A stretch of 64,000 bases of DNA from Lacimicrobium alkaliphilum. Its GTDB lineage: Bacteria; Pseudomonadota; Gammaproteobacteria; Enterobacterales; Alteromonadaceae. Position 1 is the first letter of the stretch. Every line of letters begins with the position of its first letter. This document shows, one piece after another, positions 1-64,000 of the stretch. The notes beneath the pieces are model-generated. The model was not told the origin of the DNA and ran no database searches. It worked only from the letters and a program-made list of their open reading frames with translations. Location: assembly GCF_002591895.1 (NCBI RefSeq), contig NZ_NISX01000003.1, positions 79,732 to 143,731 of the forward strand, given 5' to 3'. The position numbers and the translations under genes were made by a program.

Positions 1-6
1 GGCCAT

Positions 7-14
7 CCCCATCT
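7..14 (+). promoter_or_regulatory. sigma32-type -10 element of groESL
   Basis: CCCCATCT matches the heat-shock sigma factor -10 consensus CCCCATNT exactly and lies about 105 bases upstream of groES. The partner -35 element (CTTGAAA-like) would fall off the left edge of the window, so only half of the promoter is visible. Heat-shock control of groESL by RpoH is standard in gammaproteobacteria. Confidence 0.55.
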
Positions 15-119
15 TGGCTGTCAGTAAAGATTCCGACTGGCAGGCGAGCCTGTAGTCATACATTCCCCGAGTGATCGGGACTTATCCATAGATATTGGTA
101 ATTTTCAGGAGATTTGAGA

Positions 120-413
120 ATGAAAATCCGTCCTTTACACGATCGCGTTATCATCAAGCGCCAAGAGCAAGAGAGCAAGTCTGCTGGAGGTATCGTACTG
201 ACTGGCTCTGCTGCCGAGAAGTCTACCCGTGGTGAGATCATTGCCGTTGGTAATGGTCGCATCCTTGAAAATGGCGAAGTAAAAGCCCTGGATGTGAAAG
301 TGGGCGACAGCGTAATTTTCAATGATGGCTACGGCGTCAAAACAGAAAAAATGGATGGCGAAGAAGTGCTTATCATGAGCGAAAGCGACATCCTGGCTGT
401 AGTTGAAGCCTGA
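120..413 (+). CDS. groES: Co-chaperonin GroES
   Basis: GroES forms the heptameric lid of the GroEL folding chamber in the cytoplasm and controls ATP-dependent release of substrate proteins. The protein is 97 residues, the usual length, starts [14 protein letters not shown] and contains the mobile loop ([20 protein letters not shown]). A TTG two codons upstream also opens the frame, but the ATG at 120 has a good AGGAG-type ribosome site (107-112) and gives the canonical N-terminus. groEL follows after 40 bases with no terminator between, so the two form the classical operon. Confidence 0.98.
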
Positions 414-441
414 TACGGCCCATTGATTTAACTGAATTTAG

Positions 442-2091
<1,650 letters not shown>

Positions 2092-2117
2092 TCTGCCCCC
2101 AGGCTAAGTAATCTGAG

Positions 2118-2144
2118 AAGCCCGGTCCTGTACCGGGCTTTTTT
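2118..2144 (+). terminator. Rho-independent terminator after groEL
   Basis: A 9-bp perfect stem, AAGCCCGGT (2118-2126) and ACCGGGCTT (2132-2140), encloses a 5-base loop and runs into six Ts. It ends the groESL transcript. Confidence 0.93.
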
Positions 2145-2225
2145 GTGTCTGTATTCCATAAAAATCTGTTTGCCAGCGACAGCTTTGGTAAGGTAACTTC
2201 AGGCTAAACAGATTAAAGGATTAAA

Positions 2226-2444
2226 ATGAAGTACTTATTTCTGCCTGTTGCTATGTTCTTAACTGGTTGCGCCTCCCAGGATTTGAATGAGCAGTTTGAA
2301 GACAGGCTGCTTGAAGCCGCCACCGGCAAAGATTATTCCCGCAACCCCTCTCATTGCGAGAATATTAAACGCCGATGTATAGATAAAGATTATGCGCAGT
2401 GGACTCAGAAAAATGGGCAGATAGCCTGCGCCTGCAACACCTGA
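2226..2444 (+). CDS. Small lipoprotein of unknown function
   Basis: This 72-residue protein has a lipoprotein signal peptide (MKYLFLPVAMFLTGC) with a clear lipobox LTGC, so the mature protein would begin at Cys15 and be membrane-anchored. The mature part is short and polar and has four further cysteines (HCENIKRRC and IACAC near the end), which could form disulfides in the periplasm. An AAAGGA ribosome site precedes the ATG. I recognise no family. The gene stands alone between the groEL terminator and the methyltransferase gene. Confidence 0.75.
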   Translation: MKYLFLPVAMFLTGCASQDLNEQFEDRLLEAATGKDYSRNPSHCENIKRRCIDKDYAQWTQKNGQIACACNT

Positions 2445-2454
2445 AGCTTAATCA

Positions 2455-2919
2455 ATGATGCAAAAACTTGAACTTCGTATTCCTCCTGTTGTGCAGGTAG
2501 CCATTTTCGCATTGGCAATGTGGCTGCTGGATCGGTGGTTTCCGGCAGCGGCTCTGGAGCTGCCTGCTAATCTCTGGATGGCAATTTTACTGGCTGTGGC
2601 GGGCGCTGCCATCGCTTTGTCCGGGGTATGGGCGTTCCGGCGCGCGCAAACCACAGTCGACCCAAGGGTACCGGATCAGGCCAGTAGCCTGGTAACAGGC
2701 GGTATTTACCGTTATAGCCGTAATCCAATGTATCTGGGTTTTCTGCTGGTGTTGCTGGGGTGGGCAACGTATCTTGCTAACCCCTTCAGCCTGCTTGTGC
2801 TACCGCTATTTGTACTGGTGATGAATCGCTTGCAGATTGTTCCGGAAGAGCGCTTTATGCTGGAAAAATTCGGTGCGGAATTTAACAACTATAAGGCCAG
2901 CGTCAGGCGCTGGATATAA
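2455..2919 (+). CDS. Isoprenylcysteine carboxyl methyltransferase (ICMT)-like membrane protein
   Basis: The 154-residue protein has several hydrophobic membrane segments (around residues 11-28, 40-60, and a long one around 95-125) and the ICMT/PEMT-family core: GGIYRYSRNPMYLG near residue 82, then the charged C-terminal PEERFMLEKFG stretch. This places it among small SAM-dependent membrane methyltransferases, but the bacterial substrates are generally unknown. Two adjacent ATGs (2455, 2458) are possible starts. It ends one base before the cation-transporter start, so the two are probably co-transcribed and may act in the same metal-stress context (inference). Confidence 0.85.
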   Translation: MMQKLELRIPPVVQVAIFALAMWLLDRWFPAAALELPANLWMAILLAVAGAAIALSGVWAFRRAQTTVDPRVPDQASSLVTGGIYRYSRNPMYLGFLLVLLGWATYLANPFSLLVLPLFVLVMNRLQIVPEERFMLEKFGAEFNNYKASVRRWI

Positions 2920-2920
2920 T

Positions 2921-3535
2921 ATGAGTGGATGTTGTAACAGCAGCTGTTCGGTAGACGCCCTGCGCCAACGGCAAAAAGGCACCCTGCAGATCGTGTTGGG
3001 TATCAATGCAGTGATGTTTGTCGTTATTGCCGTTGCCGCCTTCTATGCTAACTCCAGTGCGTTACTGGCCGACAGTCTGGACAATCTCGGCGATGCACTG
3101 ACCTATGCGCTGAGCTTGTATGTGGTATCGCGCAGTGCACGGGCCAAAGCGAAAGTGGCACTATTTAAAGGGCTGCTGATTTTTGTTGCGGGCTGTGTAG
3201 TAGCCGGGCAAATTTTATACAGGCTTTGGGTGCCGGGTATGCCTGTGTTTGAACTAATGGGAACCTTTAGCCTGATTGCTCTGGCAGCCAATTCGGTTTG
3301 CCTTTATCTGCTATGGCGGCACCGTCATGAGGATGTCAATATGAGCTCAGTATGGGAGTGCTCCCGCAACGATATCGCTACGAATTTGTCTGTGTTTATT
3401 GCCGCCGGAGCAGTCTGGCTGACGGGTTCCGGCTGGCCGGATATTTTGGTGGCTGTGGGCCTGGTAGTACTGCTAATGCGCTCGTCACTGCGTGTGTTGT
3501 CTTCTGCTACTGCGGAGCTGCGCCGTGAGCATTAA
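2921..3535 (+). CDS. CDF-like cation transporter
   Basis: The 204-residue integral membrane protein has a cysteine-rich N-terminus (MSGCCNSSCSVDA) followed by about six hydrophobic segments. The segment FYANSSALLADSLDNLGDALTYAL matches TM2 of cation diffusion facilitators, where the Asp residues (ADSLDNLGD) bind metal. TM5 appears as ECSRNDIATNLSVFIAAGAVW, with an Asn-Asp pair at the position of the second metal ligands. The usual cytoplasmic C-terminal CDF domain is absent, so this is a short form. The reading frame is open further upstream, but the ATG at 2921 abuts the stop of the methyltransferase gene. Efflux of a divalent or heavy metal is the likely role. Confidence 0.82.
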   Translation: MSGCCNSSCSVDALRQRQKGTLQIVLGINAVMFVVIAVAAFYANSSALLADSLDNLGDALTYALSLYVVSRSARAKAKVALFKGLLIFVAGCVVAGQILYRLWVPGMPVFELMGTFSLIALAANSVCLYLLWRHRHEDVNMSSVWECSRNDIATNLSVFIAAGAVWLTGSGWPDILVAVGLVVLLMRSSLRVLSSATAELRREH

Positions 3536-4043
3536 ACTTATTGCTCCGGATATGCGCTACCAGCAAAGCTATCATCAGTATATTCAGGAACTGGGAGATG
3601 AGGAGCGCTATCCGTTTCCGCTGGATTTTGACTATCAGGATTTTCCAGCCTACCTGGCACGATTAACAGAATTTGAGCAGGGCGTTAACCTGCCGCCTGG
3701 TTATGTACCCAGCAGCACATACTGGCTGGTTGAGAATGACGAGCTTATCGGTGTATCCAGTCTTCGTCATAGTTTAAACGACATTATCCGCCACGCAGGT
3801 GGCCATATTGGTATGAGTATTCGCCCTTCGCACCGGGGAAAAGGTCTGAGTAAAACGCTGCTACAGCTGACCATAGGCAAGGCGAAAGCAATGGGTATTG
3901 AGACGGTACACATTCATTGTTACCGGCACAACACCGCCTCGGCACGGATGATTCTGGCCTTCGGTGGTGTTCTTGAGTCTGAGGTAATCCTCGATCAGAA
4001 GCCGCAATCAGACATTATTCAGCGCTATCTGTGCGCGGTGTAA
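3525..4043 (+). CDS. GNAT-family N-acetyltransferase
   Basis: This 172-residue protein carries the GNAT fold, with the acetyl-CoA pyrophosphate-binding loop RPSHRGKGLSKTLL (R/QxxGxG type) near residues 106-119 and the later HCYRHNTASARMILAFGG block typical of the C-terminal half. The likely start is GTG at 3525, inside the last codons of the transporter gene and 8 bases after a GGAG. The longer open frame from 3492 would overlap too deeply. The substrate cannot be predicted. It overlaps and is probably translated with the upstream transporter. Confidence 0.85.
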   Translation: MSIKLIAPDMRYQQSYHQYIQELGDEERYPFPLDFDYQDFPAYLARLTEFEQGVNLPPGYVPSSTYWLVENDELIGVSSLRHSLNDIIRHAGGHIGMSIRPSHRGKGLSKTLLQLTIGKAKAMGIETVHIHCYRHNTASARMILAFGGVLESEVILDQKPQSDIIQRYLCAV

Positions 4044-4073
4044 CCTAAAAGGCTGGTCGCTACAGGCTCTCAC

Positions 4074-4364
4074 TTAAGCCTGCTTTTTTTCCAGTTTGAC
4101 CACTTCGGCCTTTTCCTGTTCCAGCAGGCTTTGGGCATCGGTGCCTTTAAACAGTTTTGTGACCTTGTCTTTATTCTGTGACAGCATTATCGACAATTCT
4201 TCCAGCAAACCGTCCTCGATTTTCAGTCCTTTGGCCTGGATATAATCGGCCAGGTTATCGGCCACATCCAGCATCTTGTCGTATTGATCCGCTTCTTTTT
4301 TGTCTGTTGTCACCAGCTTCTCTGCCCCTTTGTGTTCAACCACATAGCGTACGATGATCGCCAT
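4074..4364 (-). CDS. yebG: DNA damage-inducible protein YebG
   Basis: The protein is 96 residues, the same length as E. coli YebG, and shares its pattern: YVVEHKGAEKLVTTDKKEAD followed by YDKMLDVADNLADYI. YebG is a small SOS-induced protein of poorly known function. The ribosome site AGGAGA lies 7 bases before the ATG. A LexA box sits 45 bases upstream, which supports both the identity and SOS control. It is transcribed convergently with the GNAT gene. Confidence 0.93.
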   Translation of the reverse strand: MAIIVRYVVEHKGAEKLVTTDKKEADQYDKMLDVADNLADYIQAKGLKIEDGLLEELSIMLSQNKDKVTKLFKGTDAQSLLEQEKAEVVKLEKKQA

Positions 4365-4408
4365 AACAATCTCCTGTGTTGGAAAGTCATGTCAGCATAA
4401 CATGCTAA

Positions 4409-4424
4409 CTGTATAAATAAACAG
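4409..4424 (-). promoter_or_regulatory. LexA (SOS) box upstream of yebG
   Basis: CTGTATAAATAAACAG fits the CTG-N10-CAG LexA consensus and is close to the ideal CTGTATATATATACAG. The symmetric flank (AACTGT / ACAGTT) extends the dyad. It lies 45 bases from the yebG start codon, so LexA repression of yebG is expected. Confidence 0.88.
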
Positions 4425-4580
4425 TTATCGGCATGTTTTTATATCCACATACAAGCTACCCTTTAAAGAGTGTCTCTTAACCACCAAGTTAAAGGATACC
4501 GCCAGCAACGGGAAAATCTGATCAGTTTTATTTCGGATCATTTGCTGTTATTGCCATTCTATTGATAGGAGAACGTAAAG

Positions 4581-4784
4581 ATGTCAAATTCATCGAGCAA
4601 AATTGAAGGCATTGGCGAAATGTCAGGCCTGAAAACCATTATCGTCAATGGCAATCTGGACAGCCTGAAACAGGCTTTGGGAGATAAAACCCTGAACGAA
4701 CTGGAAGTGGGTTACCTGATCGATCTGGCCAAACTGAATAATGAACCTGAGATGGTTAAACTACTTAAGCAGCACGCCGGGTAA
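4581..4784 (+). CDS. Small hypothetical protein
   Basis: This 67-residue soluble protein has no signal peptide or membrane segment. The C-terminal part (TLNELEVGYLIDLAKLNNEPEMVKLLKQH) reads as two short amphipathic helices, slightly ankyrin-like in pattern. A good AGGAGA ribosome site is 9 bases before the ATG. I recognise no family. The neighbours are yebG, divergent at the left, and a repeat-filled gap at the right. Confidence 0.6.
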   Translation: MSNSSSKIEGIGEMSGLKTIIVNGNLDSLKQALGDKTLNELEVGYLIDLAKLNNEPEMVKLLKQHAG

Positions 4785-4826
4785 AAAGTTATCAAAACCT
4801 GAATCTTTGGGAAAGACTAAAAATAA

Positions 4827-5200
4827 CCACAGAGGCACAGAGAACACAGAGGGGTAAAAGGAAACTAGAGCATTAAAACCTCTTTGTCTCTGGGGTTACA
4901 TTTCCTGTTCGTGTTTTTCGTGTGGTTCGTGGTAAAAAGCCTTCGACCACTAAAAACACTAAAGTCACGAACTAATAACTATCTGTCGCTGAGACGCAAG
5001 GAGCTTACAAGGCCAAGTTCTCTGCGCCTTTGCGCCTTTGCGAGATCGAATTTGACCATCTTTGATAAAGGGGCTGTAGTGTCGAATCTATTCAACAACT
5101 ATCCTGAAGCAGTCCAATAAATTGGACCCTACATGACCACAGAGAACACAGAGCTATCAAGGGTTTAACCCATTTAACTTCTCTGTGCCCTCTGTGGTGA
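4827..5200. repeat. CACAGAG-type dispersed repeats filling the gap before hppA
   Basis: The 456-base stretch 4785-5240 has no convincing gene. It holds copies of a CCACAGAG-rich motif: one at 4827-4854, one at 5137-5153, and an inverted copy (CTCTGTGCCCTCTGTGGTGA) at 5181-5200, which can pair with 5137-5153 to form a hairpin. Related CTTTGCG-type runs (ctctgcgcctttgcgcctt) lie near 5020-5045. The same family recurs at 13505-13704 and 63894-63958. Confidence 0.7.
5112..5133. repeat. GTAGGGTCCAATTTATTGGAC palindromic repeat, single arm
   Basis: Read on the minus strand, this is GTAGGGTCCAATTTATTGGAC, an imperfect palindrome. Paired copies of the same design lie at 13387-13454 and 56640-56710, so this is one member of a dispersed REP-like family in intergenic DNA. 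Confidence 0.7.
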
Positions 5201-5240
5201 ATATTGCTTTTCCTGATGGCTGATAGCTGAAAAACTTATA

Positions 5241-7235
5241 CTACAACAGCGGTGCAATCACCAGGCTGACAATGGCCATAACATTGATCAGAATGTTCAT
5301 AGACGGACCAGAGGTATCTTTAAACGGGTCGCCCACAGTGTCCCCTACCACAGTGGCAGCATGAACATCCGAACCCTTGCCGCCGAAGTTGCCTTTTTCC
5401 ACATGCTTTTTGGCATTGTCCCAGGCACCACCGGCATTGGCCATCATCAGCGCCAGCAACACACAGCCAAGCAATGCACCACCAAGCATTCCGCCAAGGG
5501 CATGAGGGCCAATGATAAAGCCCACCAACGGAGGAACAGCCACCGCCAGTACCCCCGGCAGAATCATTTTCTTAAGCGCCGCTTTGGTAGCAATATCCAC
5601 ACAACGTGCCGTATCAGGCTCAGCCGTGCCCTCCATCAGCCCTTTAATTTCCTTAAACTGACGGCGGATTTCCTGAATCATCTCGAAAGCTGCATCACCC
5701 ACAGCGGTCATGGTAATAGAGGCAATCAGGAAAGGCAGTACCCCACCAATAAACAGCCCCGTCAGTACCATTGGATCGCCCAGATGCAAAGTGAAGTCGG
5801 GATATTTAAGGGTCATGGTTTCCACAAAGGCTGCAATAATGGCCAGCGCCGCAAGCGCCGCAGCACCAATGGCAAAGCCTTTACCGATAGCGGCTGTGGT
5901 ATTACCCAACTCATCCAGCGAGTCAGTAATTTCACGGGTTTCTTTACCCAGGCCACCCATTTCCGCGATACCACCGGCGTTATCAGCCACCGGTCCGTAA
6001 GCGTCAATGGCCATAGTAATGCCCACAGTGGCCAGCATACCCACTGCAGCAATGCCCACGCCATAGAGACCGGATAAACTGGTGGAGATATAGATAATGG
6101 CACATAGCGTCAGTACCGGGATCACAACCGACTGCATACCCACCGACAAACCGGTGATCATAACCGTTGCCGGGCCGGTTTCGCCGGACTTGGCGATTTT
6201 GCGTATGGGCGAACCCGCTGTGTAATACTCAGTAACCAGACCGATAATAATACCGCCTACCGCGCCAGCGACCACCGACCACCACACGTTAGCACTGACA
6301 CCAGCTTGCTGAATCACAAAAAATGCGGCAATCACAAACAACACGGCTGCACCTATGGTACCGGCCCGCAGTGCCACATCGGGTTTGCTGGACGACATCA
6401 TTTTCACCAACAAAATACCCAGCACGGAACAAATCAGGCCTGTTGAGGCGAGCCCCAGCGGCAGAAACATCAGTGTTTCTCTACTGCCCAAATCACTCAT
6501 CACCAGAGTTGAGGCAATGGCAATAGTGGCAATCATAGCGCCGCAATAAGATTCAAAGATATCCGAGCCCATACCGGCAACATCACCGACATTGTCGCCC
6601 ACATTATCGGCAATTACGCCAGGGTTACGGGGATCATCTTCTGGGATACCGGCTTCGATTTTACCCACAAGATCGGCACCAACATCTGCACTTTTAGTGA
6701 ATATTCCGCCACCTACACGGGAGAACAACGCCACACTCGATGCGCCCATACCAAAGCCATGGATAACATGAGCGGTGGCCGGATCATCTCCGAAATACCA
6801 ATACAACATGCCCAGTCCCAAAAGCCCCATTGAGGCCACACAAAGGCCCATCACTGAACCGCCCATAAAGGCTACAGACAATGCGGATGCGGCACCGGAG
6901 TCATGTGCTGCCTGTGTAGTACGTACATTAGCCTTGGTAGCCGTAAACATACCAATGTAGCCTGCGGCAGCGGAGCTTATCGCGCCCACAGCGAAGGCCA
7001 GAGTGGTATTCGCGCCAAGAGAGAAATATAAAAAGATGCCCAGTACCAGCGAGAAGATAAACAACATCTTATACTCTCGATGCATAAACACCATCGCACC
7101 AAGATGAATGCGATCAGCAATCACTTTAATGGTGTCATTGGTTACGGGTATGCGTTTAATCAGTCCGTATATTACGAACGCGAGAATCAGCCCAACCAGG
7201 CCGAACAGCGGTGGCAAATAGAATAAATCAGTCAT
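5241..7235 (-). CDS. hppA: K+-dependent membrane-bound pyrophosphatase (Na+/H+-translocating)
   Basis: This enzyme couples pyrophosphate hydrolysis to Na+ and/or H+ export across the inner membrane. The 664-residue protein has about 16 hydrophobic segments. The substrate-site signature [20 protein letters not shown] lies near residues 187-206, followed by [15 protein letters not shown], and the late [15 protein letters not shown] is also present. The motif [10 protein letters not shown] (near residue 447) has Ala where K+-independent enzymes carry Lys, so the protein belongs to the K+-dependent group. Many of that group pump Na+, but the ion pumped cannot be fixed from sequence alone. The gene is monocistronic and precedes a gap of more than 300 bases. 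Confidence 0.95.
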
Positions 7236-7602
7236 AGTTTCCCCAGCAATTAATCAGGGCGCCTGAGTCCAACACGCTAGCTTGTCGGCCAGCACTGTTG
7301 GCAGGCGCAGAGCGGGGCATCACCACTACAACTTTAAAAACGCGGCTTTACCCCGTTGTTTTATCTAGTTTTTTTGCATTACGCAAAACCACTATAAACG
7401 CCATATGCTGATCTGTCAGCAACTGATTGATGAAAAATACGGCAATTTTTCTACCCCAACTGCTCACAGCCGGATTAAATGCCTTAACGGGCTTGTTAAA
7501 AACCACTTGTCATATTCGTTAACACTTAAATAGCAAATCAACCCCGGATTCTTTGCTAATCTGGCAAACGGGAAATAAATACCACAGAATAAGAGACCAA
7601 TA
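7236..7602. other. Divergent intergenic region between hppA and the DUF885 gene
   Basis: These 367 bases must carry the promoters of both divergent genes. I see AT-rich patches (7360-7400 and 7490-7560) but no promoter, operator or RNA gene that I can defend. Open frames here are short and overlap the start of the DUF885 gene. Confidence 0.4.
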
Positions 7603-9420
7603 ATGAAAAAATCACTGATTACCCTGGCTGTTTGCGCAAGCCTGCTGCAGGCTTGCAGCACCAGCTCAGTCAACACCACTGCCGTCGATTCTAAGCTGGC
7701 CGGGATTATGGCCGAGGCCAGAACCGCTGATGCCCGTCTGGTCGCTCTGACTGATCAGTATATTGAAGAAACCTTACCCAGGGAGCCGATTAATGCGCTG
7801 TTCTTAGGAGATAATCGCTTTAATCATCTGTGGCCTAACAGCTTATCAGCAGAGTTTATTGCAGAGGGCGAAGCGATTTCCCGCAAATATCTGACCGCCG
7901 TTGAGCAAATTGATCGCGCCAGCCTCAAAGGCCAGGAACTGTACACCTATGATATTTTCAAGGGCAACCTTGAACAACAACTTGAGGGCAGCGCTTATCC
8001 TTTTGAACTGCTGCCACTGAACCAGTTTATTTTCAGCCCGCATAACTTTTTTATGCAGCTTGGCGGCGGTGTAAGCGCTCAGCCTTTTAATAACGCCAAA
8101 GATTTCGACAACTTCCTGCAACGGGCCGACGGTTTTGTAATCTGGCTGGATCAGGCCGTTACCAATATGCGCAAGGGTATCGAAATGAATGTGGTGCAGC
8201 CACGCCCGGTAGTGGAATCCATGCTGCCACAGATACAGGCATTGCTGCACGATGATGCCACTCAGAGCGACCTCTTTACACCTCTGAACCAGGCCAAAGA
8301 CAAACTCAGCGAAGAAGACTATCAGCGTCTGCACAGCGCTTATCTGGAATTGGTAGACGAACGACTGACACCCGCTTTTGCCCGCCTGCATACTTTTCTG
8401 CAACAGGAATATCTGCCTGCTGCCCGCGACAGCCATGGCTACGGTGCACTGCCAAACGGCAAAAGCTGGTATGAATTTATGATCAAAACCAATACCACGC
8501 TGGAGCTGGGTGCCGATACGATTCATCAGACAGGTCTTAGTGAAGTGGCAAGGGTGCATAATGAAATGCGTGGTGTGGCCAGTGAAACCGGCTTTGAAGG
8601 TAGCCTGGAAGAATTCTTTGAGTTCCTGAAAACCGATCCGCAGTTCTATTTTGACTCAGAAGAAGAGATTCTTGCCGCTTATGAAGCGGTAAAAGCACGT
8701 ATGGCACCAAGGCTGGAGACCCTGTTCAGTAAGATTCCAAAGGCAGATTATATGGTCAGGCCTTATCCCCCTGCGCAAGCAAAATCGGCACCGGGGGCGT
8801 CCTATATTCCGCCAGCAAAAGATGGCTCCCGACCCGGAGTCTTCTTTGCCAATACCTATAACCTTAAGGGCCAACCTAAATACGGCGTAGAAACCCTGTC
8901 AATTCACGAAGCCTCACCGGGACATCATTTCCAGATTAGTTTGCAACAGGAAATTGAAGGGTTGCCCCGGATTCGTAGTCAGACTTTCTATACAGCCTAT
9001 GCCGAAGGCTGGGCGTTATATGCAGAGAGTCTGGGTAAAGAGCTTGGCTTCTTTACTGACCCGTACCAATATTATGGCAAACTTGATGCCGAGCTGTTCC
9101 GCGCCATGCGCCTGGTTGTCGATACCGGCATTCATGCCAAGGGCTGGAGCCGCGAGCAGGCCATTGACTATATGCTTGCCAACTCCACAATGGCGCGCTC
9201 TGACGTGGAATCCGAAGTAGAGCGATATATGATTATGCCCGGCCAGGCGCTGTCGTATAAAACCGGGCAACTGAAGATCCAGGAACTACGTGACTATGCG
9301 GAAGCTCAGCTTGGTGATCGCTTCGATATCAAGACCTTCCATAGTCTGATTTTGCTGGACGGCCCTTTGCCTTTGCCTTTGCTCGAAAGAAAAATCAAAG
9401 AATGGGTGGCTTCGCCTTAA
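7603..9420 (+). CDS. DUF885 family lipoprotein (putative metallopeptidase)
   Basis: The 605-residue protein begins with a lipoprotein signal peptide (MKKSLITLAVCASLLQAC) and lipobox LQAC. The rest is a mostly helical DUF885 domain. The family signature HEASPGHHF lies near residue 431, a HExxxGHH arrangement that resembles a zinc-binding site, followed by YAEGWALYAESLG, which probably supplies the glutamate ligand. DUF885 proteins are generally regarded as M32/M3-like peptidases, but activity is proven for few. Membrane anchoring suggests a role in peptide degradation in the periplasm. Transcription ends at the hairpin just downstream. Confidence 0.9.
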   Translation: MKKSLITLAVCASLLQACSTSSVNTTAVDSKLAGIMAEARTADARLVALTDQYIEETLPREPINALFLGDNRFNHLWPNSLSAEFIAEGEAISRKYLTAVEQIDRASLKGQELYTYDIFKGNLEQQLEGSAYPFELLPLNQFIFSPHNFFMQLGGGVSAQPFNNAKDFDNFLQRADGFVIWLDQAVTNMRKGIEMNVVQPRPVVESMLPQIQALLHDDATQSDLFTPLNQAKDKLSEEDYQRLHSAYLELVDERLTPAFARLHTFLQQEYLPAARDSHGYGALPNGKSWYEFMIKTNTTLELGADTIHQTGLSEVARVHNEMRGVASETGFEGSLEEFFEFLKTDPQFYFDSEEEILAAYEAVKARMAPRLETLFSKIPKADYMVRPYPPAQAKSAPGASYIPPAKDGSRPGVFFANTYNLKGQPKYGVETLSIHEASPGHHFQISLQQEIEGLPRIRSQTFYTAYAEGWALYAESLGKELGFFTDPYQYYGKLDAELFRAMRLVVDTGIHAKGWSREQAIDYMLANSTMARSDVESEVERYMIMPGQALSYKTGQLKIQELRDYAEAQLGDRFDIKTFHSLILLDGPLPLPLLERKIKEWVASP

Positions 9421-9441
9421 CTCAGGTTACAACAAAATCAG

Positions 9442-9462
9442 GGCCGCTTTTGCGGCCTTTTT
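9442..9462 (+). terminator. Rho-independent terminator after the DUF885 gene
   Basis: The stem GGCCGC (9442-9447) pairs with GCGGCC (9452-9457) around a TTTT loop and is followed by five Ts. Confidence 0.9.
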
Positions 9463-9511
9463 ATTAGTACCAACCCATCTGCATCAGTACTAATTTATCG
9501 ACTAAGGCAGG

Positions 9512-9540
9512 ATGCCATTTGTGGTCAAAAACCGTATAAT
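9512..9540 (+). promoter_or_regulatory. Likely sigma70 promoter of ppa
   Basis: A perfect TATAAT at 9535-9540 is preceded at 17 bases by ATGCCA (9512-9517), which matches TTGACA at four of six positions. It is 40 bases upstream of the ppa start codon. Confidence 0.6.
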
Positions 9541-9580
9541 CCCCGGCATTTCCCGTTAGCTAACCAAAAAGGAATCCTTA

Positions 9581-10129
9581 ATGAGTCTGAACGACGTACC
9601 ATCAGGCAGCAATCTACCTGAAGAAATCAATGTCATCATCGAAATCCCGGCCCACTCTGACCCGGTCAAATACGAAGTTGATAAAGATTCCGGCGCCATT
9701 TTTGTGGACCGTTTTATGTCATCCTGCATGCACTACCCCACCAACTATGGGTATGTGCCGCACACCTTGTCTGATGATGGCGATCCGGTGGATGTACTGG
9801 TCATGACCCCTTTCGCTCTGCTGCCCGGTTGTGTGATCCGCTGCCGCCCGGTTGGGGTACTGAAAATGACCGATGAAGCAGGTGAAGATGCCAAGGTACT
9901 GGCCGTCCCTGCAGACAAGCTGTCTACTATTTATCGTGGTATCAGCGAAATCGATCAGGTGGATGAGTTGCTGAAAAAGCAAATCGAGCACTTCTTCGCC
10001 CATTATAAAGATCTGGAGCCTAACAAATGGGTCAAGATCCAGGGGTGGGAAGACAGCACTGCGGCCAAGAAAGAGATTACCGATAGCGTAAAACGATACA
10101 ATGACGCACCGGACAAGCCGGCCTTCTAA
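9581..10129 (+). CDS. ppa: Inorganic pyrophosphatase, family I
   Basis: Soluble cytoplasmic enzyme that hydrolyses pyrophosphate to two phosphates and pulls biosynthetic reactions forward. The 182-residue length fits the family. The catalytic signature [10 protein letters not shown] (near residues 65-74) supplies the Asp ligands for Mg2+, and the upstream [18 protein letters not shown] segment is typical. The start ATG follows AAAGGA. A membrane pyrophosphatase is encoded 2.3 kb upstream, so the cell has both an energy-conserving and a dissipating enzyme. Confidence 0.97.
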
Positions 10130-10146
10130 ACTGAGAAACAACCAGG

Positions 10147-10171
10147 AGGTCAGCTGATGCTGGCCTTTTTT
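10147..10171 (+). terminator. Rho-independent terminator after ppa
   Basis: AGGTCAGC (10147-10154) pairs with GCTGGCCT (10159-10166, one G-U pair) around TGAT, then six Ts. Confidence 0.85.
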
Positions 10172-10199
10172 CTTCTCTCAGTCACCACGGAGACTTCTG

Positions 10200-10667
10200 A
10201 TGAAAAAGTGGATTATTGCACTCGCCTTGTTACCCATGCTCGCCTTTGCCGAAGAACCCCTCGAACTGTTCTGGGAAGATTTGATCCCGGAGGATTATCA
10301 ATTGCCGGAACAGCTGGTAGATCATGAAGCCAATAACGACATGACGCAGCAAAGTCTGGACGCACCGGTTGTTGAGGCTTTAAATGGCAGCAGAGTCAGA
10401 ATTCCCGGCTTTGTGGTGCCGCTGGAGGGAGACGAAGAGAAACTCACTGAATTTTTACTGGTACCCTTTTTCGGCGCCTGTATCCACGTCCCGCCACCTC
10501 CGCCGAATCAGATCGTACATGTGAAATTTCCTGCTGGTGCACCGGTAGAGAACCTTTTTGATGCAATATGGTTGACCGGAACGTTGTCGACCGAAGGCTG
10601 GAAGGGAGACATTGCCACTGTCGGATACACGATGCAGGGAACCAAAGTAGAACCTTACGACGGCTAG
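10200..10667 (+). CDS. DUF3299 domain protein, exported
   Basis: The 155-residue protein has a cleavable signal peptide (MKKWIIALALLPMLAFA) and should be periplasmic. The body is a DUF3299 domain, recognisable from the strand-rich RIPGFVVPLEGDEEKLTEF stretch and the hallmark GACIHVPPPPPNQ near residue 97. The function of this family is unknown; members often sit near transporter or metal-handling genes. Here it stands alone after ppa. The start ATG is at 10200, following a GGAGA-type site. Confidence 0.85.
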   Translation: MKKWIIALALLPMLAFAEEPLELFWEDLIPEDYQLPEQLVDHEANNDMTQQSLDAPVVEALNGSRVRIPGFVVPLEGDEEKLTEFLLVPFFGACIHVPPPPPNQIVHVKFPAGAPVENLFDAIWLTGTLSTEGWKGDIATVGYTMQGTKVEPYDG

Positions 10668-10682
10668 CCTGTATTGTTCAGG

Positions 10683-11918
10683 CTATAATTGTAATTCTTT
10701 AAGTAGCTCATCGGCATAATCACAAGCCTGCTGATAGTTAATGGAAAATACATCCGGATCCTGGCCATTATCATAATTAAATAATGGCTGTGATGTGATG
10801 GCTGACCAGTCGTTGGTTTCAATACACGTCACTATTGACAAAATGTTTCCCAGTTCTCCCTCATAAGCCCTCAGAGCCGTCGCAAACTCAGGGTTAAGGT
10901 GCAGCGTATCAATCACTTCATCTGTGCTGATACTCAACATTGCATCCAGTAGCGACAGTAACCCGAGCAGGAACAAAGTGTCGCTGCGCTTCGGCATAAA
11001 GTGCTCACCGAGTAGCTGCATGAAAAGTGCCCTGGTCAGTGCCAGACGCATCAACTCAAAAGGTTTATGGGTGGTTAACTGACTTACAGATACAATAACA
11101 ATAAACTTCCTAAGCGCCTGCTCTCCGAGAAATGTTGCCGCACTTTTGATCGATACAATTTCTTGTTTACGTGTTTTACAGGCGATATTGGCTAGCCTTA
11201 ACACGCGGCTGGCCAGACCGATATCCTTTTTAAGTACATCACTCACCCGCTGATAATCGAGGGAATCACCCGTTGCAAGTGCCATCAGCTGCACAACTGT
11301 CATCTGCGCAGGATTAAGATTAATTTTTTGCATCATTTCAGGACGGGCAAAAAAATACCCCTGAAAATAATCTGCGCCACAAAGTTTTGCAGAATCGAAA
11401 TCGTCATAGGTCTCGACTCGTTCTACGATTATCTGAGCAGTCGGAAACCGCGATCGCACCAGTTCAATATGACGGGCTGTCTCAAGCGGAGAATTCTGAA
11501 TCTCTACCTTTACATAATGCATATATGGCTCCAACACATCCCATTGACTCTTCCCATCATAGTCATCCAAAGCAAATACATAGCCTTTTGCGTGAAGGGC
11601 TTTAATAACCTCTACAACCCCCTCATTGACCAGACTTCGCTCGACAATTTCTATGACAAGATTCCCGGGGGGCAGAATATCCGGGATTTTTTGCAATAAA
11701 GACACTGCGGAAATGTTAACAAACGCTTTTTTGTCTTCAGTGATTTTTTCTGTCCCGTCGAATAGCAAACTCTCGTAAAACAACCGACTGGAAGCTTTCT
11801 CGTCATCCAGACCAGCCGGAAAGGCGTTTTGCTCCGAATCACGATAAAGAAGTTCGTAGCCATACGTGCGTTCTTGGCTATCCAGAATAGGTTGCCGTGC
11901 AAGGTAGTGATAATTCAT
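10683..11918 (-). CDS. EAL and HDOD domain signalling protein
   Basis: This 411-residue cytoplasmic protein has an N-terminal EAL-like domain (about 1-195) and a C-terminal HDOD domain (about 205-395), the layout of the YuxH/CdgJ type. In the EAL part the motif reads YELLYRD, so EAL itself is ELL. DDFG is replaced by DDYD, and a VKVEI lysine segment is present. c-di-GMP hydrolysis is therefore uncertain. V. cholerae CdgJ shows that some of these proteins still affect c-di-GMP levels and motility. The MSHA ATPase MshE in this window binds c-di-GMP, so a functional link is possible but only inferred. A GAGGGG ribosome site precedes the ATG. Confidence 0.9.
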   Translation of the reverse strand: MNYHYLARQPILDSQERTYGYELLYRDSEQNAFPAGLDDEKASSRLFYESLLFDGTEKITEDKKAFVNISAVSLLQKIPDILPPGNLVIEIVERSLVNEGVVEVIKALHAKGYVFALDDYDGKSQWDVLEPYMHYVKVEIQNSPLETARHIELVRSRFPTAQIIVERVETYDDFDSAKLCGADYFQGYFFARPEMMQKINLNPAQMTVVQLMALATGDSLDYQRVSDVLKKDIGLASRVLRLANIACKTRKQEIVSIKSAATFLGEQALRKFIVIVSVSQLTTHKPFELMRLALTRALFMQLLGEHFMPKRSDTLFLLGLLSLLDAMLSISTDEVIDTLHLNPEFATALRAYEGELGNILSIVTCIETNDWSAITSQPLFNYDNGQDPDVFSINYQQACDYADELLKELQL

Positions 11919-12225
11919 GGTCTGCCCCTCAAAAAGAACTTAGTACGACTAGGCCCAGTATTCAGATTAATGTGAAGTCGGGAAGTTTGCACTGAAAAGC
12001 CAGCAGTTGTGATCATTTCGGCAAACAGCCCAGAAAGGGCGTTGTCTGGAGGAGACTAAAAAGTATTGGACAGATATCACAGCCTGACCTAGTTTTAGTT
12101 AATGTAAGTTTTTGAACTCGTTAATAATAAGCTTACTGTCAGGGGCTATGTGATGAATAAAAAACCTTTCATGAACAACCGTCAGCTTTAAGGTCTGAAA
12201 AAACGACTATCTGTGCGGATTGGTA
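11919..12225. other. Intergenic region between the EAL-HDOD and 2OG oxygenase genes
   Basis: These 307 bases lie between the upstream side of the EAL-HDOD gene and the 3' end of the oxygenase gene. They are AT-rich and must hold the EAL-HDOD promoter, but I see no element worth naming, and no hairpin ending the oxygenase transcript. Confidence 0.4.
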
Positions 12226-12924
12226 TTACGCCCCTCTGTAAAGCTGTTCTGCACGGTTGAACAGCACCCAGGAGGTAAGAATGTATTTATCGTTGCTGCG
12301 GGTCACATTGCCCCTGTGGGTATGGGTAAAATAGGCTGGCGCTATCACCATTCGCCCCCGTTTTGGGCGAATCGTTTTGTTCTGATAATAAAATTCTGTT
12401 TCCCCGCCGTCTTCCACATCATTGAGATAATACATAAACAGCAAAATACGATGCAGTGCCTCATTCTGAGGTGATTGCGGGTACACCTCAGAATGCCAGT
12501 ACGGGTAACCACCTTTGCTGGCAGGGTATTTCTGCGCGTTAATATCTCCCATGCGAAACAGGTATTGCACCAGACTCTGCAGATTGGGCCGCGCCACCTC
12601 GTCGAAATTGTCCTGTGTAATCTTAACCGGCTCACCACTTTGCGGATGCCTGAGCGTCAGACCAATCGGGCCGATTAACGCAAAATAATATTTGGCAAAA
12701 TAGTCCACCAGATGAGACGTGGTGCACTCCAGCACTTCAGGCAACAGTGAAGAAAATTCACTGTTGGCACAGATTGACACGTCTTCGCTGACTTTCTTGC
12801 TGGTGTCAACGCCACCACCTGTGCGGCCTGGCTGGCGATTGGGACTGTTATCCACTTGTTGAATTAGCGCCTTACACAGATCTTCAGGTAAGGCGTTATC
12901 AATCACTTCAATAAACTGGCTCAC
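12226..12924 (-). CDS. 2-oxoglutarate/Fe(II)-dependent oxygenase (prolyl hydroxylase-like)
   Basis: The 232-residue protein has a C-terminal double-stranded beta-helix of the prolyl-4-hydroxylase type. The iron ligands appear as WHSEVY (His-x-Glu, near residue 140) and a distal His in FTHTHRG near residue 200, with the nearby Arg available to bind 2-oxoglutarate. Such enzymes hydroxylate a protein or small-molecule side chain using O2, but the substrate cannot be told from sequence. Translation starts at GTG 12924, preceded by a strong GGGAGGAG site. The thioesterase gene lies 38 bases upstream on the same strand, so the two may share a transcript. Confidence 0.86.
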   Translation of the reverse strand: MSQFIEVIDNALPEDLCKALIQQVDNSPNRQPGRTGGGVDTSKKVSEDVSICANSEFSSLLPEVLECTTSHLVDYFAKYYFALIGPIGLTLRHPQSGEPVKITQDNFDEVARPNLQSLVQYLFRMGDINAQKYPASKGGYPYWHSEVYPQSPQNEALHRILLFMYYLNDVEDGGETEFYYQNKTIRPKRGRMVIAPAYFTHTHRGNVTRSNDKYILTSWVLFNRAEQLYRGA

Positions 12925-12962
12925 TTTATACTCCTCCCGCCATCCTCTTCACACCTCAGACC

Positions 12963-13361
12963 TCACTCCTCACTTATTAATAAGGTTTGTAGCTGCTTAC
13001 TTACATCTTCTGGTATGGGCGCTGACTTTTGCTGATGATAATCAAAATGGACCAGTGTAGTGATGCCCTCAGCCGCTTTTTCTCCCTGCTGCCAGACTTG
13101 TTGTATCACTTCAAAAGAACTGTTGCCGACGCGCTGAATGCCGGTGCGTATCTCCACCTCATGACCAAAATAGATCTGACGCAAAAAATCAATCTTGTAG
13201 CTGGCCAGAATCAGCGGCCAGTTATCCAAATCTGCATCGGGCGTAAAAATACGAAACACGGGGTCTCTGGCGGCTTCAAACCAGCCTGCCAGCACTGTAT
13301 TGCTCACATGCTTAAGCGCGTCTGTTTCGTAAAACCTGACCTTAAATGTTTCACTTAGCAT
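12963..13361 (-). CDS. Acyl-CoA thioesterase, 4-hydroxybenzoyl-CoA thioesterase (hotdog) family
   Basis: The 132-residue hotdog-fold protein begins LSETFKVRFYETDALKHVSNT, the YbgC/4HBT pattern in which the Asp of ETDALKHVSN is the catalytic acid. These enzymes cleave acyl-CoA thioesters in the cytoplasm. The frame is open two codons further to a GTG at 13367, but that GTG is inside the GGAGTG ribosome site, so ATG 13361 is preferred. It is followed by the oxygenase gene in the same direction. Confidence 0.87.
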   Translation of the reverse strand: MLSETFKVRFYETDALKHVSNTVLAGWFEAARDPVFRIFTPDADLDNWPLILASYKIDFLRQIYFGHEVEIRTGIQRVGNSSFEVIQQVWQQGEKAAEGITTLVHFDYHQQKSAPIPEDVSKQLQTLLISEE

Positions 13362-13386
13362 AATCACTCCAATATTAATATGAACG

Positions 13387-13454
13387 GTAGGGTCAAATTA
13401 TTCGACCAACAACGCCACAGACTAACCATAAAAGCCCAATAAATTGGGCCCTAC
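13387..13454. repeat. Paired GTAGGGTC-type palindromic repeat
   Basis: GTAGGGTCAAATTATTCGACC (13387-13407) and GCCCAATAAATTGGGCCCTAC (13434-13454) are inverted to one another, and each is itself an imperfect palindrome. The design is the same as at 56640-56710, with a single arm at 5112-5133. It lies between the thioesterase start and the uvrA 3' end. Confidence 0.75.
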
Positions 13455-13504
13455 AAATCTCCTGTTGTTATTTTTATAACCACAAACTACAGGCTAATAT
13501 TTTC

Positions 13505-13704
13505 TTACCGCAGAGTCGCTGAGATCGCAAAGAACGCAGACTTCCATTTTTAAATCTCCAGACCCTCAGCGTCTTTGCGGTGAAATCAACCCACTCCCCT
13601 AATCCGCTTCGCTTGTTACGGGTCACGCCGAACTCTAGCCCGGATGCAGCGCAACCCGGAAATCCCTTAATTAACTCCGTGTTCTGTTGTGCCTCTGTGG
13701 TGAA
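13505..13704. repeat. CACAGAG/CTTTGCG-type repeats downstream of uvrA
   Basis: The 343-base gap 13362-13704 has no gene. Its right part contains inverted runs of the CCGCAGAGTCGCTGAG / CGTCTTTGCGGTGA kind (near 13507 and 13567), a TAGCCCGGATGCAGCGCAACC motif of the type seen as dispersed repeats in many proteobacteria (near 13637), and GCCTCTGTGGTGAA just before the uvrA stop codon. Confidence 0.6.
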
Positions 13705-16551
13705 TTAATTTTTCACGGTTGAAATATCTTTCAGCAAAGGCTTCAAGAAATGCCCCGTGTGAGAAGCTTCTGTCGCTGCTACCTGCTCTGGTGTTCCTTC
13801 AGCAACAATCTGGCCTCCGCCGGAGCCGCCTTCAGGCCCCAGATCAACCAGCCAGTCGGCGGTTTTGATCACATCCAGGTTATGTTCTATCACCACTACC
13901 GTATTACCGTGATCCCGCAATCGGTGCAATACTTCCAGTAACTGGCGAATATCGTGAAAATGCAGCCCCGTAGTGGGCTCATCAAGAATGTACAGAGTCT
14001 GCCCCGTATCGCGTTTGGACAGTTCACGGGACAATTTAACCCGCTGCGCTTCCCCGCCTGACAAGGTTGTGGCGCTTTGTCCTAAACGAATGTAAGACAA
14101 GCCCACATCCATCAGAGTTTGTAATTTACGGGCAAGTGAAGGGATCACGTCGAAAAACTCGCGCGCTTCTTCGACGGTCATTTCTAACACTTCATGAATA
14201 CTCTTACTCTTATACTTCACTTCCAGAGTTTCACGGTTGTAACGCTTACCTTTACATACATCACAGGGTACATACACATCAGGCAGAAAATGCATCTCCA
14301 CTTTGATCACGCCGTCACCCTGGCAGGCTTCACAGCGTCCGCCTTTAACATTAAAGCTGAATCGCCCCGGCTTATAACCTCGTGAGCGGGCTTCCTGGGT
14401 ACCGGCAAAAAGCTCACGAATCGGTGTGAATAACCCCGCATAGGTGGCCGGATTAGAGCGCGGCGTCCTGCCGATAGGGCTCTGGTCTATATCCACCACC
14501 TTATCCAGGTGTTCCAGACCACTGATGCTTTTGTGAGGAGAAGGCTCACCGAGTGTAGCCTTATTAAGCTCCTTATGAGCCAGCACATACAGAGTGTCAT
14601 TGATCAATGTCGATTTTCCGGAACCAGAAACACCGGTCACACAGGTCATCAGACCGATGGGCAGACGCAGATTGACGTCCTTCAGGTTGTTGCCCGATGC
14701 GCCTTCAAGCTCCAGCCATTTATCCTCTTTGTTTGCATGGCGCTGCGCGGGAACTGCGATTTTTTCTTCCCCGGACAGATACTTACCCGTTAGCGAGCGC
14801 TCACTGTTTATAATATCTTCAAGATTACCCTGAGCGACTATTTCGCCGCCGTGAACACCGGCACCAGGGCCGATATCGAGAATATGATCGGCAGCACGGA
14901 TGGCATCTTCATCATGCTCCACCACAATCACCGTATTACCGAGATCGCGCAAATGCACCAGGGTGCTGAGCAAACGTTCATTATCCCGTTGGTGCAGGCC
15001 GATAGAGGGTTCATCAAGTACATACATTACGCCCACCAACCCGGCACCAATCTGGCTGGCCAGACGAATGCGCTGAGCCTCGCCCCCTGATAAGGTATCG
15101 GCGCTGCGGGACAGTGACAGGTAGTTCAGCCCCACATTAACCAGAAACCGCAGTCTGTCGTTAATTTCTTTCAGAATCTTGTCCGCTATCTGCGCGCGCT
15201 GACCGCTGAGGCTCAGTTGCAGAAAATACTCCAGGCTGTCTGCAATAGACATTTCAGTCACATCAGGCAGGCGGGTATCACCAATAAAGACATTTCTGGC
15301 TTCCAGGCGCAAACGACTGCCGCCACAGCTGTCACAATGCTGCTGGCTGAGGTATTTGGCCAGCTCCTCACGCACGGCGTTCGATTCGGTCTCACGATAA
15401 CGACGTTGCATATTCGGGATGATGCCCTCAAAGGGATGCTTGCGCTCCATCACATCACCGCGATCATTGATATAACGAAACTTGATTGATGTCCCCTGAC
15501 TGCCATAAAGCACGATATCACGATGCGCTTTGTCCAGCTCTCGGAAGGGTTTCGTCAGATCAAACTGATAGTGATCGGCCACCGCCTGTAACATCTGAAA
15601 ATAGTAGTAACTGCGCTTGTCCCAGCCACGGATAACGCCACCAGCCAGACTAAGCTCATCATTGTGGATCAGTTTAGAGGGGTCAAAAAACTGCTTGGTA
15701 CCGAGACCATCACAGGTCTGACAGGCCCCTGCCGGGTTGTTGAAGGAGAACATCCTGGGTTCCAGCTCAGCCATGGAGTAGCCGCAATGGGGGCAGGCAA
15801 AGTTAGCGGAAAACACCACCTCCTCCCTGCCGGCATCATCCATCCAGGCTACTTTAGCAGTGCCCCCTGACAGATTCAGAGCGGTCTCAAATGACTCTGA
15901 CAAACGCAGTTGCAGATCCTCGCGCACTTTAAAACGGTCCACCACCACTTCAATTCGGTGCTTCTTGTGCAGATCCAGTGTGGGTGGGTCAGAAAGATCG
16001 CAGACTTCACCGTCAATACGGGCACGAATAAAACCCTGGGCGGCCAGATTTTCCAGAATTTTGATATGTTCACCCTTGCGATCCTGTACCACTGGCGCCA
16101 GCAACATCAGTTTGCTGCCCTCGGGCATCGCCAGCACTTTGTCTACCATCTGGCTGATGGTCTGCGCGTCCAGTGGTACTTTATGATCCGGGCAACGGGG
16201 CTCACCCACCCGTGCAAACAGCAAACGCAGGTAATCATAGATTTCGGTGATTGTGCCCACAGTAGAACGGGGATTGTGAGAAGTCGATTTTTGTTCAATG
16301 GAAATAGCGGGCGACAAGCCTTCAATATGATCTACATCGGGCTTTTCCATCATCGACAGAAACTGACGGGCATAGGCGGAGAGGGATTCCACATAACGCC
16401 GTTGCCCCTCTGCATACAGGGTATCGAAAGCCAGAGAAGACTTACCAGAACCAGAAAGACCGGTAATCACGATCAGCTTGTCACGGGGCAGGGTGAGATT
16501 GATATTCTTCAGATTGTGGGTACGGGCCCCACGAACTTCTATCTTATCCAC
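13705..16551 (-). CDS. uvrA: Excinuclease ABC subunit A
   Basis: UvrA is the damage-recognising ATPase of nucleotide excision repair and loads UvrB on DNA. The 948-residue protein has two ABC-type ATPase modules: Walker [15 protein letters not shown] near residue 31 and [14 protein letters not shown] near residue 645, each with an LSGGEAQR signature. Zinc-binding CxxC pairs are present (CPHCG near residue 253; CEACQGDG and CDVC near 740-770). Length is normal. Translation starts at GTG 16551 after an AGGTG site. A degenerate LexA-like site lies about 85 bases upstream. Confidence 0.98.
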
Positions 16552-16633
16552 AAAAAAGACACCTGGTAGCAGAATGAAACCCCTATTGTCGCATATACCT
16601 CCCCCGACTCACGAATAAAAGTTCAGATTTAAG

Positions 16634-16649
16634 CCAGATCAATGTACAG
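16634..16649. promoter_or_regulatory. Degenerate LexA-like site between uvrA and the MFS gene
   Basis: Read on the uvrA strand this is CTGTACATTGATCTGG. It matches the CTGT half of the LexA consensus and the A/T-rich centre but ends CTGG rather than ACAG. It resembles the position and left half of the E. coli uvrA box. Binding is uncertain. Confidence 0.35.
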
Positions 16650-16766
16650 ATCTGATTGCTGTGGATGCTGTCGAAATTTCCAGCCTATGCTAAACTGCGC
16701 AGCCTGAAAACCGGCACCCTGTTGCCTTATTACCACTTTGATTTATCTGACTTTCGACGGGTTATT

Positions 16767-18116
16767 TTGAACAATACCGAAATTCGTGGAGCCAGTGCCC
16801 TGGCCATTGTCTATGTAATGCGCATGCTTGGCCTGTTTATGGTGATGCCTGTATTAGCAGTGCTGGCGATTGAGTATCCTGATTATTCTCCTGTTATGGT
16901 TGGCCTGGCAATTGGTGGCTATGGTCTGACCCAGGCACTGCTGCAAATTCCTATGGGCGTGCTCTCTGATCGCCTCGGACGCAAGCCGGTGATTATTGCA
17001 GGGCTGTTGCTGTTTGCTCTTGGCAGTCTCGTTGCGGCCATGGCAGACAGCCTGCTGTGGGTGGTTATAGGCCGGATATTACAGGGCGGCGGCGCCATTG
17101 CCGGTGCTGTGATGGCACTGGCCGGGGATATCAGCCGTGAAAACCAAAGGGCCAAGGTTATGGCTATTATTGGCATCGCTATTGGCTTTTCTTTTTATCT
17201 GGCGCTGTTACTGGGGCCACTGCTGGCGCAAACACATGGCTTACAGGGAATATTTTTCGTCACCGCATTACTGGCGCTGGCCTGTATTCCATTGGTGTTA
17301 TTTGTGGTGCCAACGGCCCGTAATCTGGCTCCAAGCGGCGATACCCTTCCCAGACTCTCTGAATTGGGAGCACTGCTAAGCCAGGGCCCACTGATAAAGC
17401 TGAATATCAGTGTGTTTCTTTTGCATTTATTGATCACCCTGCTGTTTATCCAGCTACCTACCCGATTAGTGGATCAGGGCTGGCTTCTCAGTCAACACTG
17501 GCAACTTTATTTACCGATATTAACCGCCTCAGTACTGGGTCTGATCGTACTGATGCGATTGGGTAAGCTGCTGGGACAGCAGCGGGTACTGATGCTGTCG
17601 ATACTGCTGATGGCGATCAGTTTTGCCGGCCTGATACTGGATACCGGTGTAGCGGGTTTGATAATACTCTGCTGGCTGTTTTTTACCGGCTTTAATTATC
17701 TTGAGGCCAATTTGCCGGCCATGGTTTCTACCCTTGCACCGGCAGGCAGAAAGGGCTCGGCCATGGGTGCCTACGCCAGCGCACAATTTTTAGGTGCCTT
17801 TGCCGGGGGTATGCTTTCAGGTGCCATCAGTCAGTATCTGAACACAAGCTGGGTTTATACACTGGCTTTACTGCTCTGTTTGATCTGGATTATGCTGATT
17901 CGCGGCCTTGCCGCTGGCGCCACTCATGCCAAAAGGTATACACTAGCGCTGGATGCGGACGGGGCAGCAGCCGGTCAATATGTAGAACAACTCAGACAAC
18001 TGGCTGGCGTCACCGATATTACCTGGGTTGAGGGGGAGAAGGCGGTATACCTGAAAGTCGACAGCCGGGCCTTTAACCTGCAACAGGCAAGACACATCAT
18101 CAGTCCATCAAATTAA
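16767..18116 (+). CDS. YajR-like major facilitator superfamily transporter
   Basis: This inner-membrane proton-coupled transporter has about 12 hydrophobic segments. The MFS motif A appears as GVLSDRLGRKPVI in the loop after TM2. A soluble C-terminal tail of about 65 residues (from AKRYTLALD to the end) has a ferredoxin-like alternation, as in the YAM domain of E. coli YajR. Substrate is unknown. The frame is open back to 16656, but the family N-terminus (NNTEIRGASALAIVYVMRMLGLF) fits the TTG at 16767. An ATG at 16665 is the alternative and would add 34 residues. It lies between uvrA (divergent) and ssb. Confidence 0.88.
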   Translation: MNNTEIRGASALAIVYVMRMLGLFMVMPVLAVLAIEYPDYSPVMVGLAIGGYGLTQALLQIPMGVLSDRLGRKPVIIAGLLLFALGSLVAAMADSLLWVVIGRILQGGGAIAGAVMALAGDISRENQRAKVMAIIGIAIGFSFYLALLLGPLLAQTHGLQGIFFVTALLALACIPLVLFVVPTARNLAPSGDTLPRLSELGALLSQGPLIKLNISVFLLHLLITLLFIQLPTRLVDQGWLLSQHWQLYLPILTASVLGLIVLMRLGKLLGQQRVLMLSILLMAISFAGLILDTGVAGLIILCWLFFTGFNYLEANLPAMVSTLAPAGRKGSAMGAYASAQFLGAFAGGMLSGAISQYLNTSWVYTLALLLCLIWIMLIRGLAAGATHAKRYTLALDADGAAAGQYVEQLRQLAGVTDITWVEGEKAVYLKVDSRAFNLQQARHIISPSN

Positions 18117-18141
18117 GTATTCTAAGCCGGACAACTATAAT
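18113..18141 (+). promoter_or_regulatory. Likely sigma70 promoter of ssb
   Basis: TATAAT at 18136-18141 has TTAAGT (18113-18118) 17 bases upstream. It is 34 bases before the ssb start codon and overlaps the end of the MFS gene. No clear LexA box is seen here. Confidence 0.5.
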
Positions 18142-18174
18142 TAACGCTGGAACCGGCAACTGTAAGGAGCAAAC

Positions 18175-18738
18175 ATGGCGAGCAGAGGCATCAACAAAGT
18201 TATTCTGGTAGGCAATCTGGGCCAGGATCCGGAAGTACGTTACACCGCAAACGGCAAAGCGGTAGCCAATCTGAGCATTGCCACATCAGAGAGCTGGAAA
18301 GATCAGAGCGGCCAGATCCAGGAAAAGACCGAGTGGCACAAAGTAGTACTGTTCGGAAAACTCGCTGAGATCGCAGGTGAATATCTGCGCAAAGGCAGCC
18401 AGATCTATGTGGAAGGTAAGCTGCAAACACGTAAATGGCAGGATCAACAGGGTCAGGACAAATACACCACTGAAATCGTGCTGGACCCCTTCAACGGTGT
18501 TATGCAGATGCTCGGTGGTGGCGCAGGTGGCGGTGCCCCCAGAGGCAATGCCCCGGCAGGAAATTACAATCAGGCGCCGCAGCAACAACCCGCGCAACAG
18601 CCTCAGTATCAGCAGTACCCCAATCAGGCTAATCAGGGTGGTGGACAGGGCCAGCCTAAACCTCAACAACAACCTCAGAATCAGCCCGGCTCAATGCCTG
18701 AACCGGATTTTGATTTCGATGATGATATTCCCTTCTAA
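18175..18738 (+). CDS. ssb: Single-stranded DNA-binding protein
   Basis: Ssb is the homotetrameric ssDNA-binding protein used in replication, recombination and repair. The 187-residue protein has an N-terminal OB fold (about 1-110, with [20 protein letters not shown] at the start), a Gly/Gln/Pro-rich flexible linker (about 115-172), and the acidic protein-interaction tip [10 protein letters not shown]. The start ATG follows TAAGGAGC. A perfect hairpin 36 bases downstream ends the transcript. The gene marks the chromosomal side of the island's left junction. Confidence 0.98.
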
Positions 18739-18754
18739 CGAACACGTTTTTGTG

Positions 18755-18771
18755 TTTTGTTAACTATAGAG
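18755..18771 (+). repeat. Candidate left recombination site, copy 1
   Basis: TTTTGTTAACTATAGAG shares TTTTGTTAACTA with the right-end site at 42647-42658. GTTAAC is itself palindromic. It lies 16 bases after the ssb stop codon. Confidence 0.4.
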
Positions 18772-18773
18772 TT

Positions 18774-18800
18774 GAGAAGCCCCATTAGTTGGGGCTTCTC
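18774..18800. terminator. Hairpin terminator after ssb
   Basis: A perfect 10-bp stem, GAGAAGCCCC (18774-18783) and GGGGCTTCTC (18791-18800), has a 7-base loop. The following T-tract is weak, whereas the upstream side is A/T-rich, so it may act in both directions. Confidence 0.75.
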
Positions 18801-18824
18801 GCTTTCAGTGCTAAAAAAATCTTG

Positions 18825-18854
18825 TTGACTTGTTACCTCTATGTTGTCTACATT
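18825..18854 (+). promoter_or_regulatory. Candidate promoter of the recombinase operon
   Basis: TTGACT (18825-18830) is followed at 18 bases by TACATT (18849-18854). The GTTAAC-containing repeat at 18858-18874 sits at the expected transcription start, so recombinase binding there could repress its own operon. Confidence 0.45.
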
Positions 18855-18857
18855 TAT

Positions 18858-18874
18858 TTTATGTTAACTATGAG
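18858..18874 (+). repeat. Candidate left recombination site, copy 2
   Basis: TTTATGTTAACTATGAG matches the right-end TTTTTGTTAACTAAGAG (42646-42662) at 15 of 17 positions without gaps. It is 8 bases upstream of the first recombinase start codon. Confidence 0.5.
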
Positions 18875-18882
18875 ACAAGGTT

Positions 18883-20205
18883 ATGTCGAAGCTTACCCAT
18901 CTACTTTTCCAATCAGGAGAGCGATATCCAGCCCTTATCGATGACGACGGCATACCTGACTTTTGGGTAACGCTTTACGTTACAGTTCAACTTCGAACTT
19001 CCCATACTGCTAATGCTATCGAGAATATCATCCGCAATATTATGCACTTCAAGCTGTGGGAAGAAGTCGAGCAGCGAGACATTATATGGGAACTAATTAA
19101 TGGGCAGCTGCCGGACAATGATGACGTCTACTCCCTCCGCGATCATTGCTTAGTCCAAACGAAAAGCGTACGCAGGATGCACAGATTAAAATCTGACGGA
19201 AATGTCGCCAGGCTTGAACAGCTTTTTCCAGCGGGTCGGAAAACGTTGCCACGAGTCAGCAAAACACATTATGCAATTCGGTTAACACATATCGCCGACT
19301 TCCTTAAATTCACAGCAAGGTGCGTAATGCGAAGGAGAAGCGACTACGCACAGAAATGTCAAGAAATAGACCGCTTTATCGAATTAATTAAAGCTCAAAG
19401 GAAAAAAGTCTCAAAACATAAGTCGAGGGCCAATTTTGAAGCTCCACCGATTGAAATATTTGAGAGTTTCATGGAGTTTGTGAACGAAAAAAATCCAGAT
19501 AACCCTTTTAAGAACCCCGGCATTCGATTTAGAAACTCCTTAATTTTCGAGTTGCTATACGCCACAGGGTGCCGTTCCGGAGAATTGCTTGGGTTAAGAA
19601 TTGACGACATTGATTTCATAAATAACAGAATTAGCATTGTTCGACGGCACGACACTGTCGATGATTGGAGGGCTAGACAGCCTGTTGCCAAAACCCTTGA
19701 ACGAAGTATTTTTATTGAAAACAACCTACTTCGCCGGCTGCGTAGCTACATTCTTGATGTTCGTTCAAAAATTCCGTTTGCAACTAAACATCCTTATATT
19801 TTTGTGACTCATAAGAAGGGCAAATATCAGGGCCATCCCATCTCAAACTCTAACTTTAAAGACCGAATTCTCAGGGCTGCTACGATGAAAAGGCCTGAGC
19901 TCTATCAAGGCATTACGCGCCACGGTTTCCGTCACAATTTTAACTACAAGATTTCAGTTAGAACTGATGCGAACAACGAAGCAGTCGCGCGGAACAAGGA
20001 GCAAGCAATTGCTGAGGGCAGAAGCCTCATAACTGAATCTCAGGAAATCAAAAGTAGAATGGAGCTTAATGGCTGGGCGTCTGAGAATTCAGCTCACATA
20101 TACAATCGCCGGCACATACGCGAGAAGGCTGATCTTTTGATGCGGAGCGACATGGAACTTCAATCTAATTTAACTCCAAAGGGAATTGACAATGAGAGCG
20201 AATAA
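18883..20205 (+). CDS. Tyrosine recombinase 1 of the island (GinA-like)
   Basis: This is a 440-residue phage-integrase-family protein. Catalytic residues can be placed: the first Arg in YATGCRSGELLGLR (R231), HGFRH giving the His-x-x-Arg pair (H347, R350), and the nucleophile in AHIYNRRH (Y407). An N-terminal SAM-like DNA-binding half precedes the catalytic domain. It is the first of three different recombinases in one operon, the arrangement of GInt islands, in which all of ginABCD are needed for movement. The ribosome site is ACAAGG. The next gene overlaps its end. G+C and codon use look lower than in the neighbouring ssb. Confidence 0.88.
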   Translation: MSKLTHLLFQSGERYPALIDDDGIPDFWVTLYVTVQLRTSHTANAIENIIRNIMHFKLWEEVEQRDIIWELINGQLPDNDDVYSLRDHCLVQTKSVRRMHRLKSDGNVARLEQLFPAGRKTLPRVSKTHYAIRLTHIADFLKFTARCVMRRRSDYAQKCQEIDRFIELIKAQRKKVSKHKSRANFEAPPIEIFESFMEFVNEKNPDNPFKNPGIRFRNSLIFELLYATGCRSGELLGLRIDDIDFINNRISIVRRHDTVDDWRARQPVAKTLERSIFIENNLLRRLRSYILDVRSKIPFATKHPYIFVTHKKGKYQGHPISNSNFKDRILRAATMKRPELYQGITRHGFRHNFNYKISVRTDANNEAVARNKEQAIAEGRSLITESQEIKSRMELNGWASENSAHIYNRRHIREKADLLMRSDMELQSNLTPKGIDNESE

Positions 20206-21745
20206 CACGCAGTTACCCAGATCAAAGCCTCGTCAAAGTAGTAATTACCGGGTGTCAAAGATGGGCTACGAGTTTGACATCAATTCAGACAAGTGGAAGT
20301 TAAACAGCGACATAACGTTTAAGCTGAACGCCTTTGATGTTCTCGAACCGAATACAAGGAAGGGCTTCCGTTTAGCGCTGAGCAGATATGCGGAAGAGCT
20401 TGCTGGTAAAACCACCCAGGGCATCGTGTCATATTTGAAAGAGTACATGAAAGTGACTGGTGAAAGAGCTGTTTCGGTTAATGGTCTGAGTAATTATCGA
20501 TCCACTCTGAAAGGAGATACGGAATCTCACCTCGGAGCCCTTCGGGCATTTTTTTACGCTTGGCATGACTGGGAATTTCCAGGCGTCTCCAAGGAAGTTG
20601 TCGACTACCTCGAATCGCTGACGTTGAAAGGTATTGTTAAGGGAAAAGCTGTTAAGGGGCGCTGCCCATATAGTGGAGCATACACACCTAACGAGCAAGT
20701 GGCGCTTATAGAGTGGGTATCAGGTGCATTTAGTAAAGGCACCATATCACTGACCCAATACGCTTTATTTCTCTCCCTCATGATGACTGGTAGAAGAGCA
20801 GTTCAGATTCGAGCACTTACCATTGGTGACATCGTAGTTAGAGAGTCAAAGGATAAAACTCAGTATTTCTTAAATGTACCAAGAGTTAAGCAAAAAACGA
20901 GTGAGTTTCGCGAGGAGTTCCGGTTAATTCCGATTACTGATGATTTGTACTGGATTCTAAAAAACCAAGCAGATGCTTCAGTTAAGCGAGTTGAAACTAA
21001 ACTTGGTCAAAAGTTGCCTGAGCCGGACAAGAGAAGCTTACCGCTATTTCTTGACACGAAAATTTTTAATGGACTTACTTCTTTAGAGCATCTGCGTTCT
21101 GAACAGGGATATAAGCAAGACTACTTGTTCATGACAGCCAGCGAATGTGGTGGTGAGATACGTAAGTTATCAATAGCAAACCAAGCGATCTCAGAGCGGA
21201 CAGGAGAGTATATACACATTACCTCCAGGCGGTTTCGATATACCAAAGGAACAAACTTTTCGCGACGAGGTGTCCACGGAATAGTGTTAGCAGAAGCGCT
21301 AGATCACTCGGATAAACAGCATGTCGGAGTATATGTGGAAAACACAGTGGAAACTGCGGAAGCTATTGACGAAGTCATGGCTCCTTTCCTGGCGCATCTT
21401 GCGCAAGCGTTTCAGGGAGATTTAATTAACTCCGAAAGGGATGCAATCCGAGCAGCTGATCCACGAAGCCGGATTAGAAATAACAGGGAAAACGCGATAG
21501 GAAGCTGCGGCACAAGTAGTTTTTGCGCGTCGGGATTTCGCGCATGTTACACATGCGTGAATTTTCAGCCCTGGCGTGATGGTCCGCATAAGGAGGTGCG
21601 AGACGATCTTATCAAAGAACGAATGCACCAAAGAGAAAATCAAGTTTCTGAGTTTGTGATTCAGTCCACAGACAGATTACTGATCGCTGTTGAACAAGTT
21701 ATTTTAATGTGTGACGCGAAGCAAGGAGAGCTAACTCATGAGTAA
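20192..21745 (+). CDS. Tyrosine recombinase 2 of the island (GinB-like)
   Basis: This 517-residue integrase-family protein has the motif MMTGRRAVQIRALT for the first catalytic Arg (about residue 201), HITSRRFRYTKGT for box II (the usual first His of HxxR appears as Arg), LDHSDKQHVGVY for the later His and the Tyr nucleophile (about residue 381). A C-terminal cysteine cluster (CGTSSFCASGFRACYTC) may bind zinc. ATG 20192 follows AAAGGGA and lies inside the end of the preceding gene; a TTG at 20186 is possible. Part of the three-recombinase operon. Confidence 0.85.
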   Translation: MRANNTQLPRSKPRQSSNYRVSKMGYEFDINSDKWKLNSDITFKLNAFDVLEPNTRKGFRLALSRYAEELAGKTTQGIVSYLKEYMKVTGERAVSVNGLSNYRSTLKGDTESHLGALRAFFYAWHDWEFPGVSKEVVDYLESLTLKGIVKGKAVKGRCPYSGAYTPNEQVALIEWVSGAFSKGTISLTQYALFLSLMMTGRRAVQIRALTIGDIVVRESKDKTQYFLNVPRVKQKTSEFREEFRLIPITDDLYWILKNQADASVKRVETKLGQKLPEPDKRSLPLFLDTKIFNGLTSLEHLRSEQGYKQDYLFMTASECGGEIRKLSIANQAISERTGEYIHITSRRFRYTKGTNFSRRGVHGIVLAEALDHSDKQHVGVYVENTVETAEAIDEVMAPFLAHLAQAFQGDLINSERDAIRAADPRSRIRNNRENAIGSCGTSSFCASGFRACYTCVNFQPWRDGPHKEVRDDLIKERMHQRENQVSEFVIQSTDRLLIAVEQVILMCDAKQGELTHE

Positions 21746-23843
21746 CGTTGTATTCTTTCAGCCAAAGGTGGAGTTGACCGCAGAGCAGAACCTTAGTGAC
21801 TTTATAGCTCATTGCCAGAATAATCTTACCCTTTACGAAGACCAAGGTGGGTTTAGTGTTAATCGGTGGAGGTATAACTGCGGGCGTAAGGAACACACCA
21901 TGGTGTTCTCAAGGTACCGTGAGAAAGGGAGTAGCAACTATTCCGATGACCCTATGGATGAACCCTTTTTATCTTTTGCTAAGTCCTACGTGCGTTATCG
22001 TCAAAGCGAAAGGCAAGTAACGAGCATTGGTGACAAAACGGCCATACTGCGTACGTTGCATGATGCTCTGATTAACATTCATGGTGAAGCAAACATCTTA
22101 TTAATTGACGGTCTGGTTCAGACTGAGGTTTATGACCTGTTCAATAAGCGATTCCCCAAGTCACCAAAGCTGTTCAGGTTTGGTGGGCAGTTGGTTTTAC
22201 TCTACGAATTTTTGATTGCCAAAGGGATCGCTCAAACACTCCCACAATGGAGCAATCCATGGCGACGGCCACAAGCCAAAGCAGAGAGAACAGATAAAGA
22301 GTCGCAAAAGTGGCAGATGGAACGGTGCCCGAGCCAGCATCAAATGCTCTCATTAGCTGACTGCTTTGCGAAAGCTGAAACACCCCAAGATCGGTATTGG
22401 TCGAGTGTTTTGTCTTTACTAATGTTTGCTCCTGGACGGGCTGGAGAACTTGCCTTTTTAACAGTTGACAGTTTGCATGAAGAAGAAGGTCGTTTAGGAG
22501 TCCGCTGGTACGGTGAGAAAGGTTTCCAAGATTCTTTAAAGTGGGTGCCAAGGCATCTTGAAATGACTGTTAGAGAAGCTTTCGCAAGACTTTTAAAGAT
22601 TGGGGCTCCGGCACGAAAGGCAGCTAAATTTGCTCATGATAATCCGGGTAAGTTCTATCGACATGAGGGATGTATAACGCCAGATGATTTCCCGGAGAAT
22701 AAAGAAATGAATGCGTTGGAGTTTGCCCACGCGATGAACTTTACCTCTGCAACAATTCAGAGGATGAAGGAAAAATATGCAAAGTTTGATACTCAAGGCC
22801 CGTGGAACGTCCTAAATGCACACCAATCGAAATGGCTCCAAAAGCTGCGTAGCGAGGGAGCGACGTATGCTAATTTGGCCGAGTATGTAGTCAGCCAATA
22901 TAAGAAGGAGGAATGGCCAAATTTGCCTAAAATTGGCAGACCGGTCTGGGAGTCTCTGCTCCTTATTCGAGAGAATGAATTCCACGCGGAATTTGAGCCA
23001 AAGGGGTTTAGTTGGTTGATCCCGGATGTGAATCGCTTAAATGACCAGTTGTCCCAACGTCCTATGAAAAACACAATACCTACAATTTTTCAGCGCGTCG
23101 GCATAAAGGATGAGGATGGCTCTGAGATCTCAATGACATCACATCAACTGAGGGTTTGGTTATCTACTTGTGCAGAGAGGGGTGGAATGGACTCCTGGAA
23201 GCTCGCGCAGTGGGCTGGTCGAGCGAATATAAACGACAACAGACATTATGATTTACGCACACAGGACGAACGAGAAGAGCAGACGATGTCCCTTTTGGGG
23301 ATAGAGAAGCGTCCCACTCCTCTGGAGGCACTGAAACACAGGTTACCAGTATCTTACGAGGATCTTGGGCTAGATCGGATTGGGATCGCCGATGTTACAG
23401 AATATGGCATGTGTACTCATGATTATGCAATGTCTCCCTGTACCAAGGGTGGTGAGTGTATGACGTGCAAAGAACATGTTTGCATAAAAGGAATGCCAAA
23501 GACGCTGTCACGAATCAAACAACTTGAGGAAATGGTTGAATCTCAGCTAACCAAAGCCCAAAAGGATGCGAAGAATGGTGACTTTGGCGCAGACCGATGG
23601 GAAACCCACCTCGGTTGGAAATTGTCACACATCCGAACTCAACGGTTGAGGATGGAAGATAAAAACATCCCTGATGGCGCATTGCTCTGGATCCCTAAAA
23701 GCCACGATCCAAGCCCGATTGAACGCTCCTTGCAGCAGCGAGGGTTCCAAACAGAAAACACATCAGAGTCTAAGTTGAAAGCTGCTCCCACTACCCATGA
23801 TGATAAGACCGTTAAGTATTTATTAGGAATTCCAGATGCCTAG
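21738..23843 (+). CDS. Tyrosine recombinase 3 of the island (GinC-like)
   Basis: The largest of the trio at 701 residues. Catalytic motifs: APGRAGELAF (R234), SHQLRVW (H469, R472), QWAGRANINDNRHYD with Tyr504 as the likely nucleophile. A cysteine-rich zinc-finger-like block (CTHDYAMSPCTKGGECMTC near 555-575) lies beyond the catalytic domain, and the far C-terminus is charged and helical. The length and Cys block recall TnpB of Tn554 and GinC of GInts. Its start overlaps the stop of recombinase 2 (ATGAGTAA), indicating translational coupling. Confidence 0.86.
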   Translation: MSNVVFFQPKVELTAEQNLSDFIAHCQNNLTLYEDQGGFSVNRWRYNCGRKEHTMVFSRYREKGSSNYSDDPMDEPFLSFAKSYVRYRQSERQVTSIGDKTAILRTLHDALINIHGEANILLIDGLVQTEVYDLFNKRFPKSPKLFRFGGQLVLLYEFLIAKGIAQTLPQWSNPWRRPQAKAERTDKESQKWQMERCPSQHQMLSLADCFAKAETPQDRYWSSVLSLLMFAPGRAGELAFLTVDSLHEEEGRLGVRWYGEKGFQDSLKWVPRHLEMTVREAFARLLKIGAPARKAAKFAHDNPGKFYRHEGCITPDDFPENKEMNALEFAHAMNFTSATIQRMKEKYAKFDTQGPWNVLNAHQSKWLQKLRSEGATYANLAEYVVSQYKKEEWPNLPKIGRPVWESLLLIRENEFHAEFEPKGFSWLIPDVNRLNDQLSQRPMKNTIPTIFQRVGIKDEDGSEISMTSHQLRVWLSTCAERGGMDSWKLAQWAGRANINDNRHYDLRTQDEREEQTMSLLGIEKRPTPLEALKHRLPVSYEDLGLDRIGIADVTEYGMCTHDYAMSPCTKGGECMTCKEHVCIKGMPKTLSRIKQLEEMVESQLTKAQKDAKNGDFGADRWETHLGWKLSHIRTQRLRMEDKNIPDGALLWIPKSHDPSPIERSLQQRGFQTENTSESKLKAAPTTHDDKTVKYLLGIPDA

Positions 23844-24255
23844 AACCGTTGTTACTGAAAAAACAATGCCTTTGATTTTGCATGAGCTTGATAAATGGTC
23901 TGGCAAGCTTACTTGGAATCTGTTCTCTGACAGAGTGGCTAAAATCCTGAATGAGGAGAGCTTGAGCTATCATGCGCTAATCAAGTATGAAGTCATTAAA
24001 GAAGCCTTCACTCTGCGAAAAAAAGCCCTTAAGGAGGTAAAGGAGAATACAGGTCCAACGGATGCCACCGTAGAGATGTTGCTAAAGGAAAATGAGGTAC
24101 TGCGCGCAAAGAACGCACAGTTGGAAAGGCAAGTCACTAATTTGCAGCAGCAGTTCATTCACTGGCAAGCAAATCTGCATAAGATGCCCCATGTAGATAT
24201 TGTAGCGCTCGATTCGAAGCTAAACGCACCCTTGCCCGAGGTAAAGCGTAGATGA
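23836..24255 (+). CDS. Small coiled-coil protein of the recombinase operon (GinD/TnpC-like)
   Basis: This 139-residue protein has an N-terminal helical half, then a long coiled coil (about residues 65-110: heptads through VEMLLKENEVLRAKNAQLER). Its position after three tyrosine recombinases matches GinD of GInts and TnpC of Tn554, small accessory proteins that assist recombination. The start overlaps the end of recombinase 3. It shares an ATGA stop/start overlap with the next gene. Confidence 0.75.
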   Translation: MPRTVVTEKTMPLILHELDKWSGKLTWNLFSDRVAKILNEESLSYHALIKYEVIKEAFTLRKKALKEVKENTGPTDATVEMLLKENEVLRAKNAQLERQVTNLQQQFIHWQANLHKMPHVDIVALDSKLNAPLPEVKRR

Positions 24256-24680
24256 CAAAGCGCAAAAATGGGGCACAGATTGGGCATGAAAATGTCGAGT
24301 TAGTAAAAAGCTGGATTGCCGAACGGAATTTTCACCGCGACTGGCATGAGTATGCCTTCAATAATCGAATCAATCGGAAGGCGCTTGCTCAAGAACTCGA
24401 TTTCGCTCGTTCGGTTTGCGTCCAGAATCATGCCGTGAGGCAGCTCTTGGAGGAGGCTGAAGGGTATTGGTTCCAGAAGAAGGATGAAGATAAAAAGTCT
24501 CATGAAGCCGCAAGAGAGCGAGCGGAGAAAAAGGCGAGCATTCAAAACTCCAATAACAGTGCGTTGATTTCAAGAGTTGCAGAATTGGAAGCGGAGAACA
24601 GGGATTTGAATAACCGTCTGAAAGCATTCGAACTTCAGCAAGCCATGATCGAAGGTGGCTCCCCCGGGTTTAAAATATGA
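24252..24680 (+). CDS. Second small coiled-coil protein of the recombinase operon
   Basis: The 142-residue protein is basic at its N-terminus (MTKRKNGAQIGHENVELVK), has a central HTH-like stretch (NRINRKALAQELDFARSV near residues 39-56), and ends in a coiled coil (KASIQNSNNSALISRVAELE and onward). I do not recognise a family. A DNA-binding or adaptor role in the recombination complex is inferred only from the fold pattern and from ATGA overlaps with the genes on both sides. Confidence 0.68.
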   Translation: MTKRKNGAQIGHENVELVKSWIAERNFHRDWHEYAFNNRINRKALAQELDFARSVCVQNHAVRQLLEEAEGYWFQKKDEDKKSHEAARERAEKKASIQNSNNSALISRVAELEAENRDLNNRLKAFELQQAMIEGGSPGFKI

Positions 24681-26938
24681 GTAACGTCATTCATCTGCGT
24701 CAAAAGGTACAGGTCACCAAAGTTCGAGGGTGGGGCTATGCAACCGTAGTGACGATTAAGGGTGATAATGTCGTTAAACATCGTGACAAAACCCTCGTCG
24801 TCAAATTCCCTAAGGATCACATCGATGCATTAACAGTAGGGTCAATGTGGGAATTGTCGGGGAAAGAGAAGGCCTCTGGATTTAAAGTTAATGGCTTCGA
24901 TATTGTTGAGCACCAGATTGAAGTTGAAACGATTAAATACATTCGGCCTTCCGGGCTGCTTCTTGCACGCTGGATAAGTGCAAACATTAAAGGTATCGGC
25001 GAAGTCATCGCACGACGCTTAGTCAGGCAGAAAAATCTACAAAAAATAATCGCTGAGAAGAATGTAACTGAATTGCGTCGTATACGGGGAATGAATCAGA
25101 CTCGAACCGATAACCTAATAGATCAATGGCCTGACGATAGGCTACACGAAACTATCGAATTCCTTGAGGAACAAAGCTTACCGCTTAGCTTTGGTGAGAA
25201 GCTGGTAGGACTCTTCGCTGACAGAGCGATTGAGCGGGTAAAAGAGCAACCGTTCATACTTGCTGCAATGGGCTTGTCCTTCGAACGCACGATGGAATTC
25301 GTAGGCCGTCTCGGAATTCCTCTTGATGACGAAAAGATCGTGGCTGGCGTTGCTCAATATGTGGCGGTTTCTCATGCTCGAAAATCGGGCTCAACAGTGA
25401 TTGATGACGAGCGAATCCAAAGCTTATGCACAGACATTTTAGCTGCTTTCACCCCTAGCAACGCTGCTGATGTGGCGGTACAGCATGGAATGCTTGTCAA
25501 AACATCAATTGGTTACCAGGTGTATGGAACCGCCTTGATGGAGCAGGCAGTGGCGCACTTTCTTATTAAGTGCCACCGTCGCCCCCGAGGGGCTCACGCG
25601 AAATCAGCGGCATGGGAGAAGAGCCTAAGCAGAGAAAAAGTGGTTGAAGCGTTAACTGAATATGAAGGTTCACTTGATTTTGAATTGACTGGTGAACAGC
25701 GAGTAGCCATTGTGAGCTCCGTAATGGCTCCTGTGAGCTGTATCTCTGGTGGGGCAGGCACTGGGAAGACAACTATCTTAAAAGCCATCCTGGGCGTTTA
25801 CGAGGCTTTAAGTGATGGTGTTCCATGCAGCCAGCTTGCTCTTTCAGGGCGTGCAGCCCAAAGAATGAGCCAAAGTACGGGGAAAGAAGCTAAAACAATA
25901 GCCAAATTTATAGCTGAATGCTTAAAAAGCAAATCCTCAGGTATACCGGCTCACCTCTTATTCGTGATCGACGAAGCATCTATGGTCGATTTACTTTCAA
26001 TGTATAGATTAACCGGGCTACTGCCTCAGGCTACTAGAATTCTTTTTGTCGGTGATACCGCGCAGCTACCACCGGTATCAGCAGGTCTTGTCTTTCACGC
26101 TCTTAAAGATACCGCGATTCCATTTTTCAATTTATCTCAAGTGAAGCGGCAAGGTGAAGAGAGCGGTATTCACACTTTAGCCACTGCTGTTCGTGAGGGT
26201 AAGGCTGTAATGCCTGAGATGGTAAATCGTGTTTTTAAAGATAGTTCTGATTGCATTATCGTGCACGGTTCCGATCTCTCGCGCCTAGTTGATTTCTGGC
26301 AACAGGCAGGAGGCGTTGAAAGTTGCATCGTACTCTCCCCGACCCGAAATGGGCCGCTTGGCGTCAATAGCATCAACGAGGCACTTCAAAATGCCTGCGG
26401 GCTTGACCGCATGGCATTGTCCTACCTCGATCCTTATCATGGCTACATCAAGTGGATCACCCCTTCCGGCGCTATGCTTCTGTTGGGGGATGCTGTTCTA
26501 GTTACCTCGAACAATTACGATGAAGAAGCCAATATACGCAACGGTGATTTGGGAGTCATCACAGAGGTCTACGAATCTTCGCAACCAGGGACCGCCCTGG
26601 GGGTTATGTCGATTAATGGAAAGAACATAGATATAACGCCAAACCTCCTTGAAAAGCTTGAGCTTGGCTATGCTGTGACAATCCACAAATCACAAGGCTC
26701 TCAATGGCCAACCTGCTTTGTTATGTTGCCCGACGATGCTATTAATATGTTCGACCAGACGTTGCTATATACGGCTGTTACAAGACCGGAGCAACGGCTT
26801 GTACTAATGGGTGATGAGCGACTAATAGGCACCGCAGTTGCCCGAGGCGCGATGTCGTCAAGGCGGGTAACCACATTGCGGCAACGCATTTTAGCTCTTA
26901 GCGAAATGGAGTTGGCGCAGGTTGACTTGTTAGCTTAG
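24677..26938 (+). CDS. RecD2-like superfamily 1 helicase
   Basis: The 753-residue protein has an N-terminal RecD2 region with helix-hairpin-helix-like segments (ISANIKGIGEVIARRLV near 96; LRRIRGMNQTRTDNLI) and a C-terminal SF1B helicase core. Walker A is SGGAGTGKTT with Lys364, Walker B is VIDEASMVD, motif III region FVGDTAQLPPV, and the late motifs are VTIHKSQGSQW and YTAVTRPEQRL. RecD2 enzymes unwind DNA 5' to 3'. Here the gene shares an ATGA overlap with the recombinase operon, so it may process DNA during excision or insertion of the island (inference). It is not linked to recB or recC. Confidence 0.88.
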   Translation: MSNVIHLRQKVQVTKVRGWGYATVVTIKGDNVVKHRDKTLVVKFPKDHIDALTVGSMWELSGKEKASGFKVNGFDIVEHQIEVETIKYIRPSGLLLARWISANIKGIGEVIARRLVRQKNLQKIIAEKNVTELRRIRGMNQTRTDNLIDQWPDDRLHETIEFLEEQSLPLSFGEKLVGLFADRAIERVKEQPFILAAMGLSFERTMEFVGRLGIPLDDEKIVAGVAQYVAVSHARKSGSTVIDDERIQSLCTDILAAFTPSNAADVAVQHGMLVKTSIGYQVYGTALMEQAVAHFLIKCHRRPRGAHAKSAAWEKSLSREKVVEALTEYEGSLDFELTGEQRVAIVSSVMAPVSCISGGAGTGKTTILKAILGVYEALSDGVPCSQLALSGRAAQRMSQSTGKEAKTIAKFIAECLKSKSSGIPAHLLFVIDEASMVDLLSMYRLTGLLPQATRILFVGDTAQLPPVSAGLVFHALKDTAIPFFNLSQVKRQGEESGIHTLATAVREGKAVMPEMVNRVFKDSSDCIIVHGSDLSRLVDFWQQAGGVESCIVLSPTRNGPLGVNSINEALQNACGLDRMALSYLDPYHGYIKWITPSGAMLLLGDAVLVTSNNYDEEANIRNGDLGVITEVYESSQPGTALGVMSINGKNIDITPNLLEKLELGYAVTIHKSQGSQWPTCFVMLPDDAINMFDQTLLYTAVTRPEQRLVLMGDERLIGTAVARGAMSSRRVTTLRQRILALSEMELAQVDLLA

Positions 26939-26951
26939 AAAGGAGTTCAAA

Positions 26952-27108
26952 ATGGGCGATGAACTATATGAAAAAAAAGTTAGCACAGAGCCTGCAAGAA
27001 CTGATCAACCAAGTCAACCAGACATGTTCATTTCAAGAACAAGATGTACTTTCCCTCGCACTGATATTTCTGTTAGCGAAAGTGACAAACTTCCAATTTA
27101 AGAAGTAA
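26952..27108 (+). CDS. One of two overlapping small ORFs after the helicase
   Basis: Two frames compete. Frame A, 26952-27101, gives 49 polar residues (begins MGDELYEKKVSTEP) and has a strong AAAGGAG ribosome site 7 bases upstream. Frame B, 26968-27108, gives 46 residues (begins MKKKLAQSLQELINQVNQ) with a hydrophobic amphipathic helix (VLSLALIFLLAKV) and looks more protein-like, but has no clear ribosome site. One is probably real and the other chance, or both are made by coupled re-initiation. No function can be assigned. Confidence 0.45.
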
Positions 27109-27190
27109 CATAATAAAGCTTTTACACAAAACCAACTGCTCAGCCATTATTTCAAATAAATAAGCCAACCAAAGACCTTTAAATCGGAAC

Positions 27191-27219
27191 TTGACACACC
27201 TGAAATCTACACCTAAATA
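27191..27219 (+). promoter_or_regulatory. Promoter of the unknown three-gene operon
   Basis: A perfect TTGACA (27191-27196) with a 17-base spacer precedes TAAATA (27214-27219), 33 bases before the first start codon. The cargo operon can therefore be expressed independently of the recombinase operon. Confidence 0.6.
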
Positions 27220-27252
27220 CTTACTAATGGTGTTTCATAAAGTGGAAAACTC

Positions 27253-27798
27253 ATGATTTCAAGGGTTTTAAGTGCGTATGCATCTGAAGTGCAGTCTGAG
27301 CGATATGTAAACTATCACGAGCTATATCATTCCGAGTTTCTCCGTATACACGATTACGCTCTTAAAAATGGTTGCGCGTGGGAACATGAAGATGTGGTTG
27401 CTGTCACAGAGCGTTATTGCGAAGAACACGCTAAAAGACTCATGCAGAGAACGACTAACTACAGTGAAAGTATTCCGCTTATCGCCGGGCCAAAGGAATT
27501 CTTATTGGACAGAGTTCATGCAGAGTTGAGAGTCGGTGACGAATACGAGATAGAGCTCGTACTTTTAGATTCAATTAAAAAGCCAAGGGGGGTTGTGGGT
27601 CGAATCGATTTAAAATCATATGTCACCGTTGTTGATAGTCACAAGGGGCAATCTGTATTGGACTTTGAAAATGATGAACATTTATTGCTTAAGTGGATGT
27701 CGATTTCAAGAAGTCAGGATCTTAATTTACGGATTCGTGGTGCAATCAGAGTGCTTTCAAGCATTGATTGCATAATACAGGTCCAGGATGAACAGTGA
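27253..27798 (+). CDS. Unknown protein, first gene of orphan operon
   Basis: This 181-residue protein is acidic and soluble, with no signal peptide or membrane segment. The N-terminal half is helical (SEVQSERYVNYHELYHSEFL). The C-terminal half reads as beta-strands (ELRVGDEYEIELVLLDSIKK, then GRIDLKSYVTVVDSHKG), suggesting a small beta domain. I recognise no catalytic motif or family. It overlaps the next gene by four bases (ATGA). The region is visibly AT-rich compared with the host genes, consistent with horizontal origin. Best regarded as an island cargo gene of unknown role. Confidence 0.7.
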   Translation: MISRVLSAYASEVQSERYVNYHELYHSEFLRIHDYALKNGCAWEHEDVVAVTERYCEEHAKRLMQRTTNYSESIPLIAGPKEFLLDRVHAELRVGDEYEIELVLLDSIKKPRGVVGRIDLKSYVTVVDSHKGQSVLDFENDEHLLLKWMSISRSQDLNLRIRGAIRVLSSIDCIIQVQDEQ

Positions 27799-28304
27799 TG
27801 ATTTGCGCAATTGAGTTAGATGCTCTCGAACCAGACCTATCAGAACGATGTGAGCAAGAATTTCAGCGACAAGCTGACTTATATGACGGCGAACTGTTTT
27901 GGTACTTTGATAGTGCATTCGAGAAGGTAGGGCTAATCAGACCGAGTCTAAGTGCGCAGGTTGTGTTGGGTTACTTTGCTAACTGTGGTTGTCCTGTATG
28001 TTGTTTAAGGTTTGGCGCATCGTTACATCCATATATAGACGCGCGTTGGCCGGTTCGTTCGTGCCAAGCAGCTGTATTTTATATGTTAGGAGGATTAGAG
28101 ATTCTCTTAAACTTACAGTACGAAGCTCGCATAAAATCGGCAATACAAGAATTTGAGTCAACAAAAGAGTGCAAAATCTTACTGCATGTCGCAGATCACA
28201 TCATTACTACAAATTCTCTAACAAGCTCTATTTGCCCTGAAATACTCTCGTATATAAACAAACTGCTTTATCAAACCAGAGATAATGGTATTGAGATACA
28301 GTAA
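27795..28304 (+). CDS. Unknown protein with a CGCPVCC motif, second gene of orphan operon
   Basis: This 169-residue protein is mostly helical. A cysteine cluster, NCGCPVCCLRFG near residues 67-78, could be a metal knuckle or redox site; further cysteines are scattered. A hydrophobic stretch (CQAAVFYMLGGLEILLNL near residues 94-111) may be a buried helix. No family is recognised. The start codon overlaps the stop of the first gene (ATGA), and the last base of its stop codon is the first base of the third gene's ATG (TAATG), so the three are translated together and probably form one complex or pathway. Confidence 0.7.
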   Translation: MMICAIELDALEPDLSERCEQEFQRQADLYDGELFWYFDSAFEKVGLIRPSLSAQVVLGYFANCGCPVCCLRFGASLHPYIDARWPVRSCQAAVFYMLGGLEILLNLQYEARIKSAIQEFESTKECKILLHVADHIITTNSLTSSICPEILSYINKLLYQTRDNGIEIQ

Positions 28305-29383
28305 TGGGAAAGACGAGCTTTAATAAACTTGAGCGGGTTTCACGTAAACTGAACTTGAGTGCAAATGATCCTGTTGCGCTAACTGAGCTGATAGTTAATA
28401 GTATTTTGGTAGCTGATTGCTGTGGCATTAATGTTAATGCCATTTCATATAAATTAATTAAAGACGTTTTATTCGCGCTTACAGCGATACAAATTAGCTC
28501 ATCAAACATGTCTTATTACAAGCAGAAATCGCAATATGGAGATATCGTATCCGACGTTGCGGAAAGACTTGGTATTCCAGTTTGTGACTGGGTTACATGC
28601 AAGATCACACGGGCAAAAAGTAAATTAAAAATTGAGCCGAAGCCCTTTGGGCCAATTGCAGCGTTCCAGACACTGTTGGAAAAGCCTTTAGGGACTGAAG
28701 TGATCGATGCGTATTATTGCATTTGGGCAACCAATGGCTGGAATGTGGGAGGCAGGCGTAACTGGATACAACCCGACTTACTCCAGTGGCTCCAACACAA
28801 CAACGTTAGTCCATCAATCCCAGTTAGCCACTGCCGACCTACTGCGCTGAAAAAAGTTTACAAAAGGTTGGCCGACTTGGCTCAGCTAGCTCATACAGAA
28901 CGTCCCATTGATCAGACTCTTAACAGTTGGATTGACAAAAGTGTATTAGACTTTTGCAATTCCGAAATTGGTAGCAAGGTAAAATCGATAGCTTGGTTGC
29001 CTGTATATCCGAACTTACCTCAAATCCAATTCGTTGATGCTATGGAGGCCGAATTTCGTTTGTCACCATATCTGTACTGCCGCCGTTTAGATGACCTCAG
29101 TTCAAAGTTTGGAAAAGCTCACAACTCAGTGCGATTTAAGAATTCAGATGTAGGTATTGTTATTTGTATGAAACGTGAAAATGATGATGTCTTGACCCAA
29201 TGTGAATACATGATTTTGAGCGAATTGTCCGATAGGGGCATCACTCCGCTAGAAGGAGCTCAAGAACGATTCGCAGCGTCGCACATACACTTATGTAAAA
29301 TAGTTTTAGACATATGTGGTTCAACTTCTTTTCTCTGCTCAAGAATAAAGTCGATATCCGCAACAAAGAAGCAATGCAAATAA
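28304..29383 (+). CDS. Unknown protein, third gene of orphan operon
   Basis: This 359-residue soluble protein is the largest of the operon. It is rich in cysteine (about 12) and tryptophan for an island protein. The N-terminus is basic and helical, a central region contains WATNGWNVGGRRNW (near residues 145-158), and the C-terminus is short and basic. I can place no Walker, nuclease, TIR, kinase or methylase motif with confidence. Its stop codon overlaps a 14-bp palindrome (AAAACGACCGTTTT). It precedes a serine recombinase gene. Function unknown; a defence or island-maintenance role is only a guess from location. Confidence 0.7.
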   Translation: MGKTSFNKLERVSRKLNLSANDPVALTELIVNSILVADCCGINVNAISYKLIKDVLFALTAIQISSSNMSYYKQKSQYGDIVSDVAERLGIPVCDWVTCKITRAKSKLKIEPKPFGPIAAFQTLLEKPLGTEVIDAYYCIWATNGWNVGGRRNWIQPDLLQWLQHNNVSPSIPVSHCRPTALKKVYKRLADLAQLAHTERPIDQTLNSWIDKSVLDFCNSEIGSKVKSIAWLPVYPNLPQIQFVDAMEAEFRLSPYLYCRRLDDLSSKFGKAHNSVRFKNSDVGIVICMKRENDDVLTQCEYMILSELSDRGITPLEGAQERFAASHIHLCKIVLDICGSTSFLCSRIKSISATKKQCK

Positions 29384-29493
29384 AACGACCGTTTTCTTTC
29401 ATCCTCATTAGCCTACTAATTTACTTCGATTTTCACTTGCCTAAGTGTAAAAGAATACGTAAAGTAATCAACGTAAAGAAAACGGGCTTTTTA
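29381..29493. repeat. Inverted repeat flanking the upstream region of the serine recombinase
   Basis: TAAAACGACCGTTTTC (29381-29396) and GAAAACGGGCTTTTTA (29478-29493) are inverted copies matching at 14 of 16 positions, about 80 bases apart, and end 3 bases before the recombinase start codon. The left copy is itself a palindrome. This could be the recombination (res-like) site or operator of the recombinase, or part of a weak terminator for the operon upstream. Confidence 0.45.
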
Positions 29494-29496
29494 TTT

Positions 29497-30060
29497 ATGA
29501 AGATTGGCTATGCACGTGTTAGTACCGACGAACAATGCGAAGATGCTCAAATCGATGCGTTGAAGAGGTTTGGCTGTCAGCGTGTATATCGTGAAAAGAT
29601 CTCAGGTAAGAGTGCTAAAAGGCCCGAATTGTCGCGTTTGCTTGATGCATTGCGACCAGGTGATATCGTAGTTGTTCAGCGCCTTGATCGTTTAGGTCGT
29701 TCCTTGTCTGATTTAATCGATTTGCTGAATGGCTTTAAAAACATTGACGTGCAGTTTGTCAGCCTACATGAAAACATCGATACAACCAGTGCATCGGGCG
29801 AACTGATGTTTCATATGATTGGCGCTATTGCTCAGTTTGAACGACGGCTAATCTCCGAGCGAACGAAACTTGGTTTACAAGCTGCAAGGGCCAGGGGGCG
29901 CAAAGGTGGGCGAAAAGCGAAGATGAGCGTCACGGATATTAAAAAAGCGAAAGCCATGTTATTGGACCCTGACATGACAAAAGCGGAAGTGGCAAAACAT
30001 TTCGACGTGAGTCGCCCTACTTTAAACAAAGCGCTTAGTATGTACAGCCAACCACAGTGA
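29497..30060 (+). CDS. Serine recombinase, resolvase/invertase family
   Basis: The 187-residue protein has the full resolvase layout: MKIGYARVSTDEQ with Ser9 as the nucleophile, VVQRLDRLGRSLSDLI with the conserved arginines, GELMFHMIGAIAQFERRLISERT with the E-helix, and a C-terminal helix-turn-helix (MTKAEVAKHFDVSRPTLNKAL). It belongs to the Tn3 resolvase/DNA invertase group. The frame is open to 29314, but the extra 61 residues are non-homologous and ATG 29497 gives the exact family N-terminus. It sits at the junction between the unknown operon and the restriction locus, perhaps a remnant of a second mobile element. Confidence 0.93.
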   Translation: MKIGYARVSTDEQCEDAQIDALKRFGCQRVYREKISGKSAKRPELSRLLDALRPGDIVVVQRLDRLGRSLSDLIDLLNGFKNIDVQFVSLHENIDTTSASGELMFHMIGAIAQFERRLISERTKLGLQAARARGRKGGRKAKMSVTDIKKAKAMLLDPDMTKAEVAKHFDVSRPTLNKALSMYSQPQ

Positions 30061-30079
30061 ATGCTTCAAAGGAGTGATA

Positions 30080-32887
30080 ATGGTCAATCAAAACCCCGAA
30101 CAGCGCGCCCGCGATGAAATAGACGCACTGCTTATCAAAGCCGGTTGGGCAGTACAGGACAAGAAAAAAGTCGATTTTTCTGCAGCACCCGGAATCGCAG
30201 TACGTGAGTATCAGACCGATGTTGGCCCGGCTGATTATGTGTTGTTTGTTGATAAACAGGCGGTAGGGGTCATTGAAGCCAAGCCGGAGTCCTGGGGGGA
30301 GCGCATCACCACCGTTGAGGATCAAGCTCAGGGTTACGCAAACGCCACATTAAAATGGGTCAACAACAGTCAGGCGCTGCGCTTTGTGTATGAGAGCACC
30401 GGCGTGATTACACGATTTACCGATGGCCGCGACCCGTCCCCCCGCTCCCGGGAAGTATTCAATTTTCATCAGCCAGCAACCCTACTCAAATGGCACCGGG
30501 AAAGTAAAAGCCTGCGTGGCCGGTTGCAGGAACTGCCCCCCCTGAAAACCGATGGCTTGCGCGACTGCCAGATCACAGCTATTACGAATCTGGAAGCCTC
30601 CCTGCAAAAAGACAAACCCCGTGCCTTGGTACAAATGGCTACCGGCTCAGGCAAAACCTTTACCGCCATTACCTCAAGCTACCGTCTGTTAAAAGAACCA
30701 GTCAGTGCCAACCGCATCCTGTTTTTGGTGGACACCAAAAACCTCGGCGAACAGGCCGAGCAGGAATTTATGACCTTTTTGCCGAATGACGATAACCGCA
30801 AGTTCACTGAACTTTATGCGGTCCAGAGGCTGCAAAACCAGTATATCGCCAAAGACGCTCAGGTATGTATCAGCACCATCCAGCGCATGTACTCCATCCT
30901 CAAGGATGAACCACTGGACGACGCGCTGGAAGAGCAAAACCCGGCAGAACAAATTACCCGCCCTAAAGAGCCCGTGCCGGTGGCGTACAATGCCCGCATC
31001 CCGCCGGAATTTTTCGATGTGATTATCATCGATGAATGCCACCGCTCTATCTACAACCTGTGGCGGCAGGTACTGGAATACTTCGATGCCTATCTGGTGG
31101 GCTTAACGGCCACACCCGATAACCGCACCTACGGCTTTTTCCGTAAGAACGTGGTCAGCGAATACAATCATGAAAAAGCCGTGGCCGATGGCGTCAACGT
31201 CGGCAATGAAATCTTTGTAATCGAAACCGAAAAGACCAAACAGGGCGGCAAACTGACCGCAAATGAATTAGTAGAAAAACGTGAACGAACAACCCGTCGA
31301 AAACGTTGGGAAACCCAGGATGAAGATCAGGCTTATACCGGCAAACAGCTGGATCGCGACATCGTTAATCCTGACCAGATTCGCAAAGTCATCAGTACCT
31401 TCAGGGATAAACTGCCGATAATATTCCCCGGTCGCAAAGAAATACCCAAAACCCTGATCTTCGCCAAAACCGACAGCCACGCCGATGACATTATTCAAAC
31501 CGTGCGTGAAGAATTTGGTGAAAGTAACCAGTTCTGCAAAAAAGTCACCTACCGGGTCGCCAACGACAAAACCGATGCCGAAGGCAAACTCATCGAAAAA
31601 GGCGAAGACCCAAAATCGGTGCTGGCCCAGTTCCGCATCGACTATTACCCGCGCATCGCCGTTACCGTGGATATGATTGCCACCGGCACAGACGTAAAAG
31701 CACTGGAATGCCTGTTATTTATGCGCGATGTAAAAAGCAAAAACTACTTTGAACAAATGAAGGGCCGGGGCACCCGCACTCTGGACAAAGACAGCCTGCA
31801 AAAAGTTACCCCCTCGGCGCAAAGCGCGAAAACCCATTATGTGATTGTGGATGCCATAGGCGTAACCAAATCCGTAAAAACCGCCAGCCAGCCGCTGATC
31901 ACCAAACCAGGAGTGGCGCTCAAAGATCTGGCCATGGGCGTAATGATGGGTGCCAGCGACAGCGATACCGTGTCATCCCTGGCCGGCCGCCTGGCCCGGC
32001 TGGACAAACAACTCGACGACAAAGAGCGCGCCCGCATTTCAGCAAAGGCAGGCGGTACGCCGCTGCTGAGCATAGTCGGCGAACTGTTTAACGCCATTGA
32101 CGGCGACCGGATTGAGCAAAAAGCGCTGGAGATCACCGGCCTGCCGCAAGGCACAGACCCAGGCGAAACAGCCCGCGATCAGGCCCAGAAACAGCTGGTC
32201 AGCAAGGTGGCCAATGTATTCAACGGCGAACTCATTGAACTTATCGACAGCATTCGCCGCGACAAGGAACAAACCATAGTCCATGATGATCTGGACGCTG
32301 TATTAAAAGCCGAATGGGCCGGTGAAACCACCGAAAACGCCGAAGCACTGACGCAGGAATTTGCCGATTACCTGCAACAGCACGCAGATCAAATAGAAGC
32401 CCTTAACATCTATTTTCATACTCCGGCCCGGCGCTCTGAAGTAACCTACACACAAATCAAAGCCCTGCTAGAACAGCTCAGACAGGAACGGCCCAAACTG
32501 GCCCCGCTGCGCATCTGGCAGGCTTACGCCCATCTGGACAACTATAAGGGCGACAACCCCTTAACCGAACTCACCGCACTGGTAGCCCTGATCCGCCGCG
32601 TTTGTGGCCTCGACAGCACCATTACCCCCTTTAACGCCACAGTGCGTAAAAACTTTCAGCGCTGGATCCTCAGCTATCACGCCGGTGGCAGCAATAAATT
32701 TAACGAGCAACAAATGCAATGGCTGCACCTTATCCGGGACCATATCGCCAGCTCCTTTCACGTTGAGCGGGACGACCTGGAAATGGCCCCTTTCGATGCT
32801 CAGGGCGGCCTGGGCCAAGTGTATCAGCTATTTGGAGAGCGTATGGATTGGGTACTGGATGAACTTAATAGGGAGTTGGTGGCTTGA
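30080..32887 (+). CDS. hsdR: Type I restriction enzyme subunit R
   Basis: HsdR is the motor and nuclease of type I restriction. The 935-residue protein has an N-terminal PD-(D/E)xK nuclease (Asp52 in GPADYVLFV, Glu66-x-Lys68 in GVIEAKPE), an SF2 helicase core with Walker A ATGSGKT (187-193) and a DECH box (318-321), and motif VI KGRGTRTLD. The C-terminal part is of the EcoEI type, which contacts the MTase. ATG 30080 follows AAAGGAG; a GTG two codons upstream overlaps that site. G+C is clearly higher than in the recombinase and orphan operons, so this block has a separate history. The stop overlaps the hsdS start (TGATG). Confidence 0.96.
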   Translation: MVNQNPEQRARDEIDALLIKAGWAVQDKKKVDFSAAPGIAVREYQTDVGPADYVLFVDKQAVGVIEAKPESWGERITTVEDQAQGYANATLKWVNNSQALRFVYESTGVITRFTDGRDPSPRSREVFNFHQPATLLKWHRESKSLRGRLQELPPLKTDGLRDCQITAITNLEASLQKDKPRALVQMATGSGKTFTAITSSYRLLKEPVSANRILFLVDTKNLGEQAEQEFMTFLPNDDNRKFTELYAVQRLQNQYIAKDAQVCISTIQRMYSILKDEPLDDALEEQNPAEQITRPKEPVPVAYNARIPPEFFDVIIIDECHRSIYNLWRQVLEYFDAYLVGLTATPDNRTYGFFRKNVVSEYNHEKAVADGVNVGNEIFVIETEKTKQGGKLTANELVEKRERTTRRKRWETQDEDQAYTGKQLDRDIVNPDQIRKVISTFRDKLPIIFPGRKEIPKTLIFAKTDSHADDIIQTVREEFGESNQFCKKVTYRVANDKTDAEGKLIEKGEDPKSVLAQFRIDYYPRIAVTVDMIATGTDVKALECLLFMRDVKSKNYFEQMKGRGTRTLDKDSLQKVTPSAQSAKTHYVIVDAIGVTKSVKTASQPLITKPGVALKDLAMGVMMGASDSDTVSSLAGRLARLDKQLDDKERARISAKAGGTPLLSIVGELFNAIDGDRIEQKALEITGLPQGTDPGETARDQAQKQLVSKVANVFNGELIELIDSIRRDKEQTIVHDDLDAVLKAEWAGETTENAEALTQEFADYLQQHADQIEALNIYFHTPARRSEVTYTQIKALLEQLRQERPKLAPLRIWQAYAHLDNYKGDNPLTELTALVALIRRVCGLDSTITPFNATVRKNFQRWILSYHAGGSNKFNEQQMQWLHLIRDHIASSFHVERDDLEMAPFDAQGGLGQVYQLFGERMDWVLDELNRELVA

Positions 32888-34476
32888 TGGAAAACCAACT
32901 TCCCGGATCATGGTGTTTGACACCTATCGTCGAGTTATTAGAGGACAATTCGAATGGCAAGCCTTTCCAGCAGGGCTGGAGCCCTCAGTGTCAAAATCAT
33001 CCAGCCGAAAAGAACTCATGGGGCGTACTAAAAACAACCGCAATCCAAGACGGTAAATTTTGGGACCATGAAAACAAAAAGCTTCCAGAAAAAATTGAGC
33101 CAAGACCCCACCTTGAAATTGTTCCAGGCGATATTTTGATGACATGTGCCGGGCCAAGAAATCGGTGCGGAGTGGTCTGTTTTGTAAAGGAAACACGTCC
33201 GAAACTGCTAATGTCTGGCAAAATGTATCGCTTCAGGCCAAATAACCGACTGTTAGACTCCAAATTTCTAGAAGCCTACATCCGTTCACATGAAGCACAA
33301 CTTGCAATTGATGCAATGAAAACAGGCATCAGTGACAGTGGTTTAAATCTAACCCATAGTCGGTTCGCAACCCTAAAAGTGCCATTTGCCCCCTTTAACG
33401 AGCAAAAACGCATCGTTGCCAAAATCGAACAACTCTTCTCCGAGCTGGATAACGGTATTGCCGCACTAAAAACCGCCCGCGAACAGCTAAAAGTATACCG
33501 CCAGGCAGTGCTGAAGAACGCCTTTGAAGGCAGGCTCACTGCCAAATGGCGGGAAGAGAATATAGATAAACTGGAATCGCCTGAACAACTACTCGCCCGC
33601 ATCCAACAGGAACGCGAATCCCGCTATCAACAACAACTGGAAGAGTGGAAAGCCTCAATCAAAGCCTGGGAAGCCGATGGCAAAGAAGGGAAAAAGCCGG
33701 GTAAGCCGAAAGCATTCAAAGCGATGGATACCATTGAAAACGAAGAAATTGAAATTTTGCCGAGGATTCCAAATTGCTGGAAGTATGCGCGCTTAGCAGA
33801 AATTGCATTCATTGGCTCAGGTATGTCAGTGAGCAAAGATAGAAAACTAAATGACCCAGTTGAAGTGCCGTATTTAAGAGTCGCCAATGTTCAACGCGGA
33901 AACCTTATATTAGATGAAATCAAAACTATGTGTATTGAGAAGGATTCTCTTTCAGATCTAACTTTAGAAAAGTGGGATATCTTATTTAATGAAGGAGGGG
34001 ACCGGGATAAGTTAGGCCGAGGATGGATATGGGAAAACCAGATTTCACATTGTATAACACAGAATCATGTATTCAGAGCATCACCAATACTAAAGAGCGA
34101 GTATCACTCTAAGTTCATCTCTCATTGGGGCAACTCATTCGGAAAGGACTATTTCGAGAAAGGAGGAAAACAAACCACAAACTTAGCCTCAATCAACAAG
34201 ACTGTTCTCAGTAACTTCCCTGTACCACTACCTTCCATGGAAGAGCAGCATCAGCTAATAGATATGCTTGATGATATGATGAGCCAGATAGAAGCGATGG
34301 AAACGGAATTTGAAAATGGAATTCAACGAGCCGAAACCCTGCGTCAATCCATCCTGAAAAAAGCCTTCTCCGGCCAGTTGGTGCCACAAGATCCTAACGA
34401 CGAACCTGCCAGCGAACTACTGGCGCGTATCCAGGCAGAAATGACCCAGCGAAAAGGAATAACGAGTAAAAGATGA
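32887..34476 (+). CDS. hsdS: Type I restriction enzyme specificity subunit S
   Basis: HsdS determines the bipartite DNA target of the type I complex. The 529-residue protein has two target-recognition domains (about 1-175 and 270-440), each followed by a conserved helical spacer: NEQKRIVAKIEQLFSELD near 180, and MEEQHQLIDMLDDMMSQIE near 455. Both spacers end in similar LKxAFxGxL segments (LKNAFEGRLT, LKKAFSGQLV), the usual internal repeat. The recognition sequence cannot be read off. It starts in the hsdR stop codon and overlaps the next gene by ATGA. Confidence 0.95.
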   Translation: MENQLPGSWCLTPIVELLEDNSNGKPFQQGWSPQCQNHPAEKNSWGVLKTTAIQDGKFWDHENKKLPEKIEPRPHLEIVPGDILMTCAGPRNRCGVVCFVKETRPKLLMSGKMYRFRPNNRLLDSKFLEAYIRSHEAQLAIDAMKTGISDSGLNLTHSRFATLKVPFAPFNEQKRIVAKIEQLFSELDNGIAALKTAREQLKVYRQAVLKNAFEGRLTAKWREENIDKLESPEQLLARIQQERESRYQQQLEEWKASIKAWEADGKEGKKPGKPKAFKAMDTIENEEIEILPRIPNCWKYARLAEIAFIGSGMSVSKDRKLNDPVEVPYLRVANVQRGNLILDEIKTMCIEKDSLSDLTLEKWDILFNEGGDRDKLGRGWIWENQISHCITQNHVFRASPILKSEYHSKFISHWGNSFGKDYFEKGGKQTTNLASINKTVLSNFPVPLPSMEEQHQLIDMLDDMMSQIEAMETEFENGIQRAETLRQSILKKAFSGQLVPQDPNDEPASELLARIQAEMTQRKGITSKR

Positions 34477-37310
34477 AACATCACTATAAGGGCATGCGTT
34501 GGCTAAAGTGTGACCTTCAAATGCAGACACCTGCTGATTCCCGTCACTGGCAGGGTGATCGCCTCTTGGGTGGTGAAGAGTTGCTTGCTGCCAAGGCGTT
34601 TGCTGAAGCATGCTTTCAAGCTGGGCTGGATATCGTCGGTATAACGGATCACAACTTTCTAAGTAAGGAGTTTATCCCGTATTTAAAAACTGCATTCGAA
34701 GATCTTGAGCGCGAGCATAATCACAGCATCACCCTTTTTCCGGGATTTGAGTTTGAGGCGGCAGGCGTGGGACGCGGCGTGCACGTACTCTGTTTGTTTG
34801 AACCTAGCGCTGATTTGGTCCAGCTTGATGCCATTCTTACAGAATGTGGTGTTACATACCCTAGAGTTGGTTCAGACGGCCAGTTGGCCAAGTCAGACAA
34901 AAATCTCAAAGACATATTGCAGATCGTTCAAGATAAGTATTCTGGCATTGTGATCATGCCTCACGCTATGAGTAACGATGGGATATTCGATAACGAATCT
35001 ATTTCAGACTGGTTACAACAAGACCAATTTACCAATCCCGGACTACTTGCGATTGAAGTGCCCAAACCTGTTAATAAGATGTCAGCAGGTTATCAGCGGT
35101 TACTGAAATCAGGTGACGATTGTCAACCTGGATGGAGGAGAGTTCGCCCCATCGCAACGATAATGTCTTCCGACAATAAGAAGCTAATTGACCTCGACCA
35201 GCACGGGGCACCAACTCCAAACTCGATTGGTTACCGATACTCTTGGATAAAAATGTCGTCTCCTTCAATAGAGTCTCTACGCCAAGCTTTTCTAGATCAT
35301 CAGTCTCGCATTCTCTTACCTGAGAACGTACAGAAAGATGTTCACCCTGAAAATCGCATCCGCCAAGCGATAGTCCATTCTATTTCAGTCAAAAACGTCG
35401 CATTCTTAGATGATCAGGAAATTCATTTTTCACCAAACATGAATTGTGTAATTGGCGGCCGTGGAAGTGGCAAGTCTACCTTGCTTGAGTACCTCCGTAT
35501 TATTTTTAGCAAAGATAAATCGGAGGACATTGATGACGATACTATAAGTCGAATTAAGCGGGTTCGAGATACTCTGAACTCACCAGCCGCAGAGCTTGAA
35601 GTGACGTGGATCAGTGCGGATAACGTGAGAGACCGTATTGTATGGCAAAACGGGCAACCTGCTGTCCATCGTGACGATGACTTATATGACCCTGAAACGT
35701 TCTTCCAGAATTTACCTATCAGTTTTTTCAGCCAACAGCAGCTCAACCGCCTTACCGAGTCGAAAACAGGGGGAGATGGGCAGGTACCTCAGGCACAGCG
35801 TCTGCTAGATCTGATCGACGGGTTCGCAACTAACGAACTATCTGAACTAAGCGAGCAGGAAAGAAAGCTGACGGCCAAGATACAAACATCATTTTCCAAG
35901 CTAAGGCAAGCCAAAGCATTAAAGAAAGATCTTAAAAAGGCTCAACAGGAGTATCAGGAGCTGGATCGTCAGTGGAAAGCGCGAAGTGAGATTCAAGCAG
36001 ATGCCACCCGACACGAGAAACTAACATCAGAAAGTCGTTATCTCGAATCGCTTGAAGGAGAGCCAGGAAAGCGATTCAAAGATGTTGTCGAACTAGCCAA
36101 TGATATAGCCAGCTCCCATGCTTCATTCCAAATTGAAGATGCTCCCCATCAATCCTGGTTTAAACAATTTGATTTAAAAGTCAAACAAGCTAAAGAGAAT
36201 CTTGCAGATCTCATTCGCCAGGCTGTAGAGCAGTACCAGGAAGAAATTGAGTCGCTTACGACAGAAGATCCTACTTGGGGCACGATTGAGCAAGAACTTG
36301 AGCAGGCAGATGCAAATTTCACTCAGGCATGTACACAGAAAGGTCTAACCCCTGATGACGTCGGACACCTAAAAGAGATTGATCAAGCTAAGTCCAAGAA
36401 GCAACAAGAAGTTAATGAGCTTAAGGCTGAAGTCGACAGATTGAAAGAAGAAGCTGGCAATCCAGAGGAGCAGGTGCAGCAACTGCATCTAATTTGGCAA
36501 GAGCAACTCCAAAAACGTATTGAGGCCGCTAATCGTGCAAACAGACTAGCCGTGCAGTCCGAAGAGGGGCGAAAATTCATTGAGGTAAGTGTTCAATACC
36601 AGTTTGACCAGACTAGCTTTTTCGAACTTTGGAATGATTTTGGCCCAAAGGACGGCCGAACCGCTTTAGCTCGGGCATGGTCTGAGATAGGGAGTTTACT
36701 AATAGAAGAATTCCGTCAATTACCTGACAATGAACGAGCTTCCCCATGGGACCTATTAAGAAGTTTTTACGCTAAAAATGATGGTGAGCAGGCACAGCGA
36801 CTTTTCCCAAATCACTCAGAGAACCTCAAACAGTATATTGTGGACAACTTAGAGAGTTGGGATCAACTTCGCTTATCACGAGTAAAAGACGTAGTTGATT
36901 TAAAGCTCTTTCGACCTGATGGCACAGTTGCCGGTAGCATTTCTGAGGGCTCACTGTCCGATGGTCAACGGAATACCGCAGCGCTTGCTTTGTTGCTGGC
37001 TCAAGATGGAGGACCGCTGGTAATAGATCAGCCTGAAGATGAGCTTGATTCAAACTTCGTTTTCAAGGAGCTGATACCAATGCTTCGCAAAGTAAAAGTA
37101 AATCGCCAAATAATTATCGCAACTCACAATGCGAACCTACCTGTCAATGGAGATGCTGAACTGGTATATGCCCTTGAAGCGCGGGACGGTAAAGGTATGC
37201 TCCGGGCAGAAGGAGGACTTGATCATGGAACCGTTACAGCCGCTGTACTCGATATTATGGAAGGCACAGAAGAGGCCTTCCGTCGTCGACGAGAGAAGTA
37301 TCACTTTTGA
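34473..37310 (+). CDS. PHP-domain and ABC-type ATPase protein (TrlF-like)
   Basis: The 945-residue protein has an N-terminal PHP phosphoesterase-like domain (about 1-290; GITDHN near 57-61), then an ABC/SMC-type ATPase split by a long coiled coil (about 430-740). Walker A is GGRGSGKST (328-336), the signature LSDGQ lies near 828, and Walker B is LVIDQPED (849-856), followed by IIIATHNANLP. This is the TrlF-like layout, often found in defence islands. The first PHP motif reads DLQMQT rather than DLHxH, so two expected metal ligands are Gln. It overlaps hsdS by ATGA, so it is translated with the restriction genes. Confidence 0.88.
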   Translation: MKHHYKGMRWLKCDLQMQTPADSRHWQGDRLLGGEELLAAKAFAEACFQAGLDIVGITDHNFLSKEFIPYLKTAFEDLEREHNHSITLFPGFEFEAAGVGRGVHVLCLFEPSADLVQLDAILTECGVTYPRVGSDGQLAKSDKNLKDILQIVQDKYSGIVIMPHAMSNDGIFDNESISDWLQQDQFTNPGLLAIEVPKPVNKMSAGYQRLLKSGDDCQPGWRRVRPIATIMSSDNKKLIDLDQHGAPTPNSIGYRYSWIKMSSPSIESLRQAFLDHQSRILLPENVQKDVHPENRIRQAIVHSISVKNVAFLDDQEIHFSPNMNCVIGGRGSGKSTLLEYLRIIFSKDKSEDIDDDTISRIKRVRDTLNSPAAELEVTWISADNVRDRIVWQNGQPAVHRDDDLYDPETFFQNLPISFFSQQQLNRLTESKTGGDGQVPQAQRLLDLIDGFATNELSELSEQERKLTAKIQTSFSKLRQAKALKKDLKKAQQEYQELDRQWKARSEIQADATRHEKLTSESRYLESLEGEPGKRFKDVVELANDIASSHASFQIEDAPHQSWFKQFDLKVKQAKENLADLIRQAVEQYQEEIESLTTEDPTWGTIEQELEQADANFTQACTQKGLTPDDVGHLKEIDQAKSKKQQEVNELKAEVDRLKEEAGNPEEQVQQLHLIWQEQLQKRIEAANRANRLAVQSEEGRKFIEVSVQYQFDQTSFFELWNDFGPKDGRTALARAWSEIGSLLIEEFRQLPDNERASPWDLLRSFYAKNDGEQAQRLFPNHSENLKQYIVDNLESWDQLRLSRVKDVVDLKLFRPDGTVAGSISEGSLSDGQRNTAALALLLAQDGGPLVIDQPEDELDSNFVFKELIPMLRKVKVNRQIIIATHNANLPVNGDAELVYALEARDGKGMLRAEGGLDHGTVTAAVLDIMEGTEEAFRRRREKYHF

Positions 37311-37444
37311 TTTCCACTATTATGATGTTCAAAAATATCAGCAACCTTATCCACCAGTTCACAGTGGATAGCCAAGGCATTAGATATGGCAACTAAAGCG
37401 CTAAAACTCAAAACGTTACAATAAATGAGAAGTATAAGAGAGAC

Positions 37445-37552
37445 ATGACGGCTGACAACTATGTCAATAAATTGGTATGCAGACTCAGAGAGTTGATCGA
37501 GTCAGCCGAACTCTTGCGGTATAATAACCCCTCAATGAGGAGGAAAATCTGA
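37445..37552 (+). CDS. Possible 35-residue leader peptide before the AAA gene
   Basis: An ORF of 35 codons (begins MTADNYVNKLVCRLREL) ends TGATG on the start codon of the AAA ATPase gene, so the two would be translationally coupled. It contains the AAA gene's ribosome site. There is no recognisable ribosome site of its own, and a TATAAT (37520-37525) lies inside it, so it may be chance. The rest of the 241-base gap 37311-37551 shows nothing else. Confidence 0.3.
   Translation: MTADNYVNKLVCRLRELIESAELLRYNNPSMRRKI
37520..37525 (+). promoter_or_regulatory. Perfect TATAAT -10 before the AAA-subtilase pair
   Basis: TATAAT lies 27 bases before the start codon, ahead of the strong GAGGAGG ribosome site (37536-37543 region). 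A good -35 at normal spacing is not evident (TTGATC at 37493-37498 is 21 bases away), so an activator may be needed. It suggests that AAA, protease and possibly hsdM have their own transcript. Confidence 0.45.
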
Positions 37553-38547
37553 TGGCCAGTGCCAATCAACTAAAAGCCTTGCTGCAGTCACATCTGGAAG
37601 GTGATGATTCACGCTTTTATTCTGTGGCCATGCAGGTTGCCGCCCACGAAGCGAAACTGGGCCATGGCAAGCTGGCTGAGGAACTACGCAAACTGATTGA
37701 CCAGTCAAAATCGCGCGGAGAGATTGCATCAGGGAGTAAAACGGTTCCTATCAGCAAACCTCGTGGAGAACTGGCTAACCTGTTAACCGTCAGCTACCCG
37801 AAGTCTCGTTTGGGGGATATGGTATTAGATGCCGGGCTCGAACAGCAGCTAAGGCGAATTATTCGCGAACAGCGCCATGCCGCGGAGATCTTGTCTCACG
37901 GTTTGTCCCCAAGGCGCAAATTACTGTTGGTTGGCCCTCCGGGTACGGGCAAAACCATGACCGCCTCGGTGCTGGCCGGGGAGCTCGGACTGCCTCTGTT
38001 TCAGGTGCGCCTGGATGGCTTGATCACCAAGTTTATGGGCGAGACTGCGGCCAAGCTCCGACAGATCTTTGAATCCACCCATCATGCCAGAGGGGTGTAT
38101 TTTTTTGACGAGTTTGACGCCATTGGCTCACAGCGAGGGTTGAGTAATGATGTAGGTGAAGTCAGACGGATCTTAAACAGCTTTCTGCAAATGATCGAAC
38201 AGGATGAGTCCCACAGCCTAATCATCGGGGCCACCAATCACCCGGATATTCTGGATAACGCCCTGTTCCGCCGCTTTGATGATCTGCTGCATTACGAACT
38301 ACCGAACGAAGCGCACGTAGCCAGCGTTCTTAAGTCACGTTTGTCGCGCATGGCAGTCAAAAACACCTCCTGGAAACGTTTAGCGTCTAAAGCTCTTGGC
38401 CTGAGCTATGCAGAGTTAACCCGCGCGGCTGACGAGGTGCTGAAAACGGCGCTTATTGAACGAGCGGAAAGCATTTCCGAACAAGATATATCCCATGCGC
38501 TGGAAGAACGCTGGAATCTGTCAAATCGGTTAAATAAGATGAGTTAA
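37552..38547 (+). CDS. AAA+ ATPase paired with a subtilisin-like protease
   Basis: This 331-residue protein has an N-terminal helical domain of about 85 residues, then one AAA+ module of the FtsH/spastin type: Walker A GPPGTGKT (128-135), Walker B YFFDEFD (183-189), sensor-1 Asn in IIGATNHPD (Asn229), and arginine-finger pair ALFRRFDD (Arg240-Arg241). No membrane segment is present. Pairs of a small AAA ATPase and an S8 protease occur together in defence islands, where the ATPase is thought to control the protease (general knowledge; mechanism unproven here). The protease gene follows after 15 bases. Confidence 0.9.
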   Translation: MASANQLKALLQSHLEGDDSRFYSVAMQVAAHEAKLGHGKLAEELRKLIDQSKSRGEIASGSKTVPISKPRGELANLLTVSYPKSRLGDMVLDAGLEQQLRRIIREQRHAAEILSHGLSPRRKLLLVGPPGTGKTMTASVLAGELGLPLFQVRLDGLITKFMGETAAKLRQIFESTHHARGVYFFDEFDAIGSQRGLSNDVGEVRRILNSFLQMIEQDESHSLIIGATNHPDILDNALFRRFDDLLHYELPNEAHVASVLKSRLSRMAVKNTSWKRLASKALGLSYAELTRAADEVLKTALIERAESISEQDISHALEERWNLSNRLNKMS

Positions 38548-38562
38548 TGACAAGGATATCGC

Positions 38563-41064
38563 ATGGCGGATAGGGAGCCGAAAAATCACCCGCATTTTAT
38601 TTTCCAAAATAGCGCTCAGGCCGAAAGCTTCACTTCTCCGGTAAAAGGTGGCGGTGGTAAACAGGTGCCCGGCAGAGACAGAAATGCTCATGGTGATGCG
38701 CTGCTGGGTAAGCTCCGGCAACTGACGCCCGTTCTGGCCGAAGCGACGGAACAGCAACGGCAGGCAGGTATAGATGAAGGATTCGGACTGCAAGTTGAGT
38801 TTGAAAGCTTCCCGGATGTTGAACTGGCTTTTGAATCTCTTGCCCGTGAACGCTCAGGCATCGAGCTGAGAAATGTTCGCCAGCATGGTAACAAAACCCT
38901 TGCCACGGTATTTGTGCCAGACGGTAAGCTCGGAGTTTTTGAAAAACTCATCACTGACTATCTGGATGAAAATCAGGACAAAAAAAGTGGCCCTGCCCAT
39001 AGCAAGTTACTGAATGCCATTTCAGAAATTCGTGCAGCCACTTTGCAAGCCCTGTGGACCGACTCTGTTGATTCCATGCCAACAGCAGACGATGAACAAC
39101 TTTGGTGGGAGGTCTGGTTACCAACTCGGGGGGATCGACAAGGTGTAGTGAATCAATTTCGGGAGATGGCCGCCGGACTCAACTTCCGCATTGCGCCCGG
39201 TGAACTGTACTTCCCGGAACGTTCTGTGCTGCTGGTTTATGGCTCAGTCGGCCAGATGAAGCGCTCGATGATGACGTTAAACAGCATCGCCGAGTTACGT
39301 CGCGCCAAGGAAACCGCTGAATTCTTTGATGCTTTACCCCCGCAAGAGCAGCCAGAGTGGGTGGATGAGCTGAACGGTCGCTTAACTCTGCCCGCTGAAG
39401 ATGCTGAGGTACCTTATGTATGCTTGTTTGATACCGGCGTGAACAAAGGGCACCCGTTGCTACAACATGCTATCTCCGATGCAGATAAGCACAGCGTTAA
39501 GCCTGGCTGGGGTGTAGACGATGCCGAAGGACATGGCACAGAAATGGCTGGCCTTGCCCTGCTTGGCAATTTGACCGAAGTTCTGTCTATTGAGGCTCCG
39601 GTAACGATTTCACATCGTTTGGAATCCGTTAAGTTGCTCCCAGAGGATGGGGCCAACGGTGGCGATGCCGTTCTGCATGGCTACCTGACATCAGAGGCGG
39701 TAAATCGGCCAACAGTCACTGCACCACACCGCAAGCGAGTTTTCAGTATGGCGATTACCGCCAGAGATAATCGTGATCGCGGGCGTCCTTCGGCCTGGTC
39801 TGCAACAATAGACGGGCTCGCCTTTGATGCCGACGAACAAGGCGAGACACCAAAACTTTTTGTAGTTTCCGCCGGAAACATCACAGACCCAGGGGCATGG
39901 ATGGAATATCCACACAGCAATTCCTCTGATGGCATTCACGATCCAGCGCAGGCATGGAATGCCCTCACGGTTGGTGCCATGACCCATCTGACGAGGATCA
40001 CAGAGGAAGATGCAGAGCACTATATTCCGGTTGCCGAGGCTGGAGGTTTAAGCCCGTTCAGTACCACATCCCAAACGTGGCAACCCCACTGGCCACTGAA
40101 ACCTGATGTTGTGTTTGAGGGTGGTAATGTAGCTAAGGATGAACTTTTTGCCACTTCGATGCATAGCTTAAGACTGTTGACCACAAGCGCGCAAATCAAC
40201 GAAAGGTTATTCACAACAAGTAACGCGACCAGTGCTGCATCTGCGCTTTGTGCCAGAATGGCCGCTCGGCTAATGGCCAGATACCCGGAACTGTGGCCGG
40301 AGAGCATTCGAGCCCTAATTGTACATTCGGCACAATGGACAGAAGCAATGAAGCGCATGTACCTCCCCGCCCGGGGCGAACCCACCAAAACACAAACCAC
40401 TCAACTGGTGAGACACTGTGGTTTCGGGGAGCCAGATCTTGATAGGGCAATGTGGAGCGCTGATAACTCGCTGACTATGATTTGCGAGGAATTCCTGCAC
40501 CCGTTTAAGCGCAACAATGGAAAAGAACCTCAGCTACGGGATATGAATCTTCATCGCCTGCCATGGCCACTGAAAGAGCTTGAAGCTTTAGGAGAGACCG
40601 AGGTAGAAATGCGGGTAACGCTGTCATACTTCATTGAACCCAATCCGTCAGCCCGCGGAGTGACTTCACGTTATCGGTATGAATCTCATGGTCTTAGATT
40701 TGACGTGAAACGCCCCCTGGAGAGCGAAGCCGACTTCAGAGCCAGAATAAATGCAGCCGCCAGAGACGAAGAACAGCGTATCAACAGAAACGATAGTGAT
40801 CCAAACTGGTTCATTGGTAAAAAAAGTCGGCATAAAGGCTCGCTTCACTCCGACATCTGGAAAGGCAGTGCAGCAGAATTAGCAAGCAGAGGGGCTATTG
40901 CCGTTTATCCTTCTCTCGGTTGGTGGAAAACAAGGCCTGTACTCGAGCGCTATGATCAACGAGTAAGGTATTCGCTGATTGTCTCAATCAGCGCGCCTGA
41001 CGTAGATGTGGACTTGTATACCCCAATTGCCAACCAGATTGGTGTACCAGTTGTCATCGAATAA
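38563..41064 (+). CDS. Subtilisin-like (S8) serine protease, cytoplasmic
   Basis: The 833-residue protein has no signal peptide. A subtilase domain lies at about 275-600 with the triad Asp290 (LFDTGVN), His324 (GHGTEMAGL) and Ser557 (SNATSAASA, in place of the usual GTSMAAP). The N-terminal 270 residues are unique and could be a regulatory or substrate-sensing region. The C-terminal 230 residues are beta-rich. Intracellular location plus pairing with the AAA ATPase suggests regulated proteolysis, for example as a defence effector that cuts host or phage proteins on activation (inference). The ribosome site is AAGGAT. It sits inside the restriction locus, before hsdM. Confidence 0.9.
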   Translation: MADREPKNHPHFIFQNSAQAESFTSPVKGGGGKQVPGRDRNAHGDALLGKLRQLTPVLAEATEQQRQAGIDEGFGLQVEFESFPDVELAFESLARERSGIELRNVRQHGNKTLATVFVPDGKLGVFEKLITDYLDENQDKKSGPAHSKLLNAISEIRAATLQALWTDSVDSMPTADDEQLWWEVWLPTRGDRQGVVNQFREMAAGLNFRIAPGELYFPERSVLLVYGSVGQMKRSMMTLNSIAELRRAKETAEFFDALPPQEQPEWVDELNGRLTLPAEDAEVPYVCLFDTGVNKGHPLLQHAISDADKHSVKPGWGVDDAEGHGTEMAGLALLGNLTEVLSIEAPVTISHRLESVKLLPEDGANGGDAVLHGYLTSEAVNRPTVTAPHRKRVFSMAITARDNRDRGRPSAWSATIDGLAFDADEQGETPKLFVVSAGNITDPGAWMEYPHSNSSDGIHDPAQAWNALTVGAMTHLTRITEEDAEHYIPVAEAGGLSPFSTTSQTWQPHWPLKPDVVFEGGNVAKDELFATSMHSLRLLTTSAQINERLFTTSNATSAASALCARMAARLMARYPELWPESIRALIVHSAQWTEAMKRMYLPARGEPTKTQTTQLVRHCGFGEPDLDRAMWSADNSLTMICEEFLHPFKRNNGKEPQLRDMNLHRLPWPLKELEALGETEVEMRVTLSYFIEPNPSARGVTSRYRYESHGLRFDVKRPLESEADFRARINAAARDEEQRINRNDSDPNWFIGKKSRHKGSLHSDIWKGSAAELASRGAIAVYPSLGWWKTRPVLERYDQRVRYSLIVSISAPDVDVDLYTPIANQIGVPVVIE

Positions 41065-41108
41065 TCTAATTTAGTGGTCCCGATACTGATATAAAAGAGA
41101 AGTAAAAA

Positions 41109-42593
41109 ATGAATACATCGACAATCATCTCCAGAGTCTGGAGCTTCTGCACTACCCTACGGGACGACGGTGTGGGCTATGGCGACTACCTTGAACAGCT
41201 CACCTACCTTATCTTCCTGAAAATGGCAGATGAATATGCCAAACCGCCCTACAGCCGCGATGTGGGGATCCCTGAGAAATATAACTGGCAGGCCCTGAAG
41301 CGTAAGAAGGGGGCCGAGCTGGAAGTGCTCTATGTTGAACTGTTGCGTGAACTGGGCCAAGAAAAAGGCATGCTGGGGCAGATTTTCACCAAAGCGCAGA
41401 ACAAGATCCAGGATCCTGCCAAGCTCTATCGGCTGATTGATATGATCGACAGCACTCAGTGGCTGATGATGGGCGCTGATGTTAAAGGTGATATTTACGA
41501 AGGCTTGCTGGAGAAAAACGCCGAAGACACCAAATCCGGTGCAGGCCAGTATTTCACGCCCCGCTCCCTGATCCGTGCCATGGTTGAATGTGTGCGGCCT
41601 GAGCCGGGCAAGACCATTGCCGACCCTTCCTGCGGCACTGGCGGGTTCTTTCTCAGAGCGTATGATTTTCTGACTAACCCGGATAACTATCAGCTCGACA
41701 AAGAACAGAAGCACCTTTTGAAGCACCACACTTTCTACGGCAATGAAATAGTCGCCAATACCCGGCGGCTGTGTCTAATGAATATGTTTTTGCATAACAT
41801 AGGTGAAATAGACGGCGAAAGCCTGATTTCTCCCAACGATGCGCTGATTGCCCCAAACCCGGTCAGTGTGGACTATGTGCTGGCCAATCCGCCCTTTGGT
41901 AAGAAAAGCTCAATGAGTTTTACCAATGAAGAGGGCGAGCAGGAAACCAATGAGCTGACCTATAACCGTCAGGATTTCTGGGCCACCACCTCCAACAAAC
42001 AGCTCAACTTTGTGCAACATATTCGTAGTATGCTCAAGACCAGTGGCAAAGCGGCCGTGGTAGTGCCTGACAACGTGCTGTTTGAAGGCGGCGCTGGAGA
42101 AACCATCCGCAAGAAGCTGCTTGATAATACGGTGCTGCACACCATATTACGGCTACCTACCGGCATCTTCTACGCCAATGGCGTAAAGGCAAATGTGTTA
42201 TTTTTTGATAACCGCCCTGCCAGCCCTGAACCCTGGACAAAAGATGTGTGGTTCTACGATTACCGTACGAATGTTCACCATACGCTGAAGAAAAAGCCTA
42301 TGCGCTTTGACGATCTGAAAGATTTTATTGAATGCTACAACCCTCAGAATCTCGGCGAGCGGACCGAGACCTGGCACCCGGAAAATAACCCCGGGGGACG
42401 CTGGCGCAAATACAACTATGAAGAACTGATGGCACGGGATAAAACCAGCCTGGATATTTTCTGGTTGAAGGACAAGAGCTTGTCAGATCTGGATAACCTG
42501 CCGGAGCCAGACGATCTGGCTGAAGAAATCATTGAGAATCTGGAAGCGGGCCTGAACAGCTTTAGAGAAGTATTGGCCGGAATAAGTAGATAG
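41109..42593 (+). CDS. hsdM: Type I restriction enzyme methylase subunit M
   Basis: HsdM is the N6-adenine methyltransferase of the type I complex. The 494-residue protein has an N-terminal helical domain, SAM-binding motif I DPSCGTGGFF (172-181) and catalytic motif IV NPPF (260-263). The preceding AGQYFTPRSLIRAM segment is typical. It lacks obvious lesions and should be active. It is separated from hsdS by TrlF, AAA and protease genes, about 6.6 kb, which is unusual because M and S are normally adjacent. It is the last gene of the island, just before the candidate right end. Confidence 0.96.
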   Translation: MNTSTIISRVWSFCTTLRDDGVGYGDYLEQLTYLIFLKMADEYAKPPYSRDVGIPEKYNWQALKRKKGAELEVLYVELLRELGQEKGMLGQIFTKAQNKIQDPAKLYRLIDMIDSTQWLMMGADVKGDIYEGLLEKNAEDTKSGAGQYFTPRSLIRAMVECVRPEPGKTIADPSCGTGGFFLRAYDFLTNPDNYQLDKEQKHLLKHHTFYGNEIVANTRRLCLMNMFLHNIGEIDGESLISPNDALIAPNPVSVDYVLANPPFGKKSSMSFTNEEGEQETNELTYNRQDFWATTSNKQLNFVQHIRSMLKTSGKAAVVVPDNVLFEGGAGETIRKKLLDNTVLHTILRLPTGIFYANGVKANVLFFDNRPASPEPWTKDVWFYDYRTNVHHTLKKKPMRFDDLKDFIECYNPQNLGERTETWHPENNPGGRWRKYNYEELMARDKTSLDIFWLKDKSLSDLDNLPEPDDLAEEIIENLEAGLNSFREVLAGISR

Positions 42594-42645
42594 AGGGGCC
42601 GATTTTCAAAGAGTTGGAAGCGGTAAATAATTTGAAAGGCGTGGG

Positions 42646-42662
42646 TTTTTGTTAACTAAGAG
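42646..42662 (+). repeat. Candidate right recombination site
   Basis: TTTTTGTTAACTAAGAG matches the left copy TTTATGTTAACTATGAG (18858-18874) at 15 of 17 positions in the same orientation, 53 bases after the hsdM stop codon. Confidence 0.5.
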
Positions 42663-42819
42663 CCCTAAAATGAACTGGTTTTGAGCTACAATTAACAAAT
42701 TTTTTGGTTTTTGTTAATCTTGACTAACTCGTTTAAATTCATAATATTGATTTACAATGACTTTACAAGTCACTCACTCACGCACTTTTAAAATAATGTG
42801 CCCTTTACCATTTTAGATC

Positions 42820-42838
42820 CGTCACAAATTTTGTGACG
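42820..42838. promoter_or_regulatory. Perfect palindrome CGTCACAAATTTTGTGACG
   Basis: Two 9-base arms, CGTCACAAA and TTTGTGACG, are perfectly inverted around a single T. The size and symmetry suit a dimeric regulator's operator, but there is no gene close enough to name a target. Confidence 0.45.
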
Positions 42839-42972
42839 CAAACAGAATGTGTTGGTCAGGAATAGTCCACCAGGTTGACTGTATCTGCAGTTAACCTGTT
42901 TGTCTTTCAGACAGTAATCTGTATGAGATCAGCGTATCAGAAGCTCTGACGTACAGCAGTGTATGAATAAAA

Positions 42973-43170
42973 ATGCTTGTCTTGGGGGACAATGGGTGTT
43001 TTTCAGATATTGGAAAGAGTTACATTAAAGCCGACTTGCTGCTGGCACAGTCTAAACTGGATGAAGCCAACGCACTGTTCGCGATGATAGATCATAATAG
43101 CCTGCATGCTTACCATCATAATATCTATGACGAGCTGGCCAGTCGACTCGCGGAGGCAGTATTGCACTGA
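42973..43170 (+). CDS. Doubtful 65-residue ORF, possible gene remnant
   Basis: The predicted peptide has an alpha-helical, TPR-like texture (KADLLLAQSKLDEANALFA followed by a His-rich turn) and could be the tail of a degraded gene. There is no ribosome site and no recognisable start context. It may be a pseudogene fragment left at the island border. Confidence 0.25.
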   Translation: MLVLGDNGCFSDIGKSYIKADLLLAQSKLDEANALFAMIDHNSLHAYHHNIYDELASRLAEAVLH

Positions 43171-43222
43171 TTCAGCGTCGCTATGCTCAGGTAGTGTTTT
43201 TTAACCCTCTACTCTCAGCCGT

Positions 43223-44176
43223 CTATGTTTTCTCTGCGATCCCTATAAGCTTCTCGGCCTGAGCTTTCAGAGCCTGCTTTAACTCAACAGGCTCCAGAAT
43301 GCTGAAGTCAAAGGGTAACTGACTAAGCCACAGGGCAAACCAACGAGCGCTGTCGGTGCGTGTGCTGAGCAACAGCCCTTCATCTTTTGGCTCCAGCATG
43401 GATGCCATTGAGCCCAGCTCTTCTGCTGCCTGTTCTTTGCTTGTATGCAACAGAACCCTGACCTGAAGATTACCAGGCATATTTTTCAGGCTCTGGCGAA
43501 AGTATTCAGCGGTATTGAAGCCTTGTGGCCGGATAAAGTTCTGTCCGAGAAGCTCAATGTTCTCCAGCCTGTCCAGTCTGAACGTACGCAGATCCCGTCG
43601 CAGATGGCAGTAACCGCTCATGTACCAGCGTCCACGGCGAAATAACAGTCCGTAGGGGTCCACATCCCGTTCCACAGCGCCTTTTTCATGAGAGGCATAC
43701 AAAATTCTGAGTGAGCGTTGTTGTTGTACCGCTTCCAGCAAAGGTTGCAGATGTTGCTGCGGTTTACCCGGCAGGGACTCCGGCAGCATCAGGTCAATGT
43801 TTTCTGAAATCGCCCGCGCTCTGGACTTAAGCTTAGCGGGCATTACCCGCTCCAGCTTAGCCTGTACACTGCTGATAGCGGGCTGCATATCAGTCAGATT
43901 GAGGGCCTTCGCGGCCAGCAGCCCCAGGGACAAAGACAGGGTTTCTTCATTGGTAAACATCATTGGCGGCAGTTTAAATCCGGCAATCAGCATATAGCCG
44001 CCATCACGGCCCTGCTCAGTGGTGACCGGAATACCCAGATCTTCCAGTGAGCGGATATATCGGCGTACTGTTCGTTTGTCCACATTCAGCTGTTCTGCCA
44101 GCTCTGTGCCTGTCATACGCCCGTGAGACTGCAATAATTCCAGCAATGTCAGCACCCGAATGGTAGGGCCACTCAT
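43223..44176 (-). CDS. HTH-WYL domain transcriptional regulator (YafY-like)
   Basis: The 317-residue cytoplasmic protein has an N-terminal winged helix-turn-helix (GTELAEQLNVDKRTVRRYIR near 23-42), a middle WYL domain (RSLRILYASHEKGAVERDVD, then GRWYMSGYCHLRRDLRTFRL near 183-202) and a C-terminal WCX extension. WYL domains sense nucleic acids or small ligands. It is divergent from the GST gene, 169 bases away, and probably controls that gene and itself. An AGGAAC ribosome site precedes the ATG. Confidence 0.92.
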   Translation of the reverse strand: MSGPTIRVLTLLELLQSHGRMTGTELAEQLNVDKRTVRRYIRSLEDLGIPVTTEQGRDGGYMLIAGFKLPPMMFTNEETLSLSLGLLAAKALNLTDMQPAISSVQAKLERVMPAKLKSRARAISENIDLMLPESLPGKPQQHLQPLLEAVQQQRSLRILYASHEKGAVERDVDPYGLLFRRGRWYMSGYCHLRRDLRTFRLDRLENIELLGQNFIRPQGFNTAEYFRQSLKNMPGNLQVRVLLHTSKEQAAEELGSMASMLEPKDEGLLLSTRTDSARWFALWLSQLPFDFSILEPVELKQALKAQAEKLIGIAEKT

Positions 44177-44220
44177 AGTATGTTCCTGCGAATCAACCAG
44201 ACTTAAATATATCTTTTAAT

Positions 44221-44239
44221 TAGGATCAATTCTGTCCTA
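44221..44239. promoter_or_regulatory. Candidate operator in the WYL-GST intergenic region
   Basis: TAGGA (44221-44225) and TCCTA (44235-44239) are inverted around nine bases, in the centre of the AT-rich divergent promoter region. A dimeric repressor such as the WYL protein could bind here. Confidence 0.35.
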
Positions 44240-44345
44240 TATAGGTTTTATCTTAATCCGGTATCAGCAGACATCACAAGCTGAGATTCGCCAGGAAGTG
44301 AGAGGGCGAAGAAAATGTTATTAATTAAAATCAAGGATCCGAATC

Positions 44346-44966
44346 ATGCAAGAACTGACTTTTTTCACTAATCCTAATTCCCGTGGCCGCATTATCCGCT
44401 GGATGCTCGAAGAACTTGGCGTTCCTTACACCACTAAAGTCCTGGAGTACGGTGGTGATATCAAATCACCCTATTACCTTAAACTCAATCCCATGGGTAA
44501 AGTACCGGCAATCAAGCACGGCGATCTGGTGGTCACCGAGGGTGCCGCAATCTGCGCGTATCTTGCTGATCACTATGCCGATAAAAATCTTGCACCGGCT
44601 CTGAGCAGTCCGCAACGGGGTACCTATTATCGCTGGCTGTTCTTTGCTGCAGGGCCACTGGAAATGGCAACGACTGCAAAAGCCTACGACTGGCGGATAG
44701 ACGCAGAAAATTCCCAGTCCGTGGGCTGTGGTCTGTATCAGAATGTGCTCGATACGCTGGAAACCGCACTGGAAAACGGCCCCTATTTATGTGGCGAACA
44801 ATTCACTGCCGCAGATGTGTATGTAGGCAGCCATATCAGTTGGGGCATGATGTTTAAGAGCCTGGAAGAGCGCCCTTCCTTCAAACGCTATGTGCAACGC
44901 CTGGAATCACGGGAAGCGGCTATCCGGGCCAACCAACTGGATGATGCGCTGGTAAAGCAGGATTAA
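44346..44966 (+). CDS. Glutathione S-transferase family protein
   Basis: The 206-residue protein has an N-terminal thioredoxin-like domain (LTFFTNPNSRGRIIRWMLEE, with Ser in the active-site position of the Ser/Cys-type bacterial enzymes), the cis-Pro segment MGKVPAIKHGD, the glutathione-binding TEGAAICAYLAD, and an all-helical C-terminal domain containing FTAADVYVGS. It conjugates glutathione to electrophiles in the cytoplasm. The start follows AAGGATC. It is likely under the divergent WYL regulator and ends at a hairpin. Confidence 0.93.
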   Translation: MQELTFFTNPNSRGRIIRWMLEELGVPYTTKVLEYGGDIKSPYYLKLNPMGKVPAIKHGDLVVTEGAAICAYLADHYADKNLAPALSSPQRGTYYRWLFFAAGPLEMATTAKAYDWRIDAENSQSVGCGLYQNVLDTLETALENGPYLCGEQFTAADVYVGSHISWGMMFKSLEERPSFKRYVQRLESREAAIRANQLDDALVKQD

Positions 44967-44973
44967 CATCTGT

Positions 44974-45003
44974 ACACCAGCGATACCAGGTTATCGCTGG
45001 TGT
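44974..45003. terminator. Hairpin terminator after the GST gene
   Basis: ACACCAGCGATA (44974-44985) and TATCGCTGGTGT (44992-45003) form a perfect 12-bp stem with a 6-base loop. The T-tract on either side is poor, so it may stop transcription only partly. Confidence 0.6.
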
Positions 45004-45041
45004 TAATCCCGGATAGAGGATATCTCAATAATCAGCTTCAG

Positions 45042-45386
45042 TTAAAACAGTAAACTCAGTTCAAACAAGAGCTTGCTCAGGCTTTGACGACTGTCCATAA
45101 CCAGTAATAATTCGACGGTCTGATGTTGGCTATTCACTTTGTAAAACAGGATATTATGCTTGTCTAACTGCCACTGACGATAGTCAACAATACCTAAAGC
45201 CAATAATCGCTCGCTGATCGGGGCTATTTCAGGAGTGGAGGGTAAATGCTGCTCGATTTGTTGTTTAATATCCGTAAGGGCCTTTGCAGCAGAAGGCTCA
45301 CCGTATTTTTCAGCCAGAAAGGCCTTGAGTCGTTGCACCGATAGTCTGAATATCGGCGAGGTGACAATTGAGAAGCCCTCAGTCAA
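45042..45386 (-). CDS. RelE/ParE-type toxin
   Basis: This 114-residue protein has the RelE/ParE helix-hairpin pattern, with a basic helix region SVQRLKAFLAEKYGEPSAAK, the segment YRQWQLDKHNILFYKV and C-terminal LLLVMDSRQSL. It is the toxin of a type II pair, either an mRNA interferase or a gyrase poison; the exact target is not clear. It starts at TTG 45386 inside the last codons of the antitoxin gene, so the two are translationally coupled with antitoxin first. Confidence 0.8.
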   Translation of the reverse strand: MTEGFSIVTSPIFRLSVQRLKAFLAEKYGEPSAAKALTDIKQQIEQHLPSTPEIAPISERLLALGIVDYRQWQLDKHNILFYKVNSQHQTVELLLVMDSRQSLSKLLFELSLLF

Positions 45387-45597
45387 AGGCCTGTTCCACC
45401 GTCAGGCCGACATTTTGCAGAGATTTTTCTGATAGTTTGAGTATTTTCAGCAGTGCCAGCGTTTCCTGCTGAAACTGATAATCCTCATAAGACTGCACCA
45501 CAAAAGCCGGTTTCCCATGTTTTGTAATCAGCAGATCTTCATGCAACTCCAGCGTATTGGCATGCTCTTTTAAGTAAGTAACCGTTTCGGTTTGCAT
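45379..45597 (-). CDS. Phd/YefM-type antitoxin
   Basis: This is a 72-residue antitoxin: MQTETVTYLKEHANTLELHE, then LLITKHGKPAFVVQSYEDYQ, the Phd/YefM N-terminal DNA-binding pattern with the usual KHGKPAxVV block, and a C-terminal tail that neutralises the toxin. The frame is open further to 45711, but the ATG at 45597 with AAGGTGG upstream gives the family N-terminus. Palindromes just upstream (45604-45627) fit autoregulation. Confidence 0.87.
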   Translation of the reverse strand: MQTETVTYLKEHANTLELHEDLLITKHGKPAFVVQSYEDYQFQQETLALLKILKLSEKSLQNVGLTVEQAFD

Positions 45598-45603
45598 AAA
45601 CCA

Positions 45604-45627
45604 CCTTTTAAAAGGCTTTAAAAAGTC
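45604..45627. promoter_or_regulatory. Autoregulatory operator of the toxin-antitoxin pair
   Basis: CCTTTTAAAAGG (45604-45615) is a perfect 12-bp palindrome, followed by a near-palindromic CTTTAAAAAG (45617-45626). They lie just upstream of the antitoxin start codon, where Phd-family antitoxins bind. Confidence 0.55.
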
Positions 45628-45733
45628 TTTTGAGATTAGCAGAGCATACGCAGGATTACCAGCAGTGCCAGTCGGAATAGGATACACGCGGAAGCTAAGG
45701 GTATATATCAACCACTCAGAACAACTAATGTTG

Positions 45734-46123
45734 TTACAGACCCGGCAACAGCCAGGCCAGGGCCTGATCCTGACTGGAAAAGTTTTTCAGCGGATAGTTT
45801 CTGCTATCCGCTATTGACTGCACCAGACCTTGTTGTTGATCCCCGGCGTTAACGACTCTGGCTACCCGAATACGCCTGAGTAAACTGTCTAACTGATCCA
45901 TCATCGCCAGCAATCTGTTGTCATCAACATTCTTTACCATTTCCCGCATATCAATTAATGCTCTATGGCAATCATAGCGCTGACTCAGCTGCATAATTTT
46001 ATTGTACATGGCAAGAATGTCTTCCGGCTCAGCCAAACCGCAAGCGGTAATATGCAAAAGCCCGGACTCCCTATCGTAGCAGTGTGTAGCCCTGAATTTC
46101 TCCGTAACCTCTGTGTGCTGCAT
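45734..46123 (-). CDS. SpoIIAA/STAS-like hypothetical protein
   Basis: The 129-residue cytoplasmic protein has an alternating strand-helix pattern: SGLLHITACGLAEPEDILAM, then DCHRALIDMREM in the middle, and a final helix around SSQDQALAWLL. This is the pattern of SpoIIAA-like/STAS-related domains. No phosphorylatable Ser motif is evident. Its role is unknown. It lies just upstream of the MSHA locus and in the opposite direction. Confidence 0.65.
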   Translation of the reverse strand: MQHTEVTEKFRATHCYDRESGLLHITACGLAEPEDILAMYNKIMQLSQRYDCHRALIDMREMVKNVDDNRLLAMMDQLDSLLRRIRVARVVNAGDQQQGLVQSIADSRNYPLKNFSSQDQALAWLLPGL

Positions 46124-46289
46124 TAATCTGCTTTCCCTTACACGACCCTGCTTTAATCAATAGACCAGATCTCAACTTGTGCAACTATTTCCCACCGTCT
46201 TACACTATCATCAGTGTTTGATTAAACACCGGCAGATGTTTCCGGGATTTATACAGGGGGCTGGTACAGAAAGTTAATGTCTGCTCTAA

Positions 46290-46318
46290 TTGATACAAAT
46301 TATAACAATTAATACAAA
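46290..46318 (+). promoter_or_regulatory. Possible promoter of the MSHA operon
   Basis: TTGATA (46290-46295) with a 17-base spacer to TACAAA (46313-46318). If used, the leader before the mshI TTG start would be only a few bases. A TATAAC at 46301-46306 is an alternative -10. Confidence 0.35.
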
Positions 46319-46330
46319 GGTATACTGCGC

Positions 46331-47254
46331 TTGGCTATTTGGGGAAAAATCACAAACAGATTTGCTAAGTCTTCTGCATTCTTTGCTATCGGCATTGAGT
46401 TCGGACAACAGGCACTTCTGATATCGGTGATCTCCCGACAACAGAATAAGCTGCACTGGGTTCTGCAACAGCGACTCCCCATAGAAAACTGGCAGCAATC
46501 CCTGTCACAATGGGTTAAACAGCATCAGGCCGCTGGCACCCCCTGCCATCTGGTATTTTCTACCAACAGATATCAGTTGATGCAGGTAGACCGCCCCGCC
46601 GTTGAAGAGCAGGAGTTGATTCAGGCATTGCGCTGGTCAGCCAAAGAGTTGCTGGCCAGCAGCGAAGAAATGTCGATCGACTATTTTGATCTGCCTGCTC
46701 AACCTACCGGCAGCAATAAAGTCAATCTGGTTGCAGTGCCAACGGCCCTGGTCAAAGAAGTGTCTGAAGGCATAACCCAGTCCGGCCTGGACTTACAGAC
46801 TATGGGGATTGAAGAACTGAGCCAGTGCCAGCTGCTGGAGTCCACTGAACAGGCACAGATCACGCTGATGCAGGAACCGGGAGAAGAGATCTGCCTGAGT
46901 ATTATCCGTGAGCAGAAGCTGTATTTCAGTCGACGGTTAAAAGGCTATGAACAGCTCAGCACCTATGGCCTGGAACAAATACAACAGGGCATTGCCGAAA
47001 CCCTGAGTCTGGAGATCCAGCGCTCAATGGACTATTTCGAGAGTCAGCTGCGCCAGGCCCAGGCTAGAAAACTGCTGATTTGTATCGATACTCCCTTTAT
47101 TGAAGAGCTGAGTCAGACCCTGCAACAAATGCTGATGATCGACACCAGCCTGCTCGAAACAGACATCAATAAAGCTGAAGGGCTGAGTATCTCACCCTCG
47201 ACCACTACCAGCCTGGGAGCAGCTCTGCGGCAGCGAAACGGGGCAGTGACATGA
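46331..47254 (+). CDS. mshI: MSHA biogenesis protein MshI (PilM/GspL-like)
   Basis: This is the first gene of the mannose-sensitive hemagglutinin type IV pilus locus. The 307-residue cytoplasmic protein has the actin-like PilM pattern (FFAIGIEFGQQALLISVI near the start, then LVFSTNRYQLMQVDRPAVEE) and connects the inner-membrane PilN-like protein to the ATPase. The start is TTG 46331; no ATG is available in frame. The V. cholerae locus begins with mshH, which is not present directly upstream here. It shares an ATGA overlap with the next gene. Confidence 0.87.
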   Translation: MAIWGKITNRFAKSSAFFAIGIEFGQQALLISVISRQQNKLHWVLQQRLPIENWQQSLSQWVKQHQAAGTPCHLVFSTNRYQLMQVDRPAVEEQELIQALRWSAKELLASSEEMSIDYFDLPAQPTGSNKVNLVAVPTALVKEVSEGITQSGLDLQTMGIEELSQCQLLESTEQAQITLMQEPGEEICLSIIREQKLYFSRRLKGYEQLSTYGLEQIQQGIAETLSLEIQRSMDYFESQLRQAQARKLLICIDTPFIEELSQTLQQMLMIDTSLLETDINKAEGLSISPSTTTSLGAALRQRNGAVT

Positions 47255-47862
47255 AAAACCAGGTCAATTTTTATCAGCCGTCCCTGAAGCCCGACGCGGA
47301 GTCGCTCAATCTCACCCTGGTGCTGGTTTGCTGCCTGCTGGCGATGATATTTATAGCGGGATGGTCCCTGTACAGCAGCGCCGAAGTCGATAAATGGCAG
47401 GCCACCGAGAAAACAGAGAAACGTCAGCTGGAAGAGGCCAGACTAAGGTTGCAGCACGTCACCGACGAATTAAATGCCCAACCAGACAAAAGGCTGGTGC
47501 AACAGGCCGAACTGCTGCAGAAACAAATCCTGGCTCAGAAGTACCTGTTGAAACAGTTAGATAATAAGCAGCAAGCGGGTCGCGGAACCTATGCACAATT
47601 GATGCTGGCATTGGCCAGTCAACACCAACAGGATATCTGGCTGACCCGGTTCAGCGTTACCGGAAGCAGACTGCAGATGCAGGGCAAGAGTCTGAATGCA
47701 GAATCGGTGCCTCGCTGGATGGAAAAGTTAGGCAAAAGCGATTATTTCATCGGTACCGAATTTGGCTCACTGAAGGTCTTCAGAGACGAAGATCGTCAGC
47801 TTAACTTTATTCTTGGTGCCACCGAACTGCGGGCTGACAACTCACTGAGGCCAACGCCATGA
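47251..47862 (+). CDS. MSHA biogenesis PilN-like membrane protein
   Basis: The 203-residue protein has one N-terminal membrane segment (LVLVCCLLAMIFIAGWSLY near 23-41), a coiled coil (about 55-110) and a periplasmic ferredoxin-like domain, as in PilN and the GspL C-terminus. It overlaps mshI and mshJ by ATGA at both ends. It is sometimes named mshI2 in other annotations. Confidence 0.85.
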   Translation: MKNQVNFYQPSLKPDAESLNLTLVLVCCLLAMIFIAGWSLYSSAEVDKWQATEKTEKRQLEEARLRLQHVTDELNAQPDKRLVQQAELLQKQILAQKYLLKQLDNKQQAGRGTYAQLMLALASQHQQDIWLTRFSVTGSRLQMQGKSLNAESVPRWMEKLGKSDYFIGTEFGSLKVFRDEDRQLNFILGATELRADNSLRPTP

Positions 47863-48515
47863 ATTATACGCAAATGCAACAATGGTTCAGTGACAGACAA
47901 CCGCGGGAACGCCAGTTGGTGCTGATAGCCGGGCTTTTCCTGATCCTCTATGGCGGCTATATGCTGTTTGTTGAGCCCTCACAACTCAGGGTTCAGCAAT
48001 TAGAAAATCAGATCGCGCAGCACAAAGAACAATCGTCTGCTTTGCAAAGCCAGGCCGCCGCTCTGATCGCAGGCAGCCAGGATCCCGATGCCGCTGTTAA
48101 GCGTCGCATCAGCCAGCTAATGTTGCAAAAGGTAGAGCTGGAAAAGCAGATTGATGATGATACCAGCGACCTGATTCCTCCCCATCGCATGCGCAATGTG
48201 TTGCAGGCACTGTTGGCTGAGAACGATGATCTGCATTTACTGGAGATGCGCTCGCTGCCAGCCGTTAATCTCACCGAGCAGGATCAGGCCAAAGACGGGA
48301 GTGAACAATCCATGCCCGGCTTGTACCAGCAAGGGTTAATACTGATAGTCGAAGGCAAATATTTTGCCTTACAGGCGTATCTGACCGAACTGGAGATGCT
48401 GCCCTGGCGTTTTCACTGGCAACGCATGGCCTATAGTGTGCAGGAGCCTCCTGTTGGCAGAATGGAAATTGAGCTGTCTACACTCAGTACTGATAAGGCC
48501 TTTGTAGGAATATGA
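47859..48515 (+). CDS. mshJ: MSHA biogenesis protein MshJ (PilO/GspM-like)
   Basis: The 218-residue protein has an N-terminal cytoplasmic stub, one membrane segment (LVLIAGLFLILYGGYMLFV near 21-39), a coiled coil (about 45-95) and a periplasmic C-terminal domain. It fits MshJ by position between the PilN-like protein and mshK. With them it forms the inner-membrane alignment platform. The stop overlaps the mshK start by ATGA. Confidence 0.88.
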   Translation: MNYTQMQQWFSDRQPRERQLVLIAGLFLILYGGYMLFVEPSQLRVQQLENQIAQHKEQSSALQSQAAALIAGSQDPDAAVKRRISQLMLQKVELEKQIDDDTSDLIPPHRMRNVLQALLAENDDLHLLEMRSLPAVNLTEQDQAKDGSEQSMPGLYQQGLILIVEGKYFALQAYLTELEMLPWRFHWQRMAYSVQEPPVGRMEIELSTLSTDKAFVGI

Positions 48516-48865
48516 TCATAAAACGACTGTTGTGCTTTGGGTTGATTGCCGGTGGCCTTGTACAGGCACAAGTACTGCAGGATCCAACTCAACCACCCAA
48601 ACAAGCCGGTTCTATAGCCATTGCCGGGCAGCCAGTGCAGGATACTGCCAACGGAGTACCTTCGGTGACCGCGATTTTTATTGGCCCGCAGCGTCGCTAT
48701 GCGATAGTGGAGGGTGATGCGCTGTATCCCGGTGAGCGCTGGCGAGAGATGGAATTGATTGAGATCCGCGCCGGGTCGGTGCTGTTCAGACATAACGACA
48801 ATGAGATTGAAGTTACCCTCAGACAAGGTAAGACATTGACAAAAGGTAAAGCCAATGGCTTTTAA
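48512..48865 (+). CDS. mshK: MSHA biogenesis protein MshK (PilP-like)
   Basis: The 117-residue exported protein has a signal peptide (LLCFGLIAGGLVQAQ) and begins mature with LQDPTQPP, the pattern of PilP/GspC-type proteins. A small beta domain follows (SVTAIFIGPQRRYAIVEGD). It likely bridges the inner-membrane platform to the secretin MshL, which is encoded next and overlaps by 11 bases. Confidence 0.85.
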   Translation: MIIKRLLCFGLIAGGLVQAQVLQDPTQPPKQAGSIAIAGQPVQDTANGVPSVTAIFIGPQRRYAIVEGDALYPGERWREMELIEIRAGSVLFRHNDNEIEVTLRQGKTLTKGKANGF

Positions 48866-50519
48866 GCATGTAATATTTTTATCACTGCTGGTATCCATTG
48901 CCGGTTGTCAGAGCAATCAGGTTGGCAAAGATGCCAGCCGTTCGCTGGATAAAGCAATAGACAACAGTGATACCCCCTCACCTCAGGATAATAAAAAACT
49001 GGAGCAATTACCCGAGCAGGTTTCCCGGTTATTGCTAATGCCTGATGCCGCAGAGCAGGAAACCCCCTTGTTTAGCGAAGAACGCTACGATATCGCTGCT
49101 GATCAGACCGATGCCCGGAACTTCTTCGCAGGACTGGTGGAAGGTACTCCTTATTCTGTCGCCATCCACCCCGGGGTAACCGGAAATATCACCCTGGATC
49201 TCAAACAGGTTACCTTAAGTGAGGTGTTTAACCTGGTGTCGGGTCTTTATGGTTATCATGTACAACGCAGTGGCAGCGTCTTTCGTATTTATCCATCCGG
49301 CATGCGCACAGAAACCTTTGCCGTCAATTACCTGATGATGACCAGAGACGGTGCCACCCAGTCCAGCATTGTGTCCGGTGGCGTTTCCACCCAGGGCGGC
49401 GGGAATAACAACAATGGCAATAACGTCAACAGCTTTGGTGGCAACCAGCTGACGGGCGGCAATCAATATGGCAACAGTGGCAATCTGAACAGCAACTCCA
49501 GCAATAGTAACGGCACCAATATCCTCACCCGCACGCAGACAGATTTCTGGAAAGATCTCAAAGAATCCCTGCAAAGCCTGATCGGAGACCAGGACGGCAG
49601 AGTGGTTATTGTTTCCCCCCAGGCAGGCCTGGTGACAATCAAAGCGATGCCAGAGGAAATTCAGGCAGTACAGAATTATCTGCAGCTGACCGAGCAAACC
49701 GTGCAACGTCAGGTCGTACTGGAAGCCCGGATCATAGAGGTCACACTCAATGACGAGTATCAACAAGGCATTGACTGGACCAAAATCGCTAATAGCAGCC
49801 GTCTTGGCCCTATCAGCTTCTCCGGCATGGATGTGGGCAACGCCATCAGTAACAGCCTCGGCGGTATTACCGGCCTTCAGTTTGAAACCGGCAGCTTTTC
49901 CAGCGTACTGACATTGCTGTCAACTCAGGGCAATATGCAGGTGCTTTCCAGTCCGCGTGTCACGGCAACGAATAACCAGAAAGCCGTGATCAAGGTCGGC
50001 GATGATGAATATTTTGTCACTGACGTTTCCAGTCAGAGCACCATCACTGCAGCCACCACCTCCACAGGCCCAAATATTGAACTGACCCCGTTTTTTTCCG
50101 GTATCGCACTGGATGTGACCCCACAGATCGATGCCGAAGGCGGCGTGCTCCTGCATGTGCACCCTTCGGTGATAGAAACACAGGAACAGGAAAAAGTTGT
50201 CACACTCAACGAAGAACGGTTTGTATTGCCGCTGGCACAGAGCAATATTCGTGAATCTGATACCGTTATCCACGCCCGCACCGGTGAGATTGTCGTGATT
50301 GGTGGGCTGATGCAGACCATCATCAATGAAACCCATTCAAAAACTCCGCTTCTTGGCACTATTCCGCTGTTTGGGGAGCTGTTCAAAAATCGTCGGGAAT
50401 CAGAACAGAAAAAGGAACTGGTAATCCTGCTTAAACCCACAGTAGTGGAACGTGGAACCTGGCAGCAGCAGCTCAGAAGCAGCCGGGATCAGATCCGGGA
50501 CTGGACGGACACGAACTGA
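48855..50519 (+). CDS. mshL: MSHA pilus secretin MshL
   Basis: The 554-residue outer-membrane lipoprotein (signal peptide with lipobox SIAGC) forms the gated ring through which the pilus leaves the cell. Periplasmic N-domains (about 85-160) are followed by a Gly/Asn/Ser-rich linker (about 175-220) and the secretin core ending in GEIVVIGGLMQTIINETHSK and PLFGELFKNR. It belongs to the MSHA secretin clade. Confidence 0.95.
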   Translation: MAFKHVIFLSLLVSIAGCQSNQVGKDASRSLDKAIDNSDTPSPQDNKKLEQLPEQVSRLLLMPDAAEQETPLFSEERYDIAADQTDARNFFAGLVEGTPYSVAIHPGVTGNITLDLKQVTLSEVFNLVSGLYGYHVQRSGSVFRIYPSGMRTETFAVNYLMMTRDGATQSSIVSGGVSTQGGGNNNNGNNVNSFGGNQLTGGNQYGNSGNLNSNSSNSNGTNILTRTQTDFWKDLKESLQSLIGDQDGRVVIVSPQAGLVTIKAMPEEIQAVQNYLQLTEQTVQRQVVLEARIIEVTLNDEYQQGIDWTKIANSSRLGPISFSGMDVGNAISNSLGGITGLQFETGSFSSVLTLLSTQGNMQVLSSPRVTATNNQKAVIKVGDDEYFVTDVSSQSTITAATTSTGPNIELTPFFSGIALDVTPQIDAEGGVLLHVHPSVIETQEQEKVVTLNEERFVLPLAQSNIRESDTVIHARTGEIVVIGGLMQTIINETHSKTPLLGTIPLFGELFKNRRESEQKKELVILLKPTVVERGTWQQQLRSSRDQIRDWTDTN

Positions 50520-50521
50520 AT

Positions 50522-51430
50522 ATGTACCTGTATCACTTCGGCCTTCAGGAATTACCGTTTACGCTGACGCCCAACACCAGCTACTTTTTTGGCCTGCCCA
50601 GTCATAATCAGGCCATTGACGTACTCACTACCGCACTTAAAACCGGTGAAGGTTTTATTAAAGTCACCGGAGAAGTGGGCACGGGTAAGACCCTGATTTG
50701 TCGTAAATTGCTCAATGAATTGCCAGAGCATTTTGTCTCTGCCTATATCCCCAACCCTTACCTGTCTCCGGCGGAATTACGTGCCGCTGTAGCTGGTGAA
50801 CTTGGCGTCACATTGAGTGTTGATGCCGACCAGCAGGAATTTACCCAGCGTATTCAGCAGCGGTTAATTGAAATTAACCAGCAACATAAAGCGGCAGTGC
50901 TGATTATTGATGAAGCACAGGCGTTGCCGGTTGAAAGCATTGAGGCCCTGCGTCTGTTTACCAACCTGGAAACCGAGTCCAGAAAGTTGCTACAGGTGGT
51001 GCTTTTTGGTCAGCCAGAATTAGACCAGAAACTGGCTTTGCCTGAGTTACGCCAGCTAAAACAACGCATTACATTTAGCTACCAGCTTGCCTGCATGGAT
51101 TTGGATCAGCTAATCCAGTACGTGCAGCATCGTATGCAGGTAGCAGGCTTCCGGGGTACAGAAATGTTTAACCGCCGATGTGGAAAAATGCTCTACAAGG
51201 CATCACAGGGCACGCCGCGAATCGTCAATGTGTTATGTCACAAGGCGCTGATGCTGGCCTACGGGGAGGGTAAGCTGCAGGTCAGCCCCCGGCATGTTCA
51301 ATTGGCCATTGCTGATACTGAAGCTGCCTCGAAAATCCGCTCCTTTAGGTGGCTGTGGCTGTATGCCTCATTGCTGCTGGTCATGCTGGTATTAGGCAGT
51401 TATTACTTTTATCCACCGGGTACCTTATGA
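50522..51430 (+). CDS. mshM: MSHA biogenesis ATPase MshM (ExeA-like)
   Basis: The 302-residue protein has an AAA-type ATPase of the ExeA/GspA family: Walker A VTGEVGTGKTLIC near 47-60, Walker B VLIIDEAQALP near 121-131, and a single C-terminal membrane segment (WLWLYASLLLVMLVLGSYYF near 278-297). It probably helps assemble the secretin through peptidoglycan. The stop overlaps the mshN start by ATGA. Confidence 0.93.
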   Translation: MYLYHFGLQELPFTLTPNTSYFFGLPSHNQAIDVLTTALKTGEGFIKVTGEVGTGKTLICRKLLNELPEHFVSAYIPNPYLSPAELRAAVAGELGVTLSVDADQQEFTQRIQQRLIEINQQHKAAVLIIDEAQALPVESIEALRLFTNLETESRKLLQVVLFGQPELDQKLALPELRQLKQRITFSYQLACMDLDQLIQYVQHRMQVAGFRGTEMFNRRCGKMLYKASQGTPRIVNVLCHKALMLAYGEGKLQVSPRHVQLAIADTEAASKIRSFRWLWLYASLLLVMLVLGSYYFYPPGTL

Positions 51431-52506
51431 GTGTGGTCAATAAGATGCTCCAGGATCTGGAGACGCGCCAGCAACAGCAGCAAAACAGCGCCAACTATCA
51501 ACCGCCGGCGAAGCGCCGCCATGGCTGGTGGATGTTTGGCGTATTGCCATTGGCGGTAGTTGCAGCCGTAATCTATTGGTTCTGGCCGGTACTGTGGAGT
51601 ATCACCGAACCGGACCGGCCACCTCAACAAACACCGCAGGCGACACAAAGCTCTCCGGAGACAACGGCGCCGTCAGTTTCAACTGACAAACAGATTGAAG
51701 AAGCAGTAACAGAGCCTGAAGAAGCAGAGGTCATTAACACCATCACCCGGCAGCCGGAGTTACACGCACAAGCTGTTGCTGATGCCGACGACACTGTGGT
51801 GCAGCAAGAGACGCCAGCATTGGCTCTGCCATCTGAAAAGCAGACTACAAATAAGCCGGTACAGACTGAGCGTTCACAGCCTGCTGTTCAAACAGAGAAA
51901 CCTGTGGCTTTCAGTAAAACCCAGGCCGCAAGTAACGCCGAACAACGCTGGCAGCAACTAAAAGCCGAGGTCAGCAAAGCGATGGCCGACAACACAGAGA
52001 CAGAAGCGATTTCAGGGCTTAAAAAAATGCTTGAGATACAGCCTGATAATCATCAGGTCAGACGCAAACTGGCCGCCCTGTTGCTAAAAAATGGTGCCAC
52101 GGCTCACAGCGGCCTGTTACTGGAACAAGGTGTAGAGCTTTACCCTCAGGAGCTGTCACTATTGCAATCTCTTGCACGGTTTTATGATCATAACCAGCAA
52201 ACAGATAAAGCACTGATGCTGCTCAAGGGTCACAATCCTAACGTGTTGCAGTATCCGGACTATATTCAACTCAGAGCCCGTTTAGCACAAAAACAGCAGG
52301 ATCATCAGCAGGCACAGCATGATTATGCGTTACTGAGCCGCTATCAGCCAGACAACATAAAGTGGCGTCTGGGGTTGGCGGTGTCACTGGATCAGGGCGG
52401 CCAGCATCAGGCTGCTATAGAGGTTTACCGTTGGCTGGACGGTGCCAGTACACCACCACAAATAGGTGATTTTGTGCAGCAACGGCTGATGGCGCTGGGA
52501 GGGTAA
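51427..52506 (+). CDS. mshN: MSHA biogenesis protein MshN (TPR)
   Basis: The 359-residue protein begins MSVVNKMLQDLETRQ, the typical MshN N-terminus, followed by one membrane segment (about 36-58), a Pro/Thr/Glu-rich periplasmic linker, and C-terminal tetratricopeptide repeats (about 190-355). It belongs to the pilus assembly scaffold. The frame is open to 51349, but ATG 51427 overlaps the mshM stop and gives the family start. Confidence 0.9.
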   Translation: MSVVNKMLQDLETRQQQQQNSANYQPPAKRRHGWWMFGVLPLAVVAAVIYWFWPVLWSITEPDRPPQQTPQATQSSPETTAPSVSTDKQIEEAVTEPEEAEVINTITRQPELHAQAVADADDTVVQQETPALALPSEKQTTNKPVQTERSQPAVQTEKPVAFSKTQAASNAEQRWQQLKAEVSKAMADNTETEAISGLKKMLEIQPDNHQVRRKLAALLLKNGATAHSGLLLEQGVELYPQELSLLQSLARFYDHNQQTDKALMLLKGHNPNVLQYPDYIQLRARLAQKQQDHQQAQHDYALLSRYQPDNIKWRLGLAVSLDQGGQHQAAIEVYRWLDGASTPPQIGDFVQQRLMALGG

Positions 52507-52511
52507 TCAGG

Positions 52512-54239
52512 ATGGCAGGCTTACAACCAAAACTTAAAATGCGCCTGGGTGATCTGCTGGTTCATGAAAACATTATCAGCGAAGCGCAACTACAACAGGC
52601 GCTGGATGCACAGAAGCAAAGTGGACGAAAGCTGGGCCACACTCTGGTGGATCTGGGGCTGGTAAAAGAAGTGCAGTTACTGGAGTTTCTCTCCCAACAG
52701 TTAAAGGTGCCGCTGATCGACATCAGCCAGCGCAACCTGGATGCTAATGCAGTAAAACAGTTACCTGAAGTGCAGGCCCGCCGTCACCGGGCTCTGGTGC
52801 TCGAAGAACACCCGGATCACCTGCTGGTAGGCATGAGTGATCCTGCGGATCTCGCCGCTATGGATGCCCTGTCCAGTATCCTGGCGAAGCCGATTAAGGT
52901 TGCAGTGGTAAAAGAGTCGCAATTATTCAGCGCCTTTGACAGACATTACCGGCGTACCGAAGATATCGCCTCCTTTGCTCAGGAGCTGGCCAGTGAACAC
53001 AGCGAGTCAGATGAGTTTGACTTTGCCGACCTGGCCACCGAGGGCGGTGATACCGCCGTTGCCAGGCTGCTAAAATCCATTTTCGAAGATGCTGTGCAGA
53101 TGCAGGCCTCGGATATCCATATCGAGCCCGATGAAGACACGCTGCGTATTCGCTTGCGCGTAGACGGTGTACTACAGGAAAGCCTGATTAAAGAACGTAA
53201 TATCGCCTCGGCGCTGGTACTGCGTCTTAAGCTGATGTCAGGGCTGGATATTTCCGAGAAACGACTGCCACAGGATGGCCGTACTCATATCAAGGTTAAA
53301 GGTCACAGTATCGACGTACGTCTGTCTACCATGCCGGTACAACACGGCGAATCTGTGGTGATGCGGCTGTTGGATCAATCAGCCGGGCTGCTGAGCCTTA
53401 ATGAAACAGGTATGCCCGGGGCTATGCTTGATCGTTTCCGCCATTTGCTGCACCGACCACATGGCATGGTACTGGTCACCGGTCCCACCGGCTCGGGCAA
53501 AACCACCACACTGTATGGCGCGTTAAGCGAGCTGAATCAGCCAGGGGTAAAGATTATTACCGTGGAGGACCCGGTAGAATATCGCCTGCCGCGAATCAAC
53601 CAGGTACAGACTAACAATAAGATCGGTCTGACCTTCTCCAGCATACTCAGAACCACCCTGCGCCAGGACCCCGACATTATTATGGTGGGCGAGATGCGTG
53701 ACAATGAGACGGCGGAAATCGGTCTGCGTGGCGCACTGACAGGCCATCTGGTGTTGTCGACCCTGCACACCAATGACGCGATATCCAGTGCCATTCGTCT
53801 TTTGGATATGGGGGCGCCGGGCTATCTGGTTGCCACCTCATTGCGGGCCATTGTCGCTCAGCGACTGGTGCGCAGACTGTGTGAGAAATGCAGTGAAAAT
53901 TATCAACCAAGCCAGGAAGAAGTGTTCTGGCTTGGCGGCCTGAGTGATGACATCGGACAGATTAGCTTTAAACAGGGACGAGGCTGCGATAATTGCAATA
54001 ATACAGGGTATCGGGGCCGAATCGGTGTGTTCGAGTTGCTGGAAATGACCGACGCTATGATGAACGCGCTGAAGTCAGACGACACGTCTGCGTTCAGCCA
54101 GATCGCCAAAGCCAGCCCCGGCTATCACCCGCTGGCGAGATCGGCGCTGGCTTATGCCCGTCAGGGTGTGACCAGTGTCGAGGAAGTCCTGAAACTGGTG
54201 GAAATGGTAGCGGAACAACAGACCGGGGAAGCAGGGTAA
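52512..54239 (+). CDS. mshE: MSHA pilus extension ATPase MshE
   Basis: The 575-residue PilB-type ATPase powers pilus polymerisation. Its N-terminal MshEN domain has two tandem 24-residue c-di-GMP-binding motifs, RLGDLLV-start at 11-34 and KLGHTLV-start at 40-63, each with the L..AL/FL..Q pattern. The core has Walker A GPTGSGKTT (near 325), Asp and His boxes (TVEDPVEYRLPRINQVQTN; LRQDPDIIMVGEMRD; STLHTNDA) and a tetracysteine zinc site (CEKC, CDNC). Binding of c-di-GMP to this class of protein is established for V. cholerae MshE. Confidence 0.97.
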   Translation: MAGLQPKLKMRLGDLLVHENIISEAQLQQALDAQKQSGRKLGHTLVDLGLVKEVQLLEFLSQQLKVPLIDISQRNLDANAVKQLPEVQARRHRALVLEEHPDHLLVGMSDPADLAAMDALSSILAKPIKVAVVKESQLFSAFDRHYRRTEDIASFAQELASEHSESDEFDFADLATEGGDTAVARLLKSIFEDAVQMQASDIHIEPDEDTLRIRLRVDGVLQESLIKERNIASALVLRLKLMSGLDISEKRLPQDGRTHIKVKGHSIDVRLSTMPVQHGESVVMRLLDQSAGLLSLNETGMPGAMLDRFRHLLHRPHGMVLVTGPTGSGKTTTLYGALSELNQPGVKIITVEDPVEYRLPRINQVQTNNKIGLTFSSILRTTLRQDPDIIMVGEMRDNETAEIGLRGALTGHLVLSTLHTNDAISSAIRLLDMGAPGYLVATSLRAIVAQRLVRRLCEKCSENYQPSQEEVFWLGGLSDDIGQISFKQGRGCDNCNNTGYRGRIGVFELLEMTDAMMNALKSDDTSAFSQIAKASPGYHPLARSALAYARQGVTSVEEVLKLVEMVAEQQTGEAG

Positions 54240-55460
54240 ATGGCAATGTTCAGCTATAAAGCCAGAAGTGCCAGCGGTGCCTTGCAGGACGGCAGTCTTG
54301 AAGCTGCGGATCAGGCGACAGCCGCACAGATTCTGCTCAATCGGGAGTTGATCCCGATTGAAATCCGGCCGCAACAAGAGCGTCGCCAGAATAGCTTTAT
54401 AGACCAATTACTTACGCCTGACGTGACCCTGGAAGAAATGGTAATTTTTGCCCGCCAGATGTATTCCCTCAGTAAAGCGGGCATTCCTATTTTGCGTGCC
54501 ATTGGCGGGCTGGCCGAGTCCTCTGGTTCAAAACGGCTCAGGCAGGCCCTTGTGGATGTGGTGGAGCAGTTAGAGCGCGGGCGGAATATTTCCAGTGCCC
54601 TGAACCGTCACCCTAAGGTATTCAGCCCGTTATTTGTGAGTGTGGTGCATGTGGGGGAAAATACCGGCAAGCTGGATGAGGCATTTTTGTTGTTGTCTCA
54701 ATATCTGGAGAGTGAGCAGGAAACCCGCAAACAGATCAAATCCGCCACCCGCTACCCCATGTTTGTCATGATAGCCATTGTCGTGGCCCTGGTAATAATG
54801 AATCTGGTGGTCATACCTACGTTTTCTGGCATGTTTGACCGCCTCGGTGCCGAACTGCCACTGATGACCCGCTTTCTGATTGGCATGTCCAATGTCTTTG
54901 TCAATTACTGGCACCTGTTACTGCTTGGTGCCATCGCCTTAGTTTGGGCAGTGCGCCGTTATCTGAAAAGTGACTCAGGCCGTCTGAACTGGGACAGACG
55001 AAAACTCAGAATCTATGCCATCGGTAATATTATCGAACGTTCACTATTATCACGCTTTGCCCGCAGCTTCGCGATGATGGTCAGGGCCGGCGTACCACTG
55101 ACTCACGCTCTGACTCTGGTAGCCGATGCCGTAGACAACAGCTATATGAGTAAACAGATACTGAAAATGCGCAAAAACATTGAAAAGGGCGAAGGCCTGT
55201 CGCGGGTTTGCACCGAGAGCGGGCTGTTTACACCACTGGTGTTACAGATGATCAGTGTCGGCGAAGAAACCGGGCAGGTGGACGAGCTGCTTACCGATGT
55301 CGCCGATTTCTATGAACGCGAGGTCGCCTATGATCTTAAAAGCCTGACCTCAAAGATCGAACCTGTGCTGATTGCCATTGTTGCGGCTATGGTACTGGTA
55401 TTAGCGCTGGGAATCTTTACACCCATGTGGGACATGATGAATGCGTACCGGGGACGCTGA
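54240..55460 (+). CDS. mshG: MSHA pilus inner-membrane platform protein MshG
   Basis: The 406-residue PilC/GspF-family protein has two T2SF cytoplasmic repeats (about 70-195 and 275-400) and three membrane segments (about 170-195, 220-240 and 375-395). It anchors the pilus base and works with MshE. The start codon follows the mshE stop with no gap. Confidence 0.96.
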   Translation: MAMFSYKARSASGALQDGSLEAADQATAAQILLNRELIPIEIRPQQERRQNSFIDQLLTPDVTLEEMVIFARQMYSLSKAGIPILRAIGGLAESSGSKRLRQALVDVVEQLERGRNISSALNRHPKVFSPLFVSVVHVGENTGKLDEAFLLLSQYLESEQETRKQIKSATRYPMFVMIAIVVALVIMNLVVIPTFSGMFDRLGAELPLMTRFLIGMSNVFVNYWHLLLLGAIALVWAVRRYLKSDSGRLNWDRRKLRIYAIGNIIERSLLSRFARSFAMMVRAGVPLTHALTLVADAVDNSYMSKQILKMRKNIEKGEGLSRVCTESGLFTPLVLQMISVGEETGQVDELLTDVADFYEREVAYDLKSLTSKIEPVLIAIVAAMVLVLALGIFTPMWDMMNAYRGR

Positions 55461-55471
55461 GTGAGTATAAA

Positions 55472-55978
55472 ATGAACCAACAATCAGACAGTGAGAACCG
55501 ACAAATGCGGCTGATCATGCAGGTTGCCGTGGTACTGATATTTTCCTCACTGATGGCAACATTTATCTGGTATTTCGAAGACAGCGAGGAAGATCTGCAG
55601 CAGACCACGCTGGATTTGCTCGCTGAAGAGATGGCCCGCAGTGTAGTCAGTGCGCGCTGGCAGTGGGAAGCGGAAGGGCGGCCAACAAGAATTTTGCAGA
55701 TCCAGTACGACCGGGATGGAAATGAAACAGACAGGCGACCTATCCCGATGAGTCATCTGGGCTGGCCAAAAGTAGAGCCCAGCGCCGAGGGCTGCGACAG
55801 GCTCTGGAAAACTGTTTTAAATACACCGATGCAGGTGAATAATTTTAAAGTCTATGGTGAGTTTTTCGATGGTGTCAAAATGAGTGGTAAGGCACTGGAC
55901 AGCATGTGCCGGTTCAGGGTTTCTACAGGCCCCTATTTTGACTACCGGATATATACCGGGCAGGTTATTAAACAATAA
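55472..55978 (+). CDS. mshF: MSHA biogenesis protein MshF
   Basis: The 168-residue protein has a short cytoplasmic N-terminus, one membrane segment (LIMQVAVVLIFSSLMATFIW near 13-32) and a periplasmic domain with two cysteines. It is identified by position between mshG and mshB. The frame is open to 55427, but ATG 55472 gives the family start. Confidence 0.84.
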   Translation: MNQQSDSENRQMRLIMQVAVVLIFSSLMATFIWYFEDSEEDLQQTTLDLLAEEMARSVVSARWQWEAEGRPTRILQIQYDRDGNETDRRPIPMSHLGWPKVEPSAEGCDRLWKTVLNTPMQVNNFKVYGEFFDGVKMSGKALDSMCRFRVSTGPYFDYRIYTGQVIKQ

Positions 55979-56030
55979 GACACCGGTGCTGAAAGGTTTT
56001 TAATCGAATTAAGGTAGCAGAGATAACAGG

Positions 56031-56636
56031 ATGGCTATGAAAATCAACAAACAATCCGCAGGGTTTACCCTGATCGAACTGGTTATTGTGGTGGTAGTGC
56101 TGGGCCTGCTGGCGGCTGTTGCGTTGCCACGTATGCTGGAAGTGACAGAAGATGCCGAGAAAGCCACCGTTGAAGGCGTGGCCGGAGGTTTCGCTACCGG
56201 AGTCGGACTGGTGCGCGCCCAGTGGGAGCTGGAAGGCAGGCCGGCGCAAAACGGAGGCGCCAACATCACCTTTGTGACAGTGGGCGGTATTCAGATTGGC
56301 ATCGACAAAGACACCGGTTATCCCACCGGTGAAGCCACCAATGATGGCAGTACCGAAGATGACTCTCTGGTGGATCTGGACTGCGTCAGTATCTTTAACC
56401 TGATTATGCAAAGCGCGCCCACTATTACATCACAGTGGAATCAGCGCCCTTTTGACTCTCATCGCTATTTTACCAGCAGTGCCGACGGCATTGCACCAGC
56501 CGGTAATGATGTGTGTTACTACTACCTGACTCAGACGATTAAAAATCAGCAGAACGAGCCCATTGATAACAGCGATGGTAACGGCTTTGTCTATGACCCC
56601 CGCATCGGCCAGGTCATCACATTCAGCAATCAGTAG
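56031..56636 (+). CDS. mshB: Type IV prepilin-like protein MshB
   Basis: The 201-residue protein has a class III prepilin signal, SAGFTLIELVIVVVVLGLLA, with cleavage after the Gly preceding Phe, followed by a pilin helix and a globular domain with cysteines (LDCVSIFNL, NDVCYYYLT). It is a minor pilin encoded before the major subunit. Two ATGs (56031, 56037) are possible; the second has better spacing from the ribosome site. Confidence 0.9.
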   Translation: MAMKINKQSAGFTLIELVIVVVVLGLLAAVALPRMLEVTEDAEKATVEGVAGGFATGVGLVRAQWELEGRPAQNGGANITFVTVGGIQIGIDKDTGYPTGEATNDGSTEDDSLVDLDCVSIFNLIMQSAPTITSQWNQRPFDSHRYFTSSADGIAPAGNDVCYYYLTQTIKNQQNEPIDNSDGNGFVYDPRIGQVITFSNQ

Positions 56637-56639
56637 GCC

Positions 56640-56710
56640 TGTAGGTCGGAATTTATTCCGACATCAATGCGAAAGGCCAGCATTACTGTCGGAATAGATT
56701 CCGACCTACA
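56640..56710. repeat. Double palindromic repeat between mshB and mshA
   Basis: Two 24-base arms, TGTAGGTCGGAAT-start (56640-56663) and TGTCGGAATAGAT-start (56687-56710), are inverted copies matching at 23 of 24 positions with 23 bases between. Each arm is itself nearly palindromic. It is the best-conserved member of the GTAGG-TC family in this window and can form a strong mRNA hairpin in the msh transcript. Confidence 0.85.
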
Positions 56711-56790
56711 ACTAAAACAGTTGCTTTCAGGATGGAAGACAGCACAATAAGAACAAGGGATAGCCATTAGTAACTTGAGGCAATAATATT

Positions 56791-57300
56791 ATGAAACAAC
56801 AAGGTTTTACTTTAATCGAACTGATCATCGTGATCGTGATTCTGGGTATCTTGGCGGTCACCGCAGCACCTAAATTTATTGATATTCAGTCCGATGCCAC
56901 AGCCTCCACGCTGCAGGGCGCCAAGGCTGCAATGCAGGGTGGTGCGCAACTGGTTTATGCTAAATCAGCGATTGCAGGTGAGCAGAATGGAGCTGGAAAC
57001 GCCAATATTGGAGCAGGCGTTACAACCAGTGATGGTTATCCCGATGCCGATGCAATGACCACAGCGATGCTTTCTGAGTGGGTAGAGCTTCCATCTGCCG
57101 AATGGACTCTTGTCGAACCTGTTGGTGCCGACGCAACCGCGGCGGGCCCTGCTGATGGTGGCTTTGGTATACACCCCGATGGCGCTACGGTAGATTTTGA
57201 GGAAACCGGCACCGATGGTGCTAGTTGCCATGTACTTTACACTAATTCAGCGGGTGGCGGCGCCTCTCCGGTTATTACCGTGGTTGCCGGTAGCTGCTAA
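56791..57300 (+). CDS. mshA: Major MSHA pilin subunit MshA
   Basis: The 169-residue prepilin starts [20 protein letters not shown], with cleavage after Gly5 and Glu5 of the mature protein intact. A globular domain with two C-terminal cysteines (CHVLY near 149, terminal GSC) forms the usual disulfide. It is the main structural subunit of the adhesive MSHA pilus. The ribosome site is GAGGCAATA. A separate promoter after the repeat at 56640-56710 is likely but not clear. Confidence 0.93.
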
Positions 57301-57314
57301 ATCCGACCAATAAC

Positions 57315-57857
57315 ATGAAAACCGCCGGCTACACCTTATTAGAACTGATTGTCGTGATCACCGTTCTGGGTGTGCTGGCGGTATCAGCCTACAGTCGCTT
57401 TCAGGGCACCGATGGGATCGCCGAATACAGTTATCAGGCACGCCTTGTCAGTGCGCTGCGCAATATGCAGACCCGCGCCATGCAGGATACCCGCCCCGGA
57501 TATTGCTATCAGATTAATCTGAATACCACAGCTCCGGCCTTCGGCCCCCCGACACTGGCCTATTCACCAGGCGGTGGTGCGGCGCAACAGGCTCAGAGTT
57601 GCAGTACCAGTATCGACTATTCCACCCCTGAGTATCTGCGTACCAGCCAGACTGATATGTCAGATGACAATCTTCTGCTCAGTGCGCTAGACGGTGGCAG
57701 TGCGGTCGACCATATTGGTTTTGATGGCCTCGGCCGCCCGGTGGATAATGCACAGCAGGCCATCTGTACCGGATCAAGTGGCTGTACTCTGACCGTTACC
57801 GGCACGGCCAGCGCCAGAGTCTGTGTGGCATCTGAAGGCTATATTTATGCCTGCTGA
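57315..57857 (+). CDS. mshC: MSHA minor pilin MshC
   Basis: The 180-residue prepilin-like protein has the signal MKTAGYTLLELIVVITVLGV, with Tyr replacing Phe at +1. The globular part contains cysteine pairs (QSCSTS; ICTGSSGC; final YAC). It lies directly after mshA and is probably a minor or initiating pilin. Confidence 0.88.
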   Translation: MKTAGYTLLELIVVITVLGVLAVSAYSRFQGTDGIAEYSYQARLVSALRNMQTRAMQDTRPGYCYQINLNTTAPAFGPPTLAYSPGGGAAQQAQSCSTSIDYSTPEYLRTSQTDMSDDNLLLSALDGGSAVDHIGFDGLGRPVDNAQQAICTGSSGCTLTVTGTASARVCVASEGYIYAC

Positions 57858-58485
57858 TAGAATACCGGGTGGACGAATTTCGGGTCGCTTTGGTGCTCAT
57901 TCTCAAGCCATTCGATGCTCTCAGGGTTTCACCCTGATTGAAATGGTGATCGGCATTATCGTATTGGGTATTGCCCTGACGCTGATCACCAGTTTTTTGC
58001 TGCCCCAGTCAACACGCAGTATCGACCCCATCTACCAGGCCCGGGCCACAGAACTGGCGCAGTCGCTGTTGAATGAAATCAGCGCCAAGTCATTTGATCA
58101 AAATTCCGATCGCAGTGGTGGCTCACAGCGTTGTGGTGAAGATATGGATGGCGATGGAAATGCAGATTTATGTACAACAGCCGCAGGGCTGGGGCTGGAC
58201 GCAGGGGAAGATTGCAGCAACAGAGACAGCTTTAATGATGTGGATGATTATTTCTGTATCAGTAATATCAATGCCGTAACGGTGCTGAATACGCCCGACA
58301 GGCCTATGAACCCATCACTTCAGCCCCTTTACCAGGACTTTCTGGTTAGCGTAGAGGGTTTTTACGATGGCAATATGGATGGCAATAACGACGGTGCCAT
58401 CAGTTCCCTGAAGCTTATCCGTGTCAGTATTACCACACCCAACAGTGAAACCCTGGATTTTACGACTTACCGGGGTAACTACTGA
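57847..58485 (+). CDS. mshD: MSHA minor pilin MshD
   Basis: The 212-residue prepilin has the cleavage motif QGFTLIEMVIGIIVLGI. The leader from ATG 57847 is unusually long (27 residues, rich in Arg and Gly), and no other in-frame ATG is nearer. The domain is Asp/Asn-rich with several cysteines (GEDMDGDGNADLC looks like a calcium-binding loop). The start overlaps the mshC stop. Confidence 0.86.
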   Translation: MPADRIPGGRISGRFGAHSQAIRCSQGFTLIEMVIGIIVLGIALTLITSFLLPQSTRSIDPIYQARATELAQSLLNEISAKSFDQNSDRSGGSQRCGEDMDGDGNADLCTTAAGLGLDAGEDCSNRDSFNDVDDYFCISNINAVTVLNTPDRPMNPSLQPLYQDFLVSVEGFYDGNMDGNNDGAISSLKLIRVSITTPNSETLDFTTYRGNY

Positions 58486-59282
58486 TGCAACGAACTCGTG
58501 GTTTTACGCTGATCGAACTGGTTAGCGTAATCGTTATACTGGCCATCGTTTCTGTGGGCGTTTTCAGCTTTGTCAGTATTGGTACGCGGATTTATGTGGA
58601 TGTGACCGAACGGGATCAAATCTTAAGTGAGGCACGTTTTGTACTGGAGCGGCTTAATCGTGAGCTGCGCCGCGCCGTACCCAACAGTATCAGAATCTCT
58701 GCCAATTCCCGCTGTATCGAATTTGCGCCTATTGCATGGAGCAGCTTTTATGAGGATATCGCGGTTTCCCCCGAACCCGCCACAGATGAAATTGAACTGG
58801 CCAGTCTGGGCAATTATCAAAGAGAAATGAACGACAGAGTGGTTGTATACCCCCTTGAGCCTGACCATATATATCTGGGAGGCGATGCCCATAATGTCGC
58901 CCCCGATGCGAACCCGGTATCCGGTAACACCCTGCTCCTCACATCAGACCATCAGTTTGCCACTGATAGCCCGGCCAGGCGTCTGTATATTGGCCGGGAG
59001 CCTGTTAGCTACTGCCTGTCAGGGAATAGCCGGCTTACCCGTCATACCGGCTACGCCTATCGCGACGTACAGTCTGAAAGCCCCACTAATGCAGGGATTG
59101 GCACCGGCGTACTGATGGCCCGGCATATTATCAATGACCCCACTGATGCGAATGACCGGCCCTTTACACTGGAGTCTGCTACGCTGAACAGAAATGCTCT
59201 GGTACAGTTACAGCTCAGATTTGAGCTTAACGAAGAGCTGGTGGTTTTTAATAGCGAAGTGCATTTGCCCAATGTTCCATAG
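58485..59282 (+). CDS. mshO: MSHA minor pilin MshO
   Basis: The 265-residue prepilin-like protein has the signal RGFTLIELVSVIVILAIVSV and a PilW/GspJ-like globular domain. The mshD stop and mshO start overlap (TGATG). Confidence 0.88.
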   Translation: MQRTRGFTLIELVSVIVILAIVSVGVFSFVSIGTRIYVDVTERDQILSEARFVLERLNRELRRAVPNSIRISANSRCIEFAPIAWSSFYEDIAVSPEPATDEIELASLGNYQREMNDRVVVYPLEPDHIYLGGDAHNVAPDANPVSGNTLLLTSDHQFATDSPARRLYIGREPVSYCLSGNSRLTRHTGYAYRDVQSESPTNAGIGTGVLMARHIINDPTDANDRPFTLESATLNRNALVQLQLRFELNEELVVFNSEVHLPNVP

Positions 59283-59739
59283 ATCTCACCCCCGTTGTTT
59301 ACCGAGGCATCAACGCGGCAGTATGCTGGTGATCAGCCTGTTTGTGATTGTGGTGATGGCGTTTCTTGCTCTGACGCTGACCCGGTTATTATCTGCCTCC
59401 AGCGACAGCCTGATTTTTGAAGTGTACGGGCTGCGTGCCCACCAGGCTGCCCAATCAGGTCTTGAAGCCAAACTGACCGAAGCCTTTCCCCTTTGCCCGC
59501 CGGGCTCGGTTAATTCAGTGTGTGTCGACAAAAGCCTTAATGACCCCACTGCCTGTGATAACACCACCGCTGTCACCTTCAGCATGGATGGCCTGCGAAA
59601 TTGCAGTGTCAGCAGCAGTTGCAGTGTGGAGACTACGGGTGATAGCCGCTATTACCAGTTTACCAGTACCGGCACCTGCGAGGCGGGCGATGCGGTAACC
59701 TCCCGCACGGCTTTCGTAGATGCCAGGGTGGAATTATGA
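59272..59739 (+). CDS. mshP: MSHA biogenesis protein MshP
   Basis: The 155-residue protein has a PilX-like N-terminus (RGSMLVISLFVIVVMAFLAL) and a small globular domain with several cysteines. It is identified by position between mshO and mshQ. ATG 59272 lies within the end of mshO; the frame is open to 59194 but that would overlap deeply. Confidence 0.84.
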   Translation: MFHRSHPRCLPRHQRGSMLVISLFVIVVMAFLALTLTRLLSASSDSLIFEVYGLRAHQAAQSGLEAKLTEAFPLCPPGSVNSVCVDKSLNDPTACDNTTAVTFSMDGLRNCSVSSSCSVETTGDSRYYQFTSTGTCEAGDAVTSRTAFVDARVEL

Positions 59740-62700
59740 GCCGCCTTACGATTATTTTTCTGCTGCTATTGCTGATACCAGGAATCAGCTATTCGGCAAC
59801 TTATACGCTCCCCGATGATGCAACCTCTTTACCTGGTGCTAATTGTTCTGCCATTGGCAACGTCATTAACTGTTCAGCAGATCTAATTCTGGCCTCTGAT
59901 GATGTTATTACGGTTAGCGAAGCTGTTTCACTGAATATTGACGGCAATCTGACCCTACAAAGTGGGTTTGTCGGAAATGCCCCCGGCACACCGACCAGTT
60001 TAGACATTCAGGCAAACACCATTAGTATTGCCAACAATGTGTTTCTAAGAGCGAATATCCAGGCATCGGGTAGCATCACCCTCTCCGGAGATGTGACTGG
60101 CAATATTATCAGTGCAGGCAGCATAGCGTTATATGGCTCGGTGACCGGAAATGTGCAAACCAGCACCATTTTCATCACTGGCCTGATAGACGGCAATCTT
60201 AACGCAACGGGCAGCGTTGCTAATAATGGCGAAATCACCGGTTATGTGAACGCCCCCTGTGGTGAAAACCAAAGTTGCGGCGGCATTATTGGTGGTGAGC
60301 AATGCAATATCAATGCGAATCAGGGCGCTTGTCCTGGCAGCGCTTTACAACTGCAATGGCTGGCCTACGAACAGCCGGACTGGTTACTGGATATCTCCGG
60401 CCAGGGTAATCATGCCGGTAGCACAGGCAGTGCTGAACCATTGTTGCTGACATCAAAAATATCCTGTAGTGCCCTTAATATTCCCGATAACCGCAACCGC
60501 TTCACACAGGATGCCGTCGATTCTCAACTGGATGTGAATGATATCGGCGACAAAGGTACCATCTCGTTCTGGTATCGCAGCAATGAAGACTGGTCGCAAA
60601 TCGGGCGTAGTAAAATGCTGTTTGATGCTTCCTCAGCCAGCAATGCCCAGTTTGCTCTGGGGATGAATAGTCAGGGCGGCATCAGCTTTAATATATCGGA
60701 ATCCGATGGTGATACGTTACGTGTTTTCAGTCAGGTGAATTACAACTTTACCTCAGCTGACTGGGTACATATCGCCTTCTCATGGGATGCAATAAACAAT
60801 ACACAAAAACTGCATATCAACGGCATTCAGCAGTCACTGGTGAATATTGACAATGTCGCCGTGGACGAAGGCCTGCCACAACTTGACACCTTATATATTG
60901 GCGATAATCGCAGCACATCAGCATCGGCCACCGGCAATTCGGCCGATGGCTTAATAGATGAGTGGCGGGTGTATAATTATGTTCAGAGCAGTGCCCAGAT
61001 AAACGCCGACCGGACCAATACCTCAGATTGTCCGACACCGGATCTGCAATGTGACAATTATACCTTCCAGTCCATCGGTGATTTTGCACAAAACTGGCAG
61101 GTGTCCACCAGTTCAGGTTCATTTATACCCGCGCCTGTTAATGGCAGAGTCAGGCTGACTGAGGCAGCATCCGAGCAATCCACCCGCATTACCTTAAACA
61201 AGAAATTTCCGGCGGCTGGCAACAGAGTCGAAATTGAATTTGATTATTATGCCTACAATGGTAACAGCGCCGATGGTATTGCTGTGGTGCTTTCTGATGC
61301 CAATGTCACCCCCCAATCAGGGAGTTTCGGGGGCTCTTTGGGCTATGCTCAGCGTAATAATGGCGATGCTGGCTTCGCCGGTGGCTGGCTGGGAATAGGC
61401 CTGGATGAATATGGTAATTTCTCCAATGATACTGAAGGGCGAAACGGTGGCGTCGGCTTCAGGCCTGACAGCATCGCCCTGCGCGGCGCGGCGCAAAATG
61501 ACTATCCATTTTTAAAGGCTGCCACTGGGCTCAACCCTGCCATTGATGTACCCGGGGCCACACCTGGCCCCGCCCATCGCTATCGTATTGTGGTGGACTC
61601 GCAGATCACCGGTACTTCTTTTATCAGTGTCAGCCGGGACACGGGTAGCGGCTTTGTCGAGTTAATTTCATCTTTTGATGTATTCTCCGAATTCCCCGAC
61701 CAACAACCTGTGGTACCGGAAGACTTTTTGCTCAGCTTTACCGGCAGCACCGGAGAGTCGATCAATATCCATGAAATCGATAATCTCGAAGTCTGCGCCA
61801 TTAAAGCAGAGGATATTTTTGTTGGCCCTCATCATTACCGGTTGCAACATAACCAGACCGGCTACCTGTGCGGCGCCAGTGAGGTCACCGTGAAGGCCTG
61901 CGCCGACCCCGACTGTAAAGATTTATATGGTAATGCAGCATCACTTAGCCTGACCACCGATAAAGGCAGTTGGTCAGCCACGAATTTGTCTTTTAATGCC
62001 TCCACCACTTCCGCACTGAGTGTTGATGAGACCGGCGTGGCGACTATCGGTGCCATCAATACTGATCCACAAGCTCCGGTTGAATGTTATATCGGCGATA
62101 CGGCATCAAATTGTGAAATCGACTTCGTCGAAGTGGGGCTGGCCCTGTCCTGGGACGCATGGTCATCTCCGGTCACCGTCATCCCCAATCAGCTCTCTCA
62201 AAAGGGTTTTACTGAAGATATTTATGTCGGGTTAGCCCAGGCCGGCACCTGTGAAGCAGATCTGCAGGACCAGGAATTAGAACTGGCGCTGGATTGCGTG
62301 GATCCGGCCTCCTGCAATAACAATATGCTGGTAGGCAATGATTCCCCTACCGGCAATCCCAACGATTATTTCAGCACCGGTATCACCTTTAATGATCAGG
62401 GTATTGCCACTATCCCGGCAACATGGCTGCGCTATGACGATGCGGGGCAGGTGCAGCTCAGGGTCAGAAACAGCGAGCAAAATGCCATAGGGTTAAGCAA
62501 TACCTTTGTGGTTAAACCCACCGCACTGGTGCTGAGCGCCGATAATAATAATCCCCATATTGCCGGTGCCGATTTTAACCTGAACGTTCAGGCTATTGGC
62601 GCAGCAGGGGGGATCACGCCAAACTATAATGTCAGTGATGGAAATCCCGTAACTAACAGCGACCTTCGCCTGCAATTAATAAAAGCTCTGCCGTTAAATG

Positions 62701-63854
62701 AGGGCGAGCAAGGGGAACTAAGCCTAGGCGACCAAAATGTGGACAGTCGTAATCCCGCCTTTGCGGTATTTACACAAATCAGCAATGAAAATGCCTTTGG
62801 TTTTGATAATGGCGCTGGCAGTGCATCGGTGAGTTATTCTGAAGTTGGCAGCATAGAGATACAATTGCAGGATTCGGATTATATGAACGCCGGTAGCATC
62901 GGCTCCAATACGCTGGCTCTGGGCCGCTTTATCCCCGCCTATTTTAGTGTCAGTGCAGATACACCTCAATTGCTCAACACCTGTACCGAGGGCACAACCC
63001 CCTTTAGTTATGTAGGTGAGACCATAGGTTTTGATCAAGTTAACTCGTTGCAGCCAGCAATCCGCATCAAAGCATTCAACCAACAAAGTCAGGTGACTAA
63101 TAATTATACCAATAACTTGTGGCGTCTTGGCAGCTGGGATATTCCCAACCAGATTAGTTACAGTGACAGCAGCTACAGCGAGGCCGTAACAGCCAATGTT
63201 GCAACCCAACAACTGACTAAGTTACAGCTGGATACCTATAATGGTGAGGGCATATATCGTATCGACAATGCCAGGGTGACTTACGAAAAAGGGGTTACGC
63301 CGCTGACACCCTTTGACTCCTCACTGGATATCACTATCAGCGAAGCGGCACTGACCGATAGCGATGGAGTATGCTCCAAAACCTCTCCATCTCCCTCCGC
63401 GCCTTGTCGGGCCTTTAGCATCAGCAACATTAATAGCGCCAATCTGCGCTATGGCCGCGCCCGTTTAAGTAATGCGTACGGTCAGGAAACTGAGCCTCTG
63501 CCGGTGCCATTGCAACTGGAATACTATAACGGTACGCGCTGGATGCTGAATACAGATGACAACTGTACGACATACAACGCTGGCGATTTACAACTGACCA
63601 CCACCCTCACCACCTCTGCCAGCGGTGATAACACCGTTACCGGCGGGCGCCCTTTGGTACCAATGCAGGGTTTTGTGTTAGCCGCCCCGGGAGAAACAGG
63701 AGAGGTTGAGGTGCAATGGCAGCCCCTCCCTGAATGGCTGAAATTTGACTGGCAGGGAGACGGTGCTGCACTGAGTGAACCGGCCGCCGTCGCCACATTT
63801 GGCCAGTACCGCGGCAATGATCGCATTATTCACTGGCGCGAAGTGTTTGAGTAG
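59736..63854 (+). CDS. mshQ: MSHA pilus tip-associated protein MshQ
   Basis: The 1372-residue exported protein has a signal peptide (MSRLTIIFLLLLLIPGISYSA), a repetitive bactofilin-like beta region (about 60-180, NG.LTL.GSI-type repeats), a LamG/concanavalin-like domain (about 225-430), a second lectin-like domain (about 440-690, with NGNSADGIAVVLSD and WLGIGLDEYGNFS), and a C-terminal DUF6701 region. This is the family layout of MshQ, the likely adhesive or tip component. The start overlaps mshP by ATGA. No clear terminator follows. Confidence 0.92.
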   Translation: MSRLTIIFLLLLLIPGISYSATYTLPDDATSLPGANCSAIGNVINCSADLILASDDVITVSEAVSLNIDGNLTLQSGFVGNAPGTPTSLDIQANTISIANNVFLRANIQASGSITLSGDVTGNIISAGSIALYGSVTGNVQTSTIFITGLIDGNLNATGSVANNGEITGYVNAPCGENQSCGGIIGGEQCNINANQGACPGSALQLQWLAYEQPDWLLDISGQGNHAGSTGSAEPLLLTSKISCSALNIPDNRNRFTQDAVDSQLDVNDIGDKGTISFWYRSNEDWSQIGRSKMLFDASSASNAQFALGMNSQGGISFNISESDGDTLRVFSQVNYNFTSADWVHIAFSWDAINNTQKLHINGIQQSLVNIDNVAVDEGLPQLDTLYIGDNRSTSASATGNSADGLIDEWRVYNYVQSSAQINADRTNTSDCPTPDLQCDNYTFQSIGDFAQNWQVSTSSGSFIPAPVNGRVRLTEAASEQSTRITLNKKFPAAGNRVEIEFDYYAYNGNSADGIAVVLSDANVTPQSGSFGGSLGYAQRNNGDAGFAGGWLGIGLDEYGNFSNDTEGRNGGVGFRPDSIALRGAAQNDYPFLKAATGLNPAIDVPGATPGPAHRYRIVVDSQITGTSFISVSRDTGSGFVELISSFDVFSEFPDQQPVVPEDFLLSFTGSTGESINIHEIDNLEVCAIKAEDIFVGPHHYRLQHNQTGYLCGASEVTVKACADPDCKDLYGNAASLSLTTDKGSWSATNLSFNASTTSALSVDETGVATIGAINTDPQAPVECYIGDTASNCEIDFVEVGLALSWDAWSSPVTVIPNQLSQKGFTEDIYVGLAQAGTCEADLQDQELELALDCVDPASCNNNMLVGNDSPTGNPNDYFSTGITFNDQGIATIPATWLRYDDAGQVQLRVRNSEQNAIGLSNTFVVKPTALVLSADNNNPHIAGADFNLNVQAIGAAGGITPNYNVSDGNPVTNSDLRLQLIKALPLNEGEQGELSLGDQNVDSRNPAFAVFTQISNENAFGFDNGAGSASVSYSEVGSIEIQLQDSDYMNAGSIGSNTLALGRFIPAYFSVSADTPQLLNTCTEGTTPFSYVGETIGFDQVNSLQPAIRIKAFNQQSQVTNNYTNNLWRLGSWDIPNQISYSDSSYSEAVTANVATQQLTKLQLDTYNGEGIYRIDNARVTYEKGVTPLTPFDSSLDITISEAALTDSDGVCSKTSPSPSAPCRAFSISNINSANLRYGRARLSNAYGQETEPLPVPLQLEYYNGTRWMLNTDDNCTTYNAGDLQLTTTLTTSASGDNTVTGGRPLVPMQGFVLAAPGETGEVEVQWQPLPEWLKFDWQGDGAALSEPAAVATFGQYRGNDRIIHWREVFE

Positions 63855-63893
63855 CACTGCAACAGACACAAAAAGCGCAAAAAGAATAAATTC

Positions 63894-63958
63894 ACCACAG
63901 AGACACAGAGGTCACAGAGAAGTAAGGGGGCTAAACCTTTGATGCCTCTGTTCTGTGA
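63894..63958. repeat. Inverted CACAGAG-type repeat after mshQ
   Basis: ACCACAGAGACACAGAGG (63894-63911, continuing to 63920) and GCCTCTGTTCTGTGAAG (63944-63960) are inverted copies that could fold into a hairpin at the end of the msh transcript. It belongs to the family at 4827-5200 and 13505-13704. Confidence 0.7.
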
Positions 63959-64000
63959 AGTTAGTTTTGTCTTTTTTAAAGGCCGCTGGATGCCCGATAA

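Follow-up and report, generated by a model that had tools for sequence, protein, structure and literature searches.

Three overlapping genes of Lacimicrobium alkaliphilum, here termed A, B and C, most likely form an undescribed defence system against invading DNA, as judged from their sequences and surroundings. We read the operon as a regulated, nuclease-based defence module that a GInt-type island at the ssb site bears as cargo, and hold this reading with moderate confidence. It is supported by the GIY-YIG-like domain of C, whose score was reached by 0 of 400 shuffles and whose key residues are conserved in all 7 aligned rows; by the position of B directly before C in all six loci; by the placement of the operon on an island absent from two congeners; by the slot behind ten related modules, which holds known or candidate defence genes in at least six; by a CapW/BrxR-type regulator in two relatives; by an AbiD-type gene adjoining a distant C relative; by a relative (G173) with no other cargo gene between module and operon; and by the charges of the three proteins. 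Against it stand the missing PADLOC match, a profile probability of 49% and the lack of Pfam or PDB sequence support, the lower scores of full-length profiles (over 72 columns that start past the first motif), a window copy that lacks both the CapW-type gene and its repeat, the occurrence of B without C in three genomes, and the rarity of the operon.

Operon layout and the island at ssb

Within the window (the whole stretch of 64,000 nucleotides analysed) the operon comprises the following features:

27253 to 27798, + strand: gene A, an ORF of 181 residues; acidic (net charge -8), with relatives in G034 and G173
27795 to 28304, + strand: gene B, an ORF of 169 residues; acidic (net charge -9), a new family; start at GTG 27795 or ATG 27798
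28304 to 29383, + strand: gene C, an ORF of 359 residues; basic (net charge +10), a predicted nuclease effector
29063 to 29317, + strand: GIY-YIG-like domain of C (approximately residues 254-338), predicted by hhalign against T5orf172/MUG113 with controls
27191 to 27219, + strand: promoter-like TTGACA-17-TAAATA upstream of A, by position; unproven, its second hexamer matching at 3 of 6 positions

The ORF coordinates bear out the three overlapping same-strand genes of 181, 169 and 359 residues that the initial annotation had described, and the TAATG overlap of B with C. The ATGA overlap given for A and B is instead GTGA if B starts at GTG 27795, or TGATG if it starts at ATG 27798. With a GC content of 41.3% the operon is AT-rich, as had been noted, compared with 49.5% and 50.9% in the host flanks; elsewhere in the island the recombinase module has 45.9% and the restriction-modification (RM) block 49.3%. 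A dedicated promoter had been proposed as well. The sequence TTGACA-17-TAAATA is present, but its second hexamer shares 3 of 6 positions with TATAAT, and the site was absent among those listed by a consensus promoter scan of positions 26800-30100, so that a dedicated promoter for A-B-C is unsupported. The same scan found 5 promoter-like sites against a shuffle mean of 7.5, indicating no excess. Directly behind C lies a serine recombinase gene (29314-30060, the likelier start being ATG 29497), and short direct and inverted repeats between the two (29378-29484) are perhaps a resolution site.

No library family exceeded its cut-off for A, B or C; Pfam and PHROGs gave chance-level matches below cut-off, NCBIfam gave none at the limits used, and PADLOC returned no family at E values up to 1. 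Three relatives of C were likewise without a PADLOC match.

The island that carries the operon contains the following features:

18739 to 43000, no strand: island of approximately 24 kb, missing in congeners G086 and G051; its right end lies between 42593 and ~43000
18175 to 18738, + strand: host gene ssb, at whose end the island starts (Pfam SSB, E 4.8e-42); congener synteny stops at 18737/18738
18883 to 20205, + strand: ginA-like tyrosine recombinase, 440 residues (Phage_integrase, E 1.5e-14)
20186 to 21745, + strand: ginB-like tyrosine recombinase, 519 residues (NF041502 integrase_1, 564 bits, cut-off 350)
21738 to 23843, + strand: ginC-like recombinase relative, 701 residues (weak Phage_integrase match, E 0.004, below cut-off; relatives at the same place in other modules)
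23836 to 24255, + strand: ginD-like small protein, 139 residues (by position and by relatives in other modules)
24252 to 24680, + strand: protein of 142 residues, weakly like the VPA1267 family, below cut-off
24677 to 26938, + strand: RecD2-like helicase, 753 residues (TIGR01448, E 6.4e-104, below its cut-off)
30074 to 42593: type I RM block (hsdR, hsdS, then hsdM), with a Ppl-like ATPase gene and an IetA-IetS pair between hsdS and hsdM (PADLOC)

Comparison with the congeners confirmed that A-B-C is island cargo: synteny with G086 and G051 is lost at 18737/18738, where ssb ends, and is regained past the RM block at 43248 and 43290. Positions ~43000-43161 hold a remnant of the 318-residue gene that in both congeners separates ssb from a YafY-type regulator, which places the right end of the island between 42593 and 43000. 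A search for the flanking imperfect direct repeats expected of a GInt island found no exact repeat; the best candidate (42718-42735) matches at 12 of 18 positions, and none was convincing.

By its gene plan the island is of the GInt type. As in the GInt islands described in the available part of PMC5385486, to which it was likened by description, three tyrosine recombinases are combined with a small protein, the cargo lies behind the fourth gene and insertion is at the end of ssb; it differs in placing the 142-residue protein and the RecD2-like helicase ahead of the cargo. The same part of that report gives six GInt islands with the ginABCD plan at the ssb end, and GInts are reported as carriers of defence in E. 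coli (PMC10121019, in the portion available).

The C-terminal domain of protein C

Profile comparisons suggest that C is a probable DNA-cutting enzyme with a GIY-YIG-like domain. The initial annotation had seen no recognisable catalytic motif in any of the three proteins; for C this did not hold, since the protein ends in a GIY-YIG-like domain with a score of 28.3 and its key residues kept. Alignments of C with its relatives revealed a conserved C-terminal block (Y-x-Y, K-x-G, R and E), in which Y258, K268, G270, R277 and E301 are identical in 7 of 7 rows and Y256 in 6 of 7. The five invariant positions correspond to the residues that mark GIY-YIG nucleases, namely the Y of GIY, a YIG-type K/Y-x-G, R and the catalytic E.

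For the profile-profile search, the target was built from T5orf172 and MUG113 domains collected from 40 and 25 related genomes, eight of which were aligned. Both Pfam families we take to belong to the GIY-YIG superfamily. The C profile gave an hhalign score of 28.3 over 83 columns (P 1.8e-4, probability 49%), with the motif residues of C in register with those of T5orf172/MUG113 and the domain end aligned as well. This score was reached by none of 200 shuffled queries (maximum 16.3, mean 9.9) and none of 200 shuffled targets (maximum 14.9), while the reversed query scored 11.4, the B profile 13.5 and the A profile 8.2. Leaving out seven of the eight rows one at a time gave scores between 24.5 and 29.5, and removal of both distant rows gave 24.7. 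Full-length C profiles scored lower (A6, 27.7, P 0.0022; A4, 22.6, P 0.012), and these alignments covered 72 columns and started past the first motif, as did those obtained when either the window row or the two distant rows were left out. No Pfam family exceeded its cut-off for C or its relatives, and PDB sequences yielded no match to the C profile at E values up to 10.

Recurrence and regulation in relatives

Relatives of C were sought in four genome sets that overlap one another. The single sequence gave three matches in 246 family genomes and one, the window itself, in 394 order genomes; profile A1 gave two in 369 class genomes (the window and one weak place, which was dropped), and profile A4 seven in 395 family genomes. 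C is therefore rare, with no more than 7 of 395 family genomes containing it. Five of the A4 matches are full length: the window, Colwellia sp. I2R04 (G034), Colwellia sp. RSH04 (G173), the Rheinheimera MAG UBA8519 (G1005) and G1018. G225 is distant and in pieces, with its C relatives at contig ends so that B there is not judgeable, and an AbiD/Abi_2 gene adjoins its distant C relative (L024 11564-12508). Three candidates were rejected, namely G108 (E 9e-4, 50 positions) and G820 (E 0.0025, 60 positions, with ORFs that look unrelated) as relatives of C, and G225:C3, with three stops, as a relative of B.

A plasmid search returned a single record, Shewanella putrefaciens plasmid CP078040, which holds a further A-B-C locus with a broken C. 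The plasmid also carries gin-like and RecD2-like genes in pieces, with A and B of the operon open (L004 3843-11963). Genome contigs gave nothing with the single C sequence and three loci with the profile. Pattern-seeded scans of viral contigs with the C or B profile yielded no relative, nor did phage records searched with the Rheinheimera C; E. coli genomes had no DNA match to the operon.

B lies directly upstream of C in 6 of 6 loci (the window, G034, G173, G1005, G1018 and CP078040), and a small gene precedes B in all five that could be judged, the Rheinheimera contig starting inside B. Three loci share one kind of small gene and two have a second kind without detectable relation to the first; placing type-1 and type-2 A in a common family was not supported (P 0.29). 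Identity to the window is 27-33% for C, 32-42% for B in the A-B-C loci and 28-33% for type-1 A. The same order of A-B-C, or of B-C, in other genera at 27-42% identity argues that the arrangement is more than chance, and the co-occurrence on which the initial proposal of a joint system depended was thus found outside the host genus. Near the G1018 operon (L022 19484 to L023 3563) and near the dropped G108 place (L026 246-4271) lies a matching set of three genes, metallophosphatase-like, ATPase-like and a third; lengths match and starts are similar by eye, and one of the proteins has weak PADLOC matches.

In CP078040 and G1018 a WYL gene diverges from A. Both WYL proteins match the sequences of the solved CapW/BrxR proteins 7qfz, 9c5g, 7tb5, 7tb6 and 7t8k along most of their length. 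Before A, both loci carry a 25-nt inverted repeat, ATGTCGAATCATTTTGATT(C/T)GACAT, that is identical at 24 of 25 positions and lies 55 nt (CP078040) and 40 nt (G1018) upstream of the gene. At up to 4 mismatches it occurred at these two places alone in 852,296 bases of loci (overlapping loci counted); 20 mononucleotide shuffles of each of the two loci produced 3 matches at up to 4 mismatches, the real sites having 0 and 1. The WYL gene begins at a distance of ~680 nt in the plasmid but ~65 nt in G1018, so it is to A that the repeat holds its position. We infer that the CapW/BrxR-type protein binds it. BrxR is reported to repress its defence island and to bind inverted repeats (PMC9122601, available part). 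The two relatives resemble such regulated operons in their divergent CapW/BrxR-type gene and the inverted repeat before A; they differ in that the operon controlled, A-B-C, belongs to neither BREX nor CBASS, and no such regulator adjoins the window copy. Among the window ORFs no CapW-type gene lies beside the operon, and upstream of A the repeat was not detected in the window, G034 or G173.

Proposed function and its alternatives

The slot occupied by the operon was surveyed in related modules. The integrase_1 family was found at 25 places, distributed over 23 of 242 family genomes, and B is present at three of these places (the window, G173 and G188:C200). At the ten strongest of the other places, an SSB-like ORF lies right upstream of the module in 10 of 10 (by eye), and known or candidate defence genes lie behind it in at least six: GmrSD/NsnA, PD-Lambda-2, type I RM, Avs4 twice and NsnABC. 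The slots of G241, G109 and G150 were read as ORFs only, and G034:C14 ends at the slot. In G173 no other cargo gene separates module and operon; an AraC-type gene lies beside its C, and the G1055 ortholog is not near ssb within 20 kb.

The same positions bear on the strongest alternative, which we nevertheless regard as unlikely: that A-B-C serves the mobile element, with B, optionally helped by A and C, aiding excision, integration or exclusion and C nicking attachment or entry DNA. B follows an integration module directly in the window (after A), G034, G173 and G188, the last a shortened copy at a contig end behind a module like that of the window; it follows integrase-like and KfrA-like genes in G104 and G014, where the integrase-like genes were recognised by eye only; and at several loci the operon forms the final gene set of the module. 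The presence of B at 3 of 25 integrase_1 places indicates, however, that the integration module does without it, and leaves A-B-C unsupported as part of the GInt core. The operon also accompanies unlike modules: that of G034 follows a different gene set, in which the first gene alone matches a recombinase model. On their own the ginABCD genes are reported to be sufficient for both integration and excision (PMC5385486, in the part available), and the CapW-type gene of two loci likewise speaks against service to the element.

Less probable again is an addiction module that retains the island in its host, in which C would be a toxic nuclease and A and/or B the antitoxin. The nuclease-like C, the small acidic partners upstream of it, the overlapping genes and the mobile-island setting would all suit such a module, but B is found without C, there are two partner genes of which one comes in two unrelated kinds, and the CapW-type repressor present in two loci is more commonly associated with defence operons (PMC9122601, available part). 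It is very improbable that C has been misjudged as a nuclease and is instead a DNA-binding or structural protein: the absence of a Pfam match over cut-off and of a PDB sequence match, the hhalign probability of 49% and the P of 0.012 for the full-length A4 profile favour it, but 0 of 400 shuffles reach the observed score, the motifs are in register with key residues in 7 of 7 rows, and the domain end is aligned.

We favour defence by a regulated nuclease, and context and the nuclease-like domain lead us to infer an anti-phage or anti-plasmid function. C would be the effector, its C-terminal GIY-YIG-like domain cutting DNA and its N-terminal two thirds providing binding or targeting, with phage or plasmid as the presumed target of this putative nuclease activity. 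The small acidic partners A and B, made from the same message, would bind the basic C and keep it inactive or, alternatively, steer it to invading DNA. All 6 C proteins are basic and all 5 A and all 9 B proteins acidic, a pattern that fits such binding without proving it; a single complex of A, B and C, as first proposed, is plausible. In some loci a CapW/BrxR-type repressor on the inverted repeat before A may keep expression low until damage or infection. A-B-C is now a testable system, with a predicted effector that has a named catalytic glutamate and two partner genes, and two relatives supply a candidate repressor and a candidate operator.

Defence by DNA cutting, as proposed here for A-B-C, is also the function of SNIPE, a membrane-bound GIY-YIG nuclease. 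SNIPE is, however, a single polypeptide that combines an N-terminal transmembrane segment with DUF4041 (PMC13190303, available part), whereas C comes with A and B. Pfam detected no DUF4041 in C or its relatives, and the best 19-residue hydropathy was 1.77 in C (residues 24-42) and 1.37-1.61 in four relatives. CMoRE (PD-T4-3) likewise uses a GIY-YIG nuclease for defence, the role proposed for C, but it consists of one gene whose product has the nuclease domain N-terminal and a modification sensor C-terminal (PMC12923530, available part), whereas the domain of C is C-terminal. A-B-C is a member of neither, both being single proteins with other domain plans. Among the literature matches listed on GIY-YIG defence operons or CapW/BrxR regulators, titles and abstract openings described no operon like A-B-C.

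B has a wider distribution than the operon: it was detected in 8 of 242 family genomes, the window counted among them, and one of these copies is a remnant interrupted by stops. PDB sequences gave a single, meaningless match. The CGCPVCC motif noted in the second gene is present at residues 64-70 of B, but C66, the second cysteine, is the sole invariant one over 10 relatives (alignment A8), and we therefore rejected a conserved metal site. In G104, G014 and G094 B occurs without C, no C relative being found among the ORFs of 33-46 kb; it follows a KfrA-like gene in the first two and an OB/HD-type gene in the third. As a tentative and rather doubtful extension, B might found a family of adaptors or sensors that unlike islands place immediately after the integration genes and combine with interchangeable effectors, C being one, to police competing mobile DNA. 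If so, A-B-C would be its first described form. B marks a family behind several unlike integration modules and thus offers a handle for finding island-borne systems. Beside the B of G104 lie a Cap4-nuclease/HamA fusion and a DEAD-type helicase, a Hachiman-like pair (L046 13622-17541).
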